NCBI GenBank assembly: GCA_016215705.1
Contig: JACRIR010000207.1
Span: 19,886-83,885 of the forward strand
Length of the DNA: 64,000 bases
Direction of reading: 5' to 3'
Origin: Candidatus Poribacteria bacterium
GTDB taxonomy: Bacteria; Abyssobacteria; SURF-5
The position numbers and the translations under genes were made by a program. Below are positions 1-64,000 of the stretch, one piece after another. Position 1 is the stretch's first letter. The number at the start of each line of letters is the position of its first letter. The notes beneath the pieces are model-generated. The model did no database searches and was not told the DNA's origin. It saw only the letters and a list, made by a program, of their open reading frames with translations.

Positions 1-2
1 CC

Positions 3-428
3 GATGGCCACAAGATCATCGGTGAGTCGCCGCTCGACATCAACATCGCGAAACAGGTGAACATACTGATCTCCGAAATGGGCTTCAAACTCGAGGATAT
101 AGTGATCTTCCCCGCGACCGGCGCGCTCGGATACGGAATGGAATACAGCTACTCGATCATGGAGCGCGGACGCACAGCCGGACTCTCCGGCGACAGAATG
201 CTCGCCCAGCCCGTCATCTGCACCGTCGGGCAAGAGAGCTGGCGCGTGAAAGAAGCAAGGGGCTCCGAGAAAGATTTCCCGACGTGGGGCGATCTGAAGA
301 AAAGAGGTCCGCTTTGGGAAGCGACCTGCGCGGCCACTCTTATGCAGGCTGGTGGCGAGATAGTGGTTATGCGCCACCCCGACGCAGTCAAGAGCTTCAA
401 GAGCCTTCTAAGGGAATTCACTGCGTAG
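3..428 (+). CDS. acsD: Corrinoid iron-sulfur protein small subunit (CODH/ACS delta), C-terminal part
   Basis: Open from the window edge, so the 5' part is missing; the reading frame starts at base 3. The visible 141 residues match the end of the AcsD/CdhD TIM-barrel subunit of acetyl-CoA synthase, with SPLDIN, the ATGALGYGMEYSYS stretch and the MRHPDAV stretch near the C-terminus. In the Wood-Ljungdahl pathway this subunit pairs with the large corrinoid subunit and passes a methyl group from methyltetrahydrofolate to acetyl-CoA synthase. The methyltransferase gene acsE lies 220 bases downstream on the same strand, which supports the call. It could also be annotated cdhD; the bacterial context favours acsD. 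Confidence 0.93.
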   Translation, partial: DGHKIIGESPLDINIAKQVNILISEMGFKLEDIVIFPATGALGYGMEYSYSIMERGRTAGLSGDRMLAQPVICTVGQESWRVKEARGSEKDFPTWGDLKKRGPLWEATCAATLMQAGGEIVVMRHPDAVKSFKSLLREFTA

Positions 429-648
429 CAATCGGGGACCCGATATCGCGTCTCCAACAAACGAAAGAAGGGGCACGGCAATTGTTATCATTGCGAGAGG
501 AGCGAAGCAATCTCTTTTCTTGGTTTGTTCCCTTTTCGCTTTTGACCTTTCGCCTTTCGCCTCTTTCTTGGGACTCTTTGACCCCGAACCATGAACCGTA
601 AACTGTGGACTGTAAACCGTAAACCCCTTTTCGTAGGAGGAGGAGAGA
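429..648. other. acsD-acsE spacer with REP-like and heptamer repeats
   Basis: No gene is seen. The spacer holds a REP-like inverted repeat of the ATTGCGAG...GAGCGAAGCAATCT type at about 489-513 and, at 586-627, six exact 7-base units of the RAACCNT heptamer family. These end just before the strong ribosome-binding site of acsE (AGGAGGAGGAG). Confidence 0.7.
586..627 (+). repeat. Heptamer array H1 (6 units)
   Basis: Six contiguous 7-base units (GAACCAT, GAACCGT, AAACTGT, GGACTGT, AAACCGT, AAACCCC) with no phase slip. A pyrimidine-rich run (TTTCGCCTCTTTC) precedes it and the acsE Shine-Dalgarno follows it. Confidence 0.85.
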
Positions 649-1455
649 ATGTTTGTAATAGGCGAAAGACTCAATGGCATGTTCCTGGATGTTCGCAAGG
701 GCATCCAAACCAAGGACAAATCAATTATTCACAAGGTCGCGCTCGACCAGGTCAAAGCGGGCGCGAACGCGCTTGATATCAACGTCGGTCCAGCCTCCGA
801 CAAGCCGCTCGAGACAATGGTCTGGCTCATCGAAACCGTCCAGGAAGTGACGAACATCACCCTGAGCATCGATACCCCGAAGTTCGACGTCATGAAGGCC
901 GGACTGCAGGCATGCACCAAAAACCCCATCCTCATGAACTCGACCAAGGGCGAAGAAGCAAAGCTCGACAAGTACATGCCGCTGGCAAAAGAATACAATG
1001 CGTCCATCATCGGCCTGTGCATCAATGAGAAGGGAATCCCGAAAGACGTGAACAGCCGCGTGGAGACTGCCGCCCTCATTGCCGCCAAAGCGATGGAGCA
1101 CGGAGTCGAAATGGATAGAGTCTATATCGACCCCATCGTGATGCCGGCCAACGTCGCGCAGGAACAGAGCAAGATCGTCCTCGAGTCCATGTCGCAGTTC
1201 CGGCTGCTCAGTGATCCGCCGCCTCATATCGTCGTCGGCTTGAGCAACCTCGGACAAGGCGCGCGCGAGCGCGAGTTGCTTACCCGCACGTGGATCGTCA
1301 TGGGCGTTTTCAACGGGCTCGACGCCGCCATCATGGACGCTGCCGACAAAGAGATGATGGATGCGTTTATCACGGCTGAATTGCTCATGAGCAAGGCGAT
1401 CTACAGCGACTCGTACATAAAGGCTTACCAGGCCAGCCATAACCACGTACAGTAA
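649..1455 (+). CDS. acsE: Methyltetrahydrofolate:corrinoid/iron-sulfur protein methyltransferase
   Basis: A 268-residue protein, the usual AcsE length, made of one pterin-binding TIM barrel. Family features are visible: the N-terminal FVIGERLNG, ALDINVGPAS around residues 40-50, and GLSNLGQGAR near residue 195. It moves the methyl group from N5-methyl-THF to the cobalt of the corrinoid iron-sulfur protein whose small subunit is encoded just upstream. The ATG is chosen because AGGAGGAGGAGAGA precedes it at normal spacing. The long opposite-strand ORF (721..1512) is a shadow. MetH-type pterin domains are related, but the length and neighbour favour AcsE. Confidence 0.93.
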   Translation: MFVIGERLNGMFLDVRKGIQTKDKSIIHKVALDQVKAGANALDINVGPASDKPLETMVWLIETVQEVTNITLSIDTPKFDVMKAGLQACTKNPILMNSTKGEEAKLDKYMPLAKEYNASIIGLCINEKGIPKDVNSRVETAALIAAKAMEHGVEMDRVYIDPIVMPANVAQEQSKIVLESMSQFRLLSDPPPHIVVGLSNLGQGARERELLTRTWIVMGVFNGLDAAIMDAADKEMMDAFITAELLMSKAIYSDSYIKAYQASHNHVQ

Positions 1456-1642
1456 GGACTGGTTCCTGGTTTCTGGTTGAAAATCGTGGGAACCAACCAA
1501 GCCGGAGGTCATTCCCGCGAAAGCTGTCCCTCGACCTGATCGGAGACTGGGAATCCATGAATGCGGTCACGACATCTTTGTAGGGGCGCAGCGTGCTGCG
1601 CCCTTTGCTTCACATGTTACGTAGGGGCGGTTCGCGAACCGT

Positions 1643-1687
1643 CCCTAATTCGGGGACACCATGCCGCATGGTGTCCCCGAATTAGGG
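1643..1687. repeat. Dispersed palindrome P1 (45 bp, perfect)
   Basis: A perfect 22-bp inverted repeat around one central base. The core arm is CGGGGACACCATGC and the outer arm CCCTAATT. There is no T-run on either side, so it is not a standard Rho-independent terminator. It belongs to a family with further copies near 3.5, 5.8, 8.3, 17.1, 26.8, 43.0, 45.0, 48.4, 51.0 and 55.0 kb. Confidence 0.92.
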
Positions 1688-1766
1688 AAAACAATCACCG
1701 CCTTCAGCGCCAAGCCGGATTCCTGCCTTCACGGGAATGACATGCGGTCTTGAACTCTTTTGGATT

Positions 1767-1794
1767 CAACCATAAACCATAAACCCTAAACCGA
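1767..1794 (+). repeat. Heptamer array H2 (4 units)
   Basis: Units CAACCAT, AAACCAT, AAACCCT, AAACCGA in exact 7-base phase. They are followed by GTTCCTCAGGAGG, which supplies the ndk Shine-Dalgarno. Confidence 0.83.
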
Positions 1795-1813
1795 GTTCCT
1801 CAGGAGGATTCCT

Positions 1814-2236
1814 TTGACCCCAATCAGAATCGAAACCACACTTTCAATCGTGAAACCTGATGGCTTCAAGAAACGCCTTATCGGCAAGATTATCCAGAAG
1901 TACGAAGAATCCGGCCTCACCCTCGCGGCAATCCAGCGGTTCGATCTCACGCGCGCGAAGGCCGAAGGTTTTTATTCCGTCCACAAAGAACGACCCTTCT
2001 TCCCCTCGCTCATCGAGTTCATGACCTCCGGACCCGTTGTCGTCATGGCCTGGCGCGGCGAAGGCGCCATCGACAAAGTGCGCGAAATCAACGGCGCCAC
2101 CGACCCCAAGAAGGCCGCCCCCGGCACAATCCGCGCTCTCTGGGGCGAAAGCATCCAGAACAACATCGTCCACGGCTCCGACGGCTCCGGCACCTCCAAA
2201 TTCGAAGTCAGTTACTTCTTCCCCGATTTGCGTTAA
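1814..2236 (+). CDS. ndk: Nucleoside-diphosphate kinase
   Basis: A 140-residue protein that transfers the gamma-phosphate between nucleoside triphosphates and diphosphates through a phospho-histidine. The start of the fold (TLSIVKPDGFKKRLIGKII) and the active-site segment NNIVHGSDG (His near residue 120) are intact, and the length is normal. The start is TTG, six bases after AGGAGG; no ATG fits better. It stands alone behind a heptamer array and is not clearly in an operon with its neighbours. Confidence 0.95.
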   Translation: MTPIRIETTLSIVKPDGFKKRLIGKIIQKYEESGLTLAAIQRFDLTRAKAEGFYSVHKERPFFPSLIEFMTSGPVVVMAWRGEGAIDKVREINGATDPKKAAPGTIRALWGESIQNNIVHGSDGSGTSKFEVSYFFPDLR

Positions 2237-2342
2237 CCGAAAGTCAAGAATCTGGAAGCAAACCGGCGATGGCAAGTCCTTCATCCCACTCTCCCTGAAG
2301 GAAGAAGGAGCTTGCATCCTACATACTGCCGGTCGAGTGTCC

Positions 2343-2408
2343 GCCGATCCTGATACCAGCTAAGTATCAGGCATGAGGAGTTACAACTCATGGCCATCGC
2401 GGATCGGC
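2343..2408 (+). other. Three-stem (cloverleaf-like) inverted-repeat element
   Basis: An outer stem GCCGATCC (2343-2350) pairs with GGATCGGC (2401-2408). It encloses two perfect 6-bp hairpins, TGATAC/GTATCA (2351-2369) and CATGAG/CTCATG (2372-2392). Junction bases are few, as in a folded RNA three-way junction. I do not recognise it as a known riboswitch, and it has no tRNA features. It lies between ndk and the promoter at 2605, so it could be the 3' end of the ndk transcript, a small RNA or a repeat relic. Confidence 0.5.
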
Positions 2409-2604
2409 ATTCTCCTTTTCATTGGCGGCCTCGCATGGCACATTATTTCCAGAGTCCTCGCATGGTGGCGCCACGGCTGATTTCCCTTTCGTCCATCCTG
2501 TCCATTCAGGCCATCTCGTTTTTCCAATTCGTGATGACTCTTCTTCTTTCTGTGGCCGAGTCCGATGCGTGGAAAAGCGCGCTGTCAAGGGTCTGTCAAG
2601 GGTC

Positions 2605-2633
2605 TTGACATCTCGAGAATCTTATGATACAAT
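2605..2633 (+). promoter_or_regulatory. Sigma-70-type promoter of the GntR/FadR regulator
   Basis: TTGACA (2605-2610), a 17-base spacer, then TACAAT (2628-2633): close to consensus. The operator palindrome begins three bases after the -10, so it covers the expected transcription start. Confidence 0.8.
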
Positions 2634-2636
2634 CTG

Positions 2637-2649
2637 ATGGTCAGACCAT
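2637..2649 (+). promoter_or_regulatory. FadR/PdhR-type operator, probable autoregulation
   Basis: ATGGTCAGACCAT is a perfect palindrome around one base and contains TGGTCAGACCA, which fits the TNGTNNNACNA consensus of the FadR subfamily of GntR regulators. Its place over the transcription start of the GntR gene suggests self-repression. I infer this from the motif and position. Confidence 0.75.
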
Positions 2650-2734
2650 ATGATCCCCAAACAAAGACTGCCCATGAATTCACGATTTGGAACTTGAGTG
2701 GCGTAGAAATGAATACCGTGCAAGAGGTGAAGTG

Positions 2735-3505
2735 ATGGCAGACTCGATCCGTTCGAAGCCGCTGGACTCTGCAAGGCAAGACAGCATCATGCAGTTCCGT
2801 CCCATAGAGAAAACAACCATTCCGGGGGAGATCATCGACCAGATAGTTTCCATGCTCTTGACCGGAAAGGTTAAACCAGGCGATAAACTCCCGCCCGAAA
2901 GAGAGTTATGCGAGTCGCTCAACGTGGGGCGCAGTTCAGTGCGCGAAGCTCTGAAGGCGTTGGAAACTCTCGGCATAATACGACGGGACATACAAGGGAC
3001 GACCATATGCGCGCCTGAAGACAATCGCTATCCCGGCCTGTCGCTAGCGGCCGGCAATGCCTCTCTCGAACAGCTCTTCGAATCAGCCAGAATCGTGGGA
3101 ATGGAGGCCGCCGGGCTGGCAGCGGAGCGCGCAAGCCGGGAGGACATCGAGAGAATATCGAAAAGCATGGGAGAATCAGAGGATATGCAGAAGGCTGCCG
3201 CCATTCACCTTTCTTTTCACCGAGCCATGGTACATGCCGCGAAGAATCCGCTATTATCACAAATGTACAATATGCTCACGGCGTTGGTAGCTCAATCTCG
3301 GCAACTGTCCGCCGCGGTTCAGAGTATGGGGGAAGATGAGCGGAAGACTTTTATAAGAGATATCTTCAGTGGTCACAGAAGGATTCTCCGTGCGGTTGAA
3401 TCCCATGATCCCGCGGCCGCCAAGAAAGCGATGCGAGAGCATTTTGAATGCATGGAGTCCATGGCCCTGAAAAGTGAAAAGAGAGGAAAGCACGGTCAGC
3501 GGTGA
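2735..3505 (+). CDS. GntR-family transcription regulator, FadR subfamily (FCD domain)
   Basis: A 256-residue DNA-binding regulator. An N-terminal winged helix (about residues 25-90) includes KPGDKLPPERELCESLNVG and SSVREALKALETLGII, typical of GntR proteins. The all-helical C-terminal part (about 95-240) fits the FCD ligand-binding domain, with HLSFHRAMVHAAKNP and GHRRILRAVESHDP supplying metal-ligand-type histidines. The ATG at 2735 follows AGAGGTGA; the ORF track starts earlier at an unsupported TTG. A matching operator overlaps its own promoter. The ligand is unknown; the adjacent FAD-oxidoreductase/SCP2 module is the likeliest target. Confidence 0.88.
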   Translation: MADSIRSKPLDSARQDSIMQFRPIEKTTIPGEIIDQIVSMLLTGKVKPGDKLPPERELCESLNVGRSSVREALKALETLGIIRRDIQGTTICAPEDNRYPGLSLAAGNASLEQLFESARIVGMEAAGLAAERASREDIERISKSMGESEDMQKAAAIHLSFHRAMVHAAKNPLLSQMYNMLTALVAQSRQLSAAVQSMGEDERKTFIRDIFSGHRRILRAVESHDPAAAKKAMREHFECMESMALKSEKRGKHGQR

Positions 3506-3530
3506 AGGTCTTAAGGAACCGGCGACTGTT

Positions 3531-3603
3531 CCCTTAATTCGGGGACACGATGGCGCATCGTGTCCCCGAATTAAGGGTGCGCATCGTGTCCCCGAACTTA
3601 GGG
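3531..3603. repeat. Dispersed palindrome P2 plus a partial second copy
   Basis: CCCTTAATTCGGGGACACGATG pairs with its exact complement at 3556-3577 around GCG. It is followed at once by a half copy (GCATCGTGTCCCCGAACTTAGGG, about 3580-3603), as if one arm had been duplicated. Confidence 0.88.
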
Positions 3604-3714
3604 CTGTCTCTTCCCCAACTAACCGCGCGGCGGTGAGGTCGGTGTGCTGAGAATGAAGTGAGAACGACCCACAGTCAGCGGCAGAAAGAGCATTAGGCAC
3701 GGAGGAAATAGTTT

Positions 3715-5307
3715 ATGGCTGACGCGAGCTTCGATGCTGTCATAATTGGCGCTGGTCACAATGGCCTGGCCCTCGGATGCTATCTCGCAAAGTGCGGATG
3801 GAGCGTCGGGATATTTGAAAAACGCCACGAAGAGGGCGGGGGGCTATGCACTGAGGAACTCACGCGCCCGGGCTTTCTGCACAACGTACACTCAAATTAC
3901 CATACGCTTGTGGGTGTTTCCCCCGTGTACGAAGACCTGAATCTTTTCCAGCATGGCCTCAAATATGCCCATCCTCCAGTCCAGATGGGAAGCGTCTTCG
4001 AGGATGGCGCCGCGCTTACCATACATACCGACATGAACAAGACCTATGAGTCTATGGCGCGCTTTTCGCAGAAGGACGCTGACACATGGATGCGCCTTTA
4101 CGAAGAAGTCAAGGGCTTCCTGGATTTGCTCGTAGGCGCCTTGATGTTCGCCCCGCCGATAAACCTGAACGAAATCACCAACGCGCTGACGGTTTGGGGT
4201 GTCGAAGATAAGTCTGAATTCCTGATGGCCCACCTGCGCAGTATGACCATAAACGACTTCTTGAACAAGCACTTCGAAAATGAGAGAATAAAGGCAATGC
4301 TCGCGTTTCACGCGGCGGTGTGCGCCTACAGCAACGACGTCGTCGGCCTTGCGGTTTCGTTCCCCCTCCTTGCAGGCAAAATCGACAACTGGCAGTGCTG
4401 CATAGGCGGTTCGCACAAACTGGCGCATGCGTTGTGGTGGACGCTGCTTGCCGACGGCGGCGTGGTTTTCCCTGCTGCGCCAGTCGAGAGAATCCTGGTC
4501 CGGGATGGCCGCGCTGTCGGAGTCAAGCTGCTGGACGGCTCGCAGATACAGGCGCGCAAGCTAGTCGCAAGCAACGTTGACCTCGAGCAGACGTTCCTCA
4601 AGTTTCTTGAAGGAGAGATCAACGACTCGGGGTTCATCGGCAATGTCAAGAACTGTCGGCACAAGGATTGGTCTCTCTTCAGCGTGCATCTTGCGCTGAA
4701 CGAGCCTCCCATGTATTCTGCAGCCGAATTTGACCCCGATATCAACCAGGCTTGGGTGATGAACGTCGGCTACGAGTCGATTGCCGATCTGAACGACCAC
4801 TTCAAGAGGGTTCGCCGGGGCGAGTTGGTCGATCCGAAACTCAACTGCGCCGTGAATTCGCTTTTTGATCCGACCGACGCGCCTCAGGGAAAATATACCG
4901 GCCTCATCAGACAGTTTGCCGCCTTCAAACTCAATGGAAGCGAGGAAGAGTGGGAGAGAGTGAAGGTTGAATATTCCAGGAGGTGCATCGAGAAATGGCG
5001 CGAATACGCCCCTAACCTCGACGACAACGCCATCATAGAGTTCGCGCCGTACACGCCGAAAGACATTTCGGACAGGTTAGTGAGCATGGTCAAGGGCGAC
5101 TGGATGCTGGGCGCCATTGCGCCCGATAACCTGCTCTCTGAACGCCCATTCCCGGCGCTTTCTCAATACCGCACTCCCATTAAGGGATTATACATGTGCG
5201 GCTCGACCCAACATCCGCACGGGTATATCACTTTCGCTCCGGCATACAATGCGCTCCATGTAATAGCCGACGATTTCGGCATCGACAAATGGTGGAAACG
5301 GGTCTAG
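3715..5307 (+). CDS. CrtI/phytoene-desaturase-like FAD-dependent oxidoreductase (copy 1)
   Basis: A 530-residue flavoprotein of the phytoene dehydrogenase-related group (COG1233 type). A Rossmann dinucleotide-binding motif (VIIGAGHNGLALG, residues 9-21) is followed by an acidic residue in IFEKR. The C-terminal FAD segment GLYMCGSTQHPHG lies around residue 490. The family oxidises or saturates isoprenoid or other lipid double bonds; the substrate here is unknown. GGAGGAAA precedes the ATG. The next gene encodes an SCP2-like lipid carrier, and the same pair recurs at 6095-8193 with clear but distant similarity, so the two look like a duplicated lipid-modifying module. Confidence 0.85.
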   Translation: MADASFDAVIIGAGHNGLALGCYLAKCGWSVGIFEKRHEEGGGLCTEELTRPGFLHNVHSNYHTLVGVSPVYEDLNLFQHGLKYAHPPVQMGSVFEDGAALTIHTDMNKTYESMARFSQKDADTWMRLYEEVKGFLDLLVGALMFAPPINLNEITNALTVWGVEDKSEFLMAHLRSMTINDFLNKHFENERIKAMLAFHAAVCAYSNDVVGLAVSFPLLAGKIDNWQCCIGGSHKLAHALWWTLLADGGVVFPAAPVERILVRDGRAVGVKLLDGSQIQARKLVASNVDLEQTFLKFLEGEINDSGFIGNVKNCRHKDWSLFSVHLALNEPPMYSAAEFDPDINQAWVMNVGYESIADLNDHFKRVRRGELVDPKLNCAVNSLFDPTDAPQGKYTGLIRQFAAFKLNGSEEEWERVKVEYSRRCIEKWREYAPNLDDNAIIEFAPYTPKDISDRLVSMVKGDWMLGAIAPDNLLSERPFPALSQYRTPIKGLYMCGSTQHPHGYITFAPAYNALHVIADDFGIDKWWKRV

Positions 5308-5312
5308 CAGGC

Positions 5313-5816
5313 ATGCGATCCGACATGGTCAAAGTCACCATCGAACAAAGCGGCGAGCCAAGCGGGCTTGCCATGATAATGCAGCAATATTTCGAGCAGA
5401 ACATCCGCGATTTTTCGTACAAAAGCCGGCAGGCCGGAAAAATCGACGGCAAAATGGCGTTTGAAGCCGTCGAGGGCGATGTCGGCGTAACACTGAGTTT
5501 CAAAGGCGAAAGAATCGAGATAACCGACGGATGCGCCGATGACGCGGCAATGTTCGTCCGCGGTGGCATCTTTGACCTCACCGGGATTGCTACCGGCGGA
5601 CCGGGAACTTTGGGAAAGGTACTGTCCGGCAAGGTGCAGGTCAGATCGGCATGGAAACATCCTCTTTTTGCGCTCAGAGTCGCCAGATTCATGCGTCTTC
5701 CAAAGGAGATGCAGACTGGAAATGCGGCAACGATAAGGCTGACAGGATGGAAATTGGCTGCGGGCGCAGGCGCGGCGATCTTGCTGGGTTTGGCCGCATA
5801 TTTTGCGATGAGATAA
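5313..5816 (+). CDS. SCP2-like lipid-carrier protein with C-terminal membrane anchor (copy 1)
   Basis: A 167-residue protein five bases after the oxidoreductase stop. The central region (GKMAFEAVEGDVGVTLSFKG, then TGIATGGPGTLGKVLSGKVQVR) follows the SCP2 sterol-carrier pattern of a strand-rich fold and a hydrophobic pocket. It ends in a single hydrophobic segment (LAAGAGAAILLGLAAYFAMR) that would tether it to the membrane. I chose the ATG at 5313; 5325 is also possible. The ORF-track start at 5196 overlaps the upstream gene and is unlikely. Infer: it presents a hydrophobic substrate to the neighbouring flavoprotein. Confidence 0.68.
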   Translation: MRSDMVKVTIEQSGEPSGLAMIMQQYFEQNIRDFSYKSRQAGKIDGKMAFEAVEGDVGVTLSFKGERIEITDGCADDAAMFVRGGIFDLTGIATGGPGTLGKVLSGKVQVRSAWKHPLFALRVARFMRLPKEMQTGNAATIRLTGWKLAAGAGAAILLGLAAYFAMR

Positions 5817-5822
5817 CAGGCA

Positions 5823-5876
5823 TTAATTCGGGGATCCCGCCGTGGCGGGACCGCAAGGTGTCCCCGAATTAAGGGA
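5823..5876. repeat. Diverged member of the palindrome family (P3)
   Basis: The outer arms TTAATTCGGGGA and TCCCCGAATTAA are kept, but the interior is replaced by CCCGCC-GTGGCGGG, itself an inverted repeat. The right flank GGGAAACAGTTGCCGGTTTCTT matches flanks of other copies. Confidence 0.75.
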
Positions 5877-6017
5877 AACAGTTGCCGGTTTCTTGCGAAC
5901 GTCTTACTACGCCCCGGCGTCATTGATTGTGAAAGAAAGAGTGAGCACATTGAGGCCATTGCGAGCGAAGCGATGCAAACTTTCTTCTTCTTTAAGATTC
6001 TCCCTTTCGCCTCTTTC

Positions 6018-6073
6018 AACCCTGAACCATAAAATCTGAACCATAAACCATGAACCGTGAACCGTAAACCATC
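6018..6073 (+). repeat. Heptamer array H3 (8 units)
   Basis: Eight units in exact 7-base phase (CAACCCT, GAACCAT, AAAATCT, GAACCAT, AAACCAT, GAACCGT twice, AAACCAT). As elsewhere, TTTCGCCTCTTT precedes it and a Shine-Dalgarno (CGGAGGGAAGG) follows. Confidence 0.85.
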
Positions 6074-6094
6074 TACTCGGAGGGAAGGTCAACA

Positions 6095-7711
6095 ATGGAA
6101 TCGTACGATGCCATCGTCATTGGCGGCGGGCACAATGGCCTCACACTGGCCGCATACCTGCAACGGGCCGGCATGCAGACACTGCTCCTCGAGAGGCGTC
6201 ACGAATGGGGCAGCGGCCTCAACACCGAGGAGGTCACGCTTCCGGGCTTTCTCCATAACTTGCACGCGCAATACATGGAATTCATCGATTATATGCCCTT
6301 CTACCATGATTTCGGATTAGAGAAACTTGGCGCCAAGATGATCTATCCGGTCAACCAGTGCGGCATAACTTTCGCCGACGGCAGGCCGCCGATAATCGTG
6401 CACACACCCGACCATCTCGATCTTACATATAAGAGCATCGCTCAATACTCGAAGCGCGACGCCGAAGTCTTCTGCGAGCTCAAGCGCAAGACGATGGAAG
6501 TCGACCATCTCTTCTGCACACTCTACTGGAACCCGCCCGTTCCGCCTGCAGAGGAGAGCCTGCGCAGCGGGGACGAGATAACGGCCGCGTTGCTTAAGCA
6601 TCTGGGCCTCGGCAAAGAGATTCTGAGCAAATCAGTAAAAGTCGCGGTTGATGAGACATACGAGACTCCCGAACTGCGGATGATGCTCTACCGACAATCG
6701 ATGGAATGGGGAATACCGCCGGAGTGGGAAGCGAGCGGATTCGGATTCATTGTGTCCATTTGCTGGCTGATAGGCATTTGGAAGATGTGCGTCGGCGGCA
6801 CTCACACGCTCAGTCACGCAATGGAAAGCGCATGCAGGCGAGAGGGCGTCGCCATGCGCGAGAACTCGCTTGTGAAACGTATCATCGTCAAGGCCGGGCG
6901 CGCAGCGGGTGTAGAACTGGCCGATGGAACGAAGTTTGAAGCCCGAAAAGTTGTGGCAAGCAACGCCGATCTCAAGCAGACCTTGCTTGAACTCGCGGGC
7001 AGAGAAAACCTGAGCAGCCAATGGACAAGGCGCACCGAAAACTTCAGGATAGGGCCCGACCATTGTCTTGGCACGACCGCGTTTGCCCTGAAAGAAGCGC
7101 CCGACTACAAATCCGCCAAATGGGACGAGGGCATCAACAAGACCTTCTACACTATCGTCGGTTACGAAACCCCTGACGACGTGGTTAACTACATCCGTGA
7201 GGCGACCCACGGCAGAATACCGGCTCGGCCCGGTTCCGGAACATGGGTAAACTCGCTTTGGGACCCCACACAGGCCCCGCCCGGCAAACATGCGATGACC
7301 GGCTGGTTCTTCTTCCCGAAGGCGAGTGAACTGACTCCAGCCGAATGGGACGAAGTTCGCTCAACCTATAACGAGAAGTTCAGACAACTCTGGCAGCAGT
7401 ACGCTCCTAATATGAAACGCGACAACGTGCTTGCCGACGCGCTCTACACCCCTCTCGATATCGAGCGCAAAAACCTGATGCGTGAGGGATGTTTCTCGAA
7501 CGGATCAATAGCGCCCGATCAGATGGGCTGGATGAGACCGTTCCCCGAGGCTTCGCAATACAGAACGGAAATCGAGGGGCTCTATCTCTGTGGTCCGTTC
7601 ACGCATCCGGGCGGCGGCGTTTTCGCGGCATGCGGATACAACGCATTCAAATCCATCGCGCAGGACTATGATCTGCCAAAACTTTGGGAGCAGACCAACA
7701 GGGGATATTGA
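6095..7711 (+). CDS. CrtI/phytoene-desaturase-like FAD-dependent oxidoreductase (copy 2)
   Basis: A 538-residue paralogue of the protein at 3715. The N-terminal FAD motif is AIVIGGGHNGLTLA (residues 5-18), followed by LLERRHEWG; the shared segment GFLHNLHAQY corresponds to GFLHNVHSNY in copy 1. The C-terminal motif GLYLCGPFTHPGGGV is intact. The ATG sits after GGAGGGAAGG. An SCP2-like gene follows, repeating the order of copy 1. The two copies have diverged widely, so they probably act on different substrates or positions; none can be named from sequence. Confidence 0.85.
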   Translation: MESYDAIVIGGGHNGLTLAAYLQRAGMQTLLLERRHEWGSGLNTEEVTLPGFLHNLHAQYMEFIDYMPFYHDFGLEKLGAKMIYPVNQCGITFADGRPPIIVHTPDHLDLTYKSIAQYSKRDAEVFCELKRKTMEVDHLFCTLYWNPPVPPAEESLRSGDEITAALLKHLGLGKEILSKSVKVAVDETYETPELRMMLYRQSMEWGIPPEWEASGFGFIVSICWLIGIWKMCVGGTHTLSHAMESACRREGVAMRENSLVKRIIVKAGRAAGVELADGTKFEARKVVASNADLKQTLLELAGRENLSSQWTRRTENFRIGPDHCLGTTAFALKEAPDYKSAKWDEGINKTFYTIVGYETPDDVVNYIREATHGRIPARPGSGTWVNSLWDPTQAPPGKHAMTGWFFFPKASELTPAEWDEVRSTYNEKFRQLWQQYAPNMKRDNVLADALYTPLDIERKNLMREGCFSNGSIAPDQMGWMRPFPEASQYRTEIEGLYLCGPFTHPGGGVFAACGYNAFKSIAQDYDLPKLWEQTNRGY

Positions 7712-7746
7712 GAGACAAAAAACCTGCTTTTCTTAGGAGGTACGGA

Positions 7747-8193
7747 ATGGCTGAGATTTACTCGAAAGAGTGGTACGAAAAACTCAAGGCGCTCGTAAAC
7801 AGCCGCGACGACATCACCGCCCGGGCGCCTCAGGGACAGTGGCGCATATGCATCGAGATCGTCGGAGACCCTAAATCACCCTATGTGACCAAAGGGCAGG
7901 CGAAGTACTTCTTCGTCCTCTTCGACAAGGGGAAATGCCAACAGTATGAGCAGCTATCGGAAACCATGGACGGCAAAGGGCTCGACTTTCGCTTCACAGG
8001 CCCGGCCACCGTATTCGAGGAAGTCGCCGCCGGCGCGCGCGACTTCATCGAGGCCGGACTGCGCGGCGCCATCAAGATACGCGGCGACATGCGAATCTTC
8101 ATGCAGAACGCGGAGCTCGCAAAAATCATAGCCGATCTCTATTCCCAACAAATCGACACCGAATGGCCGCAAGGCAAACCGCCCTACGATTGA
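7747..8193 (+). CDS. SCP2 sterol-binding-domain protein (copy 2)
   Basis: A 148-residue soluble protein with an SCP2-type sequence: GQAKYFFVLFDKGKC, FRFTGPATVFEEVAAG and GAIKIRGDMRIFMQNAELAKII. Unlike copy 1 it has no C-terminal membrane segment. The ATG at 7747 follows TCTTAGGAGGTACGG, a strong ribosome-binding site; the ORF-track start at 7684 lies inside the upstream gene. The protein should bind a hydrophobic ligand, presumably for the flavoprotein encoded 35 bases upstream (inference from order). Confidence 0.8.
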   Translation: MAEIYSKEWYEKLKALVNSRDDITARAPQGQWRICIEIVGDPKSPYVTKGQAKYFFVLFDKGKCQQYEQLSETMDGKGLDFRFTGPATVFEEVAAGARDFIEAGLRGAIKIRGDMRIFMQNAELAKIIADLYSQQIDTEWPQGKPPYD

Positions 8194-8278
8194 GAAATCC
8201 GAACCCCCAAATTCGAAGGCGGCTACTTTTTCCCGGGCCTGATAAGGGGCGTGGGATCGCAAGCGAAAGAGATGGCGC

Positions 8279-8319
8279 TTAATTCGGGGACACCATGCCG
8301 CATGGTGTCCCCGAATTAA
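8279..8319. repeat. Dispersed palindrome P4 (41 bp, perfect)
   Basis: TTAATTCGGGGACACCATGC and its exact complement around one base. The right flank CGAACCAGTGGCTGGCTTCT resembles the flanks of P3 and P5. Confidence 0.9.
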
Positions 8320-8557
8320 ACGAACCAGTGGCTGGCTTCTCAAGCGCGCCTGACAACGTCTGCCGCGTGGTCATAGACCCAAACATAAGCAAGGCAATAG
8401 GGTCTCCCTTTCGCCTCGCACGTTTGCCTTCACCACTCATCATTCCCCATCAATCCGCAATCGTTTGTCTCCAGAGTAGAAATGGCCTTTCCCCGTGACT
8501 CCCCGTGGTCAAGAAACAGTGAAATTCCGTTTCTTTAGCGAAGCTGGCTGGCGCGAT

Positions 8558-8585
8558 TTGATTCTATCGCGATTCTTTGTATAAT
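8558..8585 (+). promoter_or_regulatory. Likely sigma-70 promoter of the decayed toxin-antitoxin pair
   Basis: TTGATT (8558-8563), 16 bases, TATAAT (8580-8585), about 50 bases before the MntA-like start. The -10 is consensus. Confidence 0.6.
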
Positions 8586-8632
8586 ATTATCGGAAGGTAA
8601 ATCCCTTGTTGGTTCAGGCGGGGATATCGATC

Positions 8633-8921
8633 ATGGGTATTAGCGAACTGAGAGAAAAACGCCAAGAAATACTTCGCCTTGTCGCAAAGCACGGCGCGCG
8701 GAACATTCGTGTTTTCGGCTTGGTGGTGCGAGACGAAGCTGGGGATGAGAGCGACATTGATTTCCTTGTCGAGATTGGAACAAGGACGCAGCCTGCTTGA
8801 CCTTGGCGCCCTGCTAATGGATTTGAAAGGATTACTGGATCGGGAGGTTGATGTCGTGACTGAGAATGGCATCTACTGGCTCCTTCGCCGCCGGATACTC
8901 AAGGAGGCCGTGCCTCTGTGA
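8633..8921 (+). pseudogene. MntA-like nucleotidyltransferase antitoxin, frameshifted
   Basis: The first frame gives a nucleotidyltransferase start (FGLVVRDEAGDESDIDFLVE) and then stops early. The frame one base over continues exactly where the family expects, with LEQGRSLLDLGALLMDL and REVDVVTENG, to the stop at 8921. Removing one A at about 8774 restores a single 95-codon gene. The usual GS of the GSxxR motif is GL, a second sign of decay. In this family the enzyme AMPylates and silences the HEPN toxin encoded next. GTG of the HEPN remnant overlaps the stop. Confidence 0.82.
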
Positions 8922-9079
8922 AGAAAGACCCGCGCGTCTATCTCGCTCACATCCTTGAGTGCGTCGAACAAATCATGGAATTCACCGGTGGTGGCAGGGG
9001 CGAATTCTTGCGAGGGACTCAGATTCAGGACGCTGTTAAGGCCTGGCATTCATCCTCTGGTCTGAACCATGAAACCTGA
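8918..9079 (+). pseudogene. HepT-like HEPN toxin, truncated
   Basis: A 53-codon ORF too short for the track. It starts at GTG overlapping the MntA-like stop (GTGA). KKDPRVYLAHILECVEQIMEFTGGGRGEFL and then IQDAV match the N-terminal helices of HepT (DUF86) toxins, after which the reading frame runs into unrelated sequence. The HEPN RNase motif (Rx4-6H) is absent, so no active toxin could be made. An intact pair of the same type lies at 62031-62688. Confidence 0.75.
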
Positions 9080-9857
9080 AGACATCAGCGATTACTTACG
9101 TCTGAGGAAAAGCATAGAGAACCCGTGGGCGCTTGTCCGGCTGAGAAAACGCCGTCAGCCGCGAGAACACGGTGAGTTGTTCGAAGTGCGGTTCAGGGAC
9201 GGCCGGGTCTTTTGCTTGCGGCCGGGAACCCGCGACGCACATATATTCAATCGTCTGTTCGTGAGAGACGAATACCAAATCGGAAAGAAGGATAGAACCG
9301 GGTTCGAATGCGCAATTGACGTCGGCGGGCATATAGGGACATTCTCTTTTATGGTTGCGCCGCGCTCCCGGCGAGTACTGGTGTTCGAGCCGATTTCGGA
9401 GCATTTCGGGCTCTTGAAAAGAAACATGTCGCAATTCCCGCATGTCCAATGCGTAAATGCCGCGGTCACGGACACGAAGAAAGAATTGAAGATATACAAG
9501 CCTTGGCCCGGCGGCAAGTCTCGCTCCGGCGCCCAAACCAGACCCGCAGAAGACAATTTCGAGACGGCGTCCGGCATATCGCTCAAAGACATTTTTGTGG
9601 AATATGACGTCGAGCGGTGCGATCTTCTCAAGCTCGATTGCGAGGGCGCAGAATACGAGATTCTCTTTACCTTGCCGGACTATGTTCTGTCCCGCATTTC
9701 GCGCATTGTCATGGAGTACCATGACGATTCTCCGAAACCCAAGTCCGAATGGACTGTCGAATCGTTGCGCAAATATCTGAAAGAGAAGGGTTTCAGCGTG
9801 TTCGCAAGGGCGAGAAAGCGCAATCGCCTGGTAGGAATTATGGATTGCACGAGATAG
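9069..9857 (+). CDS. FkbM-family methyltransferase
   Basis: A 262-residue SAM-dependent methyltransferase. CAIDVGGHIGTFSFM (about residues 80-95) is the SAM-binding loop, FEPISEHF the following acidic strand, and LLKLDCEGAEYEIL (about 190) the typical FkbM segment. FkbM enzymes O-methylate sugars or polyketides; the target here is unknown. The ATG overlaps the end of the HepT remnant. No glycan cluster surrounds it, so its role cannot be refined. Its placement after a decayed toxin-antitoxin pair suggests an accessory position. Confidence 0.85.
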   Translation: MKPEDISDYLRLRKSIENPWALVRLRKRRQPREHGELFEVRFRDGRVFCLRPGTRDAHIFNRLFVRDEYQIGKKDRTGFECAIDVGGHIGTFSFMVAPRSRRVLVFEPISEHFGLLKRNMSQFPHVQCVNAAVTDTKKELKIYKPWPGGKSRSGAQTRPAEDNFETASGISLKDIFVEYDVERCDLLKLDCEGAEYEILFTLPDYVLSRISRIVMEYHDDSPKPKSEWTVESLRKYLKEKGFSVFARARKRNRLVGIMDCTR

Positions 9858-10245
9858 GCGACTAAAGCGCAACCTTCGACCTTGGACCTCTTCCGTCTCG
9901 GGGGATTTCCATTCAGCCTTCGTCGCTTCTCATCCGCGTTCATCGGCGTGCATCGGCGGTTCCAAATGTTTTCTATTGCACGGACGCCCTTCATGCGTCA
10001 CATTCTTGTCCTCATTCAACCAGAAACTCGAAACCAGAGACCCCGCGCGCTTCGCGCGGTGTGCTATAATACCGTTACCGAACAACGGGAGGCTCTGAAA
10101 GAGTGCCTGACCGCGCTTTGGCGCGGCTAATTGCGTAAGAAAGTTGGAGCGAGGGCATGACCCATGACGTCATTCTGAGCGAAGCGAAGAATCTCGCCAA
10201 ACCCTCAAACTCCAAACCGCCAAACCTACTTTCTTAGGGAGGCTC
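9858..10245. repeat. Repeat-rich spacer
   Basis: No gene is seen. At 9931-9963 is a CATCCGCGTTCATCGGCGTG element whose reverse complement recurs at 13567-13600. At 10043-10059 is the hairpin CCGCGCGCTTCGCGCGG. At 10169-10194 is GTCATTCTGAGCGAAGCGAAG, a REP-like element that recurs at 16721-16746. Confidence 0.75.
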
Positions 10246-11949
10246 ATGACGGTGTATCGTAAATTCTCAAGAAGAGAAGTTGTAAAGGTCATAAGCGCAA
10301 GCGCTCTACTGCCGATTCTGTTGGACGGGCAGAGGGAGGGATTTGCGGCTGACCATAATAGCAAGCTTTCAATGAATCCACCGCTGAACGAGAATCATCC
10401 AACACATTTTGTGGATGACTATATTCCCCGCGCTGACTCGCGTGTCGAACTGAAGAACGGGAGGTTTGTTGACGTCATAAACGGGCGCTATTTCGAGGCT
10501 GGAACGACTGTAGTCGTTGAACGCGGCAAGATTGTCGAAATATGCGGCCCACAGGACCATCCCGGCGCTGTCAAGACGGACTTCAGTATAGACCTCGAGG
10601 GCAAAACCGTCATGCCGGCGCTCTTGAACACACACTGTCATATCGGCATGACATTTCCTTCACGAGTGATGACCTTCCGCGACGTAATGCTCACCCGGCG
10701 ATACCACGAACAACAGATAGCCTACAATATGACTGAATGCCTCGCTCATGGCATCACCAACATCCGGGATGTGTGGATTCCAGACCTTCGAACAACCAGA
10801 TCACTCAAGGAGAAAATCTCACGCGGAACAATGCGGGGCCCACGCATTCTGCAATCAGTAGTAGTCGGACCGCCGGGAGGATATTTTACGGGAAACGTCG
10901 GCTCAATCGACCGGTTCATGCAATCTCTCATCAGTTTTCCTTTTGTCGATTATGAGAAAACCGATGCCGGCTCCGTATTGTTTCCTGTCGATGCGACGGA
11001 GCAGCAGGTCAGGGACGCTGTTGACAGGGCAATGGATGAGCGCGGCGCCGACTGCATAAAAATCGGCGAACAACGCGAGAATATGGTCGATTATAAGCCG
11101 ACCTTGACAATCATGACCAAGAGTCAACTGGCAGCCATCGGAGACCAGGCGCGTAAGCGGGGCCTGAAAAGCACAATTCATCATGTCTCCGTTGAATCGT
11201 TTCGTCGCGCTGTAGAGTGCGGAATATCTTCGCTTGCTCATGCCCCATTCGACGATAAGTTGACCGCGGCCGACATTGAGGCGTTCAACTCATCGGGCTG
11301 CTTCATCGAGCCGACGGCAACCGTTGCGTATGACTTGTGCTGGAGAATCAAGGGCGACGCGATGTACGACCACCCCCAGATGGTTCGTCTGACCCGATTC
11401 AGGGCCGGCAATCTTTCAAGCCTTGCCGGCGAATATTGGATGCCCGGGTTGAGCCGGAGCGTTATGAGCGCCTCCAACAGAATTGCAGAGGGCAAGCTCA
11501 AGAGTATGGGGCTTTTCGACGTCAGAGATTTCTACAAATATTTTTCTACGGTGATCGCAGACGGCGCTGATAATGTGCGGATGCTCTACGAGAGCGGCGC
11601 CGACATGGCTGCCGGGAATGACGGTGGCGTTCCGATGGGCACTCCCGCTATGATCGGACACGAACTCAGCATGCTGGATTTCAGCATAAACATCGATTCT
11701 GACAGTAAGAAGTTCCGAGGGGCCGACGCCGTTAGAACAGCCACACTAAACAGCGCTCGCGCGCTTGGACTCGACGACCGATTCGGATCCATCGAGGTCA
11801 GCAAGATCGCTGACCTCGCGATAGTCGATGGAGACCCGCTTGAGGACCTTCACGTCATCGGCGCGCGCGTTGCGGCCCTCTTCATGGACGGCAAGCTTGT
11901 GATAGACAACTACGGGCTTCGAGTCGACCACGGAGACGCGGCCGTGTGA
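10246..11949 (+). CDS. Exported amidohydrolase-family protein
   Basis: A 567-residue metal-dependent hydrolase. The N-terminus has a twin-arginine-like signal (FSRREVVKVISASALLP), pointing to folded export. The amidohydrolase metal site is visible: NTHCHIGM (HxH near residue 129), KIGEQ (possible carboxylated lysine), HHVSV, LAHAPFDD and AGNDGGVP (late Asp). The C-terminal ADLAIVDGDPLEDL strand completes the composite beta-sandwich. ATG follows TTAGGGAGG. The family includes imidazolonepropionase- and prolidase-like enzymes; the substrate cannot be assigned. It has no obvious operon partners. Confidence 0.85.
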   Translation: MTVYRKFSRREVVKVISASALLPILLDGQREGFAADHNSKLSMNPPLNENHPTHFVDDYIPRADSRVELKNGRFVDVINGRYFEAGTTVVVERGKIVEICGPQDHPGAVKTDFSIDLEGKTVMPALLNTHCHIGMTFPSRVMTFRDVMLTRRYHEQQIAYNMTECLAHGITNIRDVWIPDLRTTRSLKEKISRGTMRGPRILQSVVVGPPGGYFTGNVGSIDRFMQSLISFPFVDYEKTDAGSVLFPVDATEQQVRDAVDRAMDERGADCIKIGEQRENMVDYKPTLTIMTKSQLAAIGDQARKRGLKSTIHHVSVESFRRAVECGISSLAHAPFDDKLTAADIEAFNSSGCFIEPTATVAYDLCWRIKGDAMYDHPQMVRLTRFRAGNLSSLAGEYWMPGLSRSVMSASNRIAEGKLKSMGLFDVRDFYKYFSTVIADGADNVRMLYESGADMAAGNDGGVPMGTPAMIGHELSMLDFSINIDSDSKKFRGADAVRTATLNSARALGLDDRFGSIEVSKIADLAIVDGDPLEDLHVIGARVAALFMDGKLVIDNYGLRVDHGDAAV

Positions 11950-11981
11950 GTATTCTGAAGCATTGCATAGCCGCCGCTCCG

Positions 11982-12482
11982 TCACCAGTTGTCTGCGAGC
12001 CCGCGCATTTTGGCGTCGGTGATGAGATATTTCATCACGCCTACGAGGTGGCCCTTTTCCGCCTCTATTATTTCTTGAAGCAGTCTGTTCTGCCCCCAGA
12101 TATCAGCTATGGCATGGTAGTAAAGAAGCGTCGCTTTCTCAAATGAAAACGCCCGCAATAGAGCGTCATCCTTTTTCTTGATTCTGTCGACGTCTTTGAA
12201 AGCCCCCTTATCGCCCATGAAGAACTCCGAGATAGAAGCAGCGGCGAGGTACTGGTATCTCGTGTCAGGTTGCTCGGCCTCGGGTTCCGGAGGAACATTT
12301 GCGAGCAGCGACCGGAACTGGCCCTCGTGGGTTACTTCGTCTTTCGCCAGTATCGAGAAAAGCTCGTTCAGCTCGGCGATTTCCTTGAACCGTTCCGACA
12401 ACGTTCTGTAGAAACCTGCGCCCAATTCCTCGGTCGTGACAGCGAGCTCGATGCTCTTTCTCAGAGTGACCGCATCCAACAT
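11982..12482 (-). CDS. Rubrerythrin-like ferritin-fold di-iron protein
   Basis: A 166-residue four-helix protein. Carboxylate ligands recur in helix pairs: VTTEELGAGFY, DEVTHEGQF, EKATLLYYH and IEAEKGHLVGV, the ExxH spacing of rubrerythrin/ferritin-like di-iron sites. The rubredoxin tail of classical rubrerythrin is absent. Such proteins reduce peroxide or store iron in anaerobes. The ATG follows GGGAGG. It is convergent with the amidohydrolase, and transcription starts from about 12.5 kb on the minus strand. Confidence 0.85.
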   Translation of the reverse strand: MLDAVTLRKSIELAVTTEELGAGFYRTLSERFKEIAELNELFSILAKDEVTHEGQFRSLLANVPPEPEAEQPDTRYQYLAAASISEFFMGDKGAFKDVDRIKKKDDALLRAFSFEKATLLYYHAIADIWGQNRLLQEIIEAEKGHLVGVMKYLITDAKMRGLADNW

Positions 12483-12787
12483 ATAAACCTCCCATTCCTT
12501 TCCGCAAAGACGTTCCTCGACTGGTCAAATCACCTGCCCCATCGTAACAATAAAAAGCCGCACGGGCAATATCTGCTCCTGACAAGAGCGGAGGAGGCAG
12601 TCTCAAAGGAATGCGAAAATAGCCGGATTTCGTATTTGTTCGCGCCCTTTGCTCCCGTGCGGCAAATGAGGTATACTTTGTAGGCCCTTGTTGGCAGCTT
12701 AACTGCATCTCGTTTCACCGCTTTCATGCGGCCGATGTTTACCGCTGTGGTGGGGGAGAAATACAGCAACTTGAACGTGGGGGAACC
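12483..12787. other. Divergent spacer, no gene seen
   Basis: Lies between the rubrerythrin-like gene (minus) and the selenoprotein gene (plus). I find no repeat-family member and no convincing ORF. Confidence 0.5.
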
Positions 12788-13354
12788 ATGGAACACAGAA
12801 TATCGAGAAGAAGGTCTGCTGTTATTTTGTTATTCATTATCGCGAGTCCAGTGTTTCTGTCGGCTGCATCGTGGTGGCCGCCGAGCATCCTCAGGAGATT
12901 TACGGTAAAGCCGCTGGCTGTCGGCGTGCAGGCGCCGCAGTTCGAGCTTGCGTCAGTCACCGGCGAGAAGGTGTCGCTTGCAGGCTTCAAAGGCAAGCCC
13001 ATGCTCATCAAGTTCTGGAGCGCCGGCTGAAACTCATGTTTGCGGGAGTTTCCCGCAGTCGAGCGGACGTCCAATAGGTTTGCCGCAAATGGACTGGTCG
13101 TTCTTACAATCAGCGACGACACTAACACGGAAAAGCTGAATGAGGTACTGAGCAGGATCAAAACCACCTTGCCGGTTCTCCGCGACAAAGAATCGAAGGT
13201 ATTCAGCGCCTACCACGTCGCTCCTCTTCCGGCGCTGTACCTGCTTGACCGCGAGCAGAAGGTATACAGCGTCTGGATCGGTCCTTCGAAAAAAAGGGAA
13301 GCCGAACTCTCGGAAAGCATCACCGCATTGCTCAATAAACAAACCGCTCCTTAG
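12788..13354 (+). CDS. Probable selenocysteine-containing thioredoxin-fold (TlpA/redoxin-like) protein
   Basis: The track shows two ORFs (12788-13030 and 13040-13354) in the same frame, separated only by TGA at 13028-13030. Read through, they make one 188-residue protein. The sequence around the TGA is KFWSAG-U-NSC-LREFP, which aligns position by position with the FWATWCPPCREEMP redox site of TlpA/redoxin proteins; U replaces the first Cys of CxxC. An N-terminal hydrophobic segment (AVILLFIIASPVFL) predicts export or anchoring. A hairpin 11 bases after the UGA fits a bacterial SECIS. ATG follows GGGGGAA. A plain nonsense mutation is the alternative, but intact coding on both sides argues against it. 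Confidence 0.82.
13028..13057 (+). promoter_or_regulatory. UGA selenocysteine codon and SECIS-like hairpin
   Basis: TGA is followed after 10 bases by TGCGGG-AGTTT-CCCGCA (13041-13057), a perfect 6-bp stem with a 5-base loop containing G at loop position 2. The loop lies 17-21 bases past the UGA, within the spacing known for bacterial SECIS elements. Confidence 0.75.
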
Positions 13355-13583
13355 TGGGTCGGCCAGATGACGTCCTCGATATTCGACCCGAGCGCCTCTT
13401 TTTTTCAAGAGGAGATGAGATGAAAATAGTGAGTCTCAAGGAACACTCAGCGCGGCGTAGCCGCAACCAAAATGAAGGAATTCACCACCAAGTCACCAAG
13501 AAAAGAAGAAACAAGGTAACACGGATTTGGGGAAAAGAAGAAGAAGAAACAAAGGAAGTATTCTTAACCGCAGATGCACGCCG
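13355..13583. other. Spacer of low-complexity and repeat sequence
   Basis: Purine-rich sequence with a CACCAAGTCACCAAGAAAAG run and, at 13567-13600, the inverse copy of the 9931-9963 repeat. A 55-codon ORF at 13421 is made of this repeat material and is not called. Confidence 0.55.
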
Positions 13584-13600
13584 ATGAACGCGGATTTGGG
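13567..13600 (-). repeat. Dispersed repeat (copy 2 of the 9.93-kb element)
   Basis: ACCGCAGATGCACGCCGATG followed by AACGCGGATTTGGG is the near reverse complement of the element at 9931-9963. It runs directly into the 5' end of the GNAT gene. Confidence 0.75.
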
Positions 13601-14093
13601 AAAGAAGAAGAAAAGAAAATCACGACACAAATTCACGATTTCGAAACTGAGTAGTACAGAGTTTATCCCAACGCTGGCTATGTGGCATCACAATCAATGG
13701 GCCTATCTCAATCCGGGCGATTCCGTCGAACAACGGATCTCCTCACTCACTTCCGAATGCGGATCGGATGGAATCCCCAAAACATTTGTGGCCGTTTCAG
13801 GCAACACACTTCTTGGCTCCGCTAGTCTCATTCCGCATGATATGGACACGCGAATGGATTTATCTCCCTGGCTCGCTTCTGTTTTTGTAGACCCCGAAAA
13901 CAGGAAACAAGGCATCGGAGCCGCGCTGGTTCAGCATGTGATAAAGGAAGCAGCCAGGCTTGGCTATCAGACCATTTATCTCTTCACCGAGCCTGACACG
14001 GAAGTGTTTTACGCCCGCCTTGGCTGGTCGTTCATGGAAAGAACCGAATATAGAGGTCATCAGGAGGTGATAATGGCCATCGACACCATGTAA
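13584..14093 (+). CDS. GNAT-family N-acetyltransferase
   Basis: About 169 residues. The acetyl-CoA-binding site is clear: WLASVFVDPENRKQGIGAALVQHVI (V-x-P..R.QGIG.AL), followed by LYLFTEPDTEVFYARLGW, typical of GNAT proteins. The natural start is uncertain because a dispersed repeat overlaps the 5' end. The homology begins at about ISKLSSTEFIPTLAMWHHNQW, so I give the ATG at 13584; the insertion may have replaced the original leader and start. The substrate is unknown. Confidence 0.75.
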   Translation: MNADLGKKKKRKSRHKFTISKLSSTEFIPTLAMWHHNQWAYLNPGDSVEQRISSLTSECGSDGIPKTFVAVSGNTLLGSASLIPHDMDTRMDLSPWLASVFVDPENRKQGIGAALVQHVIKEAARLGYQTIYLFTEPDTEVFYARLGWSFMERTEYRGHQEVIMAIDTM

Positions 14094-14628
14094 TTTTTTT
14101 CTTGCTCTCGTCCTCCCCATTCGGTCTCGCCCGTGGTATAATTCTTCCAAGCATAGTGGTTGAAGAAGATCGGCCAATGTGTTACCGCCCCTTTAATGAA
14201 TTTTCGAGTGTCGAGCGCTGTCGCATCATTTCGAACGCCGACGGAGTATTCTTACTGCCCTCTCTTGAAATCGTGAATCTGCGTCGTGATTTCTTGGGTG
14301 AGGACTACGCATGCAGGCTGCCGGAGCGTAATGGATTACTCCCCCTGCAGGCATGAATGAAGAGAATCGGTACACGATTCGACATCGTGTCCCCGATCTT
14401 CCGAGGCGCCTTGTAGGGGTGCGATTCAACCCGATTCGCGCAGTTTGGCTGCTGCCGTGTTACACCGTAAATCCTGGCATAGATTATGCGAAAAGGAACA
14501 CCTGCTCAGATTCACCCCGTCCAAGTAATGTGAGCGGGTTCCAGGATAACGAGATCAACTACTGACTTCCTAAGAGATCAGAACATTGGAAATGTGAGTT
14601 TTCTCGCCTGGAAATGGGGAGAAAAGCA
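14094..14628. other. Spacer with decayed palindrome and a sigma-54-type promoter
   Basis: No gene is seen. A degenerate palindrome-family copy lies at about 14366-14402 (only ACATCGTGTCCCCGA of the right arm is well kept), next to a GTAGGGGTGCGATTCAACC fragment. The promoter candidate is at 14475-14489. Confidence 0.6.
14475..14489 (+). promoter_or_regulatory. Sigma-54-type promoter candidate S5
   Basis: TGGCATAGATTATGC has GG and GC separated by exactly ten bases, with TGGCA at -24. The -12 is ATGC rather than TTGC. It lies about 125 bases ahead of the hexaheme start. Confidence 0.5.
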
Positions 14629-15687
14629 ATGAAGAAAGCATTCGCGCTTGTGCTGACGAATCTTTTCATAGCCGTCGTTCCCTCGACACTTATGGCTTTT
14701 CACGATGGAGGCGTTGCATCCTGCAGCGGGTGCCACATAATTCACAATAGCCAGGACGGACAGATTGTGAACGTGGTCTCAGCAAGCGATAATCCTTACC
14801 TACTTCTTCGCGGCACGCCAAGTGACACCTGCTTGATATGTCATGCCGACTACGGGCAGAAATCCAATGACGGGCAGACGCTCGGCCCCGGAGGCGACTT
14901 CTACTGGATGACGCGCGATGTTTCCTGGAATTCGCCCGACGAGCCCGGTACCGCTACCATATATGCCCGAGAACACGGCCACAACATCGACGCTCCCGGA
15001 AACGGAATAAGACCGGACCCCGTGCTGACCAGAGCGCCCGGCGGAGATTTCAATTCCCAGTACCTCGGATGCAACTCATGTCATGACCCGCACAGTAATA
15101 CCAATTTCCGCCGGCTCTATGGAGTCGGCGCAACCGAAGCGAACTACCCGGGCGGCTACAGCTTCTCCCACCCTGCGCCGACTGCAATAGGCAGCCCGCA
15201 TGAGACTCGGGTAATGGCGCCCGGCGCAGAAAACATGGGCCAACATACCGCTTACATCAGCGGCATGAGCGATTGGTGCGCCAATTGCCATAAAGATATG
15301 CACTCCGGCCTGACGAACAGAATGGTCCACCCGGCCGATGTGACTCTCGGCGCCGAAATCTCCAATAACTACAATGCGTACGTGACAACAAGCAACAAAA
15401 CCGGCGGCGGATACGCAATTGCTTATCTGCCGCTTGTTCCATTTGAGGACGCTGCCAACACCACGGTCAGCTCGAGCGGAACAAGGGCAACAAGCAAAAT
15501 CATGTGCCTCACCTGCCACCGCGCTCATGCGTCTCCCTATCAAAAGGCATGTCGATGGGACATGGGACAGACCGACCTGGCGGCAAGTCAACCTGCGAAC
15601 GAACCGTATCTGGCTCAGTACAAGGGCAACCCCCTGGACATGACCTCGCAGAAGGACCTGTGTAACAAGTGCCATGCGAAGGACTGA
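14629..15687 (+). CDS. Hexaheme c-type cytochrome, exported
   Basis: A 352-residue protein with a Sec signal (KKAFALVLTNLFIAVVPSTLMA) and six CxxCH motifs (CSGCH, CLICH, CNSCH, CANCH, CLTCH, CNKCH). Start chosen at 14629 because GGGGAGA precedes it and the signal peptide begins there. It is a clear paralogue of the cytochrome at 55176-56234: both share GTPSDTC, GPGGDFYW, HTAYISGMSDWCANCH and LVPFEDAANTT. That second copy sits inside the large electron-transfer locus 40 kb away, so this one probably serves the same system as a periplasmic or extracellular electron carrier. Confidence 0.9.
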   Translation: MKKAFALVLTNLFIAVVPSTLMAFHDGGVASCSGCHIIHNSQDGQIVNVVSASDNPYLLLRGTPSDTCLICHADYGQKSNDGQTLGPGGDFYWMTRDVSWNSPDEPGTATIYAREHGHNIDAPGNGIRPDPVLTRAPGGDFNSQYLGCNSCHDPHSNTNFRRLYGVGATEANYPGGYSFSHPAPTAIGSPHETRVMAPGAENMGQHTAYISGMSDWCANCHKDMHSGLTNRMVHPADVTLGAEISNNYNAYVTTSNKTGGGYAIAYLPLVPFEDAANTTVSSSGTRATSKIMCLTCHRAHASPYQKACRWDMGQTDLAASQPANEPYLAQYKGNPLDMTSQKDLCNKCHAKD

Positions 15688-15741
15688 CTCCTATCGGCTA
15701 AGAATCTATGCCGTGTTAAGATATCCGTGTGGCTCACCGTT

Positions 15742-15780
15742 GATCGCTTGAGTTTCCGTGTCGATTGCTTGAGTTTCCGT
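15742..15780 (+). repeat. 18-base direct repeat
   Basis: GATCGCTTGAGTTTCCGT and GATTGCTTGAGTTTCCGT, separated by three bases, after the hexaheme gene. Function unknown. Confidence 0.7.
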
Positions 15781-15904
15781 CGTGCTCCCCTGCGACATCC
15801 TGCATGAAAATTACGAGGGCGTGATTCATCGTGTCCGGCTCATCCTGTTTCGCTGTGGCTATGCCGCGCTATGGTCCCGGTACTTCAAAAAGAGTAAAAA
15901 AAGC

Positions 15905-15961
15905 TTGACGGCATGTCGGAGCTATGTTATAGTTTTGTGGGAAAATATAATATTGCTATGA
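15905..15961 (+). promoter_or_regulatory. Shared promoter/operator module A (tetR promoter)
   Basis: TTGACG, 17 bases, TATAGT, then eight bases to AAAATATAAT and ATTGCTATGA. It aligns with modules C and D over AAAATATARTWTYRCTATGA. It lies directly before the TetR gene, so it is probably autoregulated. Confidence 0.7.
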
Positions 15962-15977
15962 CAACACGGAGAGGACA

Positions 15978-16652
15978 ATGGGTGCACGAAAAAGAAGAGA
16001 AGAGGAGAGACGGGCTCGATGGGAACAGATAGTCGAAGCAGCCCGAAAGGTGTTCTGTCAAAAGGGTTATCATCATGCAACTATCAGTGATATCGAGAAG
16101 GCCAGCCGGCTGACGAGTGGCGCAATCTTCTATTACTTCAAGGGGAAGGACGAGATTTACATTGCCGCTCTCATCAAGGGCTTGCAGGACCTTCGGGACG
16201 AATTCCGGCGCGCCGTAGGCGAGCCCGGTTTAAATCCCGAGCAACAGCTTATTAATGTCGTCAACAGCTTCTTCGAGAACTATCGAAAAGAGCCCGAGTT
16301 TTTCAAGATGGCTCAGTATTACTACTTCGCTTGGGAGAACGACAAGGGACTGCGACCGGAACTCATGGAGCAGGTCAATAAAGTCACACTTGAATCTGTC
16401 TATCTAATGTTCGATATCCTGAAAAAGGGGAATGAAGAAGGTTATTTCTCCGTGGACCCCGTCATCGGAGTGACCAGCGTGTGGATCTTGATTGCAAACT
16501 CGGTGCATCTCACCAAAGAAAACCCCCGCGCCGCTTTTATGGGCGTAACATGGGATTATATGAAAGCCGGCATTACGGACAGCATACTCGCTATCGTGCG
16601 GGGTGGCCTGGCAAGCAAAGAGAACAGTATCATCGCCCGACAGAAGGCTTGA
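15978..16652 (+). CDS. TetR-family transcription regulator
   Basis: A 224-residue regulator. The N-terminal HTH (about residues 18-64) reads QIVEAARKVFCQKGYHHATISDIEK...TSGAIFYYFKGKDEIY, a textbook TetR domain. The remaining helices form the ligand-binding and dimer part. ATG follows GGAGAGGAC. Its promoter carries an AT-rich element found at four more promoters across the next 22 kb, so it is the simplest candidate for the regulator of this catabolic block. The ligand is unknown; many relatives sense acyl-CoAs or aromatic compounds. Confidence 0.9.
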   Translation: MGARKRREEERRARWEQIVEAARKVFCQKGYHHATISDIEKASRLTSGAIFYYFKGKDEIYIAALIKGLQDLRDEFRRAVGEPGLNPEQQLINVVNSFFENYRKEPEFFKMAQYYYFAWENDKGLRPELMEQVNKVTLESVYLMFDILKKGNEEGYFSVDPVIGVTSVWILIANSVHLTKENPRAAFMGVTWDYMKAGITDSILAIVRGGLASKENSIIARQKA

Positions 16653-16985
16653 GGCAAGCCAGGGCAAATTCCCGATATTCGACGATGCACGGCCTGTTGC
16701 CCAAAAGATAATAGCTATTTGTCATTCTGAGCGAAGCGAAGAATCTCTGTTCACAAGCACAAATTCGCAGGAAAACCAGAGATTCCTTCTCGCTTCGCTC
16801 GGAAGACCGGGCGCAGGGTCGACCGTGTTTTGGGTAGACCCCCGGCGAGCGCTCACCTTCGTGTGTTTTAGGGCCGGCCTTCTGGAAGAAGGTGCGAGCA
16901 CACTGCGTTTCCAGCGCCTATCCGATTTCGTGGTTGCATCGGTCGTTGACTCGCAATAATCCACGCAGCGAAGTCGAACCGTACC

Positions 16986-17040
16986 TTGACACGGTTACGA
17001 TGTCATGTTATAATAATATCATTATAAAACATAGTGATAC
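16986..17040 (+). promoter_or_regulatory. Shared promoter/operator module B
   Basis: TTGACA (16986-16991), 17 bases, TATAAT (17009-17014). The -10 is followed by TATCATTAT-AAAAC-ATAGTGATA (17017-17039), an inverted repeat with 8 of 9 pairs. AAAACATAGT begins 17 bases after the start of the -10, as in modules C and D. It drives the gene at 17176. Confidence 0.8.
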
Positions 17041-17100
17041 TCTAATGCTGAACGGCAGGTTACATGGTGCTCGGGGTTGATAGTAATAAAGAAACAGGTC

Positions 17101-17142
17101 TTAGTTCGGGACACGATGCCGCATCGTGTCCCCGAATTAAGG
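17101..17142. repeat. Dispersed palindrome P5, inside a 5' leader
   Basis: TTCGGGACACGATGC-C-GCATCGTGTCCCCGAA with one base lost on the left arm. It lies between promoter B and the start at 17176, so it should be transcribed in the leader. The right flank (GTCAGTTTCCTTAGGAGG) contains the ribosome-binding site of the gene. Confidence 0.88.
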
Positions 17143-17175
17143 GGAACAATAGTCAGTTTCCTTAGGAGGCTCGTC

Positions 17176-18228
17176 ATGAGTGAGAACGTTTACGCCAGGC
17201 TTCGTGAATACCTCGACAAGATGCCGAACGGATATCCCGCAACCGACAGCGGAGTGGAAATTCGCATACTTAAGAAACTGTTTTCGCCGGAGGACGCCGA
17301 GTTCGTGATGAAACTGACCCAACACCCGGAGTCGGCTCGCGAAATTGCCAAACGGCTTGGGATAAACGAATCCAAGACGACAGAGAAGCTGGAGAACTTG
17401 ACGAGACGAGGTCTCATCTTCAGGCTGCGAAAGGGAAAGAGTGTTCGATACAACACCGTTCAATTCCTCAGCGGCATCTTCGATTTCCAACTGCCCCATA
17501 TGGACCGCGAATACGCTGAAATGATAGAAGAGTACATGCCTTCTGTCGCCAGGTCCTTGATGCCTCTCAAGACCAAGCAGGCCCGCGTTGTTCCCGTCGG
17601 CTCTGCCATCGATGCCGCCCCCGAAGTCGCAACATACAATCGCGTGCGTGAACTCGTCAAGAATCACGACCTCATCGCGGTGGCGCATTGCCGCTGCCGC
17701 AGGGAACAAGGGCTCTTGGGTCACAACTGTGATCGCCCGAGCGAGACATGCTTCTTCTTCGGAGTATGGGCGCAATACTATATCGATACCGGCATGGGCC
17801 GAGAGCTATCCAAGGACGAAGCCATGAAACTGTTCGCCATGGCAGAGGAATCGAAGCTCGTGCTCTGTGCCAGCAATACGCAGGAACTAATGTTTATCTG
17901 TTCGTGCTGTCCATGCTGCTGCGTCGCATTCAAATTGCTCAAGCTTACGGAGAATCCGGGCGACCTTGTCCTCTCATATTACAGGGCTGCCATAAATCCT
18001 GACGTGTGCACCGCTTGCGGCGCGTGCCTCGAACGTTGTCAGATCAACGCGATTGCCGAAAAGGACGGAGTCATGGAAGTGCTGCCTGCGCGATGCATAG
18101 GTTGCGGGCTGTGCGTCTCGGCGTGTCCGACCGACGCAATCAAGCTCGAAGAAAAACGTAGACCTGCTCCCCCTGCGACGATGGGGGAATGGCACAAGAG
18201 GCTTTCGGATGAACGCGGAGTGAGTTGA
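17176..18228 (+). CDS. Winged-helix and ferredoxin-domain protein
   Basis: A 350-residue protein. An N-terminal winged helix (about residues 35-95: QHPESAREIAKRLGINESK, TTEKLENLTRRGLIFRL) is followed by a Cys-rich middle part (CRCRREQ, HNCDRPSETC, then CSCCPCCC near residue 240). Two 4Fe-4S motifs close the protein (CTACGACLERC and CIGCGLCVSACP, about 275-325). The start at 17176 follows CCTTAGGAGG; the upstream ORF extension is only palindrome sequence. The family occurs in anaerobes beside electron-transfer and CoA-metabolism genes, and it could be a redox-responsive regulator or electron carrier. Its exact role is not known. Confidence 0.82.
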   Translation: MSENVYARLREYLDKMPNGYPATDSGVEIRILKKLFSPEDAEFVMKLTQHPESAREIAKRLGINESKTTEKLENLTRRGLIFRLRKGKSVRYNTVQFLSGIFDFQLPHMDREYAEMIEEYMPSVARSLMPLKTKQARVVPVGSAIDAAPEVATYNRVRELVKNHDLIAVAHCRCRREQGLLGHNCDRPSETCFFFGVWAQYYIDTGMGRELSKDEAMKLFAMAEESKLVLCASNTQELMFICSCCPCCCVAFKLLKLTENPGDLVLSYYRAAINPDVCTACGACLERCQINAIAEKDGVMEVLPARCIGCGLCVSACPTDAIKLEEKRRPAPPATMGEWHKRLSDERGVS

Positions 18229-18361
18229 ATGGTCCATCCGTCCACAGGGAAAGCGGCAATCATGAGTGTTCGCAGAGGGGTGTGCCTTTCTTTCATAAGT
18301 AATCTGCCAGAGACGAGTTAGCCGTTCCGCAGGAAAAAATAAAATATCCACAGAATAGCCC

Positions 18362-18422
18362 TTGACAGAGTGAAGGACTTCATGATATAATAACGATATA
18401 ATAAAATATAGTATCACTATGA
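18362..18422 (+). promoter_or_regulatory. Shared promoter/operator module C
   Basis: TTGACA (18362), 18 bases, TATAAT (18386-18391), then ACGATATAATAAAATATAGT and ATCACTATGA. It is nearly identical to module D: the 13-base middle TAATAAAATATAR is the same and the half-sites are ATARYGATA/TWTCACTAT. Confidence 0.8.
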
Positions 18423-18586
18423 AACCAAATCTTGACAGCTATTTGAAAGACACGCGGCGGATGTCTGATGAAGGTATCGCGGAAAGCATGGTAAAGACCA
18501 TGCCGAAGCGAGAGTTCAAGAATGCCATAGAGAATATGGGCAAATACCGAATTCCGCTGCAGAAAGTAGTAGACCCGAAACCTTAG
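18419..18586 (+). CDS. Small hypothetical protein (55 aa)
   Basis: An ORF below the track cutoff: MKPNLDSYLKDTRRMSDEGI then AESMVKTMPKREFKNAIENMGKYRI. It begins about 22 bases after the expected start of transcription from module C, with no Shine-Dalgarno, and its ATG overlaps the operator. The composition (charged, helical) is protein-like. I do not recognise a family. It may be a real leader peptide or small protein, or only an open stretch. Confidence 0.35.
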   Translation: MKPNLDSYLKDTRRMSDEGIAESMVKTMPKREFKNAIENMGKYRIPLQKVVDPKP

Positions 18587-18840
18587 TTCTGGCTGTCCAT
18601 TCAACAGGACTCCCAGCAAGTGCAAGGCGCAGGGGGAAAAGGCGTGAAGGCTTTCAGCACGACGGCTTCATTCATGTTCGCAGGTTAGTTTGCTGAGCCT
18701 TTCGACCGACCGATTCCCCCTGCGCTTTGCCTATTGGCGCCTTCGCCCTCGTCAAACTCAAAGATGTTGAGATGTTTCATTTGTGTCCAGTTCATTCCGC
18801 GGCGGCCTGCCCGATTATAGCCGTTAGATAGGGAGCATGG

Positions 18841-19572
18841 ATGCGATACGCAATCATATGTGATGTTCATTCCAACCTTGAGGCTTTGGAGACAGTGCTC
18901 GCAGAAATAAAAAGGCAGAGAGCTGACAAAATCGTGCATCTCGGGGATATTGTGGGCTACAACGCGAACCCCAACGAGTGCATCGAGATTTTCATGGAAG
19001 AGAACATCACTTCAATAATGGGGAACCATGATGCGGCCGCTTGCGGCCTGGATGATCCCTTATGGTTCAATCCTGTCGCGAAGGGGGCGGCGATCTGGAC
19101 ACGCGCCAACCTAGACGCGAAGAAGAGAGATTACCTGCGAGGTCTTCCGGAGAAACTGGCGCTTGACAATACTCTCCTGCTTTCCCATGGGTCCCCTGAA
19201 AACCGTGACGACTATGTCATCGATTGGATAGATGCGATGCGTCAGTTCGCCGTCATGGAGAAGATGTTAGTGAACATTTGCTTCCTCGGACACAGCCATC
19301 TTCCTGCGTTGTTCGCGCACCGCGGCCTGAACCATAACCTCGACAGATACGGCAAACACACCCTTGACGCCAATAATCGATATCTGGTGAATTTCGGAGG
19401 CCTGGGGCAGCCTCGCGACGGTGATCCGCGCACCTGCTTCGGCGTCTTCGATTCCGAACAGATGACGGTCGAATTTTTCAGGCTCAAATACGACGTCCTC
19501 AAATGTGCAAAGAAGGTCAAGAAGGCGGGTCTTGACGGGTCTCTGGCCGACAGACTGATCGAGGGTGTTTGA
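18841..19572 (+). CDS. Metallophosphoesterase (calcineurin-like)
   Basis: A 243-residue phosphoesterase with all family motifs in order: CDVHSN (DxH), HLGDIVGYN (GD), MGNHDAAA (GNHD), LLSHGSP and FLGHSHLP (GHxH). Such enzymes hydrolyse phosphodiesters or diadenosine polyphosphates with two metal ions. The ATG follows GGGAGC. Module C lies upstream, so the gene may be transcribed with the truncated HgdB-like gene (42 bases later) and the enoate-reductase genes. Confidence 0.88.
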   Translation: MRYAIICDVHSNLEALETVLAEIKRQRADKIVHLGDIVGYNANPNECIEIFMEENITSIMGNHDAAACGLDDPLWFNPVAKGAAIWTRANLDAKKRDYLRGLPEKLALDNTLLLSHGSPENRDDYVIDWIDAMRQFAVMEKMLVNICFLGHSHLPALFAHRGLNHNLDRYGKHTLDANNRYLVNFGGLGQPRDGDPRTCFGVFDSEQMTVEFFRLKYDVLKCAKKVKKAGLDGSLADRLIEGV

Positions 19573-19614
19573 TCGCGCCTCACTTCCGTTCTCTTTGTGT
19601 TGGAGGATAGTAGA

Positions 19615-19977
19615 GTGACCAAGGCATCTATGGAATGCTCAGCGGGCATTTCAAATCCGTCTATCGAGGACTGGAAGAAACGGGGGAAGCCCGTTCTGGG
19701 CTATATCTGCGCCTACATTCCCCGCGAGCTCATTCACGCGGGCGGAATTCTGCCTTACAGGATCGGGGCAAGAGGCTGCGCCACAACGACTCAGGCCGAT
19801 GCGTGGATGGCTTCGCTCACTTGTTCCTTCAGCCGGTCTTGCCTTGAACTTGCCCTCAGAGGGGAATATTCGTTCCTTGACGGTCTCATCTCCATGAACA
19901 CCTGCGAGTGTATGCGCAGGATGTGCGACAACACTCAGGGAAATAATGCGCCTCAATATCATGAGGACATCAACTGA
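19615..19977 (+). pseudogene. N-terminal fragment of a 2-hydroxyacyl-CoA dehydratase/benzoyl-CoA reductase subunit (HgdB/BcrC family)
   Basis: A 120-codon ORF starting at GTG after TTGGAGGATAG. GKPVLGYICAYIPRELIHAGGILPYRIG and SCLELALRGEYSFLDGLI are the start of HgdB-family subunits (GY..xYxPxELIxAAGxxPxRL). Family members are about 380-430 residues, so roughly two thirds is missing; the next gene starts 29 bases later. I find no continuation in another frame. It is either a relic of a dehydratase replaced during rearrangement or a maintained short protein. Confidence 0.65.
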
Positions 19978-20005
19978 ACAAATAACATAGGTGACAGGGG
20001 GGATC

Positions 20006-21988
20006 ATGCCGGAACTCGCACATCTCTTCTCACCGATTACCATCGGTAAGGTAACGATCCGCAACCGCATCTTCGCGTCCGCTCATATCCTGAATTATGC
20101 AGAGAACGGGCTTCCGTCTGAGCGGCACGCCCGGTACTACGAGGCCCGCGCGAAGGGAGGAATCGGCCTCATCATACAAGAGGGCACGGTCGTCTCGCCT
20201 CGCTCCGAATTCCATTCTGTGATCTCACACGGCTTCAAGGACGAAATCATACCCGGCCTCCGAAGAATCAGTGAGGCCGTCCATTCGCATGGCGCAAAGC
20301 TTCTCCTGCAGTTGGCCCACGGCGGCGCGGTCGCGTCCTCATATTTCGTCGGGGGAAACATGGAGGGGTGCTCGCCGGTGCCTACTCCCGCCATTGGTGA
20401 AATACCACGTGTCATGGATGATGAGGCTATCAGTAAGTCGGTGCAAGATCATGTTGATACCGCTCTGAGGGCAAAGGAGGCAAGCTACGACGGCGTCGAA
20501 CTCCATTTCGGACACGGCTATCTGCAGCAGCAGTTCCTTTCCCCTTATTACAATATTCGCACAGACGCCTTCGGCGGCAGTCTCGAAAACCGCATGCGCT
20601 TCGGAATGCGCATCATCGATGCGGTCAGGAAGGCAGTTGGCGATGATTTTATCGTCGGGGTGCGCACATCGGCCGAGGAACTCATCCCCGAGGGATATAC
20701 CATGGAGTTAGCAAAGCAGTTTATCCCCCTCTGGGTTAAGACTGGAAAGATAGACTTCTTCAATGTTTCAGTCGCGAATTCGACCACGATGGCTTTTGCG
20801 ATACCTCCGATGATGATCCCTCCGCGGCCCTTTGTATTCTGCGCCGCCGAGATCAAACAGCTTGTCGACGTTCCGGTCTTTACGGCGATACGTATCAATG
20901 ACCCCGTTATCGCCAACGACATCATCAAGAACAACGAAGCGGACATGGTCGCCATGACAAGAGCGACCATCTGCGATCCGGAATTGCCCAACAAGGCGAA
21001 GGAAGGGCGCCTCGACGATATACGGCTTTGTATCGCCTGCAATGAGGGTTGCTGGGAACGGTGGGCGCGCAACGCGCCGATCACCTGCATGCAGAATCCC
21101 GAAACAGGCCATGAGGGAGTGTTTAAGATTGTGCCCGCCCCGAAGAAAAAGAAGGTTTTGGTCATCGGCGGCGGGTGCGCCGGAATGGAGGCCGCCATCG
21201 TTGCCAAGCAAAGAGGTCATGATGTGGTTCTTTACGAGAAATCCGTAGAACTCGGAGGCGCGATTCTGATCGCCGCAAAAGCCCCAAGCCGGCAGGAACT
21301 CGGCCAGGCTGTCCGCTTCTTGAAGCATGAGGTGGAGAGGCTCGGAGTCGAGGTGCGCCTGAATCAAGAGGCGACTTCCTCCGCAGTGCTCAAGGAAAGG
21401 CCGGATGCGGTAATCGTCGCAACCGGCGCCACAACGATCACGGACCCGAGACCGGATGTCGTCGGCCCCGGCTCCGCCATTGATATCCAGCCGGGAGCAC
21501 ATGCAGTCACGGCGGAGGATGTGCTCGAGGGAAAGGCGCAGACAGGACAGCGTGTGGTTATTGCAGACCAGCAGAACTATATGAAAGGACTCGTCACAGC
21601 AGAGTTCCTTGCCGATAAGGGCAAAGAAGTTACGATTATCATGCCGTTGCCGCTCCGATATCTGGCAGCCAATCCATATGACATGGACGCCTCCACCCAT
21701 GCGATCCAGATTCTGAACCTCAAGACAAGAAACGTGAAGCGGATCAGCGATTGCAAGGTGAAGAAAGTCAGTCCCGGCAAGGTGGTTATCGAGGACGTAT
21801 TCACCCAAACGCGACAGGAGCTCGATGCGGACACTCTCGTGCTTTCGTACTGGCGTAAGTCCGAGATCAAACTTTACGAAGAGCTCCGCGATAAAGTCAA
21901 GGAACTCTATCTGACCGGCGACGCCCTGTCCCCGCGCCGTCTCATCGAAGCAATCCACGAAAGCTACAAGATCGCAATGAACGTTTAG
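20006..21988 (+). CDS. 2-enoate reductase/2,4-dienoyl-CoA reductase-like flavoprotein (copy 1)
   Basis: A 660-residue enzyme with an N-terminal OYE-type FMN barrel (LFSPITIGKVTIRNRIF; GYDG-like SYDGVELHFGHGYLQQQFLSP near residue 165), a 4Fe-4S segment (CIACNEGCWERW near 345) and C-terminal FAD/NAD(P) domains (VLVIGGGCAGMEAAIVAKQRGHDV near 390). This architecture is shared by FadH, clostridial 2-enoate reductase and trimethylamine dehydrogenase. It should reduce a conjugated C=C bond with electrons from NAD(P)H or ETF. ATG follows AGGGGGGATC. A paralogue follows at 22894. The substrate is not determined. Confidence 0.88.
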   Translation: MPELAHLFSPITIGKVTIRNRIFASAHILNYAENGLPSERHARYYEARAKGGIGLIIQEGTVVSPRSEFHSVISHGFKDEIIPGLRRISEAVHSHGAKLLLQLAHGGAVASSYFVGGNMEGCSPVPTPAIGEIPRVMDDEAISKSVQDHVDTALRAKEASYDGVELHFGHGYLQQQFLSPYYNIRTDAFGGSLENRMRFGMRIIDAVRKAVGDDFIVGVRTSAEELIPEGYTMELAKQFIPLWVKTGKIDFFNVSVANSTTMAFAIPPMMIPPRPFVFCAAEIKQLVDVPVFTAIRINDPVIANDIIKNNEADMVAMTRATICDPELPNKAKEGRLDDIRLCIACNEGCWERWARNAPITCMQNPETGHEGVFKIVPAPKKKKVLVIGGGCAGMEAAIVAKQRGHDVVLYEKSVELGGAILIAAKAPSRQELGQAVRFLKHEVERLGVEVRLNQEATSSAVLKERPDAVIVATGATTITDPRPDVVGPGSAIDIQPGAHAVTAEDVLEGKAQTGQRVVIADQQNYMKGLVTAEFLADKGKEVTIIMPLPLRYLAANPYDMDASTHAIQILNLKTRNVKRISDCKVKKVSPGKVVIEDVFTQTRQELDADTLVLSYWRKSEIKLYEELRDKVKELYLTGDALSPRRLIEAIHESYKIAMNV

Positions 21989-22009
21989 GCCAGACGAAAG
22001 GAGGATTTT

Positions 22010-22855
22010 ATGGGAATGAAAATCTGGTGGCAGAACATCTTCCCGCCGCAGGAACAGATGGAAAAGGAAATAGACCTGAAAACCCCAGTCAGCGTGGAGC
22101 ATGCCAGGCAAAAGCTTCTCGAAAACTTGAAGAGGGTTAGCAGGCCGGACACGCAAGTGGACGTCTATGACCTTAAGCATTCCGCGTACATGATAGAGAC
22201 TCCATATCTGGAGATGCTCAATAACGTGTGGTTGATCGAAGGGGTTATCGAAGCCGAAAAACAGGGATACGACGCCGCAATAATCGGATGCGCGAATGAC
22301 CCGGCCCTTCAGCAGGCCCGGCAGGCGGTTAATATCCCGGTGGTGGCGCCGACAGAGGCGGCGACGCTTCTCGCCTGCACACTGGGCAGCCGGTTCGGCA
22401 TGATCACCGTGATGGATGAGCTCATCGCATTCTGTGATCGCAATATTCGTAACTACGGACTGGAAGCCCGTCTCGCGCGGCCGGTCCGGGTTTTTCAGAT
22501 GGGCGAGAACTGGGTGAGTTTCTTGTTCGAGATGATGATCAATCCGCAAATCATCCAGCCTCAGTTTGATGAGTTGTGCCGCGCCTGCGTAGCAGATGGG
22601 GCGGAGGTTATATTGCCCGAGTGCTGTGCGCTCAGCCCCGCCGTAACAATGCTGGGTTATCACGAGGTGCCCGGCACAGGCGTGCCTATTCTGGACGTTA
22701 CCCACGCGGCGGTGAAAATGGCCGAGACGCTCGTAGACCTCAAGCGTTCGATAGGACTCGGAAAGGCCATGCGAGGTATTTATAAATCCGTGGCGCCGGA
22801 AGTGCGAGACGCAATGCGGTCCCTCGCCGTGCCTGCTGCCGCAGCCGTCTTTTGA
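22010..22855 (+). CDS. Asp/Glu/hydantoin racemase superfamily protein
   Basis: A 281-residue protein with the two catalytic cysteines of the superfamily, one in AAIIGCANDP (about residue 90) and one in VILPECCALSP (about 205). Members include hydantoin racemase, Asp/Glu racemase and maleate cis-trans isomerase. It is placed between two enoate-reductase-like genes and overlaps the next ORF extension. In that setting a cis-trans isomerase or racemase acting on an unsaturated or branched acid is plausible, but this is inference. ATG follows AAGGAGGAT. Confidence 0.8.
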   Translation: MGMKIWWQNIFPPQEQMEKEIDLKTPVSVEHARQKLLENLKRVSRPDTQVDVYDLKHSAYMIETPYLEMLNNVWLIEGVIEAEKQGYDAAIIGCANDPALQQARQAVNIPVVAPTEAATLLACTLGSRFGMITVMDELIAFCDRNIRNYGLEARLARPVRVFQMGENWVSFLFEMMINPQIIQPQFDELCRACVADGAEVILPECCALSPAVTMLGYHEVPGTGVPILDVTHAAVKMAETLVDLKRSIGLGKAMRGIYKSVAPEVRDAMRSLAVPAAAAVF

Positions 22856-22893
22856 ATTACTGGAACCTGTCTGAAATTAGTAGGGAGACGGTT

Positions 22894-24879
22894 ATGACCG
22901 AACTCACACATCTTTTCTCACCGATAACTATCAGAAGTCTCACCATCCGCAATCGCATCTTTCAGGGGGCCCACGTGACCGGGTTCGGCGAAAACGGCCT
23001 TCCGAGCGATCGTCACGTCCGCTATTACGAGGCCAGAGCCAAGGGAGGGGTCGGCCTCATCGTTCAGGAGGGAACAGTCGTTTCCCAGCGCTGTCAATTC
23101 CATCATAAGGCCTTTGTGCAAGGCTGGAAAGAGGAAATAACGCCTTGGCTCAAGAAGATTTCGGAAGCCGTCCATCCCCATGGAGCGAAACTCTTCTTGC
23201 AGCTCTGGCATGGAGGTTACTTCAGCTCTTCGCTCTATACCAACACTCCGGGCGTCTCCAGTTCCGAGATTCCCTCGTCCATTGTGGGCGAGGTTCCAGT
23301 GCCCCTCGATGAGGCAGCGATACTGGAGGAGACGCAGGCGCATGTTAATCTGGCTTTGAAGGCAAAAGAGGCCGGTTACGACGGCATAGAACTCAACTTC
23401 GGACATGGCTACCTGCAGCAGCAGTTCCTCTCGCCTGCGACAAACATACGAAACGACGCATATGGCGGAAGCCTGGAGAACCGGATGCGCTTCAGCATGA
23501 TGGTCATATCCGCCGTGCGCAGAGCTCTCGGAGACGGTCTTGTCCTTGGCCTTCGGGCCTCCGCAGATGAGTTCATACCGGAAGGTTACACCCTCAAGGA
23601 CATGAAAGAGATTATGTCTATCTGGGCTCGCTCGGGCCTCTTGGACTACTTGAATATCACAGTGGCCACCGGCAAGACGGGCGCGTACGCTATCGCGCCT
23701 ATGATGGTCCCCCCGCGACCTTTCGTCTATTGCGCCGCCGAGATTAAGCAGGTCGTGGACTTGCCGGTTTTTACCGGAATTCGGATCAATGACCCTGTCA
23801 TCGCCAATGATATCATCAAAAACAATGAGGCGGACATGGTGGCCATGGTGCGGGCGCTTCTCTCGGACCCGGAATTCGCTAACAAGGCGAGGGAAGGCCG
23901 CTCGGATGACATCCGCCTCTGCGTTGCCTGCAACGAAGGATGCTGGGCACAATGGGAGCGCCGTGAAGCCATCACTTGTATGCAAAATCCGGAAGCAGGC
24001 CGCGAAGCTACCTTTCGGATCACCCCTGCCGGGAAACCGAAGAGGGTCATGGTCGTGGGTGGCGGATGTGCCGGAATGAAGGCCGCCGTCGTGGCCAAAC
24101 AGAGAGGGCATGATGTGCGCCTTTACGAAAAGACTGCGGAATTGGGAGGCGCGATTCTTATTCCGGCAAAGGTCCCGAGCCGGCAGGAACTCGGCCAGGC
24201 CGTCCGCAATCTCAAGCGCGAAGTGGAGCGACTCGGCATCCCGGTATCCCTGAACACGGAAGTCACAGCGGACATGGTGGCCAAAGAGAAACCCGACGCA
24301 GTAATCATCGCCACGGGCGGCTCTGCCATCCCCGATCCCAGACCGGACGTCGTGGGGCCGTGTGCGGCTATTGAGATCGCGCCCGGAACCCATGTGGTGA
24401 CCGCCGAGGATGTTCTGGAAGGTCAGGTTCAGACCGGCCGGCGAGTCGTGATCGCGGATCAGCAAAACTTCATGAAGGGGCTCATCACGGCAGAGTTCCT
24501 CGCGGACCAGGGCAAGGACGTCACCCTCGTCATGCCCATTTCGATACGGCTCACTTCAGCCAATGCGTACGATATTGACATTCCCACGCTCGGAATCCAG
24601 ACGTTGAACATCAAGACAAAGGGTGTCAAGCGCATCCATGACTGCGAAGTCAAGAAGGCCGGGCCCGGCAAGATCGTACTCAAAGACGTCTTTACCGAGC
24701 AAGTCCAGGAGCTGGACGCAGACACTCTTGTGCTTTCTTACTGGCGCAAGGCCAACGTCAAACTCTACCAGGAACTCCAAGGAAAGGTCCCGGAGCTTTA
24801 TCGCATCGGAGACGCTCTTGCGCCGCGCAGGCTCATCAACGCCGTCTACGACGGCTACAAGGTCGCCATGGAGGTTTGA
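22894..24879 (+). CDS. 2-enoate reductase/2,4-dienoyl-CoA reductase-like flavoprotein (copy 2)
   Basis: A 661-residue close paralogue of the enzyme at 20006, collinear throughout: FMN barrel (YDGIELNFGHGYLQQQFLSP), 4Fe-4S segment (CVACNEGCWAQW) and FAD/NAD(P) domains (VMVVGGGCAGMKAAVVAKQRGHDV). The ATG at 22894 follows AGGGAGAC; the ORF-track start at 22852 overlaps the racemase. Tandem retention of both copies with different active-site surroundings suggests two subunits or two substrates. etfA starts three bases after the stop, so ETF is the likely electron partner. The large minus-strand ORFs here are shadows. Confidence 0.88.
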   Translation: MTELTHLFSPITIRSLTIRNRIFQGAHVTGFGENGLPSDRHVRYYEARAKGGVGLIVQEGTVVSQRCQFHHKAFVQGWKEEITPWLKKISEAVHPHGAKLFLQLWHGGYFSSSLYTNTPGVSSSEIPSSIVGEVPVPLDEAAILEETQAHVNLALKAKEAGYDGIELNFGHGYLQQQFLSPATNIRNDAYGGSLENRMRFSMMVISAVRRALGDGLVLGLRASADEFIPEGYTLKDMKEIMSIWARSGLLDYLNITVATGKTGAYAIAPMMVPPRPFVYCAAEIKQVVDLPVFTGIRINDPVIANDIIKNNEADMVAMVRALLSDPEFANKAREGRSDDIRLCVACNEGCWAQWERREAITCMQNPEAGREATFRITPAGKPKRVMVVGGGCAGMKAAVVAKQRGHDVRLYEKTAELGGAILIPAKVPSRQELGQAVRNLKREVERLGIPVSLNTEVTADMVAKEKPDAVIIATGGSAIPDPRPDVVGPCAAIEIAPGTHVVTAEDVLEGQVQTGRRVVIADQQNFMKGLITAEFLADQGKDVTLVMPISIRLTSANAYDIDIPTLGIQTLNIKTKGVKRIHDCEVKKAGPGKIVLKDVFTEQVQELDADTLVLSYWRKANVKLYQELQGKVPELYRIGDALAPRRLINAVYDGYKVAMEV

Positions 24880-24882
24880 TCG

Positions 24883-25893
24883 GTGAGGGAGATATGGACC
24901 CTCGTGGAGGTCTCCGGTGAGAAGATTCTGAGAGCGTCCCAGGAAGCCCTGTGCGAAGCCGTCAGACAAGGCAGACAACTCCGCGTCAGGACAACGGCTC
25001 TGGTTCTCGGGAGCCGAATTCCCGGACAGATTCTAGAGCGGCTCGGAACATTCGGACCCGATCGCGTGTTGGTAGTTGACAACGAGGCAGTCTCATCCTT
25101 TTCACCGAATGCGTATACGGACGCCCTTGAGCAGCTTCTGGCGGCGCACAAGCCGGATGTCCTTCTCATGGGAAGTTCAGTTCTCTCACGGGAAGTTGCC
25201 CCGCGCCTCGCCTGCAGGCTCGGATGTGGTCTTGTGACAGAGGCAACGTTCCTCAATCCGCAAGACGACGGATTTCTGGTGACGCGATCCGCTTTTCGAC
25301 CCCACGCATCCATGATCGTCTCGTTTCAGAGGCAAGGCTTGCAGATTATCACTCTGGCCGCGAAGGTTATGGACGTGGAGACGGCCGGCCCATTCTCATA
25401 CGCCATCGAATACGTCACCCAGCCTCTATCCTTCACGTCTGACACGGTCCGGGTTGAAGATACGATAAAGGAGATTTCGGCGCACCTCGACCTCACAGAT
25501 GCAGAAGTGATCGTCGCAGGCGGACGCGGAATGCAGAGCAAGGACCATTTCGATCTCCTCGACGAACTCGCCGAAGTTCTCGGCGGCGCAGTGGGCGCCA
25601 GCCGCATGGCCGTCGACATGAAGTGGAGACCGAAAGAGTGTATGGTGGGTATGACCGGCAAGATTGTATCACCAGGCCTGTACGTTGCCTGCGGCATCTC
25701 CGGCGCCATACAACATGTGATGGGCATGCAGTCCTCCGAGACTATCGTCGCCATCAATACGGACCCGCATGCGCCCATCTTTCGAATCGCGACACTCGGC
25801 ATCGTGGGAGACGTGAGAGATGTACTCCCCGTCATGATCGAGTCGTTCCGCAAAGCCGGCGCGGAAGCGGAAAGGCAGGAGTATTCCGCATGA
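24883..25893 (+). CDS. etfA: Electron transfer flavoprotein alpha subunit
   Basis: A 336-residue EtfA. The C-terminal FAD domain is intact (VIVAGGRGMQSKDHFDLL, GASRMAVDMKW, SPGLYVACGISGAIQHVMGM, INTDPHAPIF). The start is GTG three bases after the reductase stop. EtfA/EtfB form a heterodimer that carries electrons between flavin dehydrogenases and a membrane oxidoreductase. The gene order is A then B, with a 4-base overlap, and the membrane partner EtfD follows, so the three form one electron route. Confidence 0.93.
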   Translation: MREIWTLVEVSGEKILRASQEALCEAVRQGRQLRVRTTALVLGSRIPGQILERLGTFGPDRVLVVDNEAVSSFSPNAYTDALEQLLAAHKPDVLLMGSSVLSREVAPRLACRLGCGLVTEATFLNPQDDGFLVTRSAFRPHASMIVSFQRQGLQIITLAAKVMDVETAGPFSYAIEYVTQPLSFTSDTVRVEDTIKEISAHLDLTDAEVIVAGGRGMQSKDHFDLLDELAEVLGGAVGASRMAVDMKWRPKECMVGMTGKIVSPGLYVACGISGAIQHVMGMQSSETIVAINTDPHAPIFRIATLGIVGDVRDVLPVMIESFRKAGAEAERQEYSA

Positions 25894-26795
25894 ATGAGAC
25901 GGGACTGAACATCGCCGTCCTCGTCGCGCCTGTGCATGATTGCCGGAATCCCGTTCTCATCGACCCTGTTCGAAAGCAGGTCGATCCCTCATCCCTTCAC
26001 TGGATCCTGAATCCACCCGACACTATCGCGCTGGAACAAGCCTTGAGGCTGAGGGATCGCATTCCCCGATCGGGAGTCCGAGTGGTCAGTGTTGCCCCTC
26101 CATCAACAGAGCGTGTTCTTCGAGAGTGCCTTGCCGTCGGAGCCGATGAGCTCGCGCGGTTGTGGGACGAGCGTATCGAAGAGGCGGATACCCATAGCAT
26201 TGCCGCACTGTTGGCCGCCGTGATTCGCAGCGGACCGGTCGACTTGGTCTTGGCCGGATGGCGAAGTGCAGACATGGAACACGCGCAAACGGGCTCGATC
26301 GTGGCTGAACTCCTGGGGTTTCCTCAAATCACGTGTGCTCGAAGCGTCGAACCAGGCAGGGACCCGGCGCATATTCGAGTGGAGAAACGCATTCCGGGAT
26401 GCCTGCTCGCAATGTCGTGCGCTCTGCCCGCTTTAGTTACCGTGGAAAAAGGCCCTCCGTTGCGGTACCCTCGGTACTCCGATCGCCGCAATGCCTGGCG
26501 CACGCCCATTCGGGGTCTCGATCTCCGAGCCATCGGTTTGACAGAAGCTCCTCAGTCCCGACTCAGGGTAGAACGCATGACACCTCCCAAGCCGAGACGA
26601 AGGAGCGCCATTGGGGACGGCGCCAACATGCCCGTCGCGGCCAGGCTCCAGCGAATTATGGCCGGGGGCGCGCAGGCAAAGAAGGAGACGAACGTCCACC
26701 GATGCCCGGACAGGTCCTCCACGCTGAAGGTTATAGAACACATACTGAAAGAAAGGTTGGTCGTGCTCCCTGAAAAGAGCGGCAACGGAAGATAG
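25890..26795 (+). CDS. etfB: Electron transfer flavoprotein beta subunit
   Basis: A 301-residue EtfB-type protein starting at ATG in the ATGA overlap with etfA; the longer ORF of the track is an extension through etfA. Family features include DTIALEQALRLRD, VVSVAPPSTERVLRECLAVGAD and the loop ADMEHAQTGSIVAELLGFP, followed by RRIPG-like RIPGCLLAMSCALPALVTVE. It binds AMP or FAD depending on type. Relative to typical EtfB (about 260) it has an extra Arg-rich C-terminal stretch. Confidence 0.85.
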   Translation: MNETGLNIAVLVAPVHDCRNPVLIDPVRKQVDPSSLHWILNPPDTIALEQALRLRDRIPRSGVRVVSVAPPSTERVLRECLAVGADELARLWDERIEEADTHSIAALLAAVIRSGPVDLVLAGWRSADMEHAQTGSIVAELLGFPQITCARSVEPGRDPAHIRVEKRIPGCLLAMSCALPALVTVEKGPPLRYPRYSDRRNAWRTPIRGLDLRAIGLTEAPQSRLRVERMTPPKPRRRSAIGDGANMPVAARLQRIMAGGAQAKKETNVHRCPDRSSTLKVIEHILKERLVVLPEKSGNGR

Positions 26796-26829
26796 GGGAC
26801 ACGATGCCGCATCCTGTCCCCTATCTTCC
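26787..26829. repeat. Dispersed palindrome P6 with re-paired outer arms
   Basis: GGAAGATAGGGGACA and TGTCCCCTATCTTCC enclose the usual GATGCCGCATC-like centre. The outer arm GGAAGATA is unlike the CTTAATTC of other copies, yet fully complementary. It lies over the etfB 3' end and the etfB-etfD gap. Confidence 0.88.
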
Positions 26830-26850
26830 CAAGCGAAAAGGCAAGATTAG

Positions 26851-28815
26851 GTGAACGCAACCCGCGAGATTTTTTGGAACATAAACGGCCATGGGATCAT
26901 TTACTTCCTGTTTATTCTCGCGACCATCGCGTTTGGATACGGGATATTTCGCAGATATTACCTGTGGAGGCGCGGGCGGAGCGCCAATCGGAACGACCAA
27001 AAATGGGTGAGGATAAAGCTCGCTGTGGGTCTCGTTCTTGGGCACGAACGGATACTACGCAAACGTCAAGAAGGAATAATGCACCTTCTGATCTTCTGGG
27101 GCGTGGTCACCCTGTTTGCAGGAACGATTATGGTTGCTCTCCAGGCCGATTTGGGATTGAAGGTAATGGAGGGAAGGTTTTATCTGTGCCTCAAACCGAC
27201 ACTGGACATGGCAGGACTGGCAACATTAGTCGGACTTCTGATTGCTATATCTCGGCGCTATCTCAAACGGGCTGAAGGGCTGGATAACCAATCAACTGAC
27301 GGAATTGTCCTTGCGCTCTTGGCTGGCATCATCGTTTCCGGCTTCATAGTTGAAGGCCTCAGAATCGCGTCAACTCATGACCAGTGGGGCACATGGTCTC
27401 CGATAGGCGTCACTTTGGCCGGTGCGCTTGGTAGTGTAGATCGAGAGAATCTCGTCGCCGCACATAAGATTCTTTGGTGGACACACGCGGCGCTGGCCCT
27501 TGGTTTCATCGGCTATATTCCTCATTCAAAGTTGATTCATATCATAACCGCGCCCCTGAATACGTATTTCAGGTCGCTTGACGCCAAAGGGGCTATCCCC
27601 GCTCTAGACCTTGAAGATGACGCTGTCAAAAGCTTTGGAATAAATTCGCTCGAAGACTTCACATGGAAGGATTTGTTTGACGCCGACGCATGCGTCAGAT
27701 GCGGCCGTTGCGAGATTCATTGTCCCGCCCATTTGGCGGCGAAGCCTCTGTCGCCCAAGAAACTGATTCAAGATTTGAGAACTCACATGGCCGACGAAGG
27801 GCACGTGGTCGGCACTATTGTTGAAGAAGAGGCCGTCTGGGCTTGTACCACCTGCGGAGCATGCATGGAACAGTGTCCTGTTCTTGTAGAGCATATTCCG
27901 AAGATCGTAGAAATGCGTCGAGGGCAGGTACTGATGAAAAGTAATTTCCCCTCCGAGCTGAATCTCATCTTCCGGAATGCTGAAAGCAATGGCAACCCAT
28001 ACGGGCTGGGCCAGGCGAAACGGTCAGAATGGGCTAACGGATTGGAAGTGGAGATAGTTTCGGAAGGTCCGGCCCCGGAGTATCTCTATTGGGTAGGATG
28101 CGCCGGCTCATTCGACGACCGTAATCGACGTGTTTCCGCGGCCATGGCCGGAATACTGAAGCTTGCCGGTATTCATTTTGCCATCCTCGGAAATAGGGAA
28201 ACATGCTGCGGCGATTTCGCCAGAAGACTCGGAAATGAATATCTCTTCCAATCCATGGTTCGAGAGAATCTGGAAATACTAAACGGCTATGGTATCACAA
28301 AACTTGTTACCCAATGTCCGCATTGTTTTAATACTTTGCGAAACGAATATCCGCAATACGGAGGGAATCTCGAAGTAATACATCACACTGAGTTAATCGC
28401 CCAACTGCTCAAGTCCGGAAATCTCAAAATTAAAAGCAAGCTGGGGGGAACTGTTACCTACCAGGACCCTTGTTATATCGGACGGCATAATGATATTTAC
28501 GAAGCGCCTCGCGATATTATCGAGGCTTTGGGCGTTGAACTGGCCGAAATGCGCGGTTCCCACAATGAAAGTTTCTGTTGCGGCGCGGGTGGCGGACGGA
28601 TGTGGATGGAGGAACACACCGGGGAGAGAATCAATGTCAAGCGAACCGAAGACGCCCTGTGCACGAATTCGCAAACCATCGCGGCTGCCTGTCCTTACTG
28701 TCTGACCATGCTGGAGGACGGCATCAAGTTTAAAGATATGAACAATAAAGTAAGAACAGTTGACTTGGCGGAACTGGTAATTGAGGCAGTTCGCGGGAAA
28801 GGGGATTTTCGGTAG
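26851..28815 (+). CDS. EtfD-type membrane iron-sulfur oxidoreductase (ETF:quinone oxidoreductase-like)
   Basis: A 654-residue fusion. A NarI-like membrane cytochrome b part (about five helices within residues 10-245, His in LVLGHERI, HLLIFWG and HAALALGF) is followed by two 4Fe-4S motifs (CVRCGRCEIHCP near 280, CTTCGACMEQCP near 331) and two HdrD-type CCG domains (TCCGDFARR near 450, FCCGAGGGRMW near 577). This is the EtfD layout that passes electrons from reduced ETF to menaquinone in anaerobes. The start is GTG after the palindrome. Its place after etfAB supports the role. Confidence 0.9.
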   Translation: MNATREIFWNINGHGIIYFLFILATIAFGYGIFRRYYLWRRGRSANRNDQKWVRIKLAVGLVLGHERILRKRQEGIMHLLIFWGVVTLFAGTIMVALQADLGLKVMEGRFYLCLKPTLDMAGLATLVGLLIAISRRYLKRAEGLDNQSTDGIVLALLAGIIVSGFIVEGLRIASTHDQWGTWSPIGVTLAGALGSVDRENLVAAHKILWWTHAALALGFIGYIPHSKLIHIITAPLNTYFRSLDAKGAIPALDLEDDAVKSFGINSLEDFTWKDLFDADACVRCGRCEIHCPAHLAAKPLSPKKLIQDLRTHMADEGHVVGTIVEEEAVWACTTCGACMEQCPVLVEHIPKIVEMRRGQVLMKSNFPSELNLIFRNAESNGNPYGLGQAKRSEWANGLEVEIVSEGPAPEYLYWVGCAGSFDDRNRRVSAAMAGILKLAGIHFAILGNRETCCGDFARRLGNEYLFQSMVRENLEILNGYGITKLVTQCPHCFNTLRNEYPQYGGNLEVIHHTELIAQLLKSGNLKIKSKLGGTVTYQDPCYIGRHNDIYEAPRDIIEALGVELAEMRGSHNESFCCGAGGGRMWMEEHTGERINVKRTEDALCTNSQTIAAACPYCLTMLEDGIKFKDMNNKVRTVDLAELVIEAVRGKGDFR

Positions 28816-28844
28816 GATTCTTATTGTCTTATCGAAAAAAAGAC

Positions 28845-28903
28845 TTGACATGGGTAAGACCAAGTGTTACAATAGTGATATAATAAAATATAATTTCACT
28901 ATG
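28845..28903 (+). promoter_or_regulatory. Shared promoter/operator module D
   Basis: TTGACA (28845-28850), 17 bases, TACAAT (28868-28873), then the dyad TAGTGATAT...TTTCACTA (28873-28901) with AAAATATAAT starting 17 bases after the start of the -10. It is the promoter of the nrfD-like operon. Confidence 0.82.
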
Positions 28904-29025
28904 AAATGTGATGGTGCTAATCCATAATTCGCGCAAGGCGGAGAGAGGTAACACTGAGGCGAATCTTTCGACCCTGTATGGATTCGGAGATTCTCTGACG
29001 GCAAGCGAGAAAGGGGAGAGCTGTT

Positions 29026-29895
29026 TTGGATAGATTTATTGTCGAAGCGAAACGCAACAAAGAATGGAATTTCCCGGTCGCTTTGAGTTTCTCGAGTGAA
29101 GGAATTGGAGCCGCGCTGTTTGCCCTCGGAGTTGGCGCGAATTCCAGGACCGGTATGATAGCAGGACTGCTCTTCGTGTTCATTGGAGCATTTGCGCTAT
29201 TCCTTGACCTTGGCCATCCCTCGCGGTTTTGGCGAGTCATCTCGAACACAACAAAGGCGTGGATGAGCCGGGGCGCTGTTTCCATGTCCGCATTGATCCT
29301 TCTGGGGGGAGTCAGCATTGCGCCAGCAGTCAGCATTTCGGATGGATTATCTGCAACCGTTAGATTCGTTGCGCTGATCTCCTCACTCTTCGTTATGTTA
29401 TACGGTGGATTCCTTCTCGCGTCCATGACTTCGATTCGCCTCTGGAAGACCCTCTGGATACCGATTCTGTTTCTTGCCCATTCGATGACTTCAGCAATCG
29501 TGATCTTCGCCGGGATTTCGGCCTTGGCCCCCGGAGGAGGTGGAATGGACCCCCGATATCGAGTCGCCGCCATGGCTTCGATGTTTGGTTGTCTCGTTGT
29601 GAGCCTGGCATACATTTGGGCGATGTCCTCATCAAACGTTTCAACGGTCGCTTCCAGGGAATCTGTGCGTCTCTTGATTCGCGGCGATTCCATGCCTTTC
29701 TTTGTGGGAGGCGGTCTTGTTTGTGGTATTATTTTGCCTTTAGTAATCACCGCCGTCTTTCACCCGGGTTCTTCTGCGTCCGGAGGAGCCGCGTCCCTGT
29801 TGTTCCTTATCGCCGCAATCGTTCTTCGGGCGGGTGGCGATGTGAGCTTCCGCTATTCTCTTTTGAAAGCGGGAACATATGAGCCACCGCTATGA
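29026..29895 (+). CDS. NrfD/PsrC-like membrane subunit
   Basis: A 289-residue integral membrane protein with about eight hydrophobic helices. The pattern LFLDLGHPSRFW in the second loop is characteristic of NrfD/PsrC quinone-binding subunits. It would exchange electrons between quinone and the iron-sulfur subunit encoded two genes later. The start is TTG after AAAGGGGAGAG. It is the first gene of the operon behind module D, followed by the molybdopterin subunit and the four-cluster ferredoxin (order C-A-B). Confidence 0.85.
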   Translation: MDRFIVEAKRNKEWNFPVALSFSSEGIGAALFALGVGANSRTGMIAGLLFVFIGAFALFLDLGHPSRFWRVISNTTKAWMSRGAVSMSALILLGGVSIAPAVSISDGLSATVRFVALISSLFVMLYGGFLLASMTSIRLWKTLWIPILFLAHSMTSAIVIFAGISALAPGGGGMDPRYRVAAMASMFGCLVVSLAYIWAMSSSNVSTVASRESVRLLIRGDSMPFFVGGGLVCGIILPLVITAVFHPGSSASGGAASLLFLIAAIVLRAGGDVSFRYSLLKAGTYEPPL

Positions 29896-29963
29896 CGACG
29901 AGGTAATCTCATTGAGGGCCGATCGGGCATCGAACAATGGCATTTGATCCGAAAGGAGTACAC

Positions 29964-32564
29964 ATGGCCACCAAGGGTTTTGATAAAGAGGCGTGGATTC
30001 CGACTTCCTGCAACGGATGCTTCAATGTCTGCGCCATCAAGGTGCATCGGAAAGATGGAAAAGTCGTAGGTGTCAAAGGCGACTCTTCGGTCTTGAGTTC
30101 GAAGGGGAAAGTGTGCGGGAAATCGATGGCGCGCGTCGCAGACCTCTACGACCCAAATCGCGTGACGGTCCCTCTAAAGAGAACCAATCCGGAAAAAGGG
30201 ATAGGCGTCGACCCAAAATGGAAAGAGATATCATGGGAAGAAGCGATGACGACGATTGTCGAAAGACTCGACAAAGTCCGCAAAGATGATCCCAGAAAAC
30301 TGGTGCTTGCGAATTTTGACCTATGTAATATGGCGGTCGTGAGCGGTTTTGGTGAGGGGTTCGGAACTCCCAACTACGACTTGTACAACGCCACCTATTG
30401 CGGAAGCGGTCTTCACACGATCTTCTTTCTAACCCTTGGAACGGTCAATTCAGAGATAGACCTCGAGCGCTGTAACTATATGGTCCTCTGGGGCGCGCAA
30501 TTGGGGCTCGGCGCAAACAACAACTGCATGCGCGCAATCGACAACATGGCAAAGGCGCGCAAAAGGGGTGCCCGCCTCGTGGTAATTGACCCCATCTGCG
30601 GCCATGCCGGCGCAAAAGCTGACGAATGGGTCCCGATCCTGCCGGGGACCGACGGCGCCCTGGCTCTCGGAATGGTGAACGTCTTATTGAACGAACTCGG
30701 GCTCTACGACGCGGAATTCCTGAAACGAAAAACGAACGCCCCGTATCTCGTTCGGCCTGATGGCCGCTACGCAAGAGACCCTCAAAGTCACGAGCCATTG
30801 GTGTGGGACCCGGTAGAAAAGAAAGCCAAGCAATACGACGCAGCGGATGTGGAGGATTATGCCCTGGCGGGAGTCTATCACCTGACTGATGGAGCGTGCA
30901 CTCCCGCGTTCGAACTTCTTAAGCAGCATGTGCGAAAATATTCAGTCGAGGAGGTTTCGCGAATCACAACGGTCCCCGTAGATACGATACGGCGGATCGC
31001 TCGAGAGTTCGGAGAAGCTTCCCAGATCGGCGCCACAATCGAGATGGACGGTCAAACACTTCCGCTGCGTCCCGCCGCGATAGATTTCAAAAGAGGGGTC
31101 AACGCCCACAAGAACGGTTACTTTAACTGTTTCTCGCTTCAACTGCTCAATATTGTGGTCGGCGCCCCGAACAATCCGGGTGGTCTGCTCGGCACGAACG
31201 CAATCGGGCCGTATTCCTTGTGGCGGGCCTATAAGGGAAAAGACGGGCTTCTCACGAACAATCATTATGAGCTTGCCCGTGGAGCGGCATTCTTTTCCCC
31301 ATATCCTCCGAAGAAAGCAGCTCCTCCGGACTCTCTCAATTTGATGAGCTTGTTCCCCGCGACGGGCTTCCTTCCAGCGATGCCGCATTTTACAATGCAC
31401 GACCCGGGGAAATTCCGTCTGCCATATAAGCCGTCGGCCCTGATTATGTGCCGCTCAAACTTCATCAAGAGTTACCTCGATCCGCGGGCAATCGCGGATA
31501 ATCTCAAGAAGCTCGATTTCATCCTTGCATTCGCTCGCCAAATCGATGAGGTATCCGAATTCGCCGACATCCTGTTGCCGGAAGCCCACGATTTCGAGCG
31601 ATATTGGACGTTTCCCGCCAACCAGCCTCTCGGCTTTATCACGCCCGGCCCCGGCAAATGGTACGGCCAGATTGTCCAACCGGTTGTTGACCCGCCCCCC
31701 GGCGTGAGGAACTGGCTTGACGTCCTAATGGATATTGCCGAACGGCTGGGCATTCTGGCCGGGATGAACGAAGTAATAAACCGGCGCACCGGCTTTGATG
31801 TCGCGTTCGAACTCGGTGTGGCTTCCGAGAAACTTCGACCCGACAAGAAATATACCGTTGAAGAAATCTGCAAGAAGCAAGTTGAAGTTTACACCGGCGG
31901 GGTACCCTATAACGATGAGATGTTCCGCGAGAGCGCGGCGATAGATTTCTACCCGAAGAGCATCGAGGAGTCATTCCCCGGTCCCTTCGTGGAAGGACGT
32001 ATCCCCATCTATCTCGAGCATCTGATTGACGTCGGAGAAGATGTGAAGAAAGTGACAAAGAAACTGGGCATGGACTGGTGGGACACCTCCCCTTATCGTC
32101 CTCTGGCCGACTGGCGCCCGTGTCCTCCGTTCGAAAGCAAGGCGGAGGGATACGATCTGTTCCTCGCCAACAGCAAGACGGCTCTGGTCGCCCATTCGCT
32201 CAACGCAGAGAATGCCTGGATAGACGATGTCTGCAAGAGGCATCGCATGGACCATTACATTCTCGTCCACACGAGCGCCGCGGCGAAAAAAGGAATCAAG
32301 GATGGCGACATGATCTGGGTGGAGTCCGAAACAGAAGTCAGAGTAAAAGGGAAAGCGCGGGTGACGGAATGCGTCCATCCGAAAGTAGTTGGGACACTCG
32401 GTAATCTCGGCGGGTGGGCTCGTGGGAAACCGATCGCAAAAGGAAAAGGAATACATTCAAACTCGCTTATCAAGTTTGATTGGGAGATGGTCGACCCGGT
32501 CTCGGGACAAATTGATACCTGTGCCAGGGTGAAAATCTACAAGGCAGGGAACAACAATGAGTAA
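29964..32564 (+). CDS. Molybdopterin oxidoreductase catalytic subunit (Psr/Phs/DMSO-reductase family)
   Basis: An 866-residue Mo/W-bisPGD enzyme. The N-terminal cluster motif TSCNGCFNVC with a fourth Cys in GKVCGK (C16, C19, C23, about C50) binds 4Fe-4S. GTPNYDLYNATYCGSG (about residue 146) puts a Cys where the family has its metal ligand. LLPEAHDFERYW and the C-terminal dinucleotide-binding domain are intact. The ATG at 29964 follows AAAGGAG. No twin-arginine signal is seen, so it may face the cytoplasm. Substrate unknown: sulfur compounds are classical, but the neighbours point to a dehydrogenase or hydroxylase step in acid catabolism. Confidence 0.87.
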   Translation: MATKGFDKEAWIPTSCNGCFNVCAIKVHRKDGKVVGVKGDSSVLSSKGKVCGKSMARVADLYDPNRVTVPLKRTNPEKGIGVDPKWKEISWEEAMTTIVERLDKVRKDDPRKLVLANFDLCNMAVVSGFGEGFGTPNYDLYNATYCGSGLHTIFFLTLGTVNSEIDLERCNYMVLWGAQLGLGANNNCMRAIDNMAKARKRGARLVVIDPICGHAGAKADEWVPILPGTDGALALGMVNVLLNELGLYDAEFLKRKTNAPYLVRPDGRYARDPQSHEPLVWDPVEKKAKQYDAADVEDYALAGVYHLTDGACTPAFELLKQHVRKYSVEEVSRITTVPVDTIRRIAREFGEASQIGATIEMDGQTLPLRPAAIDFKRGVNAHKNGYFNCFSLQLLNIVVGAPNNPGGLLGTNAIGPYSLWRAYKGKDGLLTNNHYELARGAAFFSPYPPKKAAPPDSLNLMSLFPATGFLPAMPHFTMHDPGKFRLPYKPSALIMCRSNFIKSYLDPRAIADNLKKLDFILAFARQIDEVSEFADILLPEAHDFERYWTFPANQPLGFITPGPGKWYGQIVQPVVDPPPGVRNWLDVLMDIAERLGILAGMNEVINRRTGFDVAFELGVASEKLRPDKKYTVEEICKKQVEVYTGGVPYNDEMFRESAAIDFYPKSIEESFPGPFVEGRIPIYLEHLIDVGEDVKKVTKKLGMDWWDTSPYRPLADWRPCPPFESKAEGYDLFLANSKTALVAHSLNAENAWIDDVCKRHRMDHYILVHTSAAAKKGIKDGDMIWVESETEVRVKGKARVTECVHPKVVGTLGNLGGWARGKPIAKGKGIHSNSLIKFDWEMVDPVSGQIDTCARVKIYKAGNNNE

Positions 32565-33189
32565 ATATGCGATGTTCATTGATCTGGACCTCTGTATCGG
32601 CTGTAATGCGTGTACTATGGCGTGCAAGGCCGAGCACGGCACACAGCCCGGAGTCTTTTGGGCCTTTGTCCTCGAAAAGGAAGAGGGCAAACAGCCGGAT
32701 GTCAAGAGACAGTTTATCCCCGTTCTCTGCAATCACTGCGAGAAACCGCTGTGCGAAAAAGTCTGTCCCACACGTGCGACACACCGGGACGCAAAGGGCA
32801 TCGTTCTGATTGACTACGACAAGTGCGTCGGCTGTAAAGCCTGCATCTCAGCCTGCCCGTACAATATCCGCACATACGTAAAGCGGGAGGAGTTCTATTT
32901 CCCCAACACACCTATCCCATACGGTGTAAATGAATTGCGAGGCATCGAGGGAGTCGTCCAAAAATGCAACTTGTGTGCGGACAGGCTGAAAAACGGCCAG
33001 GAGCCTGCTTGCGTCGAGGTTTGCCCTACAAGCTGTCGGACCTTCGGCGACCTCGAAAACCCGGAAAGCGACGTTGCGAAACTGAAGAAAACCGTGAAAA
33101 GCTTTCAATTGCTTCCCGAAATGGGAACCGAACCTTCAGTGTATTATATGAGGACCGACAGAAAGCGGGCATTCGTCAGGGCCAAATGA
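32557..33189 (+). CDS. Four-cluster ferredoxin subunit (PsrB/DmsB/NrfC-like)
   Basis: A 210-residue electron-transfer subunit with four Cys clusters: CIGCNACTMAC, CNHCEKPLCEKVCP, CVGCKACISACP and CNLCADRLKNGQEPACVEVCP. It wires the molybdopterin subunit to the NrfD-like membrane subunit. Its ATG overlaps the stop of the catalytic gene by eight bases, indicating translational coupling. Confidence 0.92.
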   Translation: MSKYAMFIDLDLCIGCNACTMACKAEHGTQPGVFWAFVLEKEEGKQPDVKRQFIPVLCNHCEKPLCEKVCPTRATHRDAKGIVLIDYDKCVGCKACISACPYNIRTYVKREEFYFPNTPIPYGVNELRGIEGVVQKCNLCADRLKNGQEPACVEVCPTSCRTFGDLENPESDVAKLKKTVKSFQLLPEMGTEPSVYYMRTDRKRAFVRAK

Positions 33190-33199
33190 GGGCGTAACC

Positions 33200-34450
33200 A
33201 TGGGGCAGACCATAGCCGAAAAAATCTTCTCCGAGAAACTCTCGCGGCCCGTCAGGGCGGGAGAATACGTTATTGCGCCCATCGATTGCGCAATGCTTCA
33301 TGAAGGATTCGTCCGGAGCTGGATGCAACTCATGTCCGCAGGTGTGAGCACAGTCTGGGACCCTGACAAAATCGTCGTGCTGTTTGACCACTATGTCCCC
33401 GCGCCGACCGAACGAATGGCCTCCGCGCATATGATGGTGCGCAACGTCATCCAGGCCACGGGAATAAAACATTACTATGGCGAACGAGAAGGCATCTGCC
33501 ATCAGGTCATGATCGAAAAAGGCCATGCGCTCCCCGGCGCTCTCGTTGTCGGCACCGACTCGCACACATGCAGTTACGGAGCGTTGGGCGCAGCGGGCAC
33601 AGGCATCGGGACGACCGAAATGGCCTACGTGCTGGCGCGCGGCGAGCTGTGGTTCAGAGTCCCCGAGACAGTCAAGTTCGCGCTGCGTGGCAAGCTTCCC
33701 AAAATTGTCGCCTCAAAAGATATCCTCTTGCACATTGCCGGAAGATTCGGCGTGGAAATCGCTCAGTATAAATCCGCTGAATTTGTTGGCGAAGCCGCCG
33801 ATGCCATGAGCATCGAAGGGCGGATTACAATGAGCAACATGGCAGTAGAGATCGGCGCCAAGTTCGGATTCTTCAATACAGACGACAAAACATTGGAGTA
33901 TCTCAAGGGGCGTGCCGCTGTCCCCTCCAGGAAACTGGCCGCCGATGCCGATGCCGCATACGCGAGCGCCTACGATGTCGACGTGAGCGACCTCGAACCT
34001 CAGGTGGCATGCCCTCATTCGGTCGGCAACGTGAAGCCGGTCCGCGAAGCGCAAGGCACGCCGGTTAATCAGGCGCTCCTCGGCTCGTGCACAAACGGAC
34101 GGCTTGAAGACCTGCGGGTTGCGGCCGAAATACTCAAAGGTCGCAGCGTCAACCGCTTCACGCGCCTTTATGTGTACCCCGCCTCACGTGAAGTCTATAT
34201 CGATGCGATGAAATCCGGCGTAATACAGACGCTCTCGGAAGCCGGCGCAATAATCTGCAATCCATGCTGCGGCCCCTGTTTCGGAGGGCACGCAGGCTTG
34301 CTTGCGCCCGGTGAGAGATGCATCTCCTCGACAAACCGGAACTTCAAGGGACGCATGGGAAGCGCCGATGCCGAGGTCTATCTTGCCTCGCCCGCCACCG
34401 TCGCGGCATCCGCTCTCAGAGGCGCTATTACCGACCCGAGGGAGGTGTGA
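33200..34450 (+). CDS. Aconitase-family hydratase, large subunit (LeuC/DmdA-like)
   Basis: A 416-residue protein of the split aconitase group (isopropylmalate isomerase, homoaconitase, dimethylmaleate hydratase). Cluster-binding Cys are seen in LGSCTNGRLEDLRVAAEIL and CNPCCGPCFGG, and GTDSHTCSYGALGAAGTGIG is intact. It hydrates or isomerises a di/tricarboxylate. There are no other leucine genes here; a PEP-mutase-family lyase follows. That pairing resembles the dimethylmaleate hydratase/dimethylmalate lyase steps of clostridial nicotinate fermentation. The resemblance is by gene neighbourhood, not proof. LeuC remains an alternative. Confidence 0.85.
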   Translation: MGQTIAEKIFSEKLSRPVRAGEYVIAPIDCAMLHEGFVRSWMQLMSAGVSTVWDPDKIVVLFDHYVPAPTERMASAHMMVRNVIQATGIKHYYGEREGICHQVMIEKGHALPGALVVGTDSHTCSYGALGAAGTGIGTTEMAYVLARGELWFRVPETVKFALRGKLPKIVASKDILLHIAGRFGVEIAQYKSAEFVGEAADAMSIEGRITMSNMAVEIGAKFGFFNTDDKTLEYLKGRAAVPSRKLAADADAAYASAYDVDVSDLEPQVACPHSVGNVKPVREAQGTPVNQALLGSCTNGRLEDLRVAAEILKGRSVNRFTRLYVYPASREVYIDAMKSGVIQTLSEAGAIICNPCCGPCFGGHAGLLAPGERCISSTNRNFKGRMGSADAEVYLASPATVAASALRGAITDPREV

Positions 34451-34453
34451 TCG

Positions 34454-34945
<492 letters not shown>

Positions 34946-34991
34946 CGGATAGTGCAATATATCACAACTATTGTTCCTCTTTTGCCTCTTT

Positions 34992-35026
34992 TGACCATGA
35001 ATCATGAACCCGGAACCATGAACCCT
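34992..35026 (+). repeat. Heptamer array H4 (5 units)
   Basis: TGACCAT, GAATCAT, GAACCCG, GAACCAT, GAACCCT in 7-base phase, followed by TTCAGGAGG, the ribosome-binding site of the next gene. Confidence 0.82.
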
Positions 35027-35043
35027 TTCAGGAGGTCAACCAA

Positions 35044-35901
35044 ATGAGCTCTGACAGCCGGTTTAAGGAAATGCTTTCAAGGGGCAAGCTCATAGTGGCG
35101 CCAGGCGCATATGACGCACTCACCGCCAAATTGATAGAAGGCGCAGGATTTGAAGCCCTGTACATGACGGGATATGGGACAGCGGCCTCAAGATTCGGAT
35201 TCCCGGATATTGGACTTCTGACGATGACCGAAATGCTCATGAACGCGCGGGCGATAGCAGACGCGGTTCAGATACCCCTCATAGCCGACGCGGACACCGG
35301 CTACGGGAACCCGATAAATATGATTCGGACAGTTAGAGAATATGAGAGAGCCGGCGCGGCCGCCATCCACGTCGAAGACCAGGTCTGGCCCAAACGGTGC
35401 GGCCATATGAGCGGCAAGCAGGTGATACCCAAGAACGAGATGGTTGCAAAGATAAGGGCCGCCGTCGACAGCAGAAAGTCGGATGGTTTCATTATTATCG
35501 CACGCTGCGACGCGCTGGCGGTCGAAGGATGGGATGCGGCCATCGAAAGGGGCCATTCATATGAAGAGGCCGGAGCGGACGTCATCTTCATCGAAGCGCC
35601 GGAGTCGGTCGAGCAAATGAGCCGGATACCGAAGCTATTCAAAAAGCCGTGCCTGATAAACATGGCGCCCCGCACGCCTTCACTCCCGGCCAAAACCCTC
35701 GAAGAGTTTGGATTCGCCATTGCCATCTACCCCGGCATCTGTCTTGCCACCACCATCCAGACAAACATGGATTGTCTCCGGAAATTCAAAGAGGAGGGGA
35801 CGCCTCCCGATTTCGGGGGATTCCTCGCGGCCTTCATACAGTTCAACCAGTTTCTCGGCGTGCCCGAATACAACGCGCTTGAGGAAAAATACAAGTCATA
35901 A
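35044..35901 (+). CDS. PEP mutase/isocitrate lyase superfamily lyase (2,3-dimethylmalate or methylisocitrate lyase-like)
   Basis: A 285-residue TIM barrel. VAPGAYDALTAKLIEGAGFEA starts the fold, ADADTGYGN gives metal ligands, and HVEDQVWPKRCGHMSGK carries the catalytic Cys of the lyase subgroup (phosphonate mutases lack it). Expected chemistry is a retro-aldol cleavage of a substituted malate or methylisocitrate to pyruvate or succinate plus a second acid. With the aconitase-type hydratase just upstream, 2,3-dimethylmalate lyase is an attractive reading; oxaloacetate decarboxylase activity also occurs in the family. ATG follows CAGGAGGTCAACC. Confidence 0.85.
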   Translation: MSSDSRFKEMLSRGKLIVAPGAYDALTAKLIEGAGFEALYMTGYGTAASRFGFPDIGLLTMTEMLMNARAIADAVQIPLIADADTGYGNPINMIRTVREYERAGAAAIHVEDQVWPKRCGHMSGKQVIPKNEMVAKIRAAVDSRKSDGFIIIARCDALAVEGWDAAIERGHSYEEAGADVIFIEAPESVEQMSRIPKLFKKPCLINMAPRTPSLPAKTLEEFGFAIAIYPGICLATTIQTNMDCLRKFKEEGTPPDFGGFLAAFIQFNQFLGVPEYNALEEKYKS

Positions 35902-35926
35902 GCAATTTTGAATCTTTTCTTGTTTT

Positions 35927-35961
35927 CAACCGTAAACAGTGGACTGTAAACCGTAGACCCT
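35927..35961 (+). repeat. Heptamer array H5 (5 units)
   Basis: CAACCGT, AAACAGT, GGACTGT, AAACCGT, AGACCCT in phase, just before the AAGGAG ribosome-binding site of the gene at 35981. Confidence 0.82.
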
Positions 35962-35980
35962 AACACAAGGAGATCGGAAA

Positions 35981-36394
35981 ATGGATGAGATGTTGAAAGA
36001 ATTCGCAACCAACGTCATGGGAATGACCGAGGAAGACCTCGCCAAAATCTCGCCCGAGATGGGAGAAGGTCTCAAGAACGCAATGCTCAATATCGGACGC
36101 TACAGGATCGTCGCCGAAGTTATTAGCTCCCAGTACTGCTTCGCTGGTCTCCAGCCGGGACAGAAGTACATACTCCAGAATGGTCCACAGCTCAACACCG
36201 CAGAAAGCACTGCTCCGGTCTGTGTTGGCGCGCTCCCCCCGCTGGCCGAGCGAGCCAACTTGTTACTCGACCGTGTATACAACAACGTCAACGTGACCGC
36301 GCCCATGGCGGGATTCCGCTGCCATGATCCAGGCATCAACCTCGGCGGGCTGGGACACGTCCAGTTCAAGGTTACAGTCGAGGAAATCGCGTAA
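35981..36394 (+). CDS. TIGR04076-like small protein
   Basis: A 137-residue protein of unknown function. The C-terminal 95 residues fit the TIGR04076 pattern: a Cys followed by GxKY-like GQKYILQNG, then CVGALPPLAERANLL, and finally CHDPGINLGGLGHVQFKVTVE. Members often sit beside flavin or radical enzymes of anaerobic degradation. The N-terminal 35 residues are helical and extra. ATG follows AAGGAGATCGG. It lies between the lyase and an OYE-family reductase. Confidence 0.65.
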   Translation: MDEMLKEFATNVMGMTEEDLAKISPEMGEGLKNAMLNIGRYRIVAEVISSQYCFAGLQPGQKYILQNGPQLNTAESTAPVCVGALPPLAERANLLLDRVYNNVNVTAPMAGFRCHDPGINLGGLGHVQFKVTVEEIA

Positions 36395-36470
36395 TCCTAG
36401 GGGAACAAAGACCTGCTCCACAAATCTGACGCAATGATGGGAGTGGGATTCATTCGAGGGGGGAGCCTCC

Positions 36471-37562
36471 ATGCCTTACAAATCGGTCATGATGCCAATA
36501 ACAATCCGGAACTTCACGTTTCCCAACAGATTAGTGATGGCGCCGATGCACGTCAACCTGGCCGACGCGCATGGTCGGGTGACCGACGCGCTTATCGAAT
36601 TCTACAAGCCAGTGGCGGAAAACGGCATGGGCACGATCATCGTTGGCGCAACCTCGCCTGCCCCCGGCGGCGGGTTTGGGCCCAAAGGCCTCAACGCATT
36701 CGATGATGAACATGTCCACGGGTTTTCAAGGCTGTTTCGAATGATTGCTGATCGAGGCGCAGTGCCGGGCGTGCAAATCAGTCATGTGGGTCGCCAAAAC
36801 ATAGTCCCGGGCGTGACGATGGTGGCGCCTTCCGCCATCCCGGCCCCGTTTTTCGAAGGCAAAGTCCGCGAACTCACACACGATGAAGTTCTGGAGATGG
36901 AGGACAGATTTGCCATATCCGCTTCGATGTTATGGAGTGCAGGCGCACGTTTGATCGAGATTCATTGCGCGCACGGCTTTCTGCTCAATCAGTTCATTTC
37001 GCCGGCCAGCAATCGACGAAAAGACGAATACGGGGGCGACCTCGGAAATCGTCTGCGGATTGTGTTGAACATCCTCAGAAAGATCAGAGAACGCGTGGAT
37101 CAACGCCTCATCATCTCGTGCAGAATCAGCAGCGAGGAGTTGGTAGAGGATGGAACCACCCTCGAGCAAAGCTGCGAGATTGCCTCGACACTGCTCTGGA
37201 ATGGCGCAGATATCATCCATGTGTCGGGAGGAGTGGGCTACGCGAGCGGGTTGATGTTGAAGGCCATCTCCGACGGCATATGGCTCAAGAACGCCGGAAT
37301 CATCAAGAAACACGTAAGAGGCCCGGTAATTGCCGTCGGCTGTGTCAACTCCCTGACGCGAGCCGAAGAGATTCTGGACGCCGGAGCAGCCGACTTCGTG
37401 GCGATGGCTCGCGCGCTTCTTGCCGATCCTGAACTTGTTTCAAAGTCTCTGGCCGGTCGCGAGGACGAAGTCAACACTTGTATTGACTGCAACGCCTGTT
37501 ACGCGATTATTTCACCTGAATTTCCACCTGTATGCTGCACGCAGAAACCGGTTCTCTCTTAG
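36471..37562 (+). CDS. OYE-family NADH:flavin oxidoreductase with C-terminal 4Fe-4S motif
   Basis: A 363-residue FMN barrel related to the first half of the reductases at 20006 and 22894 (MMPITIRNFTFPNRLVMAPM; IEIHCAHGFLLNQFISPASNRRKDEYGG). It ends with CIDCNACYAI and a CC pair, the 4Fe-4S segment, but lacks the FAD/NAD(P) half. Electrons must therefore come from another protein, such as ETF or a ferredoxin. ATG follows CGAGGGGGGAG. It is the last gene of the plus-strand catabolic block. Confidence 0.85.
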   Translation: MPYKSVMMPITIRNFTFPNRLVMAPMHVNLADAHGRVTDALIEFYKPVAENGMGTIIVGATSPAPGGGFGPKGLNAFDDEHVHGFSRLFRMIADRGAVPGVQISHVGRQNIVPGVTMVAPSAIPAPFFEGKVRELTHDEVLEMEDRFAISASMLWSAGARLIEIHCAHGFLLNQFISPASNRRKDEYGGDLGNRLRIVLNILRKIRERVDQRLIISCRISSEELVEDGTTLEQSCEIASTLLWNGADIIHVSGGVGYASGLMLKAISDGIWLKNAGIIKKHVRGPVIAVGCVNSLTRAEEILDAGAADFVAMARALLADPELVSKSLAGREDEVNTCIDCNACYAIISPEFPPVCCTQKPVLS

Positions 37563-38009
37563 GGGCACGCCGATCCCATCTACCGTGGGTTACGTATGAA
37601 AAAACGGGATTTTCGATGGCGAAAGATGGATTTCCGCAAAACCAGCCCATAAATTAAGGAATTCTTGCAAGAAAACACTTGACAAATGATAGACTGCATG
37701 TTATAATCTCGCTATAAAACATAAGATTGTTGTGATATAACATAGCGTTACGATAATACTGCAAAAGAGGATATCATGCCGTCAAAATCCTCCGTAACTC
37801 GGCCAGAAACAGTATGAACAAACAAACGATTGCGCCCTGACACGCCTGCCAAGAAGGGCCTGCCATCCAAACACTTCATTGAAAGGGGGGATGATTGGAA
37901 CACTCCAGGGGTTTCACCACGTCCGCCTGCAACAAGGGGTGGATGTAGTCCAGTGCAGGGGGGAAGTGAGTCGCTGCATCGGTTCTACAAGCGAAAGGAG
38001 CAGATTAGG
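37563..38009. other. Long spacer/leader with module E
   Basis: Module E at 37679-37747 would give a leader of about 290 bases to the prepilin-like gene. I see no known riboswitch. A 13-codon ORF at 37775 follows AAAAGAGGATATC and might be a leader peptide, without further support. Confidence 0.55.
37679..37747 (+). promoter_or_regulatory. Shared promoter/operator module E
   Basis: TTGACA (37679-37684), 17 bases, TATAAT (37702-37707), then CTCGCTAT and AAAACATAAG. The AAAAYATA block starts 14 bases after the start of the -10, as in module A. CGCTAT (37710-37715) has an inverted partner ATAGCG near 37742-37747. Confidence 0.7.
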
Positions 38010-38906
38010 ATGAGTAAAGTGTTTCGTGGTAAAAAGGGATTCACTCTTGTCGAGTTGCTGGTGGTCATAGCTATTATCGGTATCTTAGCTGCGATCCTGC
38101 TGCCGGCGCTTGCAAAGGCAAGAGAATCGGCCCGCCGTTCTGCTTGCGTGAACAACCTCAAGCAGATCGGTCTGGTGCTGGGCCTGTACGCGACCGAGAA
38201 CAAAGAAATATTCCCGCCGCTTGCGAATATCTCCGAGAGGTTCCTTTGGGACGCCAATTGCCTGTATCCGGAATATCTGACGGATGCAGCCATTCTGGCG
38301 TGTCCTTCTGACCCTGAAACGAATCCCAAAACGAACTTCCGCCTGACCGTGAACACGAGCTTGAGCGACAACTCGTGGGGCGCTACAACGGCGGCCTTCA
38401 GCAAAGGCACTGTCCATCCCGACTGTATCGGGACGCTGAGCTACGCGTATGCCGGTTATATGATCATGCAAAACAGCGAACTGGCGGGTGGTCTCACCTG
38501 CTACAAGTTAATCGATGCGGCGTTGGCGATCAGCCTTGCGAACACTGACGGCTGGCGCGACCGCAACTTGAACCTGGCGTCCTTCGGGTTCACCGGCTCG
38601 GGCAATGCAAGAAGCAGCACCGTCAACAGACTGTCCACGAGCGTTGACAGGTTCCTCGTCACCGACATCAACACGATCCTCACCGGCTCAGAGTCCGGCT
38701 CGAGCGTGATACCGATCATGTGGGACCAGATTTCAACAATGATCAGCGAGTTCAGCCATGTTCCGGCTGGTCAGAACGTGTTGTTCATGGACGGGCACGT
38801 CGAATTCTATCGTTATGACAGAGCCTCGACGAAGTTCCCGGTATCTCCTCTCATGGCTGCTATTAACGGCGGCCTTGGTGACAAGACGTACGCATATTGT
38901 CCATAA
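38010..38906 (+). CDS. Type II secretion/prepilin-like protein with H-X9-DG motif (DUF1559 type)
   Basis: A 298-residue protein. [25 protein letters not shown] is a class III prepilin signal with cleavage after Gly and Glu at +5. The C-terminal [13 protein letters not shown] is the H-X9-DG-type processing-associated motif common in PVC bacteria and related phyla. It would be cut by a prepilin peptidase and enter a pseudopilus or stay membrane-anchored. The ATG at 38010 follows AAAGGAG; the track start at 37830 is unsupported. A strong terminator follows. Confidence 0.85.
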
Positions 38907-38954
38907 TCATACAGTGATTTGACCCAACCCCCCATGCACCATAGTAACACCAGA

Positions 38955-38990
38955 GAAGGGGAAGACCAGGAGGTCTTCCCCTTCTTCTGT
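38955..38990. terminator. Rho-independent terminator
   Basis: GAAGGGGAAGACC-AGGA-GGTCTTCCCCTTC, a 13-bp perfect stem with a tetraloop, followed by TTCTGT. It lies between the convergent prepilin-like and response-regulator genes and may serve both strands. Confidence 0.85.
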
Positions 38991-39065
38991 GTTTGGAGTA
39001 CGGTCGAGAATGGCTCTTCCGGAGGCTGTCCCGTAGCTCTGTCAGAGCGAATTTATTCGCACGCG

Positions 39066-40436
39066 CTATTTCAGCCCGAACTTCTGGAGTCGGTAGCGGA
39101 GAGTGTCGCGTGAGATGCCGAGAAGCTCGGCAGCGCGGGTCTGGTTGCCGCCGGCCATGCTCATAGCCTTGCGAATGAGTTCTCTCTCGACTTCCTCGAG
39201 AGAAAGCCCTGTTGTGGGAAACTCGTCGACAAGCTTGATCATCTGGCTTCCCTCGACAAACTGGGTTATCTCAGGTGGAAGACCTTGAACCTCAATGCGG
39301 TCGCCGGTCTCGAGAATGAGCACTCTCTCGACAATGTTCCTTAGCTCGCGCACGTTCCCCGGCCAAGGGTATCGCTTGAGCAACTCGAGCGCCTCGGGCG
39401 AGATGCCGGTCACGGATTTCTTGAACTCGGCGTTGAATCTGTCGATGAAGAATTGAACCAGCTTGGGAATGTCCTCCGGATGTTCACGCAACGGCGGAAG
39501 ATATATGGGGATTACCTGAAGCCGGTAGAAGAGATCATTGCGGAACCTGCCGGTCGCAACCTCGGTTTTCAAATCCTTATTTGTTGCGGCTATAATGCGG
39601 ACGTCGACCGAAATCTCGACCGTGCCGCCGACTCTGCGGAATCGCTTGCTCTCGATGGCTTTCAGCAGCTTACCCTGGAGCGTGAGCGGCATGTCGCCTA
39701 TCTCATCGAGATAAATAGTGCCGCCTTCGGCAAGCTCGAACAGTCCCTTTTTCGTGGCGCTCGCGCCGGTAAAGGCGCCTTTCTCATGGCCGAAAAGCTC
39801 GCTCTCGAGCAAATGCTCGGGAAACGCGGAACAATTGATGTCGAGAAATACGGCCTCCGAGCGGTCGCTCAAGGAATGAATCGTCCGCGCAATGAGGTCC
39901 TTGCCCGTTCCGCTTTCTCCCTGAAGCAAGACGGTCGAGAACTTGCTTGCAGCAACTTTACTGACCGTCGAGAAGACGTCTTGCATCGATGCGGCATCGC
40001 CAATCAAATTCTCGAACGCATAGCGTCCTTTCAACTCATCTTTCAAACTGGTGAGCTCGCGCTTCATCTTCGCAGTTTCAAGCGCCATCTCGATCCGGAG
40101 TTTGACGTCTTCGATCTCGAAAGGCTTGCAAATGTAATCGACTGCGCCCTCCTTGACCGCCCGCACCGCTGTCTTTACGTCGCCCATCCCGGTCACAATG
40201 ATGAAAAGCGGGCTTAAGCCTTTTTTCCTGGCTACTTCCATCACCTTGAAGCCGTCGATCCCGGGCATTTTCAAATCGAGCAAAACGGCGTCGGGCTCAT
40301 GCTGCTCCATCATCGCGAGGGCCTCCTCGCCGGACGCCGCCTGCGCCGTTTCATAGCCTGCCTGCCGAAGGTCTTTCTCGAGTGACCAACGTATCAGATG
40401 TTCGTCGTCTACGACCAGTATCCTGAACTTTCCCAT
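39066..40436 (-). CDS. Sigma-54-dependent response regulator (NtrC family)
   Basis: A 456-residue activator with a receiver domain ([21 protein letters not shown] with phospho-Asp near 54, Lys in ICKPF), an AAA+ domain (GESGTGKD Walker A near 170, [13 protein letters not shown] sigma-54 contact loop, [11 protein letters not shown] Walker B) and a Fis-type HTH ([22 protein letters not shown]). It activates sigma-54 RNA polymerase once phosphorylated. It is encoded with a PilZ-like protein and a histidine kinase, and GG-N10-GC promoters lie before the cytochrome genes of the same locus. The likely targets are therefore local. Confidence 0.94.
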
Positions 40437-40591
40437 GTGCCTCGCTCAGTCAAAACTTAAGGCCTACCCACTTGACCCTTCTCAGTCTGTCTGTGACTCA
40501 CTCCCCAAAATCTATACTACTTATTGGGAGTAATGGAGTCAAGTGCATAGGCCCATATCCGTGGGTCAGAGAACTGTAACGCGGCTTATCT

Positions 40592-40996
40592 CTATGTCAA
40601 ATCCTCCTCGAGGCATTTGATTGTGTCAAGCAACATCAGCAGGTTCCGGCTGTCTTCCTCTCCCAGTTCCGCAAACTCCGACCCCACAATATAGAATCCG
40701 CTAGTGGCAGAGGGCTGCGTATGCATGACTCTTATTGTTGCAATCACTTCCGGTCCGACAATAGGCCGCATCTCAAAACGCAGGCGCGAGCCCTCCGACG
40801 GCTCGAAATTCGTCTCGAGGCAAATCCCCTGTGGGCACACGTTCAACAGGACCGCCCCATGTCTCTTATTGTTGTCTGATTGGATCAGGGGTGAATCAGG
40901 CCTCAAAGTGCAAGAACAAACGAACCTGACGCAATCGAATCTGGCGCCCTTACGGAGTTCCTCTTTCGGTTGTTCATACATATCAATACTTCTCAT
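40592..40996 (-). CDS. PilZ-like domain protein
   Basis: A 134-residue protein with RKGARF near the start (RxxxR-like) and, after a strand, NVCPQGICLET, which matches (D/N)xSxxG except Cys for Ser. FEMRPIVGPEVIATIRVMH continues the beta-barrel pattern. PilZ domains bind cyclic di-GMP. Here the motif is imperfect, so binding is uncertain. It lies between the kinase and regulator genes and probably adds a second-messenger or structural input. Confidence 0.6.
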   Translation of the reverse strand: MRSIDMYEQPKEELRKGARFDCVRFVCSCTLRPDSPLIQSDNNKRHGAVLLNVCPQGICLETNFEPSEGSRLRFEMRPIVGPEVIATIRVMHTQPSATSGFYIVGSEFAELGEEDSRNLLMLLDTIKCLEEDLT

Positions 40997-41033
40997 CCCG
41001 GCTTGCGTTCAAAGATTTCCAATGACGCCGTCC

Positions 41034-42941
41034 TCAATTCCTCTCGGGGGCCGCAGAGCTTGAAGCGGGCACTCCCTCCGCCATTTCCTCGCTGGCTACG
41101 GGCAGAATCACGGTGAAAGTGCTTCCTTCGTCCACCTTGCTGTCGACCAGTATCTCCCCGCCGTGGTCGCGGATGATTCCGTAACTTATCGAGAGTCCGA
41201 GTCCGGTTCCTTCTCCGGGCTCGCGGGTCGTGAAAAACGGATCAAATATCTTGTCCATTATTTCCGGCTTGATCCCCTCGCCGGTATCTTTTACGGAGGC
41301 GCGCACCAGACGGTCTTCCTTGTCTGCGCTTGTTCCGACAATCAGCTTGCCGCCTCTCGACATCGCCTTGCGCGCATTCACGATTATGTTGAGAAAAACC
41401 TGCTGTAGCTCGTTCGAGTCGCCCTTGACCGGTGGCAGATCCTCGGCAAAATGAGTCTCCACCTCGACGTTGCCCTTTTTGAGATTGCTTTGCATGAACC
41501 CGAGGGTATCTCTAACAATGCTATTGAGATCGAGCAACGCAAAATTCTTCTCGGAGACGCGGGCGAACGTCAGCAGGCTCCCTATGATGGATTTGCATCT
41601 CCGTATTTCGCGTTCCACGTACACGAGATTCTTCTCAAAACTTTCTGCCTCCTCATCGCTGAGGTGCTTCAGGCCGCGCGCGCGCACAGCGTCCGCCAAT
41701 ACCTGTAGGAAGGCATATATGCCGGCGAGCGGATTATTCAGCTCGTGGGCAAGGCCCGCAGCCAGTTCACCGATAGCGGCGAGCTTGGTGGACTGAATCA
41801 GTTTCGCCTGCGCGTCCGCCAATTGCCTTCCCCTCTCCGCCACACGCTCCTCGAGGGTCTGATTCCATCGCTCGAGCTCTTCCCTGTATTTCTTCAAGTC
41901 GGCAACCATCTTGTTAAAGGACTCGCTGAGTTCGCCCACCTCGTCACCGGTCCGGACCGGGACATACTGGTCAAGGTCGCCTTCCGCCACGGCTGCGCTT
42001 GCCCGCGAAAGTTCCCGAATTGGGCCCACTGTTCTCGACACGGTCAGAATGAAGATCGGCACAATGACTAAAAGCGTCAAGCCGACAACTATGACGGTTG
42101 TAGTAATAATGTTCCGCTTGGCCCGTGACAAGTCATCGACTGACTCGAAGATGGCAACCAGAGCTTCCTTTCTGAAATTGACGATCAAAGGAGAAAGTAT
42201 CATCCTCACGGAATGATCCCCGCAATCGAATTCCGCAAAATAAGGCACATCTTCATTCAGTATATGGCCCAGGAGTTTTGGAGTGAAAATCTTCCTGATC
42301 TCCTCATCGCATGCATCCGGGCCGGAGCTTGATTCGACGAGCTCTCCCCGGTAATACACCTGAACCCTGTAAGCCCCCGTCTTCTGACGCAAATCCTGCA
42401 AAAACTCCTTGTCAATCGGCCTCGACACGGTTATTACCGAGCGGCTGCCCGCGCGCCCCTCTATCGGGGCCACGGCGGCAAACTCAAGAGTTTTCTTTCC
42501 GTCCTCCAGGCGGGCGACAAGGTCGGTCGCCCTAATACCAAGCAGGCCAAGACGGTTCAGGCCGGGGTTGACCGAGGCAAGGTCGCTCCCGCCGCCTATG
42601 TTGGACAGAATCTTGTTTTCTCTTAGGAACTCCAGCAGGTAGATGATAACGAGACGGCTGTCTCTCGCTTCGGAAATGTGTCCGGCGAGACGCTCCGTAT
42701 CGGCCATGAATTGCGCATAGAACGCAAGGCTTTTCTCTATGTCCACAACGATTTCCTGCGTCAGACGGATGTCGCTTTTCAGCTTATCATTGACCCTTGC
42801 CTCAACGTTGGCCGAAACCAGGTCGATCATGGTATAGATGATGAGCGCCCCTATCAGCACCATCACGGCGACAAACGGCAAGAAAATCTTGTTCAGCACC
42901 GTGTTGCTGCTTGAAAAGAATTTTTTTGTGGAATCTCTCAT
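41034..42941 (-). CDS. Membrane sensor histidine kinase
   Basis: A 635-residue kinase: TM1 (FLPFVAVMVLIGALIIYTMI), a periplasmic sensor of about 230 residues, TM2 (TTTVIVVGLTLLVIVPIFIL), HAMP, a coiled linker, HisKA (GELAAGLAHELNNPLAG, phospho-His) and HATPase (N box FLNIIVNARKAM, G boxes DTGEGIKPEI and GEGTGLGLSIS). The start at ATG 42941 is preferred; the longer track ORF begins inside palindrome P7. It should phosphorylate the NtrC-type regulator two genes on. The periplasmic binding protein encoded just upstream may feed it a signal. Confidence 0.9.
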   Translation of the reverse strand: MRDSTKKFFSSSNTVLNKIFLPFVAVMVLIGALIIYTMIDLVSANVEARVNDKLKSDIRLTQEIVVDIEKSLAFYAQFMADTERLAGHISEARDSRLVIIYLLEFLRENKILSNIGGGSDLASVNPGLNRLGLLGIRATDLVARLEDGKKTLEFAAVAPIEGRAGSRSVITVSRPIDKEFLQDLRQKTGAYRVQVYYRGELVESSSGPDACDEEIRKIFTPKLLGHILNEDVPYFAEFDCGDHSVRMILSPLIVNFRKEALVAIFESVDDLSRAKRNIITTTVIVVGLTLLVIVPIFILTVSRTVGPIRELSRASAAVAEGDLDQYVPVRTGDEVGELSESFNKMVADLKKYREELERWNQTLEERVAERGRQLADAQAKLIQSTKLAAIGELAAGLAHELNNPLAGIYAFLQVLADAVRARGLKHLSDEEAESFEKNLVYVEREIRRCKSIIGSLLTFARVSEKNFALLDLNSIVRDTLGFMQSNLKKGNVEVETHFAEDLPPVKGDSNELQQVFLNIIVNARKAMSRGGKLIVGTSADKEDRLVRASVKDTGEGIKPEIMDKIFDPFFTTREPGEGTGLGLSISYGIIRDHGGEILVDSKVDEGSTFTVILPVASEEMAEGVPASSSAAPERN

Positions 42942-42973
42942 GCCGCCACTAGTCCTGCGAAATCGGAAACCCG

Positions 42974-43016
42974 GCTTATTCGGGGACACCATGCGGCATG
43001 GTGTCCCCGAATAAGC
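42974..43016. repeat. Dispersed palindrome P7 (43 bp, perfect)
   Basis: GCTTATTCGGGGACACCATGC and its complement around G. The flank CGCCGGTTTCCTAGGAG matches the repeat-family flank. Confidence 0.9.
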
Positions 43017-43138
43017 GCCGGTTTCCTAGGAGCTCTTGACCCCACTGCGCGGTGTTGATTGTAAAAGAAACGCACCAGCAGCCCCAATGTCATTCCCGCG
43101 AAAGCGAGAATGACGCAGGGTGTTGCGTCTCCGGAGTT

Positions 43139-43166
43139 TAACCATGAACCATGAACCATGAACCGA
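43139..43166 (+). repeat. Heptamer array H6 (4 units)
   Basis: TAACCAT, GAACCAT twice, GAACCGA, followed by GTTTCTTAGGAG. No plus-strand gene follows here, so the array is not tied to a ribosome-binding site in use. Confidence 0.8.
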
Positions 43167-43186
43167 GTTTCTTAGGAGAAACCGTG

Positions 43187-44932
43187 TTATCCCGGGTTTC
43201 TCTGGTCTTCCTCCCTGAGCAGGGTCTCAGGCTTCAGGTCGATTTTCTCCAGCATCTTGTAAAGCTCGCCGTAGTCAGAGTCATTCGTCTCGACAAACTT
43301 TGTCGCATTCCCTAACGCTGAAAGCGCCTCTCTGCCCTGAGGGTCTTGATCCATCGAGATCAGATAATGCTTTATCGCAGAGCGTATATTGAATTCAGAA
43401 GGCAGGTTCTTTGTTTCATCTTCACTGCGGGCCATTGTCTGATGGCACTCGAAACACGGAAGTTCAAGGTCCTTTCTCATCACAAAGGCATTCGATGGCG
43501 CCGGAGGAGACTGCGCCAGAATCTTGAGGTTCGACCCCATCAGATGATTCTCCCTTGCAATCATGTAGTAAATCAGGTCTTTTGCCGCTCCCACGTCCGC
43601 CTTGTTATGGAGCACCGCGAGAATGGCGTCCTCATGGGTCCCCGTAAAATAGATATCCGAGAAATATCTCCGATAGTCGGTGATCCCATTCTTCTTGAAA
43701 TAATAAAGCGGGAAGACGTACCCTGCTGTCGTCGTCTTGCCTCCCATCACGAGACGTTTGCCCTTCATTTGTTCGAGACCCTCGATACCGCTGTCGGCGC
43801 GTACGAATATGATTCCCCTGTAGGTGGAGACGTCGCCGTAACTGGGCCGGGCGACCACCTCGACGTGCTCACGCACGGTGGTATAGGCCAGACTGCCGAG
43901 AAACGCAGCGTTAATGTCTCCTCGCTCCAGGCTCTGGCAAGCTTCAATATACGTTGAAAAAAGCTTGAGCGTTACCGAGAATCTCTCGCCGAGCTTTTGC
44001 GACAAATAATTCGCCAGGGGCTCGTACCGCTGACTCTGAACCATCACATCTTGCTCCGGCACCAATCCGATTAGAATCTCGTATCGCTGCGGCACGTATC
44101 CGGAATTCTCTATGACCCTTGCGCCTTCCTCCGAAAAGATGAAGTTGACAAACCGCATCGTCGAAGGCTTCGGATGCGGGCCCAAGACCAGCCCGAATGG
44201 TCTCAGGAATTTGTACCGATGCTCCTTCAGATTCGACAGCGTCGGCGCGACACCATTGATCGAAATTATGTTGACAGGCGGGTTTTCGGTGACGATCTCG
44301 CCAAGCGACATGTAACCAATAGAATGAGTTATCAACTGCAGTGACTCACTTACCTGCCAGGGCCTTTCGACCGTGATTGCTTCCGGCGTGACTCGCAGAC
44401 TCTCACCCAGAAATGTCTTGCGGACCATAAGCTTCGCCGAGGTATGTTCAGGCCGGTCAACAACCGCAATCTTGGCGTTTGGTCCGCCGACTTGCGCCCA
44501 ATTAGCGATCTTACCCGCATAGATATCTCTGATCTGGTCAGAGTTCAAATTCGTGATTCCGACGTTCGTATTGGTGGCGAAAACTAGGCCGTCTACCGCC
44601 AGGTGCAAATAGCGAACAGGATTCTCCCTTTCGTGTGGCGCCATCTCACGCGAAATCGCGCCGATATCATAATGTTCCTCGGTAGTTCCCGCGATTCCAG
44701 CCTCCGAATGAGAGTCGGGCAGGAACACAATCTCCGTGTCTCTCTCCTTCTTTGAAAACTCATTTGCCAGTGTCTTGAGCAGGGGCATTACTGCCGCTGA
44801 ACCCGAAATAAACACGCGCTTTTCACCGGTTGCGCGCGGCTCGGGAGCGGGTTTCTTGCTCTTACACGTCAGCGCCGAAGGGAACGTGAGCGCAATTACA
44901 AGAAAGAGACAGATTAATGCCTTCTTCTTCAA
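43187..44932 (-). CDS. Two-domain periplasmic binding protein (PstS-like plus PhnD-like) with one heme c motif
   Basis: A 581-residue exported protein. The first half is PstS-like (RVFISGSAAVMPLLKTLANEF, YDIGAISREM, GVAPT..NL). The second is PhnD/TAXI-like (GLVPEQDVMVQSQRYEPLANYLSQKLGERF, INAAFLGSLAYT, KGKRLVMGGKTTTAGYVFPLYYF). CFECH near residue 485 is a single CxxCH. The start is TTG (44932) after GAAGGAAAAC; the longer ORF passes through palindrome P8. The hydrophobic leader ends in LTC, a weak lipobox. It precedes the kinase gene, so a ligand- or redox-sensing input to the two-component system is plausible (inference). Confidence 0.78.
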   Translation of the reverse strand: MKKKALICLFLVIALTFPSALTCKSKKPAPEPRATGEKRVFISGSAAVMPLLKTLANEFSKKERDTEIVFLPDSHSEAGIAGTTEEHYDIGAISREMAPHERENPVRYLHLAVDGLVFATNTNVGITNLNSDQIRDIYAGKIANWAQVGGPNAKIAVVDRPEHTSAKLMVRKTFLGESLRVTPEAITVERPWQVSESLQLITHSIGYMSLGEIVTENPPVNIISINGVAPTLSNLKEHRYKFLRPFGLVLGPHPKPSTMRFVNFIFSEEGARVIENSGYVPQRYEILIGLVPEQDVMVQSQRYEPLANYLSQKLGERFSVTLKLFSTYIEACQSLERGDINAAFLGSLAYTTVREHVEVVARPSYGDVSTYRGIIFVRADSGIEGLEQMKGKRLVMGGKTTTAGYVFPLYYFKKNGITDYRRYFSDIYFTGTHEDAILAVLHNKADVGAAKDLIYYMIARENHLMGSNLKILAQSPPAPSNAFVMRKDLELPCFECHQTMARSEDETKNLPSEFNIRSAIKHYLISMDQDPQGREALSALGNATKFVETNDSDYGELYKMLEKIDLKPETLLREEDQRNPG

Positions 44933-44974
44933 TATGTTTTCCTTCAATACAAAACTATACCCGAAATGAGTATA

Positions 44975-44989
44975 GCATAAATCCGGCCA
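44975..44989 (-). promoter_or_regulatory. Sigma-54-type promoter candidate S4
   Basis: On the minus strand: TGGCCGGATTTATGC, GG-N10-GC spacing, about 40 bases before the TTG start of the binding-protein gene. The -12 is ATGC, so it is weaker than S1-S3. Confidence 0.45.
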
Positions 44990-45018
44990 AATCGCGTAAA
45001 CACAATGGGATAGCTCAG

Positions 45019-45057
45019 AAAATTGGGGACACGATGCCGCATCATGTCCCCAATTTT
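45019..45057. repeat. Dispersed palindrome P8 with altered arm
   Basis: AAAATTGGGGACA..TGTCCCCAATTTT: C of the usual AATTCGGGG is missing in one arm and its partner is missing in the other, so pairing is kept. Confidence 0.88.
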
Positions 45058-45251
45058 TGCTCAAATGTGATTTCTTGAAGACGAGACTTATGATTAAGGT
45101 CTGAGAATCTGTCCCGCAATTCTGTATATGCGAATCTATTCGCACGTGCAATGTGAAAAGAGCCCGAAAATATTGTGCGAATATATTGGCGCCGACAGAA
45201 GCCTATGCCGGCTCGCCAATTGCGCGATTGATTCTCTGACGCCGGAGGCAG

Positions 45252-46784
45252 CTAGCGTATATGGCACTCGTAACAGAGTTCGCCGCCAATGACGCCCGCA
45301 CGCAGCAGGAATACAATATCGCCGCTGTGGGGCGTGTGACACGTTGTGCAGCCCACTTCACTCTCCCGCGTGAAGTTCAGCTTGTTATTTGGGGGAACCT
45401 CGAAAGTCGAGGACGCTTTCACACCCGTTGGATGCGGGAATTCTTTATGTCCTTTAGGGTGGCACAACGCGCACAAACGCGCGGATTCCATTGTCAGGTT
45501 GGCATCTCCCGCACCTGAGTGGGGCATATGACACACCGAACAGTTTCCTTCCCTATACGGATAGTGCACGAACCGATTGATCTGCTTCTGTCGTGACTCA
45601 TGGCAGCGAAAACATAACGCTTCTCCCTCTTCTTTGAGGAGAGCTTTGTCTTTCGCCATATGGGGCTTGTGGCAGGCAACACATCCTTGCTGCGCCGCCG
45701 TATGGGGATGATTCGTCTCGAGAAGTTTCGCTATAGGCTGATGACACTTGAGACAAGTGTCTTTCTCTGCATTCGCCAGGATGCCCTGGTTGTCCGAGCC
45801 ATGAGGGTTGTGACACTCCGTGCACTTCCCATCCGAGAATGGCGGGTGCAGGTGGTCGCCCTCCGCAGGCTTGATCGATTCGCCGTGGCATCGGGCGCAA
45901 AGGCTTGCCCCCGTCTCGATAAGCAGAGAGGGATTGGTTGTTGCGTGCGGCCCGTGGCAATTCAGGCAATTCTCACCGGCTGGAAGATGGGCGAACTTGG
46001 ACTTTAGGGAGGTCTCGATATCAGCATGGCATGGAGTGCAAAGCTGCGCCCCGACGGCCTCCAGCTTAATCTCGCCGGGGGTCTCCGATATTACGTGACA
46101 GCTATCACACATTCCCTCCGCAAACGGAGGATGAGCATTCTCGATAATAAGCTTACGGTTCGGCGAGAAGTGTCCCCGGTGACACGAGGCGCATTCCGAA
46201 TCCGCCTTGAGCAGGTTTATGTGCGTTTTGTTGAATGCCGCATCTGCAACGTCGTGACATTTGGAACAAAGATTCCGGGATTTATCAAGCAGAAGCGCCC
46301 GGTTGGGCGATATGTGAGGATTGTGACACGTCAGGCATTCTCCCTCCTCGAACGGAGCGTGCACCGAAAGAGGTCTCTTCTCGACGGGCATACTCTCGTG
46401 ACAAGTAAAGCAAAGCGCCGGAACTCGGTCCGCCAGCATTTTCGGATAATCGGACGCATGAGGATTGTGACACGTCAGGCAGTCCTCCTTAACCGGAGCA
46501 TGCACGATGTTTTCTCCTGTTTCAGCCGCGAAATCCCGGTGGCAGACCGTACAACGGGTGGTCCCCTCTTCCACGAAGCCGAACGTATCGGCGTTGTGAC
46601 AAGCATCGCATTGACCAGCCTCGAACGGATAGTGCACATACTTCTTCCGCAATGCCACTTTCATGTCGTCATGACAATCCAGGCAATTGGCTTTCGATGG
46701 GTCGCGGCCGCGATTGAAGCCGGTTGCGCCGAAAAATACAAACAGAAGAAAGAACGAAACAACAAGGTTTTTTCGCGATATCAA
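45252..46784 (-). CDS. 20-heme c-type cytochrome
   Basis: A 510-residue exported protein with 20 CxxCH motifs (CLDCH to CYECH). A signal segment (NLVVSFFLLFVFFGATGF) starts it. Most of the protein is a tandem two-heme repeat with CxxCHxPHxS followed by LCxxCH and a downstream HxPF/PV, the doubled-CXXCH pattern. The start is TTG after GGAGCGGGTAAAC. It follows the two CsgG-like lipoproteins in the same direction and may end that transcript. Expected role: long-range electron transfer across the periplasm or outside the cell. Confidence 0.9.
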   Translation of the reverse strand: MISRKNLVVSFFLLFVFFGATGFNRGRDPSKANCLDCHDDMKVALRKKYVHYPFEAGQCDACHNADTFGFVEEGTTRCTVCHRDFAAETGENIVHAPVKEDCLTCHNPHASDYPKMLADRVPALCFTCHESMPVEKRPLSVHAPFEEGECLTCHNPHISPNRALLLDKSRNLCSKCHDVADAAFNKTHINLLKADSECASCHRGHFSPNRKLIIENAHPPFAEGMCDSCHVISETPGEIKLEAVGAQLCTPCHADIETSLKSKFAHLPAGENCLNCHGPHATTNPSLLIETGASLCARCHGESIKPAEGDHLHPPFSDGKCTECHNPHGSDNQGILANAEKDTCLKCHQPIAKLLETNHPHTAAQQGCVACHKPHMAKDKALLKEEGEALCFRCHESRQKQINRFVHYPYREGNCSVCHMPHSGAGDANLTMESARLCALCHPKGHKEFPHPTGVKASSTFEVPPNNKLNFTRESEVGCTTCHTPHSGDIVFLLRAGVIGGELCYECHIR

Positions 46785-46842
46785 GTTTACCCGCTCCTTT
46801 TCAGAGGCCCGTATAGATGCGAACTTATCTGCAATCCTTACT

Positions 46843-47631
46843 CTATCGAGTCACTCCCTTAATATCTTCCCACTCTTTCAATACGGCGCCGTGCGCTCTC
46901 TCTTTCTCTGCCTGAATGTCTCCGCCTTCAGGCTTCACGGGCGCGGTCGGAAGCACGGGCGCCTCGGATGGCTTCGCCGCCTCCAGGCCGGGCTTGATGG
47001 CCGCTTTGGTCGGTTTAGCCTTGCCGGCGTACAGTTCCTTCTTTTCCGGATACATTGCCACGCCAAGCGCCTCGATCAGGTCATCGGCCACAATCTCAGA
47101 GAGCGTTACCACCGAGTTCACTCTCCCTATTCCGAACACCGTTTCCTTGAAATCTCCTTGCAGCGAGTGAGTTGCCGCCCAAACGATCTCGCCCGTGTTT
47201 GCATCCACGAGCCGCAGCGCCATCGAGACAGTGGGCAACTGCCCCAGGTCCGTCGTGATGTAAGTGTATTCATTCACGCTCCCGAATATCATTCCATCCG
47301 CAGCAAGCTGGCGGCTGGCCTCGCGGATGGTGTCGAGATCGAGCTCGCCTGCTACCCGTATGCGGGACCGGAGGATGAATTGCTCGACCTCCCCCGGCTC
47401 GACCAGATTCACAAGATTCGAGTTGTAGAGCTTTGAGACCAATGAAGCCGTCGCCCGGTCACCGGCATCGGGCGTCCCGCTGAGGTTTTCCAGCGGAAAA
47501 ACCGCGATGCGATTGAGACGGGCGGCCGCGGGAGCGGGCCGCACCAGAAATTGCCTCGATTGGGAACAACCCGATAACATAAGGGCGAACACAATAATCC
47601 GGCAGACAATCGCGCGTTTGGTTTTCATCAT
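46843..47631 (-). CDS. CsgG/LpoB-like lipoprotein (1)
   Basis: A 262-residue lipoprotein (lipobox LMLSGC near residue 21). RIAVFPLENLSGTPDAGD, VEPGEVEQF, LAADGMIFGSVNEY and ALRLVDANTGEIVWAATH follow the pattern of CsgG-type outer-membrane lipoproteins. The C-terminal part is Lys/Pro rich. It overlaps the previous gene by four bases (ATGA). Such proteins build secretion pores or assemble envelope machinery; here they may help assemble the surface cytochrome or barrel protein (inference). Confidence 0.78.
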   Translation of the reverse strand: MMKTKRAIVCRIIVFALMLSGCSQSRQFLVRPAPAAARLNRIAVFPLENLSGTPDAGDRATASLVSKLYNSNLVNLVEPGEVEQFILRSRIRVAGELDLDTIREASRQLAADGMIFGSVNEYTYITTDLGQLPTVSMALRLVDANTGEIVWAATHSLQGDFKETVFGIGRVNSVVTLSEIVADDLIEALGVAMYPEKKELYAGKAKPTKAAIKPGLEAAKPSEAPVLPTAPVKPEGGDIQAEKERAHGAVLKEWEDIKGVTR

Positions 47632-48338
47632 CTCACCATGGTTATCAGTTTGTGACAGACCCGTTGTGTGAGCACGGAGAAAAGCTGCTCCTGGCCGACG
47701 TCAACGACCGGAACCTTGGGACTTCCCTCATCGGAAGCGGTCCCCATGAAGATTATAGTGCCTGTGTTCACGTCCACCCATCGCACGTTGACCGACACGA
47801 CCGGATACGTTTCGTTCCTCACTCGCTCTTGACCATATTCGAGGACGGTTCCAAATATGAGGGTGTCGGCCTTCAGCGAGTTGCCGATCTTCCTGACATC
47901 GTCTTGGCTCAGCTTCCCTCCCGTTATATTGCTCTCACGGAGAACACGGGATACCTCTCCGGGCTCAACGACGTCGACATCTATGTCCATCAACAGCGCG
48001 GTAATGTAAATTGTCGTCACCTTCTCGGCCGCAAACTGTGTTCCGGTATAGTTGTCAAAAGGGATCACTGCCACACGCGTGATTGCGCTCAAATCCGCAT
48101 CCGGATGCCTGAAAGATTGTGCACGTCTGCTCGGAAAAACAGAAGGCGCGTCCCTCGAGCCGCTTTTTGCCGCGAAGTTTAAACCCTGCTCTCGGGCCGT
48201 TCGTGAAGGTTCTTCTTCTGAGCTTTCCTTTGCGCTATGTTCGTTGGACCGTTTCTGTGTGCCCGTCGCACAGCCCGCGACGAGAGCCAACACGACCAGG
48301 CAATAGAGAACACGTGTTTGGAAAATATGCGATTTCAC
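47628..48338 (-). CDS. CsgG/LpoB-like lipoprotein (2)
   Basis: A 236-residue lipoprotein (lipobox ALVAGC near residue 22) paralogous to the one it overlaps: RVAVIPFDNYTGTQFAAEKVT, VDVVEPGEVSRVLRESNI, LKADTLIFGTVLEYGQ and NVRWVDVNTGTIIF. The start is GTG after AGGGAGG. A sigma-54-type promoter (S3) lies about 60 bases upstream, making it the first gene of the lipoprotein/20-heme transcript. Confidence 0.78.
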   Translation of the reverse strand: MKSHIFQTRVLYCLVVLALVAGCATGTQKRSNEHSAKESSEEEPSRTAREQGLNFAAKSGSRDAPSVFPSRRAQSFRHPDADLSAITRVAVIPFDNYTGTQFAAEKVTTIYITALLMDIDVDVVEPGEVSRVLRESNITGGKLSQDDVRKIGNSLKADTLIFGTVLEYGQERVRNETYPVVSVNVRWVDVNTGTIIFMGTASDEGSPKVPVVDVGQEQLFSVLTQRVCHKLITMVR

Positions 48339-48395
48339 TCTTGCCTCCCTGGGATGTACTTTCTCTGATCTGATTTACCCAATGGACTCACCACC

Positions 48396-48410
48396 GCAAC
48401 CGTGACGCCA
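48396..48410 (-). promoter_or_regulatory. Sigma-54-type promoter S3
   Basis: On the minus strand: TGGCGTCACGGTTGC, GG-N10-GC with a consensus TTGC at -12. The expected transcript start is about 46 bases before the GTG of the CsgG-like gene. Confidence 0.65.
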
Positions 48411-48443
48411 TGCATTACTGTCCATCTCCCAAGAAACCATCAA

Positions 48444-48484
48444 CTTATTCGAGGACACGATACCGCATCGTGTCCTCAATAAAG
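48444..48484. repeat. Dispersed palindrome P9 (imperfect)
   Basis: CTTATTCGAGGACACGATAC and GCATCGTGTCCTCAATAAAG. GGGG is changed to GAGG on one side and CCCC to CCTC on the other, a paired change. One G is lost on the right. Confidence 0.82.
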
Positions 48485-48498
48485 GGTAGCCGCATGCG

Positions 48499-50952
48499 TC
48501 AAAATATCTTCGTTAGCTCCACAAAAAGAAACTTGCTGTCGGTTTCCTCCCCCTCCTCGATGTCGTAGTTGACGGACATCAAAGTATCCCAGTAGAAAGG
48601 GAATTTAGCCTGAGATCTGAAGCTCAGGACTTTCTCTTCATTGGTCCCACCCCGGTAGCCCAAAAAGAACGTCAACTTATCGTTCATTCTCCACACAAGG
48701 TCTAAGAAATAGCTCAGGTTGTCAGTCGTCTCGCCGGCCGATTTGCTTTTTATGAAGTCCGCGTTCGTAAAGAGATCGAGGCGATGACTTATTGCCCACG
48801 CAAAATCCACACTTGCGAGCACAGTCTCCGAACTGGCATCGGGTTGACCGGCAAACGCGCTGTCACTCGTATTATACTCAGCCGAAGTGTTTACTGTCAT
48901 GCTCGCTCTCGGTTTAAGCCTCAGATTGCCGCGAACACGCCGGCTGTTGGTCTCTCCGTCAGACTCGAAGTCCTGTGTCTGACTAGTGCTCAATTGCAGG
49001 TTAAAATCAACGCCGCGGTATATTCTCAGGTCGGTCGCCGCGGCGAAGGTGTCCGTTTCCAGAATCTTTTCGCTGTCCTGCTCGTTCTGCTGGTTCGAAT
49101 AGGTGAAGTTCACGGTGGCCCGGGTGGTGGGAAGCAGATTGAGGCTCAGTGTCGTAAACGTACTGTCCTCGTCCGGTCCCACATTCGAGTCCAGGTTGTC
49201 GAGAGTGTAAGAGGCCGACATATTCACTTTGGGCACGGGCTGAAGACTTGCCGTGTACGTTTGAGTGAGTTCGTCACGGTCGGTTTCAACATCCCCTGTC
49301 TCTGTGCTGAAAAGCTGCAATCTGTAGAGAGAAGAAAGCGATACCCAGCGATAAGGCTGGAACCGGAGTTGGGCGTTGACGTCATGGTTCAGAGTTGAGA
49401 CAAGGCCCTGTCCGGTGTCCTTGTCCTCTTCATCCGACTTGAAAACTTCGTAGTCTATCGACCCGAAGATTCCCTGGAATAACTCACGGGCATAGAGCAC
49501 GCTGAAAGAATCCGACACAAGACGCGTGCTCCGGCTCCGTTCTTCAGCATTTACGGCCCCAACCTCAAACAAAAAAACACCGTTGTTGGTCAAGACTTGC
49601 AGCCTGCTGTTGCCGGTGTCGGCCACGACAACATCTCCGCCAGGCGTGACGGCGATTCCTTGCGGAGCATTGAACTGTCCCGGCCCTGCCCCCAGTTCTC
49701 CGAATTCGTCAAGTAACAAACCCGTTGTCGTGAAAACCTGAACCCTGCTGTTGCCCCTGTCCGTCACATACACCCGGTTCGCGAAATCCACCGCCACATC
49801 AGTTGGATTCTGGAACTGACCGGGCGCCGACCCGAATGTGCCCCATTCGGTCACAAACGCGCCCGTCGTAGTGAATACCTGGATGCGATGATCGAGCGTG
49901 TCCGCCACGAACACCAGGGTCCCATTCGATGTTATACCCGAAGGCGACGAAAAATTGCCCGGACCGGCTCCGGTTGTGCCGAAAGAGAACAAGAACACAC
50001 CATCGGCCGTGAATTTCTGAACGCGGTCGTTCCCCTGGTCGGTCACATACACGCCGGTGCTGTCCACGGCGACTCCATACGGGGTATCAAATTCGCCTGG
50101 CCCGATTCCGAATGTGCCCCATTCTGATATGAATCTCCCCGTCAGGTCAAACCGCTGAACGCGGTTGTTTCCGGAATCGACAACGTAGATGAAGCTCGGG
50201 CTTACGTCTATTCCCAGAGGGTTTATGAACAATCCCTCGCCGGAGCCAAAGCCGCCAAATTCACCCAGAAACACGCCTGACGGACTGAACCTGAATACCA
50301 GGTTTGCAGCGGAGTCGGTCACGTAGATGATTCCCGCCTGGTCAACTGCAGCACCCGAGACTCCTTGCAGGTTTATCGTGGCGAGTGTCGTCAGCTCATT
50401 GTCGAACTCATTCTCCCGATGCGAATATCTCAACGAGAGCGGACCCTTCTGGTAAGTCGACCGCAAGCCCCAGTCGGTTTCCACAAAGTCGGTCTGCGGC
50501 TGAGGCAGGTCATCCTTGGATTCCGTTCTCGAGAAATCCAGCGTCAGGTCCGGATATTCTGGATCAGGCTTGAAGGTGAACGTAGTGAAGAGAGTGTCGG
50601 TCGTCTGGGTGAATCCGCCCGGCTCATCGTTTATCTGCTCGAACTCGCGGTATTCAAGAAGCCACCGGTATTCCGGCCCGGACAGGTTGAAACCGAATAA
50701 GGGCCTGATCTCCTCGGCGTCGGGATTCTTCTGTTCCTGCTGTGAGTACTGGAAGTAAAGGTCGAGCAGATCCACATTGCTTAAAGCCGTATTCCAGTCA
50801 AGCCGGAGCCTTTGTTCCGAGGCCGAGAAGGTCTCCCCATCCTGTTCCTGTTTACGGTAGTTAACAGTTGCCGACCCGGTCAATTCGCCAGCTCCCGCCG
50901 CCATTGGCCACATCAACAACACGGCAATGAGGAAAAGCCGACTCTTTTTCAT
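48499..50952 (-). CDS. Outer-membrane beta-barrel protein with inserted NHL beta-propeller
   Basis: An 817-residue exported protein. After the signal peptide (KKSRLFLIAVLLMWPMAAGA) come amphipathic strands (LTGSATVNYR, LDLYFQYSQQ), then about six NHL repeats at roughly residues 195-465 (each like GTFGIGPGEFDTPYGVAVD...VYVTDQGNDRVQKF). More than a dozen further barrel-type strands follow, ending in FLFVELTKIF with a C-terminal Phe. A propeller in a barrel loop is unusual. Its place among large multiheme cytochromes suggests the porin of a trans-outer-membrane electron conduit, with the propeller outside or inside as a docking platform (inference). Start: ATG 50952 at the signal peptide. Confidence 0.8.
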   Translation of the reverse strand: MKKSRLFLIAVLLMWPMAAGAGELTGSATVNYRKQEQDGETFSASEQRLRLDWNTALSNVDLLDLYFQYSQQEQKNPDAEEIRPLFGFNLSGPEYRWLLEYREFEQINDEPGGFTQTTDTLFTTFTFKPDPEYPDLTLDFSRTESKDDLPQPQTDFVETDWGLRSTYQKGPLSLRYSHRENEFDNELTTLATINLQGVSGAAVDQAGIIYVTDSAANLVFRFSPSGVFLGEFGGFGSGEGLFINPLGIDVSPSFIYVVDSGNNRVQRFDLTGRFISEWGTFGIGPGEFDTPYGVAVDSTGVYVTDQGNDRVQKFTADGVFLFSFGTTGAGPGNFSSPSGITSNGTLVFVADTLDHRIQVFTTTGAFVTEWGTFGSAPGQFQNPTDVAVDFANRVYVTDRGNSRVQVFTTTGLLLDEFGELGAGPGQFNAPQGIAVTPGGDVVVADTGNSRLQVLTNNGVFLFEVGAVNAEERSRSTRLVSDSFSVLYARELFQGIFGSIDYEVFKSDEEDKDTGQGLVSTLNHDVNAQLRFQPYRWVSLSSLYRLQLFSTETGDVETDRDELTQTYTASLQPVPKVNMSASYTLDNLDSNVGPDEDSTFTTLSLNLLPTTRATVNFTYSNQQNEQDSEKILETDTFAAATDLRIYRGVDFNLQLSTSQTQDFESDGETNSRRVRGNLRLKPRASMTVNTSAEYNTSDSAFAGQPDASSETVLASVDFAWAISHRLDLFTNADFIKSKSAGETTDNLSYFLDLVWRMNDKLTFFLGYRGGTNEEKVLSFRSQAKFPFYWDTLMSVNYDIEEGEETDSKFLFVELTKIF

Positions 50953-51014
50953 GCATGAGGTAGCGATTCTGTGTAGTCGCACATTCGATTTCTGGTTGAC
51001 TGGCGCTTCTTGTT

Positions 51015-51061
51015 GATCTTATTCGGGGACACCATGCCGCATGGTGTCCCCGAATAAGATC
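51015..51061. repeat. Dispersed palindrome P10 (47 bp, perfect)
   Basis: GATCTTATTCGGGGACACC and its complement, around the CATGC-C-GCATG centre. The outer arm GATCTTAT differs from all others but is fully paired. Confidence 0.92.
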
Positions 51062-51077
51062 GGCTTTCTCGGGACGC

Positions 51078-52553
51078 CTAATGACAAACGACCGTACAGT
51101 CGCCTTCGTCCCAGTTGCCGCTAGGACCCCAGTTCGGGACGTCGCTCTGTTTCAAGAGCACTGTGCCGCCGAGCAATCGAGCCGGATCGCTAGAGGTTAC
51201 TAGCAGCGCCCGTCGATTGATGCCATGCGGGACCTTGCTGTGACAATCCATGCAGCCGATAGGTCTGTTCGCAACCGGATTGTCCTCGTTCGCGTGCAAT
51301 CCGTGGAGATTCTCTCCAAAATTATTCCTCGAAAAGCCCGTGTTACGATTGTCGTTCCTTTGGGCATAAGTGGTAAAGTCATGACACAGGAAGCACAGGT
51401 GACTGCTTGTGTTCTGAGTGCGCTGGCCCGAAGTCACGTCCCATCGAGCTTTCACGAGGAACGGCAACTGGGAGCCATGCGGCCCTTTTGGGTCATTCGC
51501 ATTGCTGCTGCCGTGACAGTCTGTGCAGACCATCTGAAAGTCCCATCGCCAGCCGTTCACGAAAACGCCGATGCCGTTCAAATTCGGAGCCTGGATAACA
51601 TTGTGCGAACTGACATTGTTCGGATTGAACTCGATGGACGGATCCGTTTGCTGGCCGCCCGAAGGCGCAAACGGCGGAAATGAACCATAGGCCCAGTACG
51701 AATGACACTTGAAACAAAGCTGATACTCGAACTGGATGTCGAATATCTGGCCACGCGGCTGAAACGTCGGAAACGTGTCAGGCAGGCTCCCGTAATTGGC
51801 CTCGATGAAGCTCGAGCCTCTCAAAACCCCGCCGGCGCGGTTCGAGCCCTGAGTATGCAAGTCCCTTGTGTGGACGTGAGAGTTGTGGCAGTCAGCGCAC
51901 TCGTTGTGCCGATTCTGACCTGAAAAACTATCCGGGATTATCTCCTCGGATGCGTGGTGGCGTCCCTCCAACTGACTGTTCGTCATCTGGTGCGTATACT
52001 GGTAATTCATCTGAGTGTCGATCTTCTCCTGCGCCGAGCCGGCAACCTTGTGGCAGCCCAGACAAAGCTCCTCCTCACGCTTGAATAGAAGCGTTGGCAT
52101 CAATCCTTTAGAATCGCCCCACCCGTGGGGCGTGTGGCAGTTGACACATTTCCCCTTGGCGTCGGGTTCCATGCGCGCCGGCGGCTCCGGCCCCGGCCAT
52201 CGCATGAGAGAGTCGTCTTCGTGAATTGACTGCTCGTACACCGACGAGCCCCTATAGATGGCGTTCGAGCTCTGACCGAAATGGCATGTGAAACAAAGCT
52301 GATTGTTGTCCGCTGTCCAGAGAGCAAAGTCGGTCGTTGTGCCCCCTGCGCCATGCATCGAATGACAATGGCCGCAATCACCCCGTGGAAGCGCGGAATC
52401 CCGCCTCACGCCACTCGTCGGGTCCCCGTGTCGCGTGGATGAGTACAATCCGCCGCGCGCCCATACGACGTAAGAGCTGCCCAGTATGAGGATGACAACC
52501 GCAATTAGTGCAGCGCTTGCTTTGGCGATTCTTCTCAAGACTCTATTTTCCAT
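51078..52553 (-). CDS. Multiheme c-type cytochrome (nine CxxCH plus one CxxxCH)
   Basis: A 491-residue exported protein with an N-terminal hydrophobic segment (ALIAVVILILGSSYVVWA) and nine CxxCH motifs (CGHCH to CMDCH). Its last residues are DCTVVCH, a C-x3-CH site at the very C-terminus. Spacer regions are long and do not show the doubled-CXXCH repeat of the 16-, 20- and 26-heme proteins. It lies directly upstream of the barrel/NHL gene, so it is the natural candidate to fill or cap that barrel. Confidence 0.88.
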   Translation of the reverse strand: MENRVLRRIAKASAALIAVVILILGSSYVVWARGGLYSSTRHGDPTSGVRRDSALPRGDCGHCHSMHGAGGTTTDFALWTADNNQLCFTCHFGQSSNAIYRGSSVYEQSIHEDDSLMRWPGPEPPARMEPDAKGKCVNCHTPHGWGDSKGLMPTLLFKREEELCLGCHKVAGSAQEKIDTQMNYQYTHQMTNSQLEGRHHASEEIIPDSFSGQNRHNECADCHNSHVHTRDLHTQGSNRAGGVLRGSSFIEANYGSLPDTFPTFQPRGQIFDIQFEYQLCFKCHSYWAYGSFPPFAPSGGQQTDPSIEFNPNNVSSHNVIQAPNLNGIGVFVNGWRWDFQMVCTDCHGSSNANDPKGPHGSQLPFLVKARWDVTSGQRTQNTSSHLCFLCHDFTTYAQRNDNRNTGFSRNNFGENLHGLHANEDNPVANRPIGCMDCHSKVPHGINRRALLVTSSDPARLLGGTVLLKQSDVPNWGPSGNWDEGDCTVVCH

Positions 52554-52801
52554 GGCATCGTTTAGAATCCGTCCGACAACTGCATATTTGGGTCAGACCA
52601 TTGTGGGCGCCAATTCATTCGCACGGCATTCCCTGCTTTTCTCCGCGCTGCTCATGTCATGTCACGCTTGAGCTTATAGGAATAAGCGCATGCATATGTA
52701 GGGGCGCAGCATGCTGCGCCTTCGCAGAAACCGACAAAGCAAACTTGACAGAACACTAATGCGAATGAATTCACGCCTACAAGACTAATGAACGTATTCA
52801 T
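52554..52801. other. Spacer with TAGGGGCGCAGC element
   Basis: No gene is seen. It holds TAGGGGCGCAGCATGCTGCG near 52697, matching the element at 1581, plus short GCGAATGAATTC-type inverted repeats. Confidence 0.6.
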
Positions 52802-53812
52802 TCACTGGTTGTGACATTGTTGGCATGGGGCCATTGCGTCAGCGATATTCCCGGGAGACTTGAATGGCCACGTCGCTCCGGCCTCGTAAGGGCTCCCGTG
52901 CGCAAAATGACAAGTTTCACAAAAGACTTCGTTGGTCGGAGAGACTAGTCGGGCCGCCTCATAGTTCGGCGCTGACGGCGTCTGGAAACGCACCCTCGGA
53001 ATACCCGGAGCGCCGTCTCCCGTCGCCGGACCAAAGCCCGAGCCGGTCCCGGCAAGCCAATGCTGCTCATCCACGTGGAGGCCGGCGCCGCTCGCAATGC
53101 TTACGTCTGCCGGATGCGCCTGAAAATGCGCGGGCAGCGTGCCCAAAGGGTTCGGAAGCGCCCGGTCATGGCACTCTGCGCACCACTTCGACATATCCGA
53201 GCGATAACTAATGTTCGACAGCCTGTATGCCTGGCCCGGATTCCTCCCGTCAGGACGAACCTGCTCGAATACGGTATCCATCGGCAAAGGAGGATTGCTA
53301 AGGACTACAGGGGTCCCCGCTCCGCTTCCCGGGCGGCTCTTGAGATTCCTGTAGTTCTCGTTCCCATGTGGATCGTGGCAACTTGTGCAACTAAGTATAC
53401 TGGCTGCCATGCCGCTTAACGGAACCTGAGCCGGCAAAAGGCCGAGGTCATGCCCCTTCGCGCTCTGAATCCCGCCGCTGTATTCAAAGAATCCTCCGGC
53501 CGAAAATTCATCGGGCGAATAGGAAGTGGATACCGGCGTCAAGACATCCGGCGCATCCACGTCCGAACCATCGTGACAGTTCAGGCACAGCTTGGTAGAC
53601 GATGACGCAAGAAGAAGTTTTGCAAATGGTCCGCCCGGCTCGGCCCCCACCGGAGGCCTGCCGTGCTGGCTGAAGTGGGTCGTGTGACAGTCCGAGCAAA
53701 CTTGCTGCTCAACGTGGTATTCTCCGCCTGCAACCGGGTCGGAATAGGCCGTCGTTAGGAAAATAGATAAAAGCAGCAGCGATAATCTTCGCAACACAAG
53801 CAAGGCGATCAC
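52802..53812 (-). CDS. Hexaheme c-type cytochrome (second type)
   Basis: A 336-residue exported protein with six CxxCH motifs (CSDCH, CLNCH, CTSCH, CAECH, CETCH, CQQCH). It is a distant relative of the hexahemes at 14629 and 55176: CTSCHDPHGNENYR, YRSDMSKWCAECHD and CETCHFAHGSPYEAG occupy matching places. The start is GTG after AGGAAAAGC. Expected role: periplasmic or surface electron carrier within the same conduit. Confidence 0.88.
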   Translation of the reverse strand: MIALLVLRRLSLLLLSIFLTTAYSDPVAGGEYHVEQQVCSDCHTTHFSQHGRPPVGAEPGGPFAKLLLASSSTKLCLNCHDGSDVDAPDVLTPVSTSYSPDEFSAGGFFEYSGGIQSAKGHDLGLLPAQVPLSGMAASILSCTSCHDPHGNENYRNLKSRPGSGAGTPVVLSNPPLPMDTVFEQVRPDGRNPGQAYRLSNISYRSDMSKWCAECHDRALPNPLGTLPAHFQAHPADVSIASGAGLHVDEQHWLAGTGSGFGPATGDGAPGIPRVRFQTPSAPNYEAARLVSPTNEVFCETCHFAHGSPYEAGATWPFKSPGNIADAMAPCQQCHNQ

Positions 53813-53817
53813 GCTTT

Positions 53818-53939
53818 TCCTAAGAAACCGAGTGTTCAGAACCCCTCCTAAGTAGTCAGTTTCCTAAATCCTATTAAGTGGTCAGTTTCTTAAGTCCTAT
53901 GACGTATTTTGTAGGGGCGACCCGCCGGGTCGCCCCTGC
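53818..53939. repeat. Repeat-family flanks and a TAGGGGCG palindrome
   Basis: Three near copies of the palindrome-flank motif (TAAGAAACCGAGTG and two GTCAGTTTCYTAA) occur without the palindrome itself. They are followed by GGGGCGACCC-GCC-GGGTCGCCCC (53914-53936). Confidence 0.65.
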
Positions 53940-53982
53940 GTGAGGTTGCGCCGATACGTCAGCGTATTTGTGAAAATGAGTA

Positions 53983-54903
53983 CTAAGGCTTCCTTGATAT
54001 CTCGAAAGCCTGAAGCCTGGATGCCCCTTTCTCAAGAACATACAGAATCCCTTTTCCGAATGCGATATCTATTGGATAGAAAAGCTCTCCGTCACCCATA
54101 CCCGTAATACCCCATCGAGAGAGGAATTCGCCCCTCGGATCGAAGACCTTGATCTCGTGTCTGAAACTGTCGGCTATCCAGAGATTTCCTTCGGGACCGA
54201 TCGCCACTCCCGTCGGAAAAGAAAACTGATCTTCATTTGAACCGTGTTGTCCGAAGCTCCTCAAGTGGTGGCCGTTGGCATCGAAAACATGCACAGCCAA
54301 TCCTTGAGAGCTTAGTATGTATATATTGCCGACGCCGTCGACCTCGACGTCCTGAACCTTCCACTGAGGCTCGCGTGATCCGGGCGTCTGCTGTATCTGT
54401 CGCGTCATGTAGTCCGAACCAGAAATAATCAGGACCCTTGGTTCGGCCCTGTCTGCCGCATAAATATTGCCTTTGCCGTCAACGATGATCCTTCCCGGCA
54501 GCGGAGAAGTCTCATCGTGTGTTTGAGGGACTATGGGTGGAAGCGGGCTCCCGTTGAAACTAAGCCGCTTGATCTGGCGCGTTCCTATCTCCGTGAGATA
54601 TATTCCCTCATCTTTTCCAAACGCAGCGCCAATGGGACTTTGGATGCCTGCCACCCGCCCAACGCTCTTCACAAGAACCCCGTGCGCGCTGAGAATACAA
54701 AGACGATCATTCCCTGTGTCGGCAATCAGGATATCTCCGGTCTCTCTCGACACAGCCAACCCCTGCGGATCGCGCAAGTTGGCGCCGTCGCTGAGGCGGG
54801 AGACGGAAAAAAGAAAATGCAAATTATCGAACGATTGGACGCTGGTGCTGCAGAGCAGAAGCGAGAAAGTTATGATGAATGCCGTGGCAGATCGCCTTTT
54901 CAT
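53983..54903 (-). CDS. NHL-repeat beta-propeller protein, exported (1)
   Basis: A 306-residue protein with a signal peptide (ATAFIITFSLLLCSTSVQS) and about six NHL blades (LRDPQGLAVSRETGDILIADTGNDRLCIL; FPTGVAIGPEGNLWIADSFRHEIKVFD). No transmembrane domain follows. NHL propellers bind proteins or ligands. It is one of two secreted propellers in this locus, in addition to the barrel insertion, each next to a hexaheme gene. The ATG at 54903 is chosen at the signal peptide. A weak GG-N10-GC site is upstream at 54979-54993. Confidence 0.82.
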   Translation of the reverse strand: MKRRSATAFIITFSLLLCSTSVQSFDNLHFLFSVSRLSDGANLRDPQGLAVSRETGDILIADTGNDRLCILSAHGVLVKSVGRVAGIQSPIGAAFGKDEGIYLTEIGTRQIKRLSFNGSPLPPIVPQTHDETSPLPGRIIVDGKGNIYAADRAEPRVLIISGSDYMTRQIQQTPGSREPQWKVQDVEVDGVGNIYILSSQGLAVHVFDANGHHLRSFGQHGSNEDQFSFPTGVAIGPEGNLWIADSFRHEIKVFDPRGEFLSRWGITGMGDGELFYPIDIAFGKGILYVLEKGASRLQAFEISRKP

Positions 54904-55022
54904 GGCTATCCCGTCATTTCCCGTGAAGCTCATCAAGACCGCTTCCCTTTATCAAAACACATATTATCAATATTGCGGGCAAAACGCAATCCTTAATATG
55001 CACGCCGTTCCGGCGCTGACCG

Positions 55023-55069
55023 GCGTTTATTCGGGGACACCATGCGGCATGGTGTCCCCGAATAAACGC
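55023..55069. repeat. Dispersed palindrome P11 (47 bp, perfect)
   Basis: GCGTTTATTCGGGGACACC and its complement around the CATGC-G-GCATG centre. The outer arm GCGTTTAT is again unique and paired. Confidence 0.92.
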
Positions 55070-55115
55070 GTGTTCCCCATGGACCAAACGGAGAAGTCGC
55101 GTGGTTATCATCAAG

Positions 55116-55154
55116 AAAAAGGAGGAGACGCCGCCTTACGGAAGCGTCTCCTCC
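55116..55154 (-). terminator. Rho-independent terminator of the hexaheme gene
   Basis: On the minus strand: GGAGGAGACGC, a 12-base loop, GCGTCTCCTCC, then TTTTT. It lies 22 bases after the stop of the gene at 55176 and separates it from the NHL gene at 53983. Confidence 0.9.
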
Positions 55155-55175
55155 GCGTTTTGTTACAGTCTCAGA

Positions 55176-56234
55176 TCAATCTTGTATGTGGCACTTGTTG
55201 CACAAGCTTCTCTGAGCAGTCAGATCGAGCGGATTGCCGCCGCTCCACTCCGCGAGATAAGGTTCACCTGCGGGATGGCTTGCAGACAATTCCGTGGCTC
55301 TGAAGTCCCAACGGCCCGCATCCGGATACGGAGACGCATGAGCACGGTGACAGGTCAAGCACATGACTTTGCTCGCTGCTGTCGGACCAGTCGTGCTGGT
55401 CGTCGTGTTCGCTGCGTCCTCGAACGGAACCAGGCCCAGGTATGACGTGGACACGTCGCCTGTCAGTACGCCCGTCGTGACATACGCGTTATAATTGCCC
55501 GCGTGGTCGGAGCCGAGGCCCTGATCCGTCGGGTGCACGATATTGGAAGTCATGCCGGAATGGAAATTAGCATGACAGTTCGCGCACCAGTCGCTCATGC
55601 CGCTGATGTAAGCGGTATGTTGCGCATGCTTTTCCGCGCCCGCATCCGCGATCTTGGTTCTGCGCGAATTGCCCGTTGCTGTTGGAGCAGGTTCCGCGAA
55701 GGCGTAATCGCCCGGATAGTTCGCGGCGGTCTCGCTCTCAATGCCGTACAGCAAGCGGAAATTGACGTTTCCGTGCGGATCGTGACAGGAGTTGCAGCCG
55801 AGCTGATCCGAGATGTACGTTCCACCGGGCGCAGTCGTCAGTACTGTATCCGCCGACAAACCGTTACCGGGAGCATTGAGGTTATGCCCATGTTCGCGAC
55901 CGAATATGGTTACACTCGTTCCACCTCCGCCCACATACGACACGTCCGTTTTCGCCCAATAGAAGTCGCCGCCAGGGCCGAGTGACAAACCGTCGGTCGT
56001 CAACTGGCCATAACTGGCATGGCAGGCCAGGCAGGTATCGCTGGGCGAGCCCTTCTTCAACAGGTAAGCGTTGCCTGTTGGATGATCCGCGTCCACAAGC
56101 ACGCCACCCTGGCTGTTATGCATGGTGTGGCATCCGCCGCAGTACGCGACTCCGGCATCATGGAATGCCATGACCGCTGAGGAATAGCCCGCCACAAAGA
56201 GAACCGCCATCATGACTACGAACAGTCTTTTCAT
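55176..56234 (-). CDS. Hexaheme c-type cytochrome, paralogue of the 14.6-kb gene
   Basis: A 352-residue exported protein (signal RLFVVMMAVLFVAGYSSAVMA) with six CxxCH motifs (CGGCH, CLACH, CNSCH, CANCH, CLTCH, CNKCH), collinear with the protein at 14629. The ATG at 56234 follows a very strong GGGGGGAGGTGA; the track start at 56300 is an extension overlapping the NHL gene. The transcript ends at the terminator 55116-55154. It is probably a shuttle in the electron-transfer conduit, expressed at high level judging by its ribosome-binding site. Confidence 0.92.
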   Translation of the reverse strand: MKRLFVVMMAVLFVAGYSSAVMAFHDAGVAYCGGCHTMHNSQGGVLVDADHPTGNAYLLKKGSPSDTCLACHASYGQLTTDGLSLGPGGDFYWAKTDVSYVGGGGTSVTIFGREHGHNLNAPGNGLSADTVLTTAPGGTYISDQLGCNSCHDPHGNVNFRLLYGIESETAANYPGDYAFAEPAPTATGNSRRTKIADAGAEKHAQHTAYISGMSDWCANCHANFHSGMTSNIVHPTDQGLGSDHAGNYNAYVTTGVLTGDVSTSYLGLVPFEDAANTTTSTTGPTAASKVMCLTCHRAHASPYPDAGRWDFRATELSASHPAGEPYLAEWSGGNPLDLTAQRSLCNKCHIQD

Positions 56235-56296
56235 TATTCTTTCACCTCCCCCCGTTTTAGAATGACTAGTTTCACATGAATACTTTTCATAGGCGC

Positions 56297-57337
56297 TCAT
56301 CGGTTTTCCTCCTTTAGTTTAAGTACCTGCACCTTGTTGCCGAACATCTGGGAAACATAAATCCGTCCATACCTGTCAATTTCCAAACTGTTCGGATAGT
56401 AGAACCATCCCTTGCTCGGGCCCATTCCGCCGAACTCGGTCAGATAATTACCATCCCGGTCATACACCGCGATGCAATGCCTCTGCTTATCAAGCACAAG
56501 GTAACGCCCGCCCTTGTCCACAACCACGTCCACCGGGAACGCCAGCCTCCCGGGGCCGCCACCTTGTATCCCGAAGTTCATCAGATGCTTTCCCTCATTG
56601 TTGAATACGTAAACCGTACCGAGGGTCGCAACCGGAAGATACACTCTGTTATTTTTGTCCACGCTGAGACTTCCGAAAACAGCCTCCTCACGATCCTTAT
56701 CATTCATCGTCGGCATGATCTTGAATCGATACTGCCCATCAGAATCGAACGAAACGATGCAGCCGTGCTTCTGGTCGGATATATAGAGATTGTCCTGTGA
56801 ATCCAGGGCAATATCCGTCGGCTCGCAAGTGTCGCCTTCCGGCAGACCCTTCAGCTCGAGCCGGGAAAGGCGCTTGCCGCGATAATCGAAAACATCTATG
56901 TTTCTGCCGCCAAACCCGCCCTGAAGCACATAGATGTCACCGCTCTTGGTTACGGCCACGTCCAGCGGAACTCCAAGTTCCCCATTCTCGCCGAATTGGA
57001 AAAGCTCCAAGCCTTCCTTCCCGAATATCCGGATGCAATGATTACCCGTGTCCGCTACGTAAATCTCATTTCGCTCCGGATCAGAGAATATCTCACCCTG
57101 GCTCTGAAAATGTGAATCTTCGGTAAGACCTTCAAGGTCATAGAGATATTCGGCCTTTATGTCCAGAACGGCGTAGGCCGATGAAGTCAATGCCATTAAG
57201 ATGAAAAGAGCGGTTATCGCTGCCAGAGCCATGACAACCATCCCGTAGGAACCAGGGATTGCTTCGGCTGCGCAGGCAAAACCAGCATTCCCGCTTCTCG
57301 CCGTTCGCCAGTCCATCTTTTTTGCCGTTTTCTTCAT
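56297..57337 (-). CDS. NHL-repeat beta-propeller protein, exported (2)
   Basis: A 346-residue protein with a late hydrophobic signal (VVMALAAITALFILMALTSSAYA, about residues 35-57) and about six NHL blades (SDPERNEIYVADTGNHCIRIFG; FPVDVVVDKGGRYLVLDKQRHCIAVYD; YPNSLEIDRYGRIYVSQMFGNKVQVL). The start at 57337 follows GCAAGG and fits the S2 promoter; the ORF-track start at 57376 would leave almost no leader. It is in one transcript with the downstream hexaheme gene. A docking or scaffold role beside the cytochrome is inferred. Confidence 0.82.
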   Translation of the reverse strand: MKKTAKKMDWRTARSGNAGFACAAEAIPGSYGMVVMALAAITALFILMALTSSAYAVLDIKAEYLYDLEGLTEDSHFQSQGEIFSDPERNEIYVADTGNHCIRIFGKEGLELFQFGENGELGVPLDVAVTKSGDIYVLQGGFGGRNIDVFDYRGKRLSRLELKGLPEGDTCEPTDIALDSQDNLYISDQKHGCIVSFDSDGQYRFKIMPTMNDKDREEAVFGSLSVDKNNRVYLPVATLGTVYVFNNEGKHLMNFGIQGGGPGRLAFPVDVVVDKGGRYLVLDKQRHCIAVYDRDGNYLTEFGGMGPSKGWFYYPNSLEIDRYGRIYVSQMFGNKVQVLKLKEENR

Positions 57338-57392
57338 TGAGAACCTTGCTCCAACTGAATGCTCTTCCAAACTCATACGCTAATTCCATAAG

Positions 57393-57407
57393 GCAAGGCG
57401 CATGCCA
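57393..57407 (-). promoter_or_regulatory. Sigma-54-type promoter S2
   Basis: On the minus strand: TGGCATGCGCCTTGC, GG-N10-GC with TTGC at -12, about 45 bases of leader to the ATG at 57337. Confidence 0.7.
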
Positions 57408-57699
57408 CGTTTTTCTCCGGAGGAAGGGCGCGGCAAGCATTTTGGGCGGGCGTGACGCTCAGATCGGTTCGTGCAATGGGGAATTATCCCATAATATCTT
57501 TGGCATCAACAGGTTATGATGTAGAAATGGAGGGCTTTCATCTGAGGTGTGAAAGCTGAAAAAAAGTGAGGAGAGGAATGGAGAGGGTAAAAGGTGTCTG
57601 AAAAAGCCACTTATATTTGAGAATGTCGGTCGGTAAAGTGTGAAATCCCCCAAACTACGGGGTCATTTCACCCAAGAACCGCGTCTCCTGGCAGCCCCT

Positions 57700-57769
57700 A
57701 AACCCTAAACCCTAAACCCTAAACCGTGAACCGTGAACTGTGAACCATAAACCATGAACCCTAAACCCC
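57700..57769 (+). repeat. Heptamer array H7 (10 units, telomere-like)
   Basis: Ten perfectly phased 7-base units. The first three are AAACCCT, identical to the plant-type telomere repeat, followed by AAACCGT, GAACCGT, GAACTGT, GAACCAT, AAACCAT, GAACCCT and AAACCCC. It lies just past the 3' end of the 16-heme gene. Confidence 0.9.
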
Positions 57770-57773
57770 TCAT

Positions 57774-59030
57774 TCAAACCTTCTTGTGGCACTGAATGCA
57801 AAGCTCTCGATCACGGTTGTAATAGGTGAGGAATTCCTCATCTGAGGAGTGCGGATCGTGGCAGCTCACACAATCGAGCGTCGAGCCGGTGCGCGGGTCG
57901 AGAACCCCTTTGCCATAGGGATGGCTTGTCTTATGTTCCTCGGCGTGGCATCGCTTGCACAACTCCAGAACCTCAGCCTTCAGCAGTTGGGTCGTGCTTC
58001 CCGCGTGTGGCTCGTGACATAGTTCGCATTGCCCTTTTGCGACCGGATCATGGACCACCTTAAGGCTGAGTTTCTGCTCAAATTCCTTGTGACAATCAGC
58101 GCAAAGGGTGGTCTTGTTCTGCTTCATAAGGAATCTCTCATCCGAGGCATGAGGCGAATGACAAGCGGTGCATTTACCTTGCGTGACAGGGGCGTGGACT
58201 ATGGGCCTTGAGAACTCTTTCCATGCGTCCGCATGACAGGTCCGGCAAAGAGTGTCCTCAGCCTTCACAAGTTTGAAGGGCGTCGGGTTATCCGGCGGCA
58301 AGTGGCAGTACGAGCACAGCTTCTTGGCCATCGGGACGTGTGCGACCTTGCGTGTGAGGTTTCGTTGGGATGACGCATGAGGATCATGGCAATCGGCGCA
58401 TCCTTTGTTCTGGACGGGGTAATTCGCGTGCGCCGTCTTGAAGTTGGGTGTGGCGCCGTTGTGGCACTGGGCGCACAATTCGGAAGGCCCTTTCTTCAGG
58501 AGGTCAGTCCTCGAAGAGCTGTGAACGGAATGGCATTTCAGACATTCGGCGCGGCCGACCGGCTGATGCACGTACTGCTGCGCAAACTTCTCTTTCTCTT
58601 TCTGATGGCAGCCATAACACAGGTCTTTCTGTGGAACACTCAGAAGCTTCGGTTGCAACGAAGCATGCGGCTGGTGACAACTCAAGCACAGTCCATCTTG
58701 CACCGGCTTATGCTCATGCCCGGAGTTGAACTCCGGCGAGTTCTTCTCGTGGCAATCAAAGCAATACTGGTTTCGAGGGCTCAGAACGAGCTTTTGATTG
58801 TTCGAGGCGTGTGGATTGTGGCAGCCGACACAGTTCCCAAGCGCAACCGGCGCGTGAACGTTCTTGCCCTCCCATGTCTGCTTGAGGTCCTTGTGGCAGG
58901 TGTAACAAAGCTTCTCGTAACTCTTCTCTTTTGCTACTTCTTTGCCCGCCCCAAGGACCGGAGCCCCCGCAGAAAATATCCCAACAACGGCAATTGCGGC
59001 AAGAATAAGATATGTAGTTCTCTTTTTCAT
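57774..59030 (-). CDS. 16-heme c-type cytochrome
   Basis: A 418-residue exported protein (signal TYLILAAIAVVGIFSAGAPVLGA) with 16 CxxCH motifs from CYTCH to CIQCH. It is built of the same two-heme repeat as the 20- and 26-heme proteins (NCVGCHNPHASNN...YCFDCHEKNSPEFNSGHEHKPV). The start at 59030 begins the signal peptide; the track start overlaps the upstream gene. It ends 54 bases after the 26-heme gene in the same direction and should be co-transcribed with it from S1. Confidence 0.92.
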   Translation of the reverse strand: MKKRTTYLILAAIAVVGIFSAGAPVLGAGKEVAKEKSYEKLCYTCHKDLKQTWEGKNVHAPVALGNCVGCHNPHASNNQKLVLSPRNQYCFDCHEKNSPEFNSGHEHKPVQDGLCLSCHQPHASLQPKLLSVPQKDLCYGCHQKEKEKFAQQYVHQPVGRAECLKCHSVHSSSRTDLLKKGPSELCAQCHNGATPNFKTAHANYPVQNKGCADCHDPHASSQRNLTRKVAHVPMAKKLCSYCHLPPDNPTPFKLVKAEDTLCRTCHADAWKEFSRPIVHAPVTQGKCTACHSPHASDERFLMKQNKTTLCADCHKEFEQKLSLKVVHDPVAKGQCELCHEPHAGSTTQLLKAEVLELCKRCHAEEHKTSHPYGKGVLDPRTGSTLDCVSCHDPHSSDEEFLTYYNRDRELCIQCHKKV

Positions 59031-59083
59031 CCCAATTTTAGATTTCAATGTTTCTTTGTTTTGACCTTTGACCTTCGACTCCG

Positions 59084-61057
59084 CTAATGACACAGCTCGC
59101 ATTTCGATTCGCCATACGGCTCGTGGACAACTGCCGGTGTCAGTCCCTTTTGCTTCGAGGCGTGCGGATCATGACATCCCGTGCAATCCGCCGAGGCGAC
59201 ATTATAACCCTTGTGCGCCGAAAGGAATTTCGCTTCCGCCGTATCATGACACGTCGCGCACAGCGCGCTCGGGGTTTCTCTTATCAACGTTTTGAACTTG
59301 CTCAAGTGCGGCGTATGGCAAGTCAGGCAAGCGCCTTCGCTCACCGGCGCATGGACGTCATCCTTCTTGAACGCTTCCTGCTCGGCAGTATGGCACTCGA
59401 AGCACAGTGCGGCGCCCGCTTTCTTCAAAATTCGCGCCTCAGACGAGGCGTGCGCCTCATGGCAGCCGAGGCATTCTTTCTTATCGACCGGTTCATGCAG
59501 ATAGCCGCCTGCGGCTTCCGCGGCATAGTCCGCGTGGCACTGGTAGCAAAGCGCGCCCGGGTCGCTCGTCAGCAAACCTTTGTTGTCGCTTGCATGCGAT
59601 TTGTGGCAGGAAGAACAGGCGCCTTCGCCCGCCGGCGCATGAACGCTCTTTTGCTTCAATGATTCTTCCACTTTGTCATGACAGGTATAACAAAGACGCG
59701 GCTCCGCCGATTTCAGGTAATTGGCCTGATCGCCGGAGTGCGGGTCGTGGCACTTGTTGCATTCTCCTGCGACAAAGGGGTCATGGAGGCTCCTGCTCTT
59801 CTCCTGCTCCTTTACGCCCGGGTGGCATTCATAACACAGCGTGAAGAGCTGCCCACGCATGAGCGGTGTGGTTGCCGACGTATGCGGCACGTGGCATTTG
59901 AGGCAATCTCCTTCTTTGAATGGGGTATGAAGTTTGCTCTTCTTGAATTTCGGCTCTTCTTTATGGCAATCCACGCATAGCTTGTCGCGCGGCTGCCGCA
60001 TCAGGAAGGAATATGCGCTCGCATGCGAATCGTGGCAAGCCGAGCAGTTCCCTTCACTGAACGGGACGTGTTCCGAAGGCTGCTTCTTTGTGGGGAAGAC
60101 CGCTTCATCTTTATGGCATTGCTGGCAAAGCAGTTTCTGCCGTTCCTTGAGGAGCGGTCCATACTTCGAGGCGTGAGGCTCATGACAACTCTGACAGGTT
60201 TTATCCTTGAAGGGCGGATGAACGTCCTTGAGATTCAACTTTTGCTTCAGGTCCTCATGACATGAAAGACACAGGTCGCCTTCCGCCTGAGTCAGCTTCG
60301 CTTTTTCTCCGGGAACCGGGGCGGCGTGACAGGCCTGGCATTCTCCGCCCGCCAATGGCGCATGCAAGGACACCTGGAATAGACCTTTGATATCCGAAGA
60401 GTGAGGCTCATGGCACGAATCACACGCTGCCTGCGAAACATCATAGTTCCGGTGCTTTTGAACAAATTCTGTATCCTGCAATTTGTGGCAGTCGGCGCAT
60501 ACGTCAGTCTCTGGTTTTTGCAGCAGCGAGGCGTTTACACCCGCATGCGGCACGTGGCACGAGAGACACTTCTCTTCTCTTACCGGCGTGTGGACTATCG
60601 CCCTGGCGAATTCCTGTTTCTGTCCTCCATGGCAAGTGAGGCAAAGGTTGACACCCTTTTCTTTCAAGAGTTTCGGGTTCCGGCTCGAGTGGGGGTCGTG
60701 GCATTTCCAGCATACCCCCTTCTCATTCTTGAAATGTTGAACGGGCTGCTCGAACATGCCCTTTTGGGCTTCGTGACAGGGGAAACAGAGAGAGGCGTCA
60801 TACTTCTTTAAGAGCAGTACTTTCACCAGCCCGTGGCGATCATGACATTTCTCGCAGTCTTCGGTTTTGAACGGCTGATGCGCCGCCTTGTCGCGGAGTC
60901 GCTCGCGCATTTCCTCATGGCAATCAAGACACGTCTTTCCCAGCCGCCTGCGCGATGACCTTTCGGCTCCATACGCGACCAAAGGCAGCGCAAGCACAAC
61001 AATGAGGAGAGAGAGAATGATTCGACGCGAACGCATTGAGAATTGTCTTGTTGACAA
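59084..61057 (-). CDS. 26-heme c-type cytochrome
   Basis: A 657-residue exported protein with 26 CxxCH motifs, one per 25 residues. After the signal (RIILSLLIVVLALPLVAYGA) it is almost entirely a repeated two-heme unit of about 45-50 residues (CxxCHxPHAS...LCxxCH...HxPF). The last codons encode CELCH. The start is TTG at 61057 after AAAGG; an ATG seven codons later (61036) is possible. Such heme density gives a continuous wire, probably periplasm-spanning or extracellular. It starts one base after the upstream lipoprotein stop, so the genes are tightly coupled. Confidence 0.92.
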   Translation of the reverse strand: MSTRQFSMRSRRIILSLLIVVLALPLVAYGAERSSRRRLGKTCLDCHEEMRERLRDKAAHQPFKTEDCEKCHDRHGLVKVLLLKKYDASLCFPCHEAQKGMFEQPVQHFKNEKGVCWKCHDPHSSRNPKLLKEKGVNLCLTCHGGQKQEFARAIVHTPVREEKCLSCHVPHAGVNASLLQKPETDVCADCHKLQDTEFVQKHRNYDVSQAACDSCHEPHSSDIKGLFQVSLHAPLAGGECQACHAAPVPGEKAKLTQAEGDLCLSCHEDLKQKLNLKDVHPPFKDKTCQSCHEPHASKYGPLLKERQKLLCQQCHKDEAVFPTKKQPSEHVPFSEGNCSACHDSHASAYSFLMRQPRDKLCVDCHKEEPKFKKSKLHTPFKEGDCLKCHVPHTSATTPLMRGQLFTLCYECHPGVKEQEKSRSLHDPFVAGECNKCHDPHSGDQANYLKSAEPRLCYTCHDKVEESLKQKSVHAPAGEGACSSCHKSHASDNKGLLTSDPGALCYQCHADYAAEAAGGYLHEPVDKKECLGCHEAHASSEARILKKAGAALCFECHTAEQEAFKKDDVHAPVSEGACLTCHTPHLSKFKTLIRETPSALCATCHDTAEAKFLSAHKGYNVASADCTGCHDPHASKQKGLTPAVVHEPYGESKCELCH

Positions 61058-61058
61058 A

Positions 61059-61514
61059 CTATCGACCTTTCGGTCCCGGATTCGAATAGCCTACGTTTTC
61101 ATACGAGATGAACTGAAAGTAGTAGCCCGGGTCGTGAATCGTGTGTGGAATCGGGTCCTGATACAAGACCCATGTCTCATATGACAACTGTTCCTGATAC
61201 GATACTGCCAATTCCACGGCCGGATTGAGGAGCTTATCAGACCTCGACACCGCCTTCCTGGTCTTCAAGCTGATCGCAAAATCGGGAATAAAGCTCTTCA
61301 TTTTGGCCGAGTATTCCGTGTCGGCAATAAAGAACTCTTCCCCGAGCCGTACTCTGTGGTCTTCAAAAGCCGCCACGTCCGAGATGTGACGAACCCGGAT
61401 CGTGAAAAAGGGCCCTGTTGCCTTTGTCGTCGCGCAGGCGGCAACCACAAAAAGGAACGTCCATGCAAGAGTTGCAATTATTATTTGCCGCGTGGTTCGA
61501 CATTCAAGTTTCAA
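61059..61514 (-). CDS. Small lipoprotein of unknown function
   Basis: About 151 residues. IIIATLAWTFLFVVAAC is a lipoprotein signal with lipobox VAAC. The mature part (FFTIRVRHISDVAAFEDHRVRLGEEFFIAD...DPIPHTIHDPGYYFQFISYENVGYSNPGP) is strand-rich; I do not recognise a family. The start is unsure: I prefer TTG at 61514, 12 bases after GAGGGG; ATG at 61550 lacks a ribosome-binding site. It is the first gene behind promoter S1 and directly precedes the 26-heme gene, so it may help anchor or assemble it (inference). Confidence 0.7.
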   Translation of the reverse strand: MKLECRTTRQIIIATLAWTFLFVVAACATTKATGPFFTIRVRHISDVAAFEDHRVRLGEEFFIADTEYSAKMKSFIPDFAISLKTRKAVSRSDKLLNPAVELAVSYQEQLSYETWVLYQDPIPHTIHDPGYYFQFISYENVGYSNPGPKGR

Positions 61515-61596
61515 GGGCCGGTCGATCCCCTCATGACAACAGTGTCTCATACAAATATTACGAATCCATGCCTCGACACAATCTTGCGCGTTATGA

Positions 61597-61611
61597 GCAA
61601 GCATTGTGCCA
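61597..61611 (-). promoter_or_regulatory. Sigma-54 promoter S1 (consensus)
   Basis: On the minus strand: TGGCACAATGCTTGC, an exact TGGCAC-N5-TTGC match with GG-N10-GC. The expected start lies about 70 bases before the lipoprotein TTG. It should drive the lipoprotein, 26-heme and 16-heme genes. Confidence 0.82.
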
Positions 61612-61743
61612 GCGAGTGTTATGCGACTTTTCGTTGCCTGAAGATGGGCGATGTTTTTCTCGTGCAAGCAAGACAACTATCACATTATACAAACTTTCCG
61701 GAAAAAAGCAATTGCGGCGCTCGACGAAGCAACATGAATGCGA

Positions 61744-61800
61744 CGAATCGCGAATCACGAATGGGGCGATTTGGGATTGTGGATTTCGGATTGCGGATTG
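61744..61800 (+). repeat. Heptamer blocks of CGAATNN and NGGATTN type
   Basis: CGAATCG, CGAATCA, CGAATGG (61744-61764), then GCGATTT, GGGATTG, TGGATTT, CGGATTG, CGGATTG (61766-61800). Both are in 7-base phase. The two blocks are roughly complementary to each other, so they could fold back. Confidence 0.75.
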
Positions 61801-62030
61801 GAGAAAAAGAGGCATCTCTCAGTCGTGGCGCTGAGAGGTATCACCATCGAAAAGATGCAAGACCTCCTTCAGAACTGGGAGGCGGTTCTGTGAATTTTGA
61901 ACACATCCAGCGTCTTTGATATAATTGCATCGAGCATCGGGCGTTTGTTCTCGTGCCGGAACACGCTGAATTGCCGTGGCGGTCTTTGCGCCGGAGCTGC
62001 AATTGAAAGGACCGGAAGGAATTCATTCAA

Positions 62031-62336
62031 ATGGCTGATCACAAGATGGACATACCAAAAGAAGCAATCGCCGATTTCTGTCGCCGCTGGAAGGTGACTG
62101 AATTCGCGCTTTTCGGTTCCGTTCTACGAGAGGATTTCAAGCCCGACAGCGACGTGGATGTGCTTGTGACGTTTGCGCCGGATGCTCCATGGAGTCTTCT
62201 TGATATTGTGACAATGCAGGAAGAATTGAAGGCGATATTTGGTCGCGAGGTGGACCTGGTGGAAAAAGAAGGCTTGAGAAACCCCTTCCGCCGGCACTCG
62301 ATACTGACGACGCGAAGGATCATATATGCAGCCTAG
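62031..62336 (+). CDS. mntA: MntA-type nucleotidyltransferase antitoxin
   Basis: A 101-residue minimal nucleotidyltransferase. FALFGSVLREDFKPDSDVDVLVTF contains the GSxxR and DxD catalytic residues, and REVDLVEKEGLRNPFRRHSIL closes the fold. In this family it AMPylates a Tyr near the HEPN active site and neutralises the toxin. It overlaps the HepT gene by 11 bases. An ATG at 62046 is a shorter alternative start. Confidence 0.9.
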   Translation: MADHKMDIPKEAIADFCRRWKVTEFALFGSVLREDFKPDSDVDVLVTFAPDAPWSLLDIVTMQEELKAIFGREVDLVEKEGLRNPFRRHSILTTRRIIYAA

Positions 62337-62688
62337 TGAGCGTGACAAGGCATATCTGTGGGACATGCTTGATGCAGCGCAGTTGATTTGCGAGTTCACG
62401 GCCGAGATGAAGTATCACGAATATCTGCGAGACCGGAAATTGCAGCTTGCAGTCGAGCGCAGCGTGGAGATTATTGGAGAGGCATCGCGTCGCATTTCAG
62501 ACGTTTTCAAGCAAGCGCATCCTGACATTCCGTGGCGGTTAATGATCGCCCAGCGCAATGTGCTCGCCCATGAATACGGTGAGATCAAGCAAGAACGCAT
62601 GTGGACACTTGCCACGACACACGTTCCCGATCTTATGGCAAAACTCAAATCATTGGTTCCTCCGTCTCCCCCGAAGATAGAAGGCTGA
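62326..62688 (+). CDS. hepT: HepT-type HEPN ribonuclease toxin
   Basis: A 120-residue all-helical protein (DUF86). The HEPN RNase motif is intact in AQRNVLAHEY (R-x4-H with the adjacent Tyr that antitoxin AMPylates). LQLAVERSVEIIGEASRRIS is the conserved central helix. It is translated from within the mntA 3' end. This is the working counterpart of the decayed pair at 8633-9079, though from a different sequence branch. Confidence 0.9.
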   Translation: MQPSERDKAYLWDMLDAAQLICEFTAEMKYHEYLRDRKLQLAVERSVEIIGEASRRISDVFKQAHPDIPWRLMIAQRNVLAHEYGEIKQERMWTLATTHVPDLMAKLKSLVPPSPPKIEG

Positions 62689-62783
62689 CAGTGTGCAGCC
62701 TTCCGGTTTTGCCGTAGTGGTTGATGACTTTGATGGCGATTTTCCCGTGGGAGGGAGGGGCGAAGGGGCGGCTTGGCGCAAGG

Positions 62784-63041
62784 CTACTTGATAAGCTTAA
62801 TTCTTCGCATTTCCTCTTCGGACCAATCAATGCTCTCCAATATACCTTTCAAGAGCTTAGGTCCATATGTTTTGTGTGGATGATAATGAATTGTGACCCG
62901 CCGCCTACTCCGGGGATGTAAATAAACATAAAAGTTCCCTCTGCTTTCGTCTTTTATCCATCCACTTTTCTCGAGACCCTTAATGAGATCGTCCGCAGTG
63001 ATATTCTTGAGTTGATCCCATACTTGCGGGGAATATTTCAT
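62784..63041 (-). CDS. HicA-like toxin (YcfA family), catalytic His not seen
   Basis: An 85-residue protein with the HicA double-stranded-RNA-binding-like pattern: ITADDLIKGLEKSGWIKDES, then RRVTIHYHPHKTYGPKLLKGILESI. The usual G-S/A-H segment carrying the catalytic His reads GNFYVYLHP, so the His is displaced or lost. It starts nine bases after the HicB-like stop. It may be a weakened toxin or a variant with another catalytic residue. Confidence 0.72.
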   Translation of the reverse strand: MKYSPQVWDQLKNITADDLIKGLEKSGWIKDESRGNFYVYLHPRSRRRVTIHYHPHKTYGPKLLKGILESIDWSEEEMRRIKLIK

Positions 63042-63050
63042 TTGCCGGTC

Positions 63051-63362
63051 TCAGACATAGACGAGGATATTCTCGATGCATTTGGGAGGGCATGCGGGGG
63101 TGGGGGTTTGAAGTGTTTCCTGGGCTCCCGTCGAAGATACCGTTTGCACGGGAGCTATCGGAATGGGCTCATTGTGTTTTATCAGAGATTGAAGATAAAG
63201 GATGACAGCTTTTCTCGCATTCTCAAGAGCTTCTTCTTTCGTATCTCCGTCGACATGCAGGCCTTTTAAAGCGGGACAAAAGGCATGGAATCCCTCTCCG
63301 TCGTTTTCAACGCAGATTCCAATCTCAAATACGGTTTTGACGTGACTTCTTTTCTTGAACAT
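63051..63362 (-). CDS. HicB-like antitoxin
   Basis: A 103-residue protein. FEIGICVENDGEGFHAFCPALKGLHVDGDTKEEALENARKAVILYLQSLI is the HicB partial RNase-H-like fold. The C-terminal tail lacks a clear DNA-binding domain. Start at ATG 63362 after GGGAGC; the track extension to 63401 is less likely. The order antitoxin-toxin with a nine-base gap fits a hicBA pair. Confidence 0.8.
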   Translation of the reverse strand: MFKKRSHVKTVFEIGICVENDGEGFHAFCPALKGLHVDGDTKEEALENARKAVILYLQSLIKHNEPIPIAPVQTVSSTGAQETLQTPTPACPPKCIENILVYV

Positions 63363-63437
63363 ACTCGCTCCCATTTTCTTCTCTTGTTCCAAGCCCTTCA
63401 AAAATGGGTTGTCTTGATTTTGGCACTCTCACTGTCA

Positions 63438-63852
63438 TTATAACAGGAATATTAGGAAGGTGTTACACTCATAATTTTTATCATAAATATACCTTTCTGT
63501 CAAGTTTTCCATTGCGTTCCACGGATCGTCAATCTCAATGAATGTCCAGCGTCCGAAGCCGCCGTGGTTGTTGACGGCGGGAATCCAGAGAGTGCGGGCC
63601 GTGGAGACTTTCACTGCGAACTCGGTTGATGAATTTGTTCTCCCGGGGTTGGTCTTGCGGCCAGTCACTGTCGAACGTGAGTTGCGGCGATTTGCCTTTT
63701 TTCTTCGGTCGTGCAATGGGAATGAGGTAAGAACTTACGCGGCGGCCTTCTACGATTTCGTACGTGATCCCTTCTTCAGAAAATTTAAAGTGGCAGGTGG
63801 GTTCGAGGAAGGGAGAGTTGAGGATCGGGTTGTCGATGACAACTTGTTTCAT
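63438..63852 (-). pseudogene. Remnant of a BPTD_3080-type restriction endonuclease
   Basis: The first about 80 codons (VVIDNPILNSPFLEPTCHFKF, YEIVEGRRVSSYLIPIARPKKKGK, ENKFINRVR) match the start of this large family (about 1000 residues). The adjoining sequence in another frame (KVSTARTLWIPAVNNHGGFGRWTFIEIDDPWNA) matches its very end. So an internal deletion of most of the gene has joined the two ends out of frame. No nuclease could be made. Family naming is from memory of the sequence pattern. Confidence 0.72.
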
Positions 63853-63929
63853 TTATACCCTGTACTACTCACATTCGAAATCTTGAATTCCTGTCGCGAT
63901 TCTCATGACACACCGTATGAAACTCACAC

Positions 63930-64000
63930 GGGCGCAATGAATTGCGCCCCTACAGGAGTATACGAGGGATTTCCGTAGGGGCGCGATTCATCGCGCCCGA
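63930..64000. repeat. TAGGGGCG-type repeats at the window end
   Basis: GGGCGCAATGAATTGCGCCCC and GTAGGGGCGCGATTCATCGC, self-complementary elements of the same type as at 1581, 1621, 52697 and 53911. Confidence 0.7.

Follow-up and report, generated by a model that had tools for sequence, protein, structure and literature searches.

A six-bladed NHL propeller inserted in a predicted outer-membrane porin within a multiheme cytochrome cluster of a relative of Candidatus Abyssobacteria

Here, we found that a six-bladed NHL propeller is inserted in a protein of the outer-membrane-barrel type, that this fusion is conserved across three genera, and that its gene lies in an electron-transfer cluster among multiheme cytochrome genes. 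The gene occupies positions 48499-50952 of the window, the 64,000-nucleotide stretch of DNA analysed here, whose source genome is a relative of Candidatus Abyssobacteria SURF_17; like all features below unless stated otherwise, it lies on the reverse strand. It is an exact ATG-to-stop open reading frame of 817 amino acids without internal stops. Its product starts with a signal peptide (residues 1-21, 50890..50952), recognised by eye as the hydrophobic stretch MKKSRLFLIAVLLMWPMAAGAG, which is followed by an N-terminal barrel part with predicted strands 1-9 (residues 22-185, 50398..50889), the propeller in what is predicted to be extracellular loop 5 (residues 192-466, 49555..50379) and a C-terminal barrel part with predicted strands 10-28 (residues 469-817, 48502..49548). 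The barrel parts were delimited by a topology model and by alignment to propeller-less porins, the C-terminal one also by its meander of hairpins. All three Abyssobacteria-family genomes compared (the window genome and two others, each from another genus) carry the fused gene without a stop. As the orthologues in the two other genera, at 61 and 71% identity, keep the fused frame intact, the fusion is no assembly accident. The initial annotation had read from the letters about six NHL blades between barrel-type strands, a terminal Phe and an adjoining decaheme gene; the translation indeed ends in Phe, and the other readings were likewise upheld.

For the blades, three methods agree. Pfam finds NHL repeats with E = 4.3e-34, AlphaFold (one orthologue as partner) folds residues ~193-466 into six contiguous blades of four strands each (24 in all; pLDDT mostly about 70-95 over residues 198-465), and Foldseek returns as the closest fold the NHL domain of Drosophila Thin (6d69, 1.2 A over 263 columns). 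Residues ~192-466 thus form a six-bladed NHL propeller, a fold shared with Thin, TRIM71, Brat and PknD, although in none of these is the propeller inserted in a membrane barrel. The blades are 26-58% identical to one another (mean 41%) and therefore no recent DNA repeat. Recent descent from one of the neighbouring NHL genes is not supported, as the propeller is only 28-35% identical to the other NHL proteins of the window. We rejected an Opitutia match (L005) as a relative; it is a different NHL protein that was matched through the repeats.

Is the propeller an original part of the porin, or was it inserted? A search with the decaheme cytochrome led to related clusters in other lineages, among them a GC-rich phylum (G195 and relatives) with the decaheme gene in 12 genomes. 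In most of the neighbourhoods read there, the order starts with NHL, hexaheme and 9- or 10-heme genes, continues with the porin gene and CsgG/LpoB-like lipoprotein genes, and closes with a very large cytochrome; contig edges truncate some of these neighbourhoods. Cytochromes carrying 42 CXXCH motifs occur in the syntenic clusters L043, L069, L071, L072, L074, L076 and L079. The porins of this phylum are mostly 545-590 amino acids long, and no propeller was seen in them by a motif check, nor by Pfam in the two porins scanned. When the profile of the Abyssobacteria barrels was compared with that of these porins, E was 5.7e-4 with the propeller left in and 2.1e-6 after its removal, the latter over 505 columns end to end; the real score of 56 compares with 25 and 35 for pair- and block-shuffled controls and at most 25 for unrelated porins. 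Comparisons with profiles of single members were often too weak, and only pooled profiles were decisive. The pool comprised the porins of the G195 phylum together with those of G030, G266 and the OmcS-type clusters, after removal of inserts, for which the F5/8C boundaries were set by eye. Against this pool, the propeller-free remainder (533 amino acids) matched with E = 8.6e-19 and a score of 147 over 500 columns, compared with 45 for the best of 40 shuffles. The alignment crosses the propeller junction unbroken (RYSHRENEFDN in the window protein, RYTFQNRIFDN in G030), and the propeller begins after the ...RY....FDN end of strand 9. Because the remainder aligns end to end with porins that have no propeller, the propeller is a real insertion. 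The porin family to which the remainder belongs occurs in multiheme clusters of several lineages and has no match among the Pfam and NCBIfam porin models tried. The proposal of the initial annotation that the fusion would be a new kind of conduit is therefore overstated: the family occurs widely in such clusters in propeller-free form, and the fused gene is a variant of it. Within the window's own genome, the C-terminal barrel part has no second match.

The gene context is rich in hemes. Directly upstream of the porin gene, at a distance of 125 bases, lies a decaheme cytochrome gene (51078..52553) with nine CXXCH motifs and a conserved C-terminal CX3CH, the candidate plug of the porin; such a gene also precedes the porin gene in most of the G195-phylum clusters read. 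The CX3CH is found at the extreme C-terminus (51078-51098), and its spacing is kept near the C-terminus in distant relatives. There follow a hexaheme cytochrome with weak similarity to OmcS (52802..53812; 6EF8, E = 6.9e-6), a separate NHL propeller protein identified by Pfam (53983..54936), an OmcS-like hexaheme cytochrome and putative filament former (55176..56300; 6EF8, E = 3.5e-44) and a second separate NHL propeller protein (56297..57376), whose gene overlaps the OmcS-like one by 4 bases. The OmcS-like product is of OmcS type by sequence similarity and by its six CXXCH motifs; the match starts at residue 1 of the 6EF8 chain, with the FH...CxxCHTMH start aligned to the OmcS chain start. That separate NHL genes stand beside hexaheme genes had been noticed from the letters, and the pairing recurs in other lineages. 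Further upstream, an NCBIfam scan and heme-motif counts identify a 16-heme (57774..59102) and a 26-heme cytochrome (59084..61057). The small protein encoded upstream of the latter (61059-61676) has no NCBIfam match; in G001, the equivalent position holds a possible counterpart, a short gene for a lipoprotein-like product (L101:4510-4941).

Downstream, the porin gene is followed by genes for a CsgG/GNA1162-like lipoprotein (47628..48338; Pfam CsgG, 7.8e-8; lipobox VAGC), an LpoB/CsgG-like lipoprotein (46843..47631; Pfam LpoB, 7.4e-8; lipobox LSGC) and a 20-heme cytochrome (45252..46784; NCBIfam scan and heme-motif count). Likely regulators, assigned by eye and in similar order in SURF_17, occupy 39066..45151: a gene for a binding-protein-like product with a single CXXCH (43187-45151), a histidine kinase (41034-42992) and an NtrC-type response regulator (39066-40436). 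This set may give the cluster a heme-based redox sensor, and other nanowire clusters contain kinases with a single CXXCH as well (L044, L046, L048, L107). By gene adjacency only, the decaheme and then the hexaheme genes beside the porin gene provide candidate cytochromes to fill the barrel and to face outwards, as a porin-cytochrome conduit would need.

On balance, we think it probable that the fused protein acts as the porin of a porin-cytochrome conduit in the outer membrane, and that its loop-5 propeller lies outside the cell and positions extracellular cytochromes. The predicted 28-strand barrel would probably sheathe a multiheme cytochrome, with the decaheme protein encoded next door as the strongest candidate. 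At the outer mouth, the propeller would serve as a protein-binding platform. Its partner would most likely be the OmcS-like filament subunit or else the other hexaheme protein of the cluster, so that electrons could move between the plug and the filament. In other lineages, propeller proteins whose own genes adjoin that of the porin or of the cytochrome may do the same job. Plug identity, docking partner and the direction of electron flow are what we infer. The plug may differ between lineages, since the OmcS-type clusters of G043, G176 and G157 have no decaheme gene directly before the porin gene.

These OmcS-type clusters, in G043, G176, G338 and G157, were found by a search with the OmcS-like protein, and their porins measure 698-745 amino acids. 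Pfam detects an F5/8C-like domain in the porin of G338 just above the cut-off (3.4e-6) and in that of G043 below it (2.8e-4), and the aligned region of the G157 and G176 porins resembles this insert; the conduit porins with such a domain belong to clusters L104, L106, L107 and L108. By our strand count the insert follows strand 11, i.e. it occupies loop 6. The G320 porin, which is split over two contigs and was used in pieces only, seemingly has such a domain too, as judged by eye. The porin gene of G320, G043 and G176 is immediately preceded by a separate propeller gene, of the YNCE-like kind. That porin and propeller are separate neighbours in some lineages and fused in another suggests, by analogy, that the two act together; the comparison is not one of orthologues because the fused propeller is of the NHL type and the separate ones are of the YNCE type. 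In G001, G026, G338, G157, G043, G176 and G208, the OmcS-like gene likewise has an NHL or similar propeller gene directly ahead of it. We speculate, tentatively and with more doubt than belief, that loops 5 and 6 are general docking sites, where lineages independently acquired either a propeller or a discoidin-like domain, or else retain the propeller as a protein of its own, so as to seat an OmcS-like nanowire on the conduit. If so, the Abyssobacteria fusion would mark the missing filament socket.

The domain in the next loop of the sister porins could also be read differently. The F5/8C (discoidin-like) fold often serves carbohydrate binding, and the propeller might by the same token be an adhesive or ligand-binding surface module, which would recognise a mineral, a glycan or a partner cell and hold the conduit to its electron donor or acceptor, leaving the cell's own cytochromes untouched. 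Consistent with this, NHL proteins near such cytochromes have been suggested, in a study of Geoalkalibacter, to bind mineral crystals (PMC12016550). We consider this unlikely, however, as the propeller genes directly before OmcS-like or hexaheme genes in many lineages point to cytochromes as partners.

Which side of the membrane the propeller faces was addressed with a segment model of the barrel, whose parameters were set by hand and not trained. Counted from either end, the strand parity places the propeller outside. In addition, the hairpins with tight turns that a low-confidence AlphaFold model of the C-terminal part shows make the strand after the propeller a down-strand, so that the insert faces out. 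The predicted outer loops are long and acidic (mean 13.7 residues, -23 charges per 100 residues), the inner turns short and neutral (mean 2.8 residues). The propeller is thus predicted to be extracellular, in loop 5 of the barrel, and would therefore meet extracellular cytochromes rather than a periplasmic plug. Parity, turn pattern and loop charge all speak against a propeller that faces the periplasm or acts in assembly, receiving a periplasmic cytochrome or aiding the export and polymerisation of OmcS through a porin that is partly an exporter. We regard such a role as distinctly improbable, even though the barrels of the exporters FimD and LptD are of similar size and Skennerton et al. described the propeller of related clusters as having a signal peptide, no membrane helix and an adjoining prolyl isomerase (PMC5539420).

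Does the remainder form a membrane barrel at all? Without the propeller, the topology model assigns 28 strands to the window protein, 9 before and 19 after the insertion point, which confirms barrel-type strands on both sides of the blades; shuffled sequences reach only 6-10 in all. The orthologues yield 28 and 26 strands and the G030 porin 28; four porins of the G195 phylum yield 18-24, so that the model is not uniformly good. Structure prediction of the protein alone gave a divided answer to the barrel proposed in the initial annotation: the propeller was modelled with confidence, but a closed barrel was not obtained, the flanks remaining unfolded at a pLDDT of ~25 in the full-length AlphaFold model (one orthologue as partner). 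The C-terminal 348 residues alone gave a meander of long hairpins with tight turns at a confidence of 38.7; these low-confidence hairpins (91-113, 129-153, 162-192, 199-229, 243-268, 276-300 and 307-330, plus the last strand) are those of the topology model. Foldseek with this model was uninformative, and neither single-sequence nor profile searches of PDB sequences matched a solved porin. Taken by themselves, the missing confident barrel model and the lack of a match to known porin models would fit a multi-domain beta protein that is secreted or resides in the periplasm. This we hold to be very improbable in view of the 28 amphipathic strands with long acidic loops alternating with tight turns, the C-terminal Phe, and a homologous family of conserved size that adjoins decaheme genes across lineages. 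We thus predict, from the topology model, a large 28-strand outer-membrane barrel.

By sequence, the propeller is conserved at least as well as the barrel across the three genera: between the fused protein (P0001) and SURF_17 it is 76% identical, compared with 75 and 68% for the barrel parts, and between P0001 and G001 68%, compared with 65 and 56%. This is not expected from relaxed constraint, and a passive insert that does nothing itself and is tolerated in a surface loop is hence the least credible of the explanations, although the propeller occurs in one family only and relatives without the insertion exist.

How does the fused porin relate to known conduits? MtrB of the Shewanella MtrAB(C) conduit is a 26-strand antiparallel barrel with acidic outer loops (PMC7198977). 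A large antiparallel barrel, a decaheme cytochrome and acidic outer loops, the hallmarks of MtrB/PioB, have predicted or encoded counterparts for the fused porin; the propeller has none in MtrB. No match to the NCBIfam family or, by single-sequence or profile search, to the solved MtrB in the PDB was found. By the tests made, the fused porin stands outside the MtrB/PioB family, although it probably works like one of its members. The OetABI and OmcX/OmcS cassette of ANME-partner bacteria unites porin, cytochrome and OmcS-like genes as the window does, but the main text of that paper mentions no NHL protein or propeller (PMC10553843), and the window cluster has several. Skennerton et al. (2017) described a four-gene core of a six-bladed propeller, a 16-heme and a 26-heme cytochrome and a prolyl isomerase, with extra propeller genes around it and no known conduit porin found there (PMC5539420). 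The 26-heme, 16-heme and propeller genes of this core also stand side by side in the window (56297-61057). No prolyl isomerase was recognised among the reading frames around the window cluster, by eye and, for the scanned genes, with NCBIfam; one is present in the clusters of G320, G266 and G157. The propellers of that core are separate genes, whereas the window additionally has one fused into the porin. Likewise, the Uet cluster has porin (UetC) and NHL (UetHI) genes among multiheme genes, but as separate genes (PMC10734462). Genes for NHL or other propeller proteins that stand separately next to such cytochrome genes have therefore already been published (PMC5539420, PMC10734462, PMC9769857, PMC12016550). 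For a propeller inside a conduit porin, we found no report in the open-access literature searched; as subscription papers lie mostly outside that scope, this absence is not proof. According to Murali et al. (PMC10553843), the transfer of electrons from cytochrome filaments into the cell is not well understood. The fused porin, with a presumed protein-binding domain at its surface and an OmcS homologue encoded nearby, is a testable candidate for the filament-to-cell joint.

Apart from the cluster, the window holds a solitary OmcS-like hexaheme gene on the forward strand (14614-15687; 6EF8, E = 9.6e-42). The same genome has a second cluster (L047, G000:C215), OmcE-like as judged by eye, with the gene order NHL, 4-heme, an 806-residue porin without propeller, 5-heme, NHL and 11-heme. 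Finally, the palindrome GGACACSATGCNGCATSGTGTCC has 11 perfect or near-perfect copies in the window, where 0 are expected, at positions 1654, 3543, 8288, 14370, 17109, 26797, 42984, 45027, 48453, 51027 and 55035. The genome has 358 copies, compared with 0 and 1 in the two relatives. It is a lineage-specific REP- or MITE-like repeat, and two of its copies flank the fused gene.
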